From positions 1-25,214 of the IMG/VR virus record IMGVR_UViG_3300033145_000405: DNA of 25,214 nt; one strand, 5' to 3'. This document shows positions 1-25,214 of this stretch, piece after piece. How positions within the stretch are numbered: position 1 is the stretch's first letter; each line of letters begins with the position of its first letter. The position numbers were made by a program, and so were the translations under genes. Below the pieces are notes generated by a model, which was given only the letters and a program-made list of their open reading frames with translations, was not told the DNA's origin and made no database searches. Source of the DNA: a virus.

Positions 1-172
1 CTTTCATTAAATCTATCCACCCCGATTCTTTAGCGCAACAGAGTCTTAATGCTCCGTGAGTGTCTTCATCTTTGTACACTCCGAACCGACATATTTCTAT
101 ACCAAGAGTCCTTGCTGATTTAGCTAATGCTTCGAGTGCGTTAGGTGTAACTATAAGTATACCTACTTTCAT
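1..172 (-). CDS. Hypothetical protein, partial (C-terminus beyond the left edge)
   Basis: A leftward open frame starts with ATG at 172 and runs off the window after 57 codons with no stop. It begins MKVGILIVTPNALEALAKSA and continues with a Cys-Cys pair (LRLCCAKESGW). The start lies one base beyond the helicase stop codon, so the two are probably translationally coupled in one operon. The hydrophobic first strand followed by an alpha-helical stretch would suit a Rossmann-like or nucleotide-binding fold, but no motif settles this. Function unknown. Confidence 0.6.
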   Translation of the reverse strand, partial: MKVGILIVTPNALEALAKSARTLGIEICRFGVYKDEDTHGALRLCCAKESGWIDLMK

Positions 173-173
173 G

Positions 174-1790
174 TTACACTCCCTTTAGCATAGCCAAACA
201 GACGTCTGCCAAGTTTTGTTTTTTAAGCAACACATCATATATAATTTCATCAATAGAATCTTTCGCCAATAAATATATATAGGTACATTTTTCAATTTGT
301 CCGATACGATGTATTCTATCCATACCTTGTTTATGATCTTCTTGCGAGTATGATATGCTGAACCATATTTGATAACTGCTGTTAACAAACGTAAGTCCCT
401 TACTGCCGGTTAGAGGATGTGCAATTATTATTCGTTTCTTCTTTTCTTTAAACAATCTAATATTTTCATCTTTCACTAATTGGCTCTTCACTCCGCCGTA
501 TAGCGCTACTGCATCATCACCAAACAGATCAAGCATTGCTTCTATCTCGAAATGAAACTGAGCCCAAATGATGATTTGTTTTTCTTTTGGGATCTCTTCT
601 TCGACAACGGCTTTTAATATTTTCATCTTAGTATCAGAAATGAATACAGGCATACCGGCTTCGGATATGATAAACCCGGATGTGATTTCTCTGACCTTCA
701 TTATCTTTGATAACTCATTCATAGCAAGTGCTGTATGTCCTTTGTACTCCATGATATTTTGTTTCCACATATCATCGTAAGCTTTCCGTTGAGGTGCAGT
801 CATCTCAACAATACGCTTCTCAAACAACTGGTCAGGAAGATCAAGGCAATCAGCTTTGCTGACATAATATGCTTGTTCATTTATCTTAGCCATAATATCT
901 TCTTTCGCATCTCGCTTAGGAACATATTGAAAGCCGCCGACTCCAACCGATTTGAAATACTTATTTCTAAATGCATAAAAATTACTGCCAAGTAATCTAT
1001 CATTAACAAATGCCATCTGGCCCCAGTATTCCAAGAGATTATTTGGTGCAGGAAGACCGGACAATATTAAACGAAACGGTATTTTATCTCGTATCGAAAT
1101 AAACTTCTTTGTGATTTGTGTCTTGTTACATTTAAGTTTAGAGCTTTCATCAATGATGATAAGTTTAAAATGTGATTCAGGATCTTTCAGTTTCTTGAAG
1201 GATTCAAAATTGATAACACATACGTCCGTACTCTCAGGAATATGTGCATTTTTAACACGCATTAATTTCCACAAGTTACATTTCTTCAGTTCCGGAGACC
1301 ACTTATCTAGTTCCGGTATCCATACGCCTTCGATAACAGATAGCGGACATACAATAAGTGTGGGAACTTTTCGTAATTGAATCAGTCGGATCGCAACGAG
1401 TGTCTTTCCTGTACCGGTTTCCATAAAGAGCGCATATGCATCGAAAAGTTTAGCGGCTACCAGCGCTTGTTTCTGATGTGTAAATAATTTATCATAAAGT
1501 TCTGGATTATTTATAGGCACCAGGACATTATTTCCAGATTTAATTTGTTGAGATAGTTCGATTTTTTTAGTACGTTCTGCTACGATCTGTTTTTGTTTTT
1601 TGAGGGATTTTAAAACGTCTTCGCTCATATTGAGATTAAAATACGTGGCTAACTTCGGAAGTTTCCATATAGGGAACGCCCATGCCTTGAGGGTTTTATT
1701 CCATTTGTAATCGCCCATGCTCTTGATGATTTCCTTTTCATCATAAGTGGCGAGAATATAGACTTTATCATCCTGTATTAAAGCCTGCAT
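174..1790 (-). CDS. SNF2-family DEAD/DEAH-type helicase (ATPase)
   Basis: This 538-residue protein carries the full superfamily 2 Snf2 motif set: motif I ETGTGKT (residues 124-130), motif II DESS (214-217), motif III LSGLPAPN (243-250) and motif VI QGMDRIHRIGQ (488-498). The RIHRIGQ form of motif VI is typical of Snf2-type ATPases. The N-terminal 50 residues (KWNKTLKAWAFP) resemble the small domain that precedes the ATPase in HARP/SMARCAL1-like phage helicases. Family knowledge says such proteins are ATP-driven DNA translocases or branch-migrating enzymes used in replication or recombination. A perfect sigma-70 promoter lies 50 bp upstream, so this gene can be transcribed separately from the parB block. 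The start ATG at 1790 has an AAAAGG site about 10 nt upstream. Confidence 0.9.
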   Translation of the reverse strand: MQALIQDDKVYILATYDEKEIIKSMGDYKWNKTLKAWAFPIWKLPKLATYFNLNMSEDVLKSLKKQKQIVAERTKKIELSQQIKSGNNVLVPINNPELYDKLFTHQKQALVAAKLFDAYALFMETGTGKTLVAIRLIQLRKVPTLIVCPLSVIEGVWIPELDKWSPELKKCNLWKLMRVKNAHIPESTDVCVINFESFKKLKDPESHFKLIIIDESSKLKCNKTQITKKFISIRDKIPFRLILSGLPAPNNLLEYWGQMAFVNDRLLGSNFYAFRNKYFKSVGVGGFQYVPKRDAKEDIMAKINEQAYYVSKADCLDLPDQLFEKRIVEMTAPQRKAYDDMWKQNIMEYKGHTALAMNELSKIMKVREITSGFIISEAGMPVFISDTKMKILKAVVEEEIPKEKQIIIWAQFHFEIEAMLDLFGDDAVALYGGVKSQLVKDENIRLFKEKKKRIIIAHPLTGSKGLTFVNSSYQIWFSISYSQEDHKQGMDRIHRIGQIEKCTYIYLLAKDSIDEIIYDVLLKKQNLADVCLAMLKGV

Positions 1791-1839
1791 AAATATTCTA
1801 CCTTTTAAACTGTTATACTGTTATGAATATTATGGGTAT

Positions 1840-1868
1840 ATTATATCATAATAATTAATGAATGTCAA
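1840..1868 (-). promoter_or_regulatory. Perfect-consensus sigma-70 promoter for the helicase gene
   Basis: On the leftward strand TTGACA (1863-1868) is followed by exactly 17 bp and then TATAAT (1840-1845), a complete match to the sigma-70 consensus. Transcription would start near 1833, leaving a leader of about 40 nt before the helicase ATG. The -35 box begins three bases beyond a 20-bp inverted repeat (1872-1926), so a protein bound to that repeat could control the promoter. A perfect promoter is usually tightly controlled; that control here is inference. Confidence 0.85.
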
Positions 1869-1871
1869 TAT

Positions 1872-1926
1872 TAATTATTATTGCCGTAAGTACATATAAA
1901 TAATGCACTTACGGCAATAATAATTA
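1872..1926. repeat. Perfect 20-bp inverted repeat with 15-nt loop
   Basis: The arms 1872-1891 and 1907-1926 are perfectly complementary (core TTGCCGTAAG and CTTACGGCAA) around a 15-nt AT-rich loop. No T-run follows on either strand, so it is not a canonical intrinsic terminator. It abuts the consensus promoter on one side and an 18-bp palindrome on the other, downstream of the RHH and parB genes. It could be an operator, a parS-like or centromere-like site, or an RNA-stabilising stem. Confidence 0.75.
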
Positions 1927-1942
1927 CATACATATGTATGTA
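1925..1942. promoter_or_regulatory. 18-bp perfect palindrome, candidate RHH operator
   Basis: TACATACATATGTATGTA reads the same on both strands. It lies 16 bp beyond the stop of the RHH gene and about 55 bp upstream of the helicase promoter. RHH dimers bind short palindromic or direct-repeat sites and are often autoregulatory, so it is a natural candidate operator. The 12-mer ACATACATATGT recurs at 12524-12535 next to the leftward early promoter. Confidence 0.45.
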
Positions 1943-1958
1943 TTCGCATAACCATTTA

Positions 1959-2138
1959 CTATCTTTCTTTATCGTCTCGTATCAGTTTACGCACGACAGC
2001 ACTCCGGGATTGTTCACTCTGACTTTTCTTGCTATTAAGATAAATAATATCTGATTCTGTCAGCATTACCATACATTGTATCTTACGATCGAGCTTCTTA
2101 TGTTTCTTCTTCTGGACCTTCTTTTTTATTAGACCCAA
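1959..2138 (-). CDS. Small ribbon-helix-helix (CopG/Arc-like) DNA-binding protein, TTG start
   Basis: A 59-residue frame starts with TTG at 2138, six bases after a perfect AGGAGG (2145-2150) that overlaps the parB stop. An ATG-only gene call would miss it. The N-terminus is very basic (GLIKKKVQKKKHKKLDRK). The remainder fits the RHH pattern: a beta strand (QCMVMLTESD), helix 1 (DIIYLNSKKS) and a helix-turn with SRSAVVRKLIRDD, the SxSAVVRxLI signature of CopG-like repressors. Family knowledge says such proteins dimerise and bind operators or centromeres; ParR partition proteins also use this fold. Its place directly after parB suggests autoregulation or a partition partner (inference). Plausible targets are the palindrome and inverted repeat just downstream. 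Confidence 0.7.
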   Translation of the reverse strand: MGLIKKKVQKKKHKKLDRKIQCMVMLTESDIIYLNSKKSQSEQSRSAVVRKLIRDDKER

Positions 2139-2149
2139 TTTATTCCTCC

Positions 2150-3721
2150 TTACTTTTTCAAGAGCTCTTTTGGCACGATCGCCAGTTTTCTCTCAAGGAT
2201 ATAATCGATCATATCCTTTTTTGATTTCTTCTGGACGTCCTTCGGGATCGCTGACTTCACTTCTTTACCCATTTTAATGAGTTCATCCTTCGTGAACTTC
2301 TTCAGGTATTCTTCATCGATCCGAAACTGAGACATATCTATTCCGATCTCTTTCGCTGTTGCGATAAGGTATTCCGTATCGTGACGGTTAATGTTACGTC
2401 TTGCGGCTGAGAATATTTCACTCTTTATTGCTTTCTCATCACAATTGGCAAGCTGTTTTTCAATATCCCAACGAACCATATGATTACAGGAGCCTTCTTC
2501 GCTTGACTTCATTTTTCCTTGCGCGACAAGGAACTCGTATATATCCATACCGGATATCTTATCTGCATTGAACATAATCTCCAATATGACTCGATGGAGT
2601 TGTGTGGGTGTAGCCTTTGCTTCAAGCCGTTCTATTAGGAACCGGCGCTGCGTTTCTGATATACGGTTTGCTTTCTTTGCAAGCGCGCGTTCGTCTATCG
2701 GTTCTTCATCCTTACCGTTTTTCTTCTTTCCCTTACTCATCTTTAGCTGCTTGAGTTTTTTAACAAGTCCTTTATACGCAGGTGCGTTCATGTAAAACGT
2801 TTCTGATCCGGTAACATCATCGAACATAACAGAAACATTTTCACCCGATTCAATTAATCGTTTTATAGATGCTTTACCGAGATCATCTTCAGCACTCCAA
2901 CCATTCAGGCTTTCCCACTTGTTATAGTTATCGTTGTATTCATCTACCGTCAGAACAGTAACACCAGTTTCCTTTTTACGAGAGGCAATATGTTCTTTGA
3001 CCTTCTTAGCAAAACATTCCTTGTCAAGACATTCGCCTTTGAGTTCAGAATCTTCATCAAAGAAATCACCTTGGTTTATTCCGGAATGAACACAATCCTT
3101 ACACTGTGTCTTATCGAAAGCCGCATTGCCAAGACGCTGTGTATAATTGTCGAGTTCATTTTCAGCCTGTTTAACTGACATCTTTTCTGATACGATCTCT
3201 TTGAACATATTGACCTGTACTTTACTATCCACTAATCGCGACAGTACAATACCATGGCCGACTGAGATCATTTTTGCCGTAAGCGCTTCCTTAATTATCT
3301 TCGGAAGGTCCAGCAGTTTGATACGTTGTGTAATATACAGAGGTTTCTTGCCGATAGCCATAGCGCCGTCTTCCACTCCGTACTTATCAACGATCTGTTT
3401 TATCGCAAGCGATTCATCGATCGTGTCCAGGTCCTCACGCTGAATGTTTTCAATGAGCTGAACAGTTTCCCGGTTTTCTTCTCTGATATCCTGGATAACA
3501 CACGGAACAGTATCAAGCCCTGCTCCCATTGCCGCGGCCCTTCTACGATAACCGGCGACTAGATTGTACTTACCGTTGTCTACCAATCGCACAAGTAATG
3601 GCTGCAGAATACCGTTCTCTTTAATGGATTGCATAAGTCCTTCGATAGACTCCTTGGTGATCTTCGATCGGATGTTATCATCCGCAATGATCTCCGTGAT
3701 ATTTAATTGCTTAAATTTCAC
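2150..3721 (-). CDS. ParB/RepB/Spo0J-family protein
   Basis: This 523-residue protein has a classic ParB N-terminal domain: the AGYRRRAAA box (56-64), the ENIQREDL box (91-98) and a following helix-turn-helix region (about 110-190, with SVGHG and MSVKQAE). Family knowledge says the N-terminal domain binds CTP in true ParB clamps and that the HTH recognises parS. A cysteine cluster follows (C207, C210, C231, C236), probably a zinc site; it and the long Lys-rich C-terminus, absent from canonical ~290-residue ParB, make this a long phage form. No ParA is visible here. It may work in segregation, as a transcription regulator or as a nuclease-like ParB. The RHH gene follows 11 bp after its stop codon. 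ATG at 3721 has a GGAGG site 7 nt upstream. Confidence 0.88.
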   Translation of the reverse strand: MKFKQLNITEIIADDNIRSKITKESIEGLMQSIKENGILQPLLVRLVDNGKYNLVAGYRRRAAAMGAGLDTVPCVIQDIREENRETVQLIENIQREDLDTIDESLAIKQIVDKYGVEDGAMAIGKKPLYITQRIKLLDLPKIIKEALTAKMISVGHGIVLSRLVDSKVQVNMFKEIVSEKMSVKQAENELDNYTQRLGNAAFDKTQCKDCVHSGINQGDFFDEDSELKGECLDKECFAKKVKEHIASRKKETGVTVLTVDEYNDNYNKWESLNGWSAEDDLGKASIKRLIESGENVSVMFDDVTGSETFYMNAPAYKGLVKKLKQLKMSKGKKKNGKDEEPIDERALAKKANRISETQRRFLIERLEAKATPTQLHRVILEIMFNADKISGMDIYEFLVAQGKMKSSEEGSCNHMVRWDIEKQLANCDEKAIKSEIFSAARRNINRHDTEYLIATAKEIGIDMSQFRIDEEYLKKFTKDELIKMGKEVKSAIPKDVQKKSKKDMIDYILERKLAIVPKELLKK

Positions 3722-3733
3722 TTGTTACCTCCT

Positions 3734-4006
3734 TTACATTATTAGTTCTTTATCCTTAATAATAACAGCACCGCGCTGTTGTAATTGAGCCATTCTTGCT
3801 TTGCAATCTTCATTCCAGTTTCCGAATAATGGATTTCCTCCGAAACCTACAACTATTTCTATTCCACATACCGGGCATTTCCATTTGTCTGCAATCCATA
3901 CTTTATATGTTTCTGTATTCTTGAAACACATCTCACGGACATACACGCCGTTCTCTTCTGGGCGTAATTCTACTTCACATTTTACACATACTGGCTTATG
4001 GTTCAA
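3734..4006 (-). CDS. Small zinc-ribbon protein, TTG start
   Basis: A 90-residue protein with CVKC near the N-terminus and CPVC in the middle (VWIADKWKCPVCGIEIVV), a two-knuckle zinc ribbon. The C-terminal part is polar with no recognised domain. An in-frame GTG at 4015 lies inside the GGAGGTGAGTAAA ribosome binding site, so the TTG at 4006, about 8 nt downstream of GGAGG, is the likelier start. It sits directly upstream of parB in the same operon. Function unknown; such proteins often bind nucleic acid or a host protein. Confidence 0.65.
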   Translation of the reverse strand: MNHKPVCVKCEVELRPEENGVYVREMCFKNTETYKVWIADKWKCPVCGIEIVVGFGGNPLFGNWNEDCKARMAQLQQRGAVIIKDKELIM

Positions 4007-4020
4007 TTTACTCACCTCCT

Positions 4021-4200
4021 TTAAAACATAACTCTTACAGTCTTTGATTTAAATCTTATTACACGGCCTTCGACATAATGATATTTACAGCATTTTCTTG
4101 CCCGAATGATTTTAATATTCTGAGATCTTACAAAATCATCCATTTCTTTTTTAGTTGTAAACTGTCTTTGGGATTCGTACTTTAATATGTATTCAGCCAA
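4021..4200 (-). CDS. Hypothetical small basic protein, start uncertain
   Basis: The frame ends in a strongly basic stretch (KIIRARKCCKYHYVEGRVIRFKSK), hinting at nucleic-acid binding. Three starts are possible. GTG at 4254 overlaps the upstream gene by 37 nt with no ribosome binding site. GTG at 4209 is too close to AAAGGA. TTG at 4200 has AAAGGA about 10 nt upstream, just after the stop of the preceding gene. I prefer TTG at 4200, in keeping with other TTG starts in this operon. Function unknown. Confidence 0.5.
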   Translation of the reverse strand: MAEYILKYESQRQFTTKKEMDDFVRSQNIKIIRARKCCKYHYVEGRVIRFKSKTVRVMF

Positions 4201-4217
4201 TTCTCTCACATCCTTTA

Positions 4218-4667
4218 TTAATGTCGATACAATGCATACGCCTCGTCCGTACACGGAACGAATTTTTTGATATAGTGTTCGTTACAGATTTTATCGCCTT
4301 GGCTTTTTATCCATAACTTGTTGTGCGTTGCTTTATGAATATAGATTGCCCAGTCGTGATAACCGCCGCGTACCGCGACCCACCGTAACCATTGACCATT
4401 TCCTGTCATGTTTATATCTGATGGATGATCTCTGGCAGAACCACTTGCGAACATATATCCTGGTTCCATTTTCTTGAGACATTCTACTGTCAGTCTATTA
4501 TCAAGAATGTTTCCATCCATATCATAATAGATCTCAGCAATAGAATCATAACAGAATTCATATTCGCATTCATCACACTCACAAACCAGCCAATACGGAC
4601 GCTGTTCTTTCGGAGCTTCGCTACTACATCCATGCGCCAAGCATTTCGGACATTGTATATCATACAT
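4218..4667 (-). CDS. Hypothetical protein with N-terminal zinc finger
   Basis: A 149-residue protein opening MYDIQCPKCLAHGC and continuing with CECDEC, a four-to-six cysteine zinc-binding N-terminus. The middle contains RWVAVRGGYHDWAIYIHKA, a Trp/Tyr-rich segment of a kind common in small phage proteins and without an assigned function. The start has a good site (GGAGGTGAAATAA then ATG). It is followed closely by the small basic protein and lies between small early genes. Function unknown. Confidence 0.7.
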   Translation of the reverse strand: MYDIQCPKCLAHGCSSEAPKEQRPYWLVCECDECEYEFCYDSIAEIYYDMDGNILDNRLTVECLKKMEPGYMFASGSARDHPSDINMTGNGQWLRWVAVRGGYHDWAIYIHKATHNKLWIKSQGDKICNEHYIKKFVPCTDEAYALYRH

Positions 4668-4907
4668 TTATTTCACCTCCTTCTTATATCCTTTTTTCGC
4701 ATATGATTTTCCTTGAGATAAATCATATTCATATGCATCTAATAAACGTATTATTTTTTTAAAGCTATATCCAAAATCTTCAACGAACATCTTTGTGAGT
4801 CTCAAAAGTTCTATCTTACTTAATACTCCGAGATAAATTTTAAAAGATGTTATGTTTCCATTAACATAAGATTCAATAGCGTTTATATGATCTTGTTCAT
4901 ATGGCAT
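4668..4907 (-). CDS. Hypothetical small alpha-helical protein
   Basis: 79 residues, predicted mostly helical (LSKIELLRLTKMFVEDFGYSF), with a Lys-rich tail. Its stop abuts the start of the next gene, so the two are coupled. A GGAGG lies four bases before the ATG. The start overlaps the possible -1 frame extension of the preceding small gene (to 4883). No domain recognised. Confidence 0.6.
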   Translation of the reverse strand: MPYEQDHINAIESYVNGNITSFKIYLGVLSKIELLRLTKMFVEDFGYSFKKIIRLLDAYEYDLSQGKSYAKKGYKKEVK

Positions 4908-4932
4908 TATTTATCCTCCGTAACTGTTGTCT

Positions 4933-5040
4933 CTATACTGCAGATATTGTCATCGAATAAAACTTCAGCTTTTTTCTAGATTCTTCATTATCTTTTGCAA
5001 TAACACTTATGGACATTGTTCTCTCCACAATATAATCCAT
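4933..5040 (-). CDS. 35-codon small gene with possible -1 frameshift product
   Basis: ATG at 5040 follows GGAGGTGATAC with ideal spacing. The zero frame reads MDYIVERTMSISVIAKDNEE, then SRKK, and stops at 4933. Codons 22-24 are AGA AAA AAG, an A-AAA-AAG heptamer in the phase needed for a -1 slip. After a slip the product continues AEVLFDDNICSIETTVTED and ends at 4883, giving about 51 residues. The joined protein resembles the small protein at 6919-7083 (FLVTITFEAKNTLDASG), also preceded by the same type of leader. So the true product may span both frames. The alternatives are a homopolymer sequencing error, a real frameshift mutation, or that only the short form is made. Confidence 0.5.
   Translation of the reverse strand: MDYIVERTMSISVIAKDNEESRKKLKFYSMTISAV
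4969..4975 (-). other. dnaX-type slippery heptamer A AAA AAG
   Basis: The leftward strand reads AAAAAAG in the frame A-AAA-AAG of the small gene starting at 5040. This is the sequence used for -1 frameshifting in E. coli dnaX and many insertion sequences. I see no obvious strong stem-loop just downstream and no clear Shine-Dalgarno stimulator 10-14 nt upstream, so efficiency is uncertain. Confidence 0.4.
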
Positions 5041-5126
5041 GTATCACCTCCAATATAAAATGGGACCTGCCATCATCAGGCAACGGGTAGTCAATCCCGT
5101 CACGACCCCGCATAGCGGGATTTCGG
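5041..5126 (-). promoter_or_regulatory. Structured leader element, copy 1
   Basis: Between the stop of the gene at 5127 and the ATG at 5040 the leftward RNA can form three consecutive hairpins: CCCGC-TAT-GCGGG, ACGGG...CCCGT, and CCTG...CAGG. Its 5' portion, starting from the upstream gene's final codon and stop (GAA TAG), is nearly identical to the element at 7084-7183, with the shared parts GAAAYCCCGCYATGC and RGGGTYGT. It ends in GGAGGTGATAC before the ATG. It may be a cis-acting RNA controlling translation; no known riboswitch is recognised. Confidence 0.5.
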
Positions 5127-5411
5127 CTATTCAGTAATTTGTGCAAACCGGCCGTTGATCTTTTCAACGCAAGCTAACTCAGTAATGTTTCTGATCTTAG
5201 CTGCTAGCGGAATAACATCTATCGGAATTTTTATCTTCTGGTTCTCATTCCAAGCCGTTGTGCTAAGACATAGTTCTGTTATCTTTTCACCCGTTTCTGA
5301 CTTTAATGAAATGGTTGCCGCTACTTCTACTACGTTATTGTCATCTTTAAAGTCCAATGATATTCTTGTTAAATGACCTTTCGTAATATTAATCGGTATG
5401 ATCTTTTCCAT
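5127..5411 (-). CDS. Hypothetical protein, predicted beta-rich
   Basis: 94 residues beginning MEKIIPINITKGHLTRISLD, with alternating strands and no recognised motif. An ATG at 5420 sits directly on the AAGGAGG site, so the ATG at 5411, nine bases downstream, is the better start. The final codon and stop (GAA TAG) form the beginning of the leader element that follows. Function unknown. Confidence 0.65.
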   Translation of the reverse strand: MEKIIPINITKGHLTRISLDFKDDNNVVEVAATISLKSETGEKITELCLSTTAWNENQKIKIPIDVIPLAAKIRNITELACVEKINGRFAQITE

Positions 5412-5646
5412 TCTTCTCATCCTCCTTAAAACACGCGATTACTTTTTTAATATCTATATCAACAATGTCCCAATTATAACGAGCATCTCTTTTAGCTTCT
5501 CTTATATCCTCCTTTGTATGCCATGACTCAACGAATAACGTAACAGCACACCCGTTAGCGTTTGCAATTCGTTTCCAGTAGTACATCCGATTACCGACAT
5601 ATTCATCCTGCCGGATAGCTTGCTTAAATTTGTCTGCATAAAACAT
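5389..5646 (-). CDS. Hypothetical protein
   Basis: 85 residues (MFYADKFKQAIRQDEYVGNR...). It has AAGGAAATCA before the ATG and overlaps its neighbours by about 23 nt on both sides, as expected in a tightly packed phage operon. Aromatic and charged residues are mixed, with no domain I can name. Confidence 0.6.
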   Translation of the reverse strand: MFYADKFKQAIRQDEYVGNRMYYWKRIANANGCAVTLFVESWHTKEDIREAKRDARYNWDIVDIDIKKVIACFKEDEKNGKDHTD

Positions 5647-6067
5647 TGATTTCCTTTCGTTCTCGTCTTATCTTAGTGTGAACTGTGTTTATATTCATAT
5701 CATACTTCTTAGCTATTTCCGCTGTTTTGTATCCTTCAATATACATTTTCATTATGTCACTAAGATTTTTTATGATCTCACATGTATCAATACTACAAGG
5801 ATCTGCACTGATCGCGGATTCCGTCGTTAATTCAACTGCACGATAATGATGTTTAGGTATACTATTCTTTCGGAAATATTCAGCAATAACTGACTTGGCA
5901 ACAGTATAAAGATACCGTTTATTTTTTATACCGTTTCCGTATTTCCATACCTTTATCATTGCGTCTTGCGCTAAATCGTCAGCTAAATGATGATAGTCGG
6001 AAATTCTGTATCTATACAGCCGGATCTTAATGACATTGAATATGTAATCTCTTATATCATTTTTCAT
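5624..6067 (-). CDS. ECF-like sigma-70 family RNA polymerase sigma factor
   Basis: About 147 residues. Region 2 is seen in HLADDLAQDAMIKVWKY (residues 27-43) followed by RYLYTVAKSVIAEYFRKN (51-68), the pattern that binds the beta-prime clamp and the -10 element. Region 4 is seen in IEGYKTAEIAKKYDMNINTV (110-129) and KIRRERKEI (132-140), a helix-turn-helix for the -35. Regions 1 and 3 are absent, as in ECF sigmas. Two starts are possible: ATG at 6067, overlapping the upstream gene by 11 nt, or ATG at 6094; I prefer the shorter. Its likely role is to redirect host RNA polymerase to phage promoters (inference). A transcription activator of the same fold is an alternative. Confidence 0.78.
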   Translation of the reverse strand: MKNDIRDYIFNVIKIRLYRYRISDYHHLADDLAQDAMIKVWKYGNGIKNKRYLYTVAKSVIAEYFRKNSIPKHHYRAVELTTESAISADPCSIDTCEIIKNLSDIMKMYIEGYKTAEIAKKYDMNINTVHTKIRRERKEINVLCRQI

Positions 6068-6308
6068 CTTCGCACCAATACATGCATTCATCATAAGCTA
6101 TACTTATGACATGATCTTTCGGGTTAGCATCTTTTAATACTTTCAATGCTTTTAGCGCTTCTGGTTTCGCGCAATGAGCTAACATTACTGCGGCAGAATG
6201 GAGTAGCTTTTCTTCTCCATCTTCTTTAAAAATATTGTCCGGCAATATTTTATGCATATCAAGATACTTAATGCTTGCTTTTAACTGTTCTTCGTTTGTC
6301 TTCGGCAT
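6057..6308 (-). CDS. Hypothetical helical protein upstream of the sigma factor
   Basis: 83 residues with amphipathic helices (KLLHSAAVMLAHCAKPEALK) and an acidic end (CMYWCEDEK). The start follows GGAGGATTAAAGTT. Its stop codon overlaps the sigma-factor start, so the two are translationally coupled. A role as a sigma-binding (anti-sigma-like) partner is possible from position alone; nothing in the sequence shows it. Confidence 0.6.
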   Translation of the reverse strand: MPKTNEEQLKASIKYLDMHKILPDNIFKEDGEEKLLHSAAVMLAHCAKPEALKALKVLKDANPKDHVISIAYDECMYWCEDEK

Positions 6309-6312
6309 AACT

Positions 6313-6450
6313 TTAATCCTCCTTTTTTACATAACCTTTTATCATGTCTTCTACATACCCGCGGAAGATAGTATTGCTTAATGTATCTTCTTGTGTTACA
6401 AGAAACTTGTGTACAACTTCACCGTCTTTTAAAATTGCTATCTCGTACAT
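6313..6450 (-). CDS. 45-residue small protein
   Basis: ATG at 6450 has a strong TAGGAGG site. The product starts MYEIAILKDGEVVHKFLVTQ and ends in KKED*. Its stop is 4 nt before the next ATG and its final codons (AAG GAG GAT) supply the ribosome binding site for the downstream gene. Too small for domain assignment; the first 20 residues look like a beta-hairpin. Confidence 0.65.
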   Translation of the reverse strand: MYEIAILKDGEVVHKFLVTQEDTLSNTIFRGYVEDMIKGYVKKED

Positions 6451-6463
6451 AATTCTATACCTC

Positions 6464-6763
6464 CTACTTGTACTTGTTGTTCTTTTCGTAATAACCCTTG
6501 AGCGTATGAACTCTTGGATTATTAAAGATCTTTTCGAGTTGTTTCATAGACACTCGTTTACGAAACAACTGTGTCCGGCCGATCTTAGGATGATTAATAC
6601 ATGTAGCTACTGTCATCTTGGTATAATAAATATTTATCCTGCTGTCTTCTTTTTTAAAACTCAGCATATAAATATTCTTTTGATGGCATACACACGACCA
6701 TCCTAATCTAGCGGCTAATGATTTTATCTCACTTTCTATACTCATATTATTTTTCATTAACAT
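6464..6763 (-). CDS. Hypothetical protein
   Basis: Up to 99 residues; starts at 6763, 6757 or 6745 (MSIESEIKSLAARLGWSCVC) are possible because the upstream gene overlaps. GGGAG in the upstream gene suits the first two. The sequence alternates strands and basic segments (FKKEDSRINIYYTKMTVATC, RTQLFRKRVSMKQLEKIF). No recognised domain. Confidence 0.6.
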   Translation of the reverse strand: MLMKNNMSIESEIKSLAARLGWSCVCHQKNIYMLSFKKEDSRINIYYTKMTVATCINHPKIGRTQLFRKRVSMKQLEKIFNNPRVHTLKGYYEKNNKYK

Positions 6764-6905
6764 CGTACTCCCATTCGTGTGCTATGATCTTCTCTCCCTT
6801 TTGTAGAGATACTGTGAGTCTCAACTTGCGAACATCGCAATCGAGGTCATGTTCTTCGCGGCTGATCTGCCGCCAAATACTTTCTGTTATTTCTGATAGC
6901 TTCAT
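6747..6905 (-). CDS. 52-residue small protein
   Basis: ATG at 6905 follows AAAGGA at a suitable distance. The product begins MKLSEITESIWRQISREEHD and ends WEYDVNEK. The helical N-terminus and following strand are unremarkable. The stop lies inside the start region of the next gene. Function unknown. Confidence 0.6.
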   Translation of the reverse strand: MKLSEITESIWRQISREEHDLDCDVRKLRLTVSLQKGEKIIAHEWEYDVNEK

Positions 6906-6918
6906 ATTATCATATCCT

Positions 6919-7083
6919 TTATAAATAGCTTGGTTTACCCATAAGTTCTTCCATCATATGATGGACTATTTCCACATCATCCATACAATTCATATTTGAT
7001 ACTGCGTCTTCTACAAGACCCGAAGCATCAAGTGTGTTTTTTGCCTCAAACGTAATAGTTACTAGAAAATATTTTTTCTTCAT
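6919..7083 (-). CDS. Small protein downstream of structured leader copy 2
   Basis: 54 residues from ATG at 7083, directly after AAGGAGGTGATAAAT: MKKKYFLVTITFEAKNTLDA and on to HHMMEELMGKPSYL. The frame stays open upstream to 7182, but that part is the leader element and is unlikely to be translated. The beta-alpha layout resembles the small protein at 4883-5040 (SISVIAKDNEESRKKAEVLF). Both are preceded by the same leader, suggesting duplicated gene-plus-leader units. Function unknown. Confidence 0.65.
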   Translation of the reverse strand: MKKKYFLVTITFEAKNTLDASGLVEDAVSNMNCMDDVEIVHHMMEELMGKPSYL

Positions 7084-7183
7084 ATTTATCACCTCCTTTA
7101 TAATAAGATTTTGTCGAGTGCTGTAATTGTCAAGCCCAGAAACACTCCGACTACTGGACAACCCTGCATGGCGGGGTTTCATA
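7084..7183 (-). promoter_or_regulatory. Structured leader element, copy 2
   Basis: It begins with the upstream gene's terminal GAA TAG and shares GAAAYCCCGCYATGC and RGGGTYGT with copy 1 at 5041-5126. After that the leftward RNA can pair GTCGGAGTG with CACTCGAC (one bulged G) around a CTG...CAG inner stem, before AAGGAGGTGATAAAT. In copy 2 the first hairpin has one C-A mismatch. An unannotated cis-acting RNA or a duplicated mobile segment are both possible. Confidence 0.5.
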
Positions 7184-7504
7184 CTATTCCTGATCTTTCA
7201 TTTCTTCTTCGAGAGCATTTATATTTTCCTGTAGGTTTTCCTTACTGTGTTCTTCCATCCGGAGAAATGCTTTCTTGTACATATGCGATTCTGTCGGATG
7301 TTCTCTCAGCAGCTTCCTAAAATAAATACCCCAGTTCCTTTGCAGTTCTTGTTCCGGCGCTTCGCCTGGAATAAACATAGCATTTTTACCCATGTCATAT
7401 TTCTTTATAAGGTTCTTTTGAAATATAACAATTGTGTTCATCATGTTTTTCTCGATCTCCGCTAACTTCTCTTTTGATCTTTTCTTTCTTTCGTGTCTAT
7501 TCAT
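7184..7504 (-). CDS. Hypothetical charged, coiled-coil-like protein
   Basis: 106 residues, strongly charged, opening NRHERKKRSKEKLAEIEKN and ending with an acidic helix (ENINALEEEMKDQE). The ATG overlaps the end of the previous gene. The final GAA TAG opens leader copy 2. No catalytic motif is visible. Confidence 0.65.
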   Translation of the reverse strand: MNRHERKKRSKEKLAEIEKNMMNTIVIFQKNLIKKYDMGKNAMFIPGEAPEQELQRNWGIYFRKLLREHPTESHMYKKAFLRMEEHSKENLQENINALEEEMKDQE

Positions 7505-7685
7505 CGCTGTTAACCACCTCCCCTATCATTGCGATCCGGCAATCGTCGCATGGTCTTTTGTCTTCATCCTTAATAACATCAGCATAGTTATTGCCGAGCA
7601 TAGGCATACCACATAATGTCTCGATAGCATTTGGTTCAGTCCAATGCTGTTGACCTGACCGCTTCACCCATTCGTAATGTTCCAT
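7497..7685 (-). CDS. Small zinc-binding phage protein
   Basis: 62 residues. TLCGMPMLG and RPCDDCRIAM give a cysteine pattern (C..., CxxC) seen in many small phage proteins with an HxxxTLCG...CxxC layout (HWTEPNAIETLCG); these are probably structural zinc sites. AAGGAG lies about 11 nt before the ATG. Function unknown. Confidence 0.65.
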   Translation of the reverse strand: MEHYEWVKRSGQQHWTEPNAIETLCGMPMLGNNYADVIKDEDKRPCDDCRIAMIGEVVNSDE

Positions 7686-7687
7686 AT

Positions 7688-7894
7688 CTATTCTGCTCCT
7701 TTTCTGCTTTCATACCTGGCTACAACCATAGCACGCTTATTTGCGGAAAGATTGCTTTTCTTCTCCATTATAAGAGCATATTCCTTATTAATATCTATGC
7801 CCTTTAATGGATCTCTCGGCATAGCATCATCTCCGCATTGTGCATAAGCCATAGACATGTAAGTAGCCATAAGTCCTTTTATATTCTTTTTCAT
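7688..7894 (-). CDS. Hypothetical protein
   Basis: 68 residues from ATG at 7894 (MKKNIKGLMATYMSMAYAQC), chosen because the start overlaps the upstream stop as TAATG, with AGAGGA nearby. A longer frame to 7951 would overlap the upstream gene by 58 nt. Met-rich N-terminal half; the C-terminus is basic (NKRAMVVARYESRKGAE). No domain recognised. Confidence 0.6.
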   Translation of the reverse strand: MKKNIKGLMATYMSMAYAQCGDDAMPRDPLKGIDINKEYALIMEKKSNLSANKRAMVVARYESRKGAE

Positions 7895-8115
7895 TACACT
7901 TCCTCTCGGGAGAAGAATGTATCGGTCCCGTCTTTCTTTATGATCAGACATACTTTGTAATCATCCGTAAGCATTTCTTTTACGTCGTCAGATATAAGCA
8001 ACATATTGTCGATATGCTCGATTACATCTTCCAGGAACTCGTTCATTACAGAGTTTCTTTTTTCCTGATCCCAGTTTTTAACCGGGGCATTATTCGTTTT
8101 CATTTTCTCCGTCAT
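7894..8115 (-). CDS. Hypothetical acidic protein
   Basis: 73 residues. The start is fixed by GGAGGCGAGTTCA inside the upstream coding region, eight bases before the ATG at 8115. The middle is acidic and helical (MNEFLEDVIEHIDNMLLISD). It overlaps the preceding gene by 26 nt and its stop is shared with the next start. Function unknown. Confidence 0.6.
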   Translation of the reverse strand: MTEKMKTNNAPVKNWDQEKRNSVMNEFLEDVIEHIDNMLLISDDVKEMLTDDYKVCLIIKKDGTDTFFSREEV

Positions 8116-8584
8116 TGAACTCGCCTCCTTTACTTAATCCTATCTCATCATATAAGAAATACTCTTGACCATATCCAAGAACCTGTTGACATAACTCTTT
8201 ACCTTCACGCCAATCCATATCATTTCCATCTGAAGATACTTTAATATCCTTATCAAACATATGCTTAGCTATGATAAGAATACATACAACAGCAATATCA
8301 TATGGCTTATACGCCGTCTTGCAAAAAGCGAACTGCTTTCCATCTCGTTCTATGCTATATGATCTTTTTGGGAACACTCTTTCTATTGAAAACGTTTCGT
8401 GTGAATCATCTTCCCGGCCGTTGAAATGTATCTCACCTGGAAGCATAATCGGATGATTGTTACCCATCGGTCCGGCAATATCAACGTCCAGATGTTCCTG
8501 TATCTTCTGGAAATCTGATACCATATCTTCGAACTGTTTTTCATCCAAACTTTCCTTCCTGTACCAGTAATGCGTATATCCCAT
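8090..8584 (-). CDS. Conserved MGYTHYW-type hypothetical protein
   Basis: 164 residues from ATG at 8584, eight bases after GGAGG; an ATG at 8593 sits too close to the site. The N-terminal MGYTHYWYR is characteristic of a widespread phage and bacterial protein family of unknown function. HPIMLPGEIHFNG and ETFSIERVF are the other conserved-looking parts. A leader with a GC-rich hairpin precedes it. Confidence 0.7.
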   Translation of the reverse strand: MGYTHYWYRKESLDEKQFEDMVSDFQKIQEHLDVDIAGPMGNNHPIMLPGEIHFNGREDDSHETFSIERVFPKRSYSIERDGKQFAFCKTAYKPYDIAVVCILIIAKHMFDKDIKVSSDGNDMDWREGKELCQQVLGYGQEYFLYDEIGLSKGGEFNDGENENE

Positions 8585-8661
8585 TCGTCTCACCTCCTTT
8601 TATATAAGAGCTTCGTTTTTGTATCGAATAAGTTCTGAACTCCCCGGACGTTATCCCCGGG
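8585..8661 (-). promoter_or_regulatory. Leader with GC-rich hairpin before the MGYTHYW gene
   Basis: CCCGG and CCGGG (8643-8661) form a five-pair stem whose loop holds the TAA stop codon of the upstream 47-residue gene. About 45 AT-rich bases follow before AAGGAGGTG. No T-run follows the stem, so it is not a standard terminator. Possibly a translation-coupling or RNA-stability element. Confidence 0.3.
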
Positions 8662-8794
8662 TACTGAAATAAATCGCATAGAGCTGTTTCTTGTTCATGA
8701 TCTTCAGCTTTTTTGGACTGTAACCGCTGTTCTTTTCAAGCCAGTATATCAGCTGCCATTTAAACTGAGGGATCCAATAATTTTTCTTTCTCAT
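8651..8794 (-). CDS. 47-residue small basic protein
   Basis: ATG at 8794 overlaps the stop of the DUF2958 gene as ATGA. The product begins MRKKNYWIPQFKWQLIYWLE and contains SPKKLKIMNKKQLYAIYF, a basic helical segment typical of small phage DNA-associated proteins. The 4-nt overlap argues strongly that it is a real coupled gene. Function unknown. Confidence 0.65.
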   Translation of the reverse strand: MRKKNYWIPQFKWQLIYWLEKNSGYSPKKLKIMNKKQLYAIYFSTRG

Positions 8795-9105
8795 AATATT
8801 TTCTCCATTACTTCGGCTAAAGTATGATCTCCGAAATGCAAATCCCGTTCAATACCGAGACCCATGATTTTCAACTCAGCCAGTTCTGTTTCAGAAAAAT
8901 AACCCAGTTCGTTTTCCGTTCCTCTCACATAACCGAAGAACATATAAGTACCGTCTTCCTGTTTATCGCCTTCCGTCACATACCACGTCCAAGAACTAAA
9001 TGAATGGAAGTATTTAATGATGACCTTTGTTTCTTCTGCTGACTTTTTTTCGTTACTGTACAGCGCTGGAAGTTTTTTCTCTAGTTCTTTTGTCATTAAC
9101 TTCAT
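8791..9105 (-). CDS. DUF2958-family protein
   Basis: 104 residues from ATG at 9105 with AAGGAGG nine bases upstream. It matches the DUF2958 pattern: KKLPALYSNEK (10-20), KYFHSFSSWTWYVTEGD (31-47), FFGYVRGTENELGYFSETEL (56-75) and IERDLHFG (85-92). The family is common on plasmids, integrative elements and phages; its biochemical role is not established. It overlaps the upstream zinc-ribbon gene by 53 nt. Confidence 0.85.
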   Translation of the reverse strand: MKLMTKELEKKLPALYSNEKKSAEETKVIIKYFHSFSSWTWYVTEGDKQEDGTYMFFGYVRGTENELGYFSETELAELKIMGLGIERDLHFGDHTLAEVMEKIL

Positions 9106-9286
9106 CTTTCTTAGCCTCCTTACTACATTTTCCGCAGGTATACTTGTCTTCGTCACAGATATACCTACCCACTTTAACGATTTTTCCACAGGCACCGCAT
9201 CTCAGCTCGCGCGGGTTTTTCTCAGCCTTTTCTTTAGCAGGTTTTACTGTCACCCATCTACCTGCTACTTTCTTCTTATTTACCAA
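9053..9286 (-). CDS. Zinc-ribbon small protein, TTG start
   Basis: 77 residues with LRCGACGKIV and TCGKCSKEA, a clear CxxC...CxxC zinc ribbon between basic flanks. A GTG at 9295 lies inside the GGAGGTG site; TTG at 9286, eight bases after GGAGG, is the better start and follows the upstream stop by one base (TAAATTG). Possibly nucleic-acid binding. Confidence 0.6.
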   Translation of the reverse strand: MVNKKKVAGRWVTVKPAKEKAEKNPRELRCGACGKIVKVGRYICDEDKYTCGKCSKEAKKDEVNDKRTREKTSSAVQ

Positions 9287-9287
9287 T

Positions 9288-9506
9288 TTATTCACCTCCT
9301 TCTAATGTTTTTATTGCGAGATCAATTTTCCACATGTCTTTCCGTAGTACAAGTATAGAGCATTTGTTGCAGTAGCTTCTTTTGTTCTTACCGTATGCGT
9401 TCTTAAAGTACCGGATAAGAACTCGTTGACCCGGTAATATAGAAGCCCGGCAAGTCTCTATCTTGCATATACGTTTCCTTTTGGATATTTCTATTTTGCA
9501 ATCCAA
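9288..9506 (-). CDS. Small cysteine-rich protein, TTG start
   Basis: 72 residues (TTG at 9506, preceded by GGGGGTGAGAATA). Cysteines occur as KRICKIETCRASI and SYCNKCSILV, giving a possible zinc site; LPGQRVLIRYFKNAYGKNKR lies between. An in-frame GTG at 9515 overlaps the ribosome binding site and is unlikely. No family recognised. Confidence 0.55.
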   Translation of the reverse strand: MDCKIEISKRKRICKIETCRASILPGQRVLIRYFKNAYGKNKRSYCNKCSILVLRKDMWKIDLAIKTLEGGE

Positions 9507-9518
9507 TATTCTCACCCC

Positions 9519-9725
9519 CTATTCTTTCCAGTTCCTATCAAAAGCAACGTAGAGATCTTCTAAATCCTGATCTTTATACGCCCTTGCGTCCTGGTCTAAA
9601 CTATCCCAGAACGCTGTGATCTTTTCTCTCGTCCCACGCATTAACGGACCGAAACAAACATCCGTCGTAGTACACGCGAAAGATGACCTTTTCTTTTTCT
9701 CGTCATAAATGATAATACACGACAT
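9519..9725 (-). CDS. Hypothetical protein
   Basis: 68 residues from ATG at 9725, eight bases after GGAGG: MSCIIIYDEKKKRSSFACTT and on to FDRNWKE. Cys-containing N-terminal strands are followed by an acidic helix (SLDQDARAYKDQDLEDLYVA). A GTG at 9734 is within the binding site. Function unknown. Confidence 0.55.
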   Translation of the reverse strand: MSCIIIYDEKKKRSSFACTTTDVCFGPLMRGTREKITAFWDSLDQDARAYKDQDLEDLYVAFDRNWKE

Positions 9726-9738
9726 GATTTTCACCTCC

Positions 9739-9996
9739 TCATATCTTACCTGCTTGTTTTAACCTTCTTATAAATTCTGGAGCTTCGCAATCTTCTTCGA
9801 GATAAACTGCCAGTTGACCTATGTATCCATATTGACAGATAGATAGAGCAACTAAATAAAACCTATCGTTGCATGGTACGCAGAGATACCCGTGACCGGC
9901 TGTGTAGATGAAATCATATCCTTCTTTGGTCTTTTCAACCATCTGCACTTCGTCGTCCGATTTTAAATGTTGTAACTCTTTTTGATATTCGTTCAT
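9739..9996 (-). CDS. Hypothetical protein
   Basis: 85 residues starting MNEYQKELQHLKSDDEVQMV, with an internal beta segment (YDFIYTAGHGYLCVPCNDRF) that contains a CVPC pair. TAGGAGG precedes the ATG. No domain recognised. Confidence 0.6.
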   Translation of the reverse strand: MNEYQKELQHLKSDDEVQMVEKTKEGYDFIYTAGHGYLCVPCNDRFYLVALSICQYGYIGQLAVYLEEDCEAPEFIRRLKQAGKI

Positions 9997-10008
9997 AGAA
10001 CAATCCTC

Positions 10009-10200
10009 CTACATTAAAAACTCATCTAAATAATCTGGTTCCAGACCAAACCATTCATTACAGAAATCTTCCATAGACATAAAAGATTCGCCTGCATTCA
10101 TCCTGGAATTGAAATCTTCCCTGGCGTCAGATATAAGACTTTTTGCATCTTCTTCGGTCATGTCATCTCTATCCATAAGAATTTGCTTGATTGTTTTCAA
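10009..10200 (-). CDS. Hypothetical small acidic protein, TTG start
   Basis: 63 residues from TTG at 10200 (KTIKQILMDRDDMTEEDAKS), eight bases after GGAGG. The frame is open further upstream to 10284, but that stretch is the hairpin leader. The C-terminus is acidic (EWFGLEPDYLDEFLM). Function unknown. Confidence 0.6.
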   Translation of the reverse strand: MKTIKQILMDRDDMTEEDAKSLISDAREDFNSRMNAGESFMSMEDFCNEWFGLEPDYLDEFLM

Positions 10201-10310
10201 TGTTCTCACCTCCTTTTGGTATACTGGTAGAGATACCACGGCGGCGCAGGTCCACAGGTCCCGTCCGCCGTGGTGAAAGATCAATTTTCGCGCATCCGTC
10301 CACCTCCCCC
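10201..10310 (-). promoter_or_regulatory. Leader with 10-bp GC-rich stem and a minimal upstream ORF
   Basis: ACCACGGCGG (10235-10244) and CCGCCGTGGT (10265-10274) pair perfectly around a 20-nt loop. A further GGTAT/ATACC stem lies between it and AAGGAGGTG. Upstream, GGGAGG precedes ATG CGC GAA AAT TGA, a four-codon frame (MREN) that could act as a leader peptide. There is no U-tract, so a terminator is not supported. Confidence 0.45.
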
Positions 10311-10322
10311 ACCTACCCGGCT

Positions 10323-10466
10323 TTATTTCTGATCGTTATATTCTTTTTCGATCTTTTTAAGCTGTTCGATAATACGTTCTCTATCCCAGTTGTATATCTT
10401 AGCAAGAAACGCAACAGATAGAAACGCTCCTAACGTATTGTGTGCTATTCTTTCTTCTTTATCCAT
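10323..10466 (-). CDS. 47-residue protein, paralogue of the following gene
   Basis: Starts MDKEERIAHNTLGAFLSVAF and continues LAKIYNWDRERIIEQLKKIE. The LGxxxSVAxLAxxYxWxxxRII pattern matches the neighbouring 63-residue protein (LGVMFSVADLAEMYKW, SSDRIILELRK), so the two are tandem duplicates. The SVAxLAxxYxW segment could be a helix-turn-helix. Function unknown. Confidence 0.6.
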   Translation of the reverse strand: MDKEERIAHNTLGAFLSVAFLAKIYNWDRERIIEQLKKIEKEYNDQK

Positions 10467-10480
10467 GTTATTCTAATCCC

Positions 10481-10672
10481 CTATTTCCGTGGTCGTGCTT
10501 TAGCTTTGTAATACTCCATCCTGTTCTTTCTCAACTCTAAGATAATTCTGTCGCTACTCCATTTGTACATCTCTGCCAGGTCAGCTACCGAGAACATAAC
10601 TCCTAAACAAGCTGACTCCCAGTAATCCCTGTCCTTTTTTTCGTATATCTCTAATGTTTTTTCTTTATCCAT
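10481..10672 (-). CDS. 63-residue protein, paralogue of the 47-residue neighbour
   Basis: MDKEKTLEIYEKKDRDYWES, then LGVMFSVADLAEMYKW and SSDRIILELRKNRMEYYKAK. The middle resembles a small helix-turn-helix. The start follows GGGAG within the end of the RlpA-like gene, two bases after its TAG, so it is coupled to it. Compared with the paralogue at 10323 it carries an extra N-terminal segment. Confidence 0.65.
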   Translation of the reverse strand: MDKEKTLEIYEKKDRDYWESACLGVMFSVADLAEMYKWSSDRIILELRKNRMEYYKAKARPRK

Positions 10673-10674
10673 TC

Positions 10675-11061
10675 CTAACTCCCTATCTTTTCTATACTTA
10701 CAGATATAATACCTGTATCCCTGTTTGCTATCATGGAGAAGGCAGCGCGTGAGAGATCTATAATTACGCCGCGAGATGTTGCTAATCTGCCGGGGCCGTA
10801 ATCATTGTGCCGGACTAAAACCATCTTGCCGTTCGCGAGATTGGTCACTTGATAGATATTGCCCCATTCTCTTGAGCGTCTTGCACAAGTCAGTTCGTTG
10901 TCGTAGAATCTCTCACCGCTAGCCGTCCATACACCGGACGTCCCTTCTCGTTTACAGCTGGCTTCTGAGTACCAGCTAGCTTTTCCCGTTTCGCTTTGGG
11001 CGGTTTGGGAAAATATTATACAGAATACTAGAGCCAAATACCGTTTTCTCAACTTTGACAT
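10675..11061 (-). CDS. RlpA-like double-psi beta-barrel protein with signal peptide
   Basis: 128 residues. A basic start and hydrophobic core (RKRYLALVFCIIFSQTAQS) form a Sec signal peptide, with cleavage likely near residue 23. The mature part matches the RlpA fold: GKASWYS (26-32), WTASGERF (45-52), VTNLANGKMVLVRHNDYGPG (72-91) and IDLSRAAF (101-108). In RlpA family enzymes the ND.GP aspartate (D87 here) is part of the lytic transglycosylase site. It lies among early genes, not in a lysis cassette with a visible holin. Possible roles are export of a peptidoglycan-acting enzyme for lysis, or modification of the host envelope. GGGAGG is nine bases before the ATG. Confidence 0.85.
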   Translation of the reverse strand: MSKLRKRYLALVFCIIFSQTAQSETGKASWYSEASCKREGTSGVWTASGERFYDNELTCARRSREWGNIYQVTNLANGKMVLVRHNDYGPGRLATSRGVIIDLSRAAFSMIANRDTGIISVSIEKIGS

Positions 11062-11102
11062 TCTTACAACCTCCCACTAACTTCATCTGTTGAACTTTCA
11101 GA

Positions 11103-11285
11103 TCACGCGATACATTCCTGGTATCTTTCCCATTCCGCTTCACGATATGCCTCCATTTGTATCTCCAGTACAGGAGATACTAGTTGTGTGGAAGTACAAT
11201 CCTTACATTCCGTAGGATCTTCTTGGTTCATATCCCAGGCTGGTTTGTATCTTCCGCATTTATGACAATGAAACCGTTTAAGCAT
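11103..11285 (-). CDS. Small zinc-finger protein
   Basis: 60 residues: MLKRFHCHKCGRYKPAWDMN, then TECKDCTSTQ. The two CxxC pairs make a zinc ribbon. GGAGGGACGAA precedes the ATG at 11285; a longer in-frame extension would overlap the upstream gene. The C-terminus is helical and acidic (EAYREAEWERYQECIA). Probably a nucleic-acid or protein-binding phage accessory. Confidence 0.65.
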   Translation of the reverse strand: MLKRFHCHKCGRYKPAWDMNQEDPTECKDCTSTQLVSPVLEIQMEAYREAEWERYQECIA

Positions 11286-11460
11286 TTCGTCCCTCCTTTT
11301 TTTGGTAACGAGCTGTAACTTTGGTCTGCTCCGTGTCAATGTAATATACACGGATGAAACGTTCGACAGCTTCCTCGCATGAAAAAGCCCAAGTCGTTGT
11401 TTTGTAGTAGATACCATTCATGTAGATATCTATGTTTCTTTTGTTATCTGGTTTCTTCAT
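11278..11460 (-). CDS. Hypothetical small protein
   Basis: 60 residues, MKKPDNKRNIDIYMNGIYYK then TTTWAFSCEEAVERFIRVYY. The NGIYYKTTT...SCEEAVERF layout (strand, then helix) recalls small phage proteins of unknown function. AAGGA is near the ATG, and the end overlaps the next start by 8 nt. Confidence 0.55.
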   Translation of the reverse strand: MKKPDNKRNIDIYMNGIYYKTTTWAFSCEEAVERFIRVYYIDTEQTKVTARYQKKEGRNA

Positions 11461-11576
11461 TGATTGTCCTTGTGTTATTCGATGCTTTGTTTCTGTATTC
11501 CATAGATATTCGATGCTGTGTCTCAGAGTGTCGAAGATGTAGGAAGGAAGGTAGCCCGTCCTTCTGTTTTAACTCA

Positions 11577-11664
11577 ACACTTATTACTACACCTTATAAT
11601 ATATAATATAAGAGTAGTAATATAATATAGTAATATAATGTAGTATAAGATAAGATATACCTTA
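11577..11664. repeat. AT-rich segment with 13-bp direct repeats (candidate unwinding element)
   Basis: Within a gene-free stretch (11461-11739), TAGTAATATAATA (11615-11627) is followed at once by TAGTAATATAATG (11628-11640) and a partial third copy starting TAGTATAAG. The surrounding ~90 bp is nearly all A and T. Tandem AT-rich 13-mers are a hallmark of bacterial DNA unwinding elements. The same stretch also contains a duplicated ATTCGATGCT (near 11478 and 11508) further left. Confidence 0.55.
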
Positions 11665-11685
11665 CACATTGCATTCATCTCAATA

Positions 11686-11738
11686 CTGTTACGATACCCC
11701 TTAAAGGAGGTCGGTCTTCCTCTAGGGAGGCGTAACAG
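11686..11738. repeat. 53-bp three-way-junction inverted repeat
   Basis: CTGTTACG (11686-11693) and CGTAACAG (11731-11738) are perfectly complementary. Between them the leftward RNA can form two arms, CCTC-CCTA-GAGG and CCTC...GGGG. It begins one base beyond the stop of the gene at 11740. Possible 3' end, RNA processing element or protein site. No T-run follows, so it is not a simple terminator. Confidence 0.5.
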
Positions 11739-11739
11739 T

Positions 11740-12012
11740 TTACGTCTTCGGTTGGAGCTTTTCCAGCTCAGGCATAAAGTTTCTAAGGTTCCCGTTGTCT
11801 AGCCCCATGCCCCGGAACTTGTCAACGATTTGGTTGTGGTATCCACAGAGGTCTGTACCTAAAGACGGGTCAGAGAACACCTTCTTGTATTTCCTATCCC
11901 CGCAGAACTCGCATCTAAAATCCCGCAATACTGTAAGTACATGGATGGCGTATTCATCCTCATCCGTGTCCTCGATTTGCTGGATTAATTTTTTCTTTGT
12001 CTCAGATAACAT
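11740..12012 (-). CDS. Small zinc-site protein next to the DnaA-box cluster
   Basis: 90 residues from ATG at 12012, seven bases after GGAGG: MLSETKKKLIQQIEDTDEDE, then FRCEFCGDRKYKK and TDLCGYHNQIVDKF. The CxxC...CxxH arrangement is a probable zinc site. It lies between two origin-like elements (DnaA boxes and AT-rich 13-mers), so a role in replication initiation is possible but unproven. Confidence 0.6.
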   Translation of the reverse strand: MLSETKKKLIQQIEDTDEDEYAIHVLTVLRDFRCEFCGDRKYKKVFSDPSLGTDLCGYHNQIVDKFRGMGLDNGNLRNFMPELEKLQPKT

Positions 12013-12084
12013 GGTATTTCCTCCAGTATAAGAGATAATATAACAGGTGAATTTTCTATCCTTCTGTTCTGGCATGGATGAAAT

Positions 12085-12200
12085 GTGTCCACAGGATGTC
12101 CACAATCTATCCACATATCCAAGTCTTTTTAAATGTGGACAACTTGTAGACAAAAAAGAAAGGTGTGGACAACATTGCTGTTATCCACACCTTATCCACA
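12085..12200. other. Cluster of DnaA-box-like sequences, candidate replication origin
   Basis: In 116 bp there are seven matches to the bacterial DnaA box TTATCCACA. Two are exact (12181-12189 and 12192-12200). CTATCCACA (12107-12115) has one mismatch. TGTGGACAA on the reverse orientation (12134-12142 and 12164-12172) has one mismatch each. Two weaker TGTCCACA sites lie at 12085-12093 and 12096-12104. The stretch is gene-free. DnaA boxes at this density mark a host-DnaA-dependent origin or a DnaA-regulated region. Confidence 0.75.
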
Positions 12201-12452
12201 TTATCCGATAGTACGATAGTACGGGACGAACTCGGCAGATCTGCCGTCATTCCTGATCTTGGTTGACGGAACGGAGACAACGTCACCATTCGCATCCATT
12301 GTGTACCATTTCCCAGACTCCAGACCTTCGACGTCAGGTTCAGACGTAAAAGCCATGCCTCTGGTTGCGCCCAGTTTTGCGATAGCACCATCCAGTTTTG
12401 TGGGGTCATCTTTCGCATCCTGCAACATTTTCAACAATTCAGCTTTTTTCAT
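12201..12452 (-). CDS. Hypothetical protein, first gene of the leftward operon
   Basis: 83 residues (MKKAELLKMLQDAKDDPTKL ... SGKWYTMDANGDVVSVPS). AGGAGGTGAATT precedes the ATG. It is the first leftward gene after the divergent control region and its stop abuts the last DnaA box. No domain recognised; the N-terminal helix followed by a beta domain could be structural or regulatory. Confidence 0.65.
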   Translation of the reverse strand: MKKAELLKMLQDAKDDPTKLDGAIAKLGATRGMAFTSEPDVEGLESGKWYTMDANGDVVSVPSTKIRNDGRSAEFVPYYRTIG

Positions 12453-12513
12453 AATTCACCTCCTCAACTTTTTTCATCTTTTGAAATTATTTCATATTCC
12501 TTATTCATATCTA

Positions 12514-12522
12514 AGTATATCA
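12514..12522 (-). promoter_or_regulatory. Extended -10 promoter for the leftward early genes
   Basis: On the leftward strand TGATATACT fits an extended -10 (TGnTATAAT, one mismatch). No good -35 is present at 17 bp, as allowed for extended -10 promoters. It lies about 55 bp upstream of the ATG at 12452. The operator-like 12-mer ACATACATATGT occupies the spacer at 12524-12535. Confidence 0.5.
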
Positions 12523-12586
12523 TACATACATATGTGTTGCGCGACACAGAATGAATTACTTTTTTGCGGTTAATTTATTCGTGATG

Positions 12587-12595
12587 TGCTATAAT
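12587..12595 (+). promoter_or_regulatory. Rightward extended -10 promoter (P1)
   Basis: TGCTATAAT is a perfect extended -10 element (TGnTATAAT). The -35 region is poor. It would start transcription near 12602 and produce the structured leader at 12619-12688 ahead of the late genes. Confidence 0.6.
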
Positions 12596-12618
12596 GCAGT
12601 CATAGTACGGCTTTGCGG

Positions 12619-12688
12619 ATACTAATATAGGAAAACGGAATTAGGGATCGGCGCTACAGCCTCCCAGATATTAGCATCGAATTAGTAT
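12619..12688 (+). promoter_or_regulatory. Structured leader with mutually exclusive stems
   Basis: ATACTAAT (12619-12626) can pair with ATTAGTAT (12681-12688). The overlapping CTAATAT (12622-12628) can instead pair with ATATTAG (12668-12674). Between them GGGA..GGC-loop-GCC..TCCC (12644-12665) forms a stable hairpin. Two competing helices in a leader are the layout of an attenuator or switch, but no known riboswitch is recognised. From 12689 to 12801 I see only AT-rich sequence; one repeat, ATCGAATWAGTAT, occurs at 12676 and 12768. Confidence 0.4.
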
Positions 12689-12801
12689 TTCAACATATAA
12701 AATAAAATACAGGGATACTTCAACCCGTTACATTGCATACAGTTACGTTTTATCGCTATATTCAACTATCGAATAAGTATAGTACCTAAAAAATAAAAAA
12801 T

Positions 12802-12830
12802 TTGACTTTCCTGGATAAGTACTGTATGCT
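12802..12830 (+). promoter_or_regulatory. Rightward sigma-70 promoter (P2) with A-tract upstream
   Basis: TTGACT (12802-12807), a 17-bp spacer and TATGCT (12825-12830) resemble the sigma-70 consensus (5/6 and 4/6). The AAAAAATAAAAAATT run just upstream would act as an UP element. It is 47 bp from the ATG at 12877 and could drive the late operon. Confidence 0.65.
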
Positions 12831-12876
12831 TTATTCATCTGATGAAAATATGTATCTTAAATATTCGGAGGTAGAC

Positions 12877-13104
12877 ATGGGTAAAGCATTAAGAAGTAAC
12901 TGCTGTAATGCGATAGTAGAGTCAGGGCCAGGCAATGTTATATCCAAAGAAAACAATAACGATAATTTAGTCGATGTAAATAATGAAACCGCGAAACCGG
13001 AAGAGATCACGAGATGCCGGGCTTGCGGTTTGTTGCTTTCTAAGGACGATATGCACGAAGTTGAAACGAAATCAACCGTACGTGCAAGCTTGCAAAAAAA
13101 ATAA
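12877..13104 (+). CDS. Small cysteine-rich protein, first rightward gene
   Basis: 75 residues from ATG at 12877, after CGGAGGTAGAC: MGKALRSNCCNAIVESGPGN and later TRCRACGLLLSKDD. The CC...CxxC pattern could hold zinc. The middle is Asn/Asp-rich and probably flexible. It opens the rightward operon behind promoter P2. Function unknown. Confidence 0.65.
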   Translation: MGKALRSNCCNAIVESGPGNVISKENNNDNLVDVNNETAKPEEITRCRACGLLLSKDDMHEVETKSTVRASLQKK

Positions 13105-13121
13105 TACAAGGAGAAATCATA

Positions 13122-13283
13122 ATGCCAAGAAGAGACGGAACGGGTCCGGCAGGTAAAGGCGCTGGCACAGGAGCGGGAAGAGGTATTGGTAAAAATAATG
13201 CACCGCCTCAAGACGGCCGGGGGAACGGTGTTGGTCGTGGCATTGGTGCGAATATGCCTCCGGCGCATAGGAAGAAACCATAA
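13122..13283 (+). CDS. Gly-rich MPRRDGTGP-type small protein
   Basis: 53 residues beginning MPRRDGTGPAGKGAGTGAGR, then GRGNGVGRGIG and a basic end (AHRKKP). The MPxxDGTGPxGxGxxTGRGxG pattern is widespread in small proteins of anaerobes and phages (similar to DUF5320-type sequences), without known function. AAGGAGAAATCATA precedes the ATG. More GC-rich than its neighbours. Confidence 0.65.
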   Translation: MPRRDGTGPAGKGAGTGAGRGIGKNNAPPQDGRGNGVGRGIGANMPPAHRKKP

Positions 13284-13463
13284 ATGAGAGATTTAATAAC
13301 TGATGCTTTCGGGAGGGATATGAAGCCATTATATGATCTTACAGCTCTTATGCGGAAACAAAGACTAAAAGAATCCTCGAATGGCGGCACTCCTGGAACA
13401 TCGACAAAAATTAATGAAAAAGTAACAGTCCAGTTACAAACTAAACCTAAGAAGGAGGAGTAA
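13284..13463 (+). CDS. 59-residue small protein
   Basis: The ATG follows the previous TAA directly. Sequence MRDLITDAFGRDMKPLYDLT, then a Gly/Ser/Thr-rich linker (SSNGGTPGTSTK) and a basic tail (LQTKPKKEE). Its last codons encode the GGAGGAG site of the next gene and its TAA overlaps the next ATG. Probably a coupled virion-associated or assembly factor (inference from position). Confidence 0.6.
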   Translation: MRDLITDAFGRDMKPLYDLTALMRKQRLKESSNGGTPGTSTKINEKVTVQLQTKPKKEE

Positions 13464-13927
13464 TGAAGGGAACTTCAAGAGTAGGTGTGAAAGGTTTTTT
13501 TCGCACTCAGTTAATGGACAAGAAGACCGGTAAGATAGTATCAGATTCCGGATGGAACGAGAACACCATGACTAACCTCGGGCTGAACAATGCCTGTGCG
13601 GGTATGAGCATTGGTGCGACTGGCAGTTATGCCGCTGGTTTCATGGCGATTGGAAAAGGAACGGATGCTATAAATGCGACAATGACAGATCTTAAGAGCA
13701 AAGAGAATAGTTATTTGGCTCTTTCTCCGTCAACAGTTGCAACCGGGACGGCGCGTGCCACTTGTTCATTCGACGGTAGTGACAATTCCGCGACTCTGAC
13801 GATCGGTGAGATTGGTCTGTTCAAAACAGATTCGGCCGGTTCGATGATTGCAGCGAATACGTTTACTACTTCCCAGATGACAACAGACCAGACGCTTAAT
13901 GCGACATACGAGCTTCGGTTCAGTTGA
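13463..13927 (+). CDS. Putative phage virion appendage (tail/head fibre-like) protein
   Basis: 154 residues: the N-terminal RVGVKGFFRTQLMDKKTGKI and DSGWNENTMTNLGLNNACAG, then a Gly/Thr-rich beta domain with FMAIGKGTDA and TIGEIGLFKT. This GxFRxxxxDxxTGK...SGW..N..TNLGL layout occurs in phage fibre and appendage proteins. It sits at the start of the structural operon. No enzymatic motif. Other structural roles are possible. Confidence 0.55.
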   Translation: MKGTSRVGVKGFFRTQLMDKKTGKIVSDSGWNENTMTNLGLNNACAGMSIGATGSYAAGFMAIGKGTDAINATMTDLKSKENSYLALSPSTVATGTARATCSFDGSDNSATLTIGEIGLFKTDSAGSMIAANTFTTSQMTTDQTLNATYELRFS

Positions 13928-13972
13928 TCTTAAATTTACCTTTTTAGGTAGCCCTTTAAGGAGGTGCTTGTA

Positions 13973-14533
13973 GTGAAAAAGATACCAAAGAAAATTTTAT
14001 CGCTTGTCAATAAGCGAAGCGGTATCGATCTTGATGTTGGCTGTGGTAGTAACAAACAACCGCACTTTGTCGGGATGGACCGGAGGAAGACATCAGTTGT
14101 GGACATTGTTCATGATGCTGAAAAATTCCCTTGGCCCATCCCGGATGCGGCTTGTAACAAGGTGCTTATGAGTCATCTTATTGAGCACATCAAGCCGTGG
14201 CTCATGATCGATCTAATGAACGAAATATGGAGAGTATTGAAACCAGGCGGTCAGCTTTTGATCGCAGTTCCGTATGCGACAAGTTTCGGTTACTACCAGG
14301 ACCCTACGCATTGCAATCCTTGTAACGAAGCCACATTTACCTATTTTGATCCTAAAAAGTATTTGTTCCGGATATACGAACCGCAGCCGTGGAGTTTGGT
14401 TCGGAACGCTTATCAGTTGAATGGTAACATGGAGGTTATTCTGGAAAAAATGAGTGAAGGCCAGATGCGCACTATCCCTGAATACAAGAATATGAAGAAA
14501 TCTCAGAAAAAACAGCAGGGAGGTGCGTCTTGA
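13973..14533 (+). CDS. Class I SAM-dependent methyltransferase, GTG start
   Basis: 186 residues. Motif I LDVGCGSN (20-27), acidic D36 (VGMDRR), HLIEHI (68-73) and LKPGGQLLIAVP (89-100) are the Rossmann methyltransferase motifs; DPTHCN (110-115) resembles sugar- or lipid-modifying methyltransferases. GTG at 13973 lies eight bases after AGGAGG; an upstream GTG overlaps the site. It overlaps the glycosyltransferase by 4 nt (TTGA), so the two are co-translated. The target could be a glycan, a virion protein or a small molecule. Confidence 0.85.
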   Translation: MKKIPKKILSLVNKRSGIDLDVGCGSNKQPHFVGMDRRKTSVVDIVHDAEKFPWPIPDAACNKVLMSHLIEHIKPWLMIDLMNEIWRVLKPGGQLLIAVPYATSFGYYQDPTHCNPCNEATFTYFDPKKYLFRIYEPQPWSLVRNAYQLNGNMEVILEKMSEGQMRTIPEYKNMKKSQKKQQGGAS

Positions 14534-15435
14534 AAAATAAAATAACATCCAAGAAGAGAGTAAGAAAACATAATGTCGTTAAAGGAAAAAAAGATCAAGG
14601 GAAAATTATTACGGTGGAAAGCGCCAGACGTTCGCGCGTTACAGGCGCGTCTCCGTGGATCGACAAGTCCCTTTGCGACAAAAACCCCAAACTTGCCAAA
14701 GCGCGATTAGTTATTGGCATACCGACTACCGGGATAATACGGTACGAATGGGCTGTTGCGCGGTGGGGTCAAATTATACCGGTTAACTGGTCAAATTCGG
14801 AGATCGCCCAGGCGTATACGCAGATCGGACCGACTGGATACTTGGTTGATGATGCTCGAAACATCATTTGTCATAGGTTTCTGGAAGATAAACCGGCCGA
14901 TTGGTTGTTTTTTATCGATCATGATACAATTATCCCGCCTGATTGTTACGTTAAAATAAATACGTACATCCGGAAAGCGAAAGAACCGTGCGTATGCGGA
15001 CTGTATTACGCAAAAGGGATTCCGGCGCCGCCACTTATCTTCCGCGGCCGTGGCAATTCGTACTATGATGACTGGAAACGCGGTGATAAAGTACGAGTCG
15101 ATGCGGTCCCGATGGGCTGTACGTTGATACATCGTTCTTTAATAGTTGAGACAGCAAAAATTTCTAAGGACTATAAGGTCCCCGGGATAGCTGCACCTAT
15201 CAAAAAAGTCTTTGAAACACCAAGACGGATATGGTATGACGCTGAAAACAGGCAATATCTCAAAGATACCGGTACTGAAGACATATATTGGTCAGACAAA
15301 GTGATCGATAACGGTATTTTGGCAAAAGCCGGCTGGAAACGTCATGCAAAAATGAAATATCCGTTCCTGGCAGACACTTCTATCTTCTGCAAGCATATAG
15401 ATCTCACTTCAGGGCAGCAATATCCTCTAGAATAG
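14530..15435 (+). CDS. GT-A fold glycosyltransferase-like protein, TTG start
   Basis: 301 residues. VIGIPTTGIIRYEWAVA (61-77), DWLFFIDHDTIIPPDCYVK (124-142) with the metal-binding D130-H-D132, and GLYYAKGIPAPPL are GT-A features. TGTEDIYWSDKVIDNGI resembles the acceptor-site ED motif of family 2 enzymes. The N-terminus is basic. TTG at 14530 follows GGAGGTGCGTC and overlaps the methyltransferase stop. With the methyltransferase it probably decorates a phage or host surface component (inference). Confidence 0.8.
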   Translation: MKNKITSKKRVRKHNVVKGKKDQGKIITVESARRSRVTGASPWIDKSLCDKNPKLAKARLVIGIPTTGIIRYEWAVARWGQIIPVNWSNSEIAQAYTQIGPTGYLVDDARNIICHRFLEDKPADWLFFIDHDTIIPPDCYVKINTYIRKAKEPCVCGLYYAKGIPAPPLIFRGRGNSYYDDWKRGDKVRVDAVPMGCTLIHRSLIVETAKISKDYKVPGIAAPIKKVFETPRRIWYDAENRQYLKDTGTEDIYWSDKVIDNGILAKAGWKRHAKMKYPFLADTSIFCKHIDLTSGQQYPLE

Positions 15436-15443
15436 CCATATTC

Positions 15444-15497
15444 GAGGCAGAACGGGCGCTTATTTGCATTTTTATGCAATAAGTGACCCGTTACCTC
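15444..15497. repeat. Long hairpin between glycosyltransferase and fibre genes
   Basis: A 54-nt inverted repeat folds as GAGG/CCTC, AACGGG/CCCGTT, CGCTTA/TAAGTG (one G-T pair) and TTGCAT/ATGCAA around a TTTT loop, with only small bulges. No T-run follows, so it is not a canonical intrinsic terminator. Possible processing site or mRNA stabiliser between late genes. Confidence 0.6.
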
Positions 15498-15517
15498 ATC
15501 ATTAGGAAGAAAATACC

Positions 15518-15628
15518 ATGAAATACCGAATCCAAGTAGATCTCGATTTCGTGCTTGAATTCGGCGCGAATGACCTCGAAACGTATATAAAACCCCTAAT
15601 TCCTATACTCAAAGACATAACGAGGTAA
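15518..15628 (+). CDS. 36-residue small protein
   Basis: ATG at 15518 with AGGAAG upstream: MKYRIQVDLDFVLEFGANDL, then ETYIKPLIPILKDITR. A short amphipathic protein; its end (CGAGGTAATAAA) supplies the ribosome binding site of the LamG fibre gene. Could be a small virion or chaperone-like peptide. No homologue recognised. Confidence 0.5.
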   Translation: MKYRIQVDLDFVLEFGANDLETYIKPLIPILKDITR

Positions 15629-15632
15629 TAAA

Positions 15633-18600
15633 ATGGCCGGTTTAGATTCAAATACAAAATTATATTTACCGTTTGATCAGCATACTTTAGGTGCTACTAC
15701 TAAAGATGGTGCATTAGAAGTATTGGATTATGGTAGCGCAGGTAGCATTCTTACACAATATGGCAATGCTACTTTAACAACAGTAAATACACATGTCCAT
15801 AATGCATGTTTAACTTTAGATGGTTCCGGAGATTATATAGATTGTGGTACCACGTTAGCAGGAGTTTTGTCTGGCAACAATATAACAGTTTCATTGTGGG
15901 CAAAAGCCAACACAACAACAGCAAATGATGGTGTGTTCACTATAGGCAATTTTGCAAACACTTCTGGTGAATTTACTATAAATTGGGGTGCCAATGCAAA
16001 TACTATTAACGGGTTTATAGACGGAAGTTCAGCTAATAAGGTTCAATATGTAATGTCAGATACAGATGATTGGCATCACATAGTGTTGAAATACGATGGT
16101 ACCACATTAACATTAGTTGTGGATAACGATACTCCTGTAACAGTGGCTCTTTCAAAAACACTTACATGGACAGGTCTTAAAACAATAATCGGTGGATATT
16201 ATTCATCTTCATATACTTTTAATGGATTGATCGCAGATGTCAGAGTCTTTGGTTCTACAGTATCTGCTGAGAATATAACTAAATTGTATGGTTCAGTATC
16301 TGGAACAACAGAAGCCATTGGTGGCGAATTGCTTTGGATGAAAGGTTGTCAAGATCAATCTGGTGATGGATGTAGCGATAGTTATCATATACCTACTTTC
16401 GTAGGTACGGCTCAGTTAGATACTGCAGTAACTAAATATGATGATGATACAACTTCGATTCTTTTTGATGGTGATAGTGATTGTGTTACAGTTCTCGATA
16501 GTGATAGTTTTGATATTGTTGCTTCAAATTCTACAAGTTATACAATAGACTTCTTTGTTAAACATAGCGATCATTCTGGGTACGAAGCATATATAAGTCA
16601 ATATCAAAGTGCTGATTATAGATGGACTTTTTGGCATAGAGATGGAGATGGTATGCAATTTTACGTTAGAAATTCAACAGGGGTTATAACAACACCTTAC
16701 GGTACTGAAATTACGGATACTGATTTACATCATGTAGCACTTATTATTAATGGAACTGGAACTACTAAAAATATAGGTATTTATTTAGATGGAAATCAAA
16801 CTTCTTATTTACAAGATGATTCAATTGCAAGTTTTGCTGGAATTTTATATATAGGTGACAAAGGAGATGGATCTATGTATCTTGATGGGAATACATCTCA
16901 TCTACGAATACAAGCATCTAACATCTTTAATGCATCGCCAAATGTAGGAAAAACTGACACTATAACAGTTCCGACAGCACCATATACAGCGGCAGCAATC
17001 GCACTCGAAGTAGACACAAATGACGCAGTGACGGTTACTGAAAGCGTTGCATTAACTATTGCAAATAATGTTTCAGTTTCAACTTCGGTAACAATTGCAG
17101 AAGACGTTGCTACATTCATACCTTTGCTGATACTGGAAAAAACTGATAGTATTTCAATTTCAGATGTCGTTCCTTATACTACTATATCACCATGTATGCT
17201 TCCCGGTAATCCTCAAAATGTAACATGGACTGATGGAACAAGATATTGGCGCGCATGGCATAATTGTACAGGTAACTATATACAATTCGATTATACAACT
17301 GATCCAGATAATGCATGGACAGAAAATACTAATGCACGGATAACGACAGGTATTTTTCATACTTATTCGGTCCATGGTAGTGATGTAAATGTTGCGGTAG
17401 TATATCGCGACGCAGATAGTGATGTGCATTTTATATTAGCAAAAAATTATACTACCTCATTTAGCTGGGGCGCTTCTACAGAACTTTTTGCTGATGCCAC
17501 TAAAATATATAAAATGCCAACAGTTAAACATCTTGGGAATGATAGATGGATGGTTGCAGTTATTGAAGATAATGCTGGATCATATTCAATATTTTCCAGG
17601 ACAAGTAAAGTAACAAATCCACAAAATGTATCTAGCTGGAATGCAGCTGAAACAATAGATACAGCTACGGGTGCAAATCAGGCATTTTGTACATTAGCAA
17701 CTGCTAATTCAGGATATGATGCAGTAGCAGTATATACAGATGGATCTGCATTACTATTAAAAGAATATTCCGGAGAAGCATGGGATGAATCATCTACAGC
17801 AGTCGATACAATAAACAAGTCTTTCATTACGAAAAAATATGAAACTTTTGAAATTATGTATACTTCCCTAGTTGGAAAAATACATATAGCTTATGTAAAA
17901 TCTGATAACACTATAGTAGAACGGCATTATGAGTTTGGCGTAGGATTAGAAGATGAAAAAATTCTTTCTGAATATGACGATGTGCATACCGGACCTACAA
18001 TATCTATATTCGGAGATTATATATTTTTTATTTGGTATAACCATACACAGTCACATATACATTACGTTCAAGAACATATATCCACAGGTACAAAATCAGA
18101 AGTATTACATATTGATGTCGTTAGTGGATTAGAACGGATTGACGGAAGTAGAACTGATGGCACACAGCATGGCGCGTTTATTTTATGGGAAGATTCAGAG
18201 GGGTTACATTCTAAGATTATTGGTTTAGGTCTTAATGTAAATGATTCAGTAACCGTTGCAGAAAACACTGCAGTGAAACTGCCTACATTATTGCTTACAT
18301 CTTTAGATACGGTATTTAGCGAAAAAGATGTTTCATATAAAGGCGTAACATTACCGGATAGCGTTAACCAACCGAACGTATGGGATAAATCCGGAACATA
18401 TTTACAACATACAGACGCAACGATCGAAGACGATTCAGACGCGTTAAATGGAAAAGCGCTTGAACTTTCAGCAAGTGATGGATTAAACGGAACTCTTTAT
18501 TACCGGCATTATACAAACGGGCACTATTGGTATGATAATGTAAATAATGCCAAAGGTCACACAGTTGAATTTCGTATCAAAGTTATGGATGATACATCTT

Positions 18601-19529
18601 CTCCCGGGACTGAATATGAAATAGGATACATTTATATAACTGATGGTACATGGGCGTATAATATAAGTATAAAAGGCGGTTCGATTTTTATCCCTGGAAC
18701 TTATATATCAGGTGCGACACAGCAATACAATATTGATTTAACAGATACTTATCATGTAATTAAAGCGGTAACAATAGGTACATCGGTAAAAGTTTATGTA
18801 GATGGAACATTAAGAATTTCAGCTACATTAGATTATTCGTCTGGTGCAACAAAAATGATTCAAATGAAAGTAGGTGGATCGTCTACGGGTAGTACTGGTG
18901 TATATCGAATAGATTATCTTAATTATTTAGTAACGCGAAATCCGGAATTAGTAAATACACTTAATCTTCAAGTCATTGATTCAGTTTCTGTCGCGGAAGA
19001 TGTAAAAGCAGTAAGAGTAATACATTCAGGAGTTAGCAATTCTATTTCTATTACGGAAAACATTGCTACTTTTTTGCCTCTTGTAATTTATTCCAGCGAT
19101 TCAGTTTCTATTACAGAAAATGTTGCTACAGCTCTTCCACTCGTAGTTTTCTCCAGTGATCTAGTTTCTATTACGGAATACATCGAAATGTTTAAGATCG
19201 GTGACACTGAAGTATCAGATTCAATAAGCATCGCGGAAAATATTACGTTAGAATTAGCAAATAATTTAACAAAGACAGATTCAATAAGTATTGCAGAAAA
19301 TGTTGAATTACAACTTATTTGTAATTTATTTGTATCAGATTCAATTACTATTACGACTTATCAAACATCTATTATTCCTAGATTATATTTAATTACATAT
19401 GAATCTATTACAATTACTGAATATGATTTAAAACATGAATTTTTATTCAGTTATGAATTTGAAAATATTACAGATGAACTATGCTTTAAAAATACAATAG
19501 AGTTATTAGAATTTGTGAGTTTGACATAA
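15633..19529 (+). CDS. Large LamG-repeat fibre or adhesin-like protein
   Basis: 1298 residues. The N-terminal ~230 form a LamG/concanavalin-A-like jellyroll (TVSLWAKA, DDWHHIVLKYDGTTLTLVVD, FNGLIADVRVF). A second such domain lies at about 230-440 (YTIDFFVKHSD, LHHVALIINGTG). Residues ~510-860 look like a beta-propeller or BNR-type region with repeated Trp and Asp segments. A third LamG-like domain is at about 930-1110 (VEFRIKVMDD, VYVDGTLRISATL). Linkers and the C-terminus carry DSVSITEN-type repeats of 20 residues. LamG domains bind carbohydrate, so this is probably a receptor-binding fibre. CGAGG precedes the ATG. It is more AT-rich than the genes upstream. Confidence 0.8.
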   Translation: MAGLDSNTKLYLPFDQHTLGATTKDGALEVLDYGSAGSILTQYGNATLTTVNTHVHNACLTLDGSGDYIDCGTTLAGVLSGNNITVSLWAKANTTTANDGVFTIGNFANTSGEFTINWGANANTINGFIDGSSANKVQYVMSDTDDWHHIVLKYDGTTLTLVVDNDTPVTVALSKTLTWTGLKTIIGGYYSSSYTFNGLIADVRVFGSTVSAENITKLYGSVSGTTEAIGGELLWMKGCQDQSGDGCSDSYHIPTFVGTAQLDTAVTKYDDDTTSILFDGDSDCVTVLDSDSFDIVASNSTSYTIDFFVKHSDHSGYEAYISQYQSADYRWTFWHRDGDGMQFYVRNSTGVITTPYGTEITDTDLHHVALIINGTGTTKNIGIYLDGNQTSYLQDDSIASFAGILYIGDKGDGSMYLDGNTSHLRIQASNIFNASPNVGKTDTITVPTAPYTAAAIALEVDTNDAVTVTESVALTIANNVSVSTSVTIAEDVATFIPLLILEKTDSISISDVVPYTTISPCMLPGNPQNVTWTDGTRYWRAWHNCTGNYIQFDYTTDPDNAWTENTNARITTGIFHTYSVHGSDVNVAVVYRDADSDVHFILAKNYTTSFSWGASTELFADATKIYKMPTVKHLGNDRWMVAVIEDNAGSYSIFSRTSKVTNPQNVSSWNAAETIDTATGANQAFCTLATANSGYDAVAVYTDGSALLLKEYSGEAWDESSTAVDTINKSFITKKYETFEIMYTSLVGKIHIAYVKSDNTIVERHYEFGVGLEDEKILSEYDDVHTGPTISIFGDYIFFIWYNHTQSHIHYVQEHISTGTKSEVLHIDVVSGLERIDGSRTDGTQHGAFILWEDSEGLHSKIIGLGLNVNDSVTVAENTAVKLPTLLLTSLDTVFSEKDVSYKGVTLPDSVNQPNVWDKSGTYLQHTDATIEDDSDALNGKALELSASDGLNGTLYYRHYTNGHYWYDNVNNAKGHTVEFRIKVMDDTSSPGTEYEIGYIYITDGTWAYNISIKGGSIFIPGTYISGATQQYNIDLTDTYHVIKAVTIGTSVKVYVDGTLRISATLDYSSGATKMIQMKVGGSSTGSTGVYRIDYLNYLVTRNPELVNTLNLQVIDSVSVAEDVKAVRVIHSGVSNSISITENIATFLPLVIYSSDSVSITENVATALPLVVFSSDLVSITEYIEMFKIGDTEVSDSISIAENITLELANNLTKTDSISIAENVELQLICNLFVSDSITITTYQTSIIPRLYLITYESITITEYDLKHEFLFSYEFENITDELCFKNTIELLEFVSLT
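18978..19424 (+). repeat. Eight 60-bp repeats encoding 20-residue DSVSITEN motifs
   Basis: DSVSVAED, NSISITEN, DSVSITEN, DLVSITEY, DSISIAEN (twice), DSITITTY and ESITITEY start at residues about 1116, 1136, 1156, 1176, 1195, 1216, 1236 and 1257. Isolated copies occur near residues 464, 485, 504, 869 and 890 at domain borders. The repeats are diverged at the DNA level, so they are old but constrained. They probably form a beta-rich stalk. Confidence 0.7.
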
Positions 19530-19538
19530 GGAGGCGTC

Positions 19539-19847
19539 ATGACTTGGAGAGGTGGACCATTTTATGTAGGCAACGATATAACATTGAAAGGACAGTTTGA
19601 ATCAGACGGTGACGCGCAAACACCTGATGCCGGAACTGCATTATGTACAATATTCAGAAAAGGAACTGACGACGCAGTTATAGATGAAGCATCTGCATCG
19701 ATAAGCGGTACAACTGTGTACTATAAAGCAACGGATCTTACGGTTGGTGAGTACGTTGCATATTTAACAGCAACATTTAATGCAGGAGCAGATGAACGCA
19801 CCGGGGAAATACAGTTTGTTGTTAAGACCAAAGGAGGCATTTGGTAA
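19539..19847 (+). CDS. Ig-like beta-sandwich minor virion protein (putative)
   Basis: 102 residues: MTWRGGPFYVGNDITLKGQF, ALCTIFRKGTDDAV and TDLTVGEYVAYLTATF. The strand pattern GNDITLKGQF...TVGEYVAYLTATF resembles the baseplate or appendage BppU N-terminal and Ig-like phage domains. AAGGAGGCGTC precedes the ATG. Its last base is shared with the TerS start. Position between fibre and terminase favours a structural role. Confidence 0.5.
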   Translation: MTWRGGPFYVGNDITLKGQFESDGDAQTPDAGTALCTIFRKGTDDAVIDEASASISGTTVYYKATDLTVGEYVAYLTATFNAGADERTGEIQFVVKTKGGIW

Positions 19848-20365
19848 TGAGCGAAAATAGAATACAAAATCAAAATAGCTTAGACAATTTAAAAAAAGAT
19901 AATAAGGCACATCCGGAATATGGTAAAGGATATTGCTTGCCTCAGGAAAAAATTGATGAGCTATTTATACTTTTAGCTGATAATGAAAATCTTACTAATG
20001 CCGCTAAAAAGATTGGCATTACTTACGATACAGCTAAGAAGTATTTTGAACAAGGAGATCCCCGTCGCGGAATATCATCATTAAAAAAACGTCTTGTTAT
20101 GCTTCAGACTAAGCGTTCTGAAAAATTCGCTGATGAATATCTTAAACGTCGAAAAGACTTGATGACATTAGTGCAAGAACAAATCGATAAATTGCGAAAA
20201 GACCTAAACGATTCAACTGATACGAAAAAAATATCTTACACAGCGTTGGAAAAAATGATCAAGCTCGAATTAACGCTTCAGGGACAACCCGAAAAAACAG
20301 ATACTATGGGTATGTTAACCGCTGAAGATCTTAAGATTCTGGAGAGTAGTGCGAATGACAAATGA
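19847..20365 (+). CDS. Terminase small subunit (TerS), putative
   Basis: 172 residues from ATG at 19847, overlapping the upstream stop as TAATG, with GGAGG nine bases upstream. The HTH-like segment NLTNAAKKIGITYDTAKKYF (48-67) fits the DNA-binding domain of TerS; the following helices (KRLVMLQTKRSEKFADEYLK, EQIDKLRKDLND) suit the oligomerisation core. It overlaps the TerL gene by 11 nt. TerS rings recognise the packaging site and recruit TerL. Confidence 0.8.
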   Translation: MSENRIQNQNSLDNLKKDNKAHPEYGKGYCLPQEKIDELFILLADNENLTNAAKKIGITYDTAKKYFEQGDPRRGISSLKKRLVMLQTKRSEKFADEYLKRRKDLMTLVQEQIDKLRKDLNDSTDTKKISYTALEKMIKLELTLQGQPEKTDTMGMLTAEDLKILESSANDK

Positions 20366-21857
20366 TCAAATACGAGCTCAGGCAATAAAAGAATACACGC
20401 GTTGTAAATCCGACGCGCAGTATTTTATACATACTTACTGTTGGACTTTTAATGCTAAAGAAACTGATCCTACTAAACCTAAGATATTTAAAATGGAGCC
20501 GTTCCCGCATCTTGTCGATCTTATAAAAGAACTTGAATCAGCATTAGCAAATAAGCAACCTATTATAATTGAAAAGTCACGGGAAATGTGTATTAGCTGG
20601 ACGTTGATGGCGTGGCAATTACATAAAGCATTATTTACAGAAGGTTGGATGTCATTAAATATTTCGCGTAAAGAATCAGAAGTTGAAGATACTGGTAAGA
20701 CACCTAAATCTTTATTCGGTCGTTTAGATTTTATGTATAAACATCTGCCGGCTTTTCTTAAGATGCGCGCAGAAAATCCATTTCTTACATTTAAAGTACA
20801 ATCAAATAATTCTTATATATCAGGTGAATCCGCCAATCCTAACGCCGGCCGTGATACGCAATATAGTTTTATATTAATTGATGAAGCCGGAATGGTTGGG
20901 TGTCTTGATGAAATGTGGCAGTCAGTAAGCAACTCCGCTGATGTTATATGTTTGAATTCAACGCCGCCAAGAGAAGGTTTAGCGCATAAGTTTTCGCAGC
21001 TTAGGTTTATGAAAGATTCGAATTTTAAAATATTAAGATATCATTGGTCTCAGCATCCATATAAAGATGCAGAATGGTTTATAAGAAAAACAGCCAATAT
21101 GACAGAGGAAGATATTGCAAGAGAGCTTGAAATTAATTATGAGAAGTCAGCTTCTTTGAAAATCTATCATGAATTTGATGAAGAAGTGCATGTTCCTTCG
21201 TTTGATATCCCATATAATAAATTATTACCTTTATATATGTCATGGGATTTTGGTTTAGATGATCCTGAATTTGTTTTGTTTATTCAAATCGATGTTAACT
21301 CAGACGGCAATCGTAGGGTAACTGTACTCGATGAATATGAAAAACGCAATCTATTAACTATTGAACATTGTGTAAATTTAAAAAAGAAGTTAGCAATACT
21401 TAGATTCGCAAGTAGTTATGACAGTATAAAATGTTATGGTGACCCGGAAGGATCAAAGCGTGAACGAACATCAAGACAAAATATTATACAGCAATATAGC
21501 GTATTAGGATTTAAGATAATAGTTAAAGAAGTCGGAATACAGGAACGCAGGCGATCAGTTAAAATTCTTTTAAAATCAAGAGATTCAAAAAATATGGCAC
21601 TTGCACGGATTAATCCAAGATGCGAAAAATTAATTGAATGTCTTAAAAATCATCAGAGAAAAAAGAAAGACGTCGAAGACGCTAAAAGAACAAAATGGAC
21701 TCATGGAGCTACGAGTTTTGAATTTTTTTGTGTTAATGAATTTCCGGCACTTCAATTAATGAATATTACAGTAAGTCTTGAACCTGAAAACAGACGTAGA
21801 AAAGAAATACTGCCGACACCTAAGCAAAGAAGGAGAAGTTTGATATGGGAAGGATAA
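20355..21857 (+). CDS. Terminase large subunit (TerL)
   Basis: 500 residues. The ATPase half has a variant Walker A (KSREMCISW, 74-82), Walker B (ILIDEA, 173-178) and a coupling motif (NSTPPREG, 201-208). The nuclease half has two catalytic aspartates in MSWDFG (D298) and YGDPEG (D363). The third acidic site, often in an HxxDALRY-like segment, is instead THGATSFEFF. Start at 20355 with GGAGAG eight bases upstream. TerL translocates DNA and cuts concatemers. Placed between TerS and portal, as in most tailed phages. Confidence 0.9.
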   Translation: MTNDQIRAQAIKEYTRCKSDAQYFIHTYCWTFNAKETDPTKPKIFKMEPFPHLVDLIKELESALANKQPIIIEKSREMCISWTLMAWQLHKALFTEGWMSLNISRKESEVEDTGKTPKSLFGRLDFMYKHLPAFLKMRAENPFLTFKVQSNNSYISGESANPNAGRDTQYSFILIDEAGMVGCLDEMWQSVSNSADVICLNSTPPREGLAHKFSQLRFMKDSNFKILRYHWSQHPYKDAEWFIRKTANMTEEDIARELEINYEKSASLKIYHEFDEEVHVPSFDIPYNKLLPLYMSWDFGLDDPEFVLFIQIDVNSDGNRRVTVLDEYEKRNLLTIEHCVNLKKKLAILRFASSYDSIKCYGDPEGSKRERTSRQNIIQQYSVLGFKIIVKEVGIQERRRSVKILLKSRDSKNMALARINPRCEKLIECLKNHQRKKKDVEDAKRTKWTHGATSFEFFCVNEFPALQLMNITVSLEPENRRRKEILPTPKQRRRSLIWEG

Positions 21858-23209
21858 AAAAGAAAACATTAAAACCATACAGCAATAACGATACAATAAA
21901 ATTAAAAAGCGGCCGTAAGAAATCCGTACAGGAATCATATCCCGGTGTTGGTACTAGCACTCAAGATTATGGATGGACTAATCTTACTAAAGATTTAGCG
22001 CGCGATCTTGATCCCGTTATACAAGACCGCATGCAAGATATAGCTTTTTTTCTGTATGAATCTAACCCGCTCGCTCACCGTATAATTGAAATGACAAAAG
22101 ACTTTGTTATAGGTGATGGATTCTCCTTTAAAGCCAAAAATCCAGAAGTTCAGAAAGTCCTCGAAGCGCATTGGAATGATCCGGTTAATAATTGGGGTAT
22201 TAAACAAGACGATAAAATCAGAGAACTAAGTATTTTCGGTGAACAGTTTTATCCAGTATTTGTTAACCCGTATAGCGGTCATGTTCGGCTTGGTATTATT
22301 GATCCAGGATCGGTAAAATCTGTAAAGACTGATAAGAAAAATCCTGAAATATTAAGAACTGTAATATTAAAAAGTTCTGATTATAGCGGAAAGGATAAAG
22401 CATCCAGGTTTAAAGTAATTAATCCTATTGAGAAAAAAGGAAGCAAATATAATGGCCTTTACGAAGGCGAAATATTTGTTTTTAATCTAAATAAAATCAG
22501 TAGCACATCTCGCGGAAGAAGTGATCTCCTTCCTTTAGCTGATTGGATAGATGGATATGATCAGTTTCTATTCGCAAGGTTGGAACGCGCCAGCATACTT
22601 AACAATTATGTATGGGATGTCCTTCTCGAAGGAGCTGACGAATCAACAATAAATGAATGGCTAAAAAAACAAGCCATGCCTCAGCCTGGCAGTATAAGAG
22701 CTCATAATGAAAAAGTTAAATGGGAGGCTGTATCGCCGGATCTTGAATCTTCCGATGCTTCTAAGGAAGCTAACCTATTTAAAATGCAAATTCTCGGTGG
22801 TGCAGGATTTCCTAATTTATGGTTCGGAGAAGGTGGGGAAGGTATCCGGGCCGCCGCACAGGAAATGAGTTTGCCTACAATGAAACATCTTAAAAATAGA
22901 CAGAGATATTTTAATTATCTCATAACTCATGTTTTTAATTTCGTTATTGATCAAGCAATCTTAGCCAAGACATTAGAAAGAGATGTAGACAGAAGATTTA
23001 CTGTATTCACGCCAAACCTAATTAAGCAGAAAGAAGTAACAATGGGTATGGCAGCTTTCCGTGTAACAGAATCTATCAGTATCGCAGTAGAAAAAGAATG
23101 GATCACTAAAGAACAAGCTAAGGTATCTTGGCAATCATTTATGAAAGAAATAATCGGTTTAGAAGTTGAAACTATTGAAGAAAAGGAGACAGAAGATGAG
23201 ACTAGTTGA
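21845..23209 (+). CDS. Portal protein
   Basis: 454 residues. Portal features include the N-terminal MTKDFVIGDGFSFKAKNPEV (early core), FGEQFYPVFVNPYSGHVRLG, VRLGIIDPGSVKSV, IFVFNLNKIS, and FGEGGEGIRAAAQEMSLPTM (like the conserved stem and crown portions of phage portals). It directly follows TerL with a 13-nt overlap, and AAGGAGAAG lies upstream. It forms the dodecameric DNA entry channel of the head. The C-terminus is acidic (ETIEEKETEDETS). Confidence 0.85.
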   Translation: MGRIKKKTLKPYSNNDTIKLKSGRKKSVQESYPGVGTSTQDYGWTNLTKDLARDLDPVIQDRMQDIAFFLYESNPLAHRIIEMTKDFVIGDGFSFKAKNPEVQKVLEAHWNDPVNNWGIKQDDKIRELSIFGEQFYPVFVNPYSGHVRLGIIDPGSVKSVKTDKKNPEILRTVILKSSDYSGKDKASRFKVINPIEKKGSKYNGLYEGEIFVFNLNKISSTSRGRSDLLPLADWIDGYDQFLFARLERASILNNYVWDVLLEGADESTINEWLKKQAMPQPGSIRAHNEKVKWEAVSPDLESSDASKEANLFKMQILGGAGFPNLWFGEGGEGIRAAAQEMSLPTMKHLKNRQRYFNYLITHVFNFVIDQAILAKTLERDVDRRFTVFTPNLIKQKEVTMGMAAFRVTESISIAVEKEWITKEQAKVSWQSFMKEIIGLEVETIEEKETEDETS

Positions 23210-25214
23210 TATAAACCCGCAGAGCATTGCCGACTTAAAAGATGAACTTCTTTTTAGTCTATGGCAAAAACTGAATATCGTCTGGGAATCTGAAAATCCT
23301 GATAAAGAAGAAATAGTTACCAGGTCGATATTTCTTGTTAACGAGATGAGAGAACGTAGTATGGATATAAAGGATACTCCTTTATATAAAGCTACAGAAG
23401 AATGGCGTAAAACTCATAAGGATAACATGCCTGAAAGTATGAAAGAAGCTATTCGCGCGCCGTTCGGTTCTCCCGGTGGCAAAAGATACATGGCAGCTCG
23501 TCTTATAAAAATGTTTCCACAGCATAAGATGTATGTTGAAGCATTTACCGGCGGCGGTGCGGTATTTTGGAAAAAGAAACCATCCATGAAAGAAGTTATT
23601 AATGATAAAGATGACGGTATAATTATGGCATACCGTATTATACAAAATCTTACTGAACAGCAATGGGAACAATTAAAGAAAATGGATTGGGTATACAGGA
23701 AAACCGGATATTTAAAATATAAAAAACGATTCGATGCGTCTTCCGGTATGAGTTTGGAACGATTTCATGATTTTATTTATCTCAAACAATGTTCCGATCT
23801 TGCTGAAATGAAAAGTTATGATGGGCGTGACGAAGGAAATCATTGGGCCGGAGTAAATAACATGATGAAAATGAAGGAACGAATCAAAGACGTTATCATT
23901 GAACATATGGATTATGCCGAACTTATTAAAAAATATGATTCACCTGATACATTCTTTTATATCGATCCTCCGTATCCATCTGCTAAACTTTCATGGAAAT
24001 GGATGCCGACTACCGAAGAAGTGCAATCTGTTGTTACTGGATTAAAAGGTAAATTTCTTTTAAGTTATGAATTAACTCCATCGTTTAAAGAATTTAAAAA
24101 AGATACAATAGGTTTATGGTCGATAGGAAAAAGAGATAAAAATAATACAAAGAAACAGAAACAAGAACAGCTCGTTCATAATTATGATATACAAAGTAAT
24201 ATGGAATATTTTTCCGGTTCGGACACCGGCGCGTGGGGTGAAGCAGTTCAAGAACTTGCTAAAATGGATAATTATTCCGGTACGCTATCCGAAGCATATG
24301 AAAAATCTGAATGTGCTGTTCCATGTGAAATTGAATTTGGTATTAGAACATCAGATATGAAAGAATTTTTCTTTTCGATATCCGCCGAGGATTATCGAAT
24401 TATACATAGAAAAATTGACGCTCATATTGCTGAACAGGTAGATAAATCTCTTATTCGATCAGTAATTGCTAATTATCTATACGATGAAAAGTTGAATGAT
24501 AGAATACAAGAAGCTTTGCTTAATCCATATGGCGTTATATCTAATATTGATCTCGCAAAAGACTGTAGAATTATAGAATCTGCTGAAAAGACAGGATGGA
24601 TAACTATTGAAATAAATGATCAGCTTCCATATGTGCTGACAAAAGAAGCTGTTGAAACAGATTGTATGCCTTCACTTGGATTTTCTGCACTCCCGCGAAA
24701 TTTTCGTGAAAGTATTCCAGAAGAGTATCATTTCTGGACGGCTAAAGATAAAGATCAAGCACTTCTTATGCGCGACAGTTTAATCGAAGCTATGAAAGAT
24801 GGTCTTACGATACATGAAAAAGATAAATGGCGATATAGTGCTCCGCGAAATAGATGTATGAACTGTTCTTTGCCGCCCACTCACGAAGTATTATGGGCTG
24901 AAGGAAAAGGACATGCATGGTTTTGCAAGACACATCTTAAAGGATGGTTGGAAGAACATAAAGATGATGTTGATTATATTAAGGAAGTCAAAGACGGCGA
25001 AGCAGCTAAAAAGTTCCAGGATAACTCGAACCCAAATATCCGTAAGGATTTTAAAGAGGTACGATTTTCATTACATCATCAATGGTTTAAAGAATCAGTT
25101 GGTCATTGGGATCTTCGTATTGATACAGGTAAGGATGTAATTCATATGACACTTGAATACAATCCGCTGAAAGAAAATATAATAGAATGTAATTTGCAAT
25201 GTTCCGAAGATGTA
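23196..25214 (+). CDS. D12-class adenine DNA methyltransferase fused to zinc-finger and LigD-phosphoesterase-like segments, C-terminus open
   Basis: At least 673 codons without a stop, running off the right edge. ATG at 23196 follows AAGGAGACAGAAG and overlaps the portal end. Residues 89-96 (PFGSPGGK), 115-123 (EAFTGGGAV) and 257-260 (DPPY) are the D12/Dam-type N6-adenine methyltransferase motifs. After about residue 300 no methyltransferase part remains. A C-x2-C...C-x2-H set (C554, C557, C577, H580) and EVRFSLHHQWF with GHWDLRIDTG (636-645) follow; HWDLRID resembles the HYDFRLE signature of the LigD phosphoesterase domain. Coming right after the portal, this may be a prohead-associated or packaged enzyme (inference). 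True length unknown. Confidence 0.75.
   Translation, partial: MRLVDINPQSIADLKDELLFSLWQKLNIVWESENPDKEEIVTRSIFLVNEMRERSMDIKDTPLYKATEEWRKTHKDNMPESMKEAIRAPFGSPGGKRYMAARLIKMFPQHKMYVEAFTGGGAVFWKKKPSMKEVINDKDDGIIMAYRIIQNLTEQQWEQLKKMDWVYRKTGYLKYKKRFDASSGMSLERFHDFIYLKQCSDLAEMKSYDGRDEGNHWAGVNNMMKMKERIKDVIIEHMDYAELIKKYDSPDTFFYIDPPYPSAKLSWKWMPTTEEVQSVVTGLKGKFLLSYELTPSFKEFKKDTIGLWSIGKRDKNNTKKQKQEQLVHNYDIQSNMEYFSGSDTGAWGEAVQELAKMDNYSGTLSEAYEKSECAVPCEIEFGIRTSDMKEFFFSISAEDYRIIHRKIDAHIAEQVDKSLIRSVIANYLYDEKLNDRIQEALLNPYGVISNIDLAKDCRIIESAEKTGWITIEINDQLPYVLTKEAVETDCMPSLGFSALPRNFRESIPEEYHFWTAKDKDQALLMRDSLIEAMKDGLTIHEKDKWRYSAPRNRCMNCSLPPTHEVLWAEGKGHAWFCKTHLKGWLEEHKDDVDYIKEVKDGEAAKKFQDNSNPNIRKDFKEVRFSLHHQWFKESVGHWDLRIDTGKDVIHMTLEYNPLKENIIECNLQCSEDV

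Follow-up and report, generated by a model that had tools for sequence, protein, structure and literature searches.

The last gene of a 25,214-base IMG/VR fragment from an uncultivated tailed virus (hereafter the window, meaning the whole stretch analyzed) encodes a post-portal fusion protein. We lean, at slightly better than even confidence, towards reading it as a polyvalent protein in which a pair of LigD-type barrels forms the core, DNA-handling enzymes are attached interchangeably, and the product is packaged and delivered. Such post-portal proteins are a family previously unnoticed by annotation and built from mix-and-match repair modules. They recur among the capsid genes of many uncultivated viruses and are best read as polyvalent capsid-module proteins of a new class, probably taken into the head along with the DNA, which they would heal, seal, and mark. 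The domain identities themselves are held with very high confidence. LigD 3'-phosphoesterases are familiar from cellular repair by end joining. Tandem barrels as the core of a capsid module, fused to ligases and to a head maturation protease, suggest that viruses bring their own DNA-end repair, and they offer a testable explanation for the survival and sealing of linear viral genomes upon entry.

The fusion gene and its domains

The terminase, portal, and fusion genes of the window follow one another, each overlapping the next (Table 1). The contig stops within the fusion gene, whose frame runs from the ATG to the window end without a stop (a TTG lies upstream at 23166). The sequence-only reading had placed one uninterrupted frame in the slot after the portal, and both the frame, which lies on the plus strand, and the slot were recovered. 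Two complete relatives were found in IMG/VR, one of 749 residues with 87% identity (L002) and one of 753 residues with 77% identity (L003). Judged from these, about 76 C-terminal residues are missing from the window protein. The 14-base overlap between the portal stop and the fusion start is the same in all three, and in both relatives the fusion gene is flanked by the portal and a fused protease/major-capsid gene.

Table 1. Coordinates of the fusion protein, its domains, and the two genes before it (window numbering)
Feature	Position	Strand	Basis or remark
Terminase large subunit (context)	20349..21857	+	phrog_5989 1.4e-15, phrog_2 1.5e-14
Portal protein (context)	21845..23209	+	phrog_10963 5.7e-44; stop overlaps fusion-gene start by 14 bases
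Post-portal fusion protein, 673 aa, cut by contig end	23196..25214	+	Relatives 749 and 753 aa
N-terminal leader, residues 1-80	23196..23435	+	Own profile search
D12-class N6-adenine DNA methyltransferase, residues 85-340	23448..24215	+	PF02086, phrog_56 5.5e-37
First LigD-type barrel remnant (C-terminal half) and linker, residues 377-537	24324..24806	+	HHalign to family PE1 profile
Inter-barrel linker motif PYVL...A...MPxxGxSALPxxxRxxIPEEYxFW, residues 478-514	24627..24737	+	Near-invariant across family
Zinc site CxxC-x19-CxxH, residues 554-580	24855..24935	+	Sequence
Second LigD 3'-phosphoesterase-like barrel, first 54 residues, residues 620-673	25053..25214	+	L002 homologue model, HHalign

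A chance motif, or an assembly artefact uniting separate genes, could be suspected from a contig that ends within the gene and from HWDLRI, which on its own is a short motif. However, the whole fusion is present in three contigs, two of them complete, so the joint is not a frameshift artefact and the proposed single gene stands. Together with the fold and profile evidence given below, the complete homologues refute the artefact explanation, to which we assign a negligible probability. In Nei-Gojobori comparisons of the fusion gene, synonymous change was near saturation and dN/dS was low in every segment: about 0.02-0.04 in the D12 domain, 0.05-0.07 at the zinc site, and 0.06-0.2 in the LigD-like part. 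With every segment at a low dN/dS and the methyltransferase the most constrained of them, the whole fused frame is maintained under purifying selection.

The leader has relatives at the start of, or inside, other post-portal proteins, and sometimes within a separate gene (L011, L012). The methyltransferase had been called a complete D12 core, and this was confirmed by PF02086 (1.5e-18; 67.9 bits against a cut-off of 22), by the SAM motif FxGxG, present as FTGGGAV at residues 117-123, and by the catalytic DPPY at residues 257-260, all in the same polypeptide as the LigD-type barrel. The domain also matches structures 7m6b and 2dpm by sequence, and a phrog_1996 match spans its C-terminal half.

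The region that follows had been described as an unassigned middle of the same frame. It does belong to that frame, but most of it can be assigned: residues 377-537 align with the family PE1 profile (HHalign 99.4%, 6.2e-22) and comprise the C-terminal half of barrel 1 and the conserved linker. Profile matches cover PE1 only from position 128-130 onward; the HxDxR half is missing, and this front half is absent from the close clade of the window protein. Residues from about 410 to 465 were poorly predicted (pLDDT mostly 31-50), and for them the claim is one of homology.

Two labels given earlier to the metal site had to be dropped. The site consists of C554-x2-C557-x19-C577-x2-H580, that is, three cysteines and one histidine rather than Cys4, and its CX2C-X19-CX2H spacing differs from the retroviral-type CX2CX4HX4C of a zinc knuckle. 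The region resembles DUF7455 proteins in BFVD fold matches with weak E-values. A close relative (L008) keeps the leader and barrels but cleanly lacks the methyltransferase and has a different module in place of the zinc site; these differences are natural module swaps.

Fold and active site of the LigD-type barrels

As the contig cuts the window copy short, AlphaFold2 was run on residues 341-749 of its homologue in L002, with 22 family sequences and no templates; structure predictions did not include ANMV-1. For the final 130 residues of the model, pLDDT was about 90-97, with 91-97 in the C-terminal domain. Foldseek returned six PDB matches below 0.001, all LigD 3'-phosphoesterases, among them 3p4h (2.7e-6, probability 1.00). 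A second aligner gave these entries (3p43, 3p4h, 3n9b, 3n9d, 5dmp, and 2lj6) Z scores of 17.0, 16.4, 14.6, 14.4, 13.3, and 12.7, in descending order of score, and the next unrelated fold 4.2. The rmsd between the model and LigD crystal structures was 1.9-2.4 A over about 118 residues. A structure prediction of the C-terminal part had been named earlier as the test of the LigD-like barrel, and the eight-stranded barrel of the phosphoesterase is what this prediction returned. A tandem model of another member (L014, mean pLDDT 85.6) also matched LigD structures, with Z scores of 10.6-13.7; some of these structures matched best at barrel 1 and others at barrel 2.

At the sequence level, the window protein had no match to Pfam PF13298, and direct searches of the protein or its C-terminal part against Pfam, PHROG, and PDB sequences gave no LigD match. 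The relation was thus found only through family profiles and structure. For barrel 1, a profile of eight diverse relatives was run against all PDB sequences at E<=10. It yielded three matches, all LigD 3'-phosphoesterases with HxDxR aligned, although individually weak (E 0.15-1.5). Barrel 1 aligned with seven bacterial LigD domains at 95% (HHalign, 3e-8), compared with 0.3% for the XkdF domain used as a control. Between the two barrels the alignment reached 94% (E 1.4e-7) and placed HWDLRI against HxDLR, whereas the direct alignment of barrel 2 with LigD was weak (22%, C-terminal strand only), so the link from barrel 2 to LigD runs via barrel 1 and structure. Two members matched PF13298 (LigD_N) over nearly its full length, L025 at 1.4e-5 and L036 at 2.5e-5, below the gathering cut-off in that scan; the L025 record was flagged over the PF13298 cut-off with neighbours in frame.

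HWDLRI of the window protein (residues 637-642, positions 25104-25121) aligns with the HxDxR of the relatives' LigD-type barrels, which upholds the resemblance proposed from the letters. The single C-terminal barrel of that proposal was correct in type and incomplete in number: the family has a tandem pair, the first of which lacks its front half in the window protein.

In LigD, His42, His48, and Asp50 hold the metal (Mn), while Arg52, His84, and Tyr88 hold the phosphate, and most of these residues are essential (PMC8656161). Among the family copies of barrel 1 that cover each position, H42 was found in 35 of 35, H48 in 38 of 38, D50 in 38 of 38, and R52 in 37 of 38; position 84 is mostly Glu, and position 88 is Trp in 40 of 40. 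Judged by these residues, some members are probably active metal enzymes whose phosphate pocket has been altered. In barrel 2, HxD survives in 14 of 38 members and has been lost from the other 24, so in many members this barrel is no catalyst. Barrel 2 of the window and its clade retains H48, D50, and R52, while Q, next to a His, occupies the H42 column, which leaves the H42/H48/D50 metal set incomplete. The window's phosphate site is likewise partial, with R52 present, no clear H84 equivalent, and apparently W at the Y88 position. This barrel may only bind DNA ends rather than catalyse.

These observations also bear on a structural role, in which LigD-type barrels would be inert parts of the head or portal vestibule, or grips on DNA ends, and the enzymes varying passengers. 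The loss of HxD from barrel 2 in most members, the loss of half of barrel 1 in the window protein, and the swapping of methyltransferase and zinc modules among close relatives are consistent with it. However, the three metal ligands of barrel 1 are kept without exception where present, HWDLRI is retained in the window's barrel 2, and the D12 domain is the most constrained part of the protein. We consider a structural role rather unlikely.

Among other matches, one of the middle region to Rhodobacter phages (E 0.01) was probably due to chance and was rejected, the matching frame there not being the annotated gene; Cas7/Csy3, P_proprotein, Polyketide_cyc, and similar matches were all sub-threshold and were disregarded. 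In BFVD, a single viral protein fell below 0.001 by fold, A0A516LT18, which is 827 aa long and carries no name.

A family of post-portal proteins

We scanned 2.9 million viral contigs with family alignments, which gave 13 and then 44 loci. The 44 loci, ANMV-1 included, are non-redundant after duplicate removal and were mapped with profiles built in this analysis. Family counts are lower bounds because a peptide-pattern pre-filter was used. One further locus from a genome scan (L071) is additional to the 44 and apparently represents the L030 virus again. A single locus from a DNA-pattern scan (L006) was discarded, as none of its ORFs is a family member, and a scan using the ANMV-1 protein alone gave no match.

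In these approximately 44 loci, tandem LigD-type barrels lie between the portal and head-protease/capsid genes. The portal gene is upstream in 29 of the 38 loci with enough sequence, and several portal families are represented. The domain class does recur beside portal genes in other viruses. Fused to the barrels or adjoining them are an ATP-dependent DNA ligase, metallo-beta-lactamase (MBL), nucleotidyltransferase, D12, UDG, NUDIX, and InPase. The core protein carries the ligase in 27 of 44 loci (others, such as L014, have it in a neighbouring gene), a nucleotidyltransferase-like domain in 17, and a fused XkdF head protease in 14, while D12 and MBL domains each occur in 6 of the 44 core proteins. 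One member additionally has NUDIX and UDG domains (L015) and another an InPase (L017). The ligase, nucleotidyltransferase, MBL, D12, and XkdF calls come mostly from our own profiles, and Pfam confirms them in the loci tested. The ligases have KxDG in nearly all cases, and the MBL domains have HxHxDH. The window protein itself has no ligase domain.

ANMV-1, an ANME-associated virus, is the sole carrier of barrel 1 found in the annotated phage collection, so the family has stayed hidden from annotation; its protein AJP62006.1 is labelled 'ATP-dependent DNA ligase'. A narrower genome scan found one Planctomycetota MAG with a member inside a prophage. With gene names read by eye from sequence, the prophage order is portal, MuF-like gene, methyltransferase plus barrel 1 plus D12, protease-like gene, capsid, and tail genes. 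None of 33 related records, most of them fragments, yielded a Ku gene.

Proposed action at entry and likeness to known systems

The position of these proteins and the recurrent protease fusions suggest entry into the prohead and release at maturation. Their domains (3'-end-healing barrel, ligase, nuclease-type MBL, nucleotidyltransferase, UDG, NUDIX, and methyltransferase) suggest care of ends and lesions and protection from restriction at entry. In the model, head-gene neighbours or a fused XkdF protease would bring the protein into the prohead, where the maturation protease would free it; it would then be packaged and delivered along with the DNA. In the new cell, the LigD-type barrel would bind DNA ends or clean them of 3' phosphates or ribonucleotides, members with a ligase would seal ends or nicks, and the methyltransferase would protect the entering genome from host restriction by marking it. 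The window's member carries the D12 adenine methyltransferase on a core that has lost the front half of barrel 1. We infer packaging, delivery, the substrates, and any catalysis by the window's own barrel, and we rate the delivery mechanism at even chances. The earlier proposal of a virion-carried or packaging-linked enzyme for DNA modification or repair fits the gene position and the XkdF fusions.

The same enzymes could instead work in the infected cell, made late and acting during packaging, for instance in nick repair or in methylation of concatemers before or during terminase pumping. The overlap with the portal gene and the nearby terminase indicate synthesis with the packaging machinery, and ligase, UDG, MBL, and LigD-type domains would suit clean-up of the packaging substrate. 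However, 14 of the 44 loci carry the XkdF fusion, and the genes lie between the portal and protease/capsid genes; both facts point to the particle. It has also been argued that polyvalent proteins bearing an InPase in phage head contexts are packaged (PMC5512222). An infected-cell role is, in our estimate, unlikely.

Compared with the LigD 3'-phosphoesterase (PF13298; 3P43, 3P4H, 3N9B, 5DMP), the family shares the barrel fold (Z up to 17.0) and the HxDxR core, and bacterial LigD is fused to an ATP-dependent DNA ligase, as are many family members. It differs in being viral and post-portal, in its tandem barrels, in the mostly Glu 84 and invariant Trp 88 of barrel 1, and in its recurring nucleotidyltransferase-like and MBL partners; the window copy also lies below Pfam detection.

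For the polyvalent proteins of phages and conjugative elements, Iyer et al. 2017 (PMC5512222) argued that they are packaged and reach the cell with the DNA. They are likewise large and mosaic and occur in terminase-portal phages, with InPase, NUDIX, and DNA methylase themes common to both groups; the window protein similarly comes from a terminase-portal phage and unites in a single chain several functional domains unrelated to one another. Searching the text of that paper turned up neither XkdF nor D12 nor glycosylase; where it treats phosphoesterases and ligases, it deals with 2H domains and RNA ligases. It reports a paucity in archaea, whereas our family has a member in ANMV-1. No match to the LPD domains that mark the published class surfaced in the Pfam scans run.

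The mycobacteriophages Omega and Corndog use a phage Ku and host LigD for NHEJ in infection (cited in PMC7719229). They resemble the family as viruses exploiting NHEJ chemistry for successful infection; however, they bring Ku and use the host LigD, whereas the family viruses bring LigD-type barrels and ligase, with no Ku found. A search of approximately 3,000 actinobacteriophages for NHEJ components found none (PMC7719229). By analogy, the logic of the family resembles that of published polyvalent proteins and its chemistry that of NHEJ, though no Ku was found in the related records. As a more tentative extension, which we hold at well under even confidence, tailed viruses, including a proposed archaeal one, might carry in the head a Ku-independent end-joining kit of tandem barrels with ligase, MBL nuclease, nucleotidyltransferase, glycosylase, and methyltransferase modules, released by the head protease and acting on the viral DNA ends at entry; the window protein would be its methylating branch.

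The domains and the general idea of delivered polyvalent proteins are known; the organising domain, the family, and the combination are new. In a literature text search covering few subscription journals, no paper united LigD-type phosphoesterases and portal/head-protease genes as a family. The main text of the paper describing ANMV-1 does not mention a ligase. In that virus, the protein joins a nucleotidyltransferase-like domain, a ligase, and two LigD-type barrels directly after the portal, and it differs from the window protein in being a member without the methyltransferase.

Domain modules and motif variants of the barrel family

The members of the family with tandem LigD 3'-phosphoesterase-type barrels differ in the domains joined to the barrels (table). 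In the L016 member, the stretch between the metallo-beta-lactamase (MBL) domain and the barrels looks like an intein. The module found in place of the zinc site in L008, the close relative without a methyltransferase, contains a motif that presumably resembles one known from phage head proteins. The L015 gene pair holds two D12 adenine methyltransferases in a single cluster.

The methyltransferase of the complete L003 homologue has FTGGEAV as its SAM motif, compared with FTGGGAV, and its activity may be different. The ligase-like domains of L028 and L035 lack the KxDG motif and are possibly inactive copies.

Coordinates of family members, modules and accompanying genes
Locus	Feature	Position	Strand	Content
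L003	Homologue	3669-5930		
L004 (ANMV-1)	Gene after barrel protein	5868-9368		1,166 aa; cysteine-rich repeats
L008	Module replacing zinc site	4372-4620 (approx.)		EHAARIKEPKQFD...QAIRF...TPDEAKEWL
L015	Two neighbouring genes	5025-10843		NUDIX, NTase-like, ligase, UDG, barrel 1, D12, then barrel 2, second D12, XkdF
L016	Family member	5043-9137		MBL, intein-like stretch, two LigD-type barrels, KYPYPY-rich tail
L036	Family member	2850-9572		2,241 aa; MBL, ligase, D12, LAGLIDADG-containing insert, two LigD-type barrels
Window	ParB-like protein	2150-3718	-	
Window	Sigma-factor-like protein	5624-6091	-	
Window	1,298-aa protein	15633-19529		Three LamG/concanavalin-type lectin stretches; shortly upstream of packaging genes

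Accompanying genes and host

The C-terminus of the cysteine-rich ANMV-1 protein reads like a MuF domain. In the window, the LamG/concanavalin-type protein is perhaps a receptor-binding protein, and the encoded sigma-factor-like and ParB-like proteins suggest that the host of this virus is bacterial.
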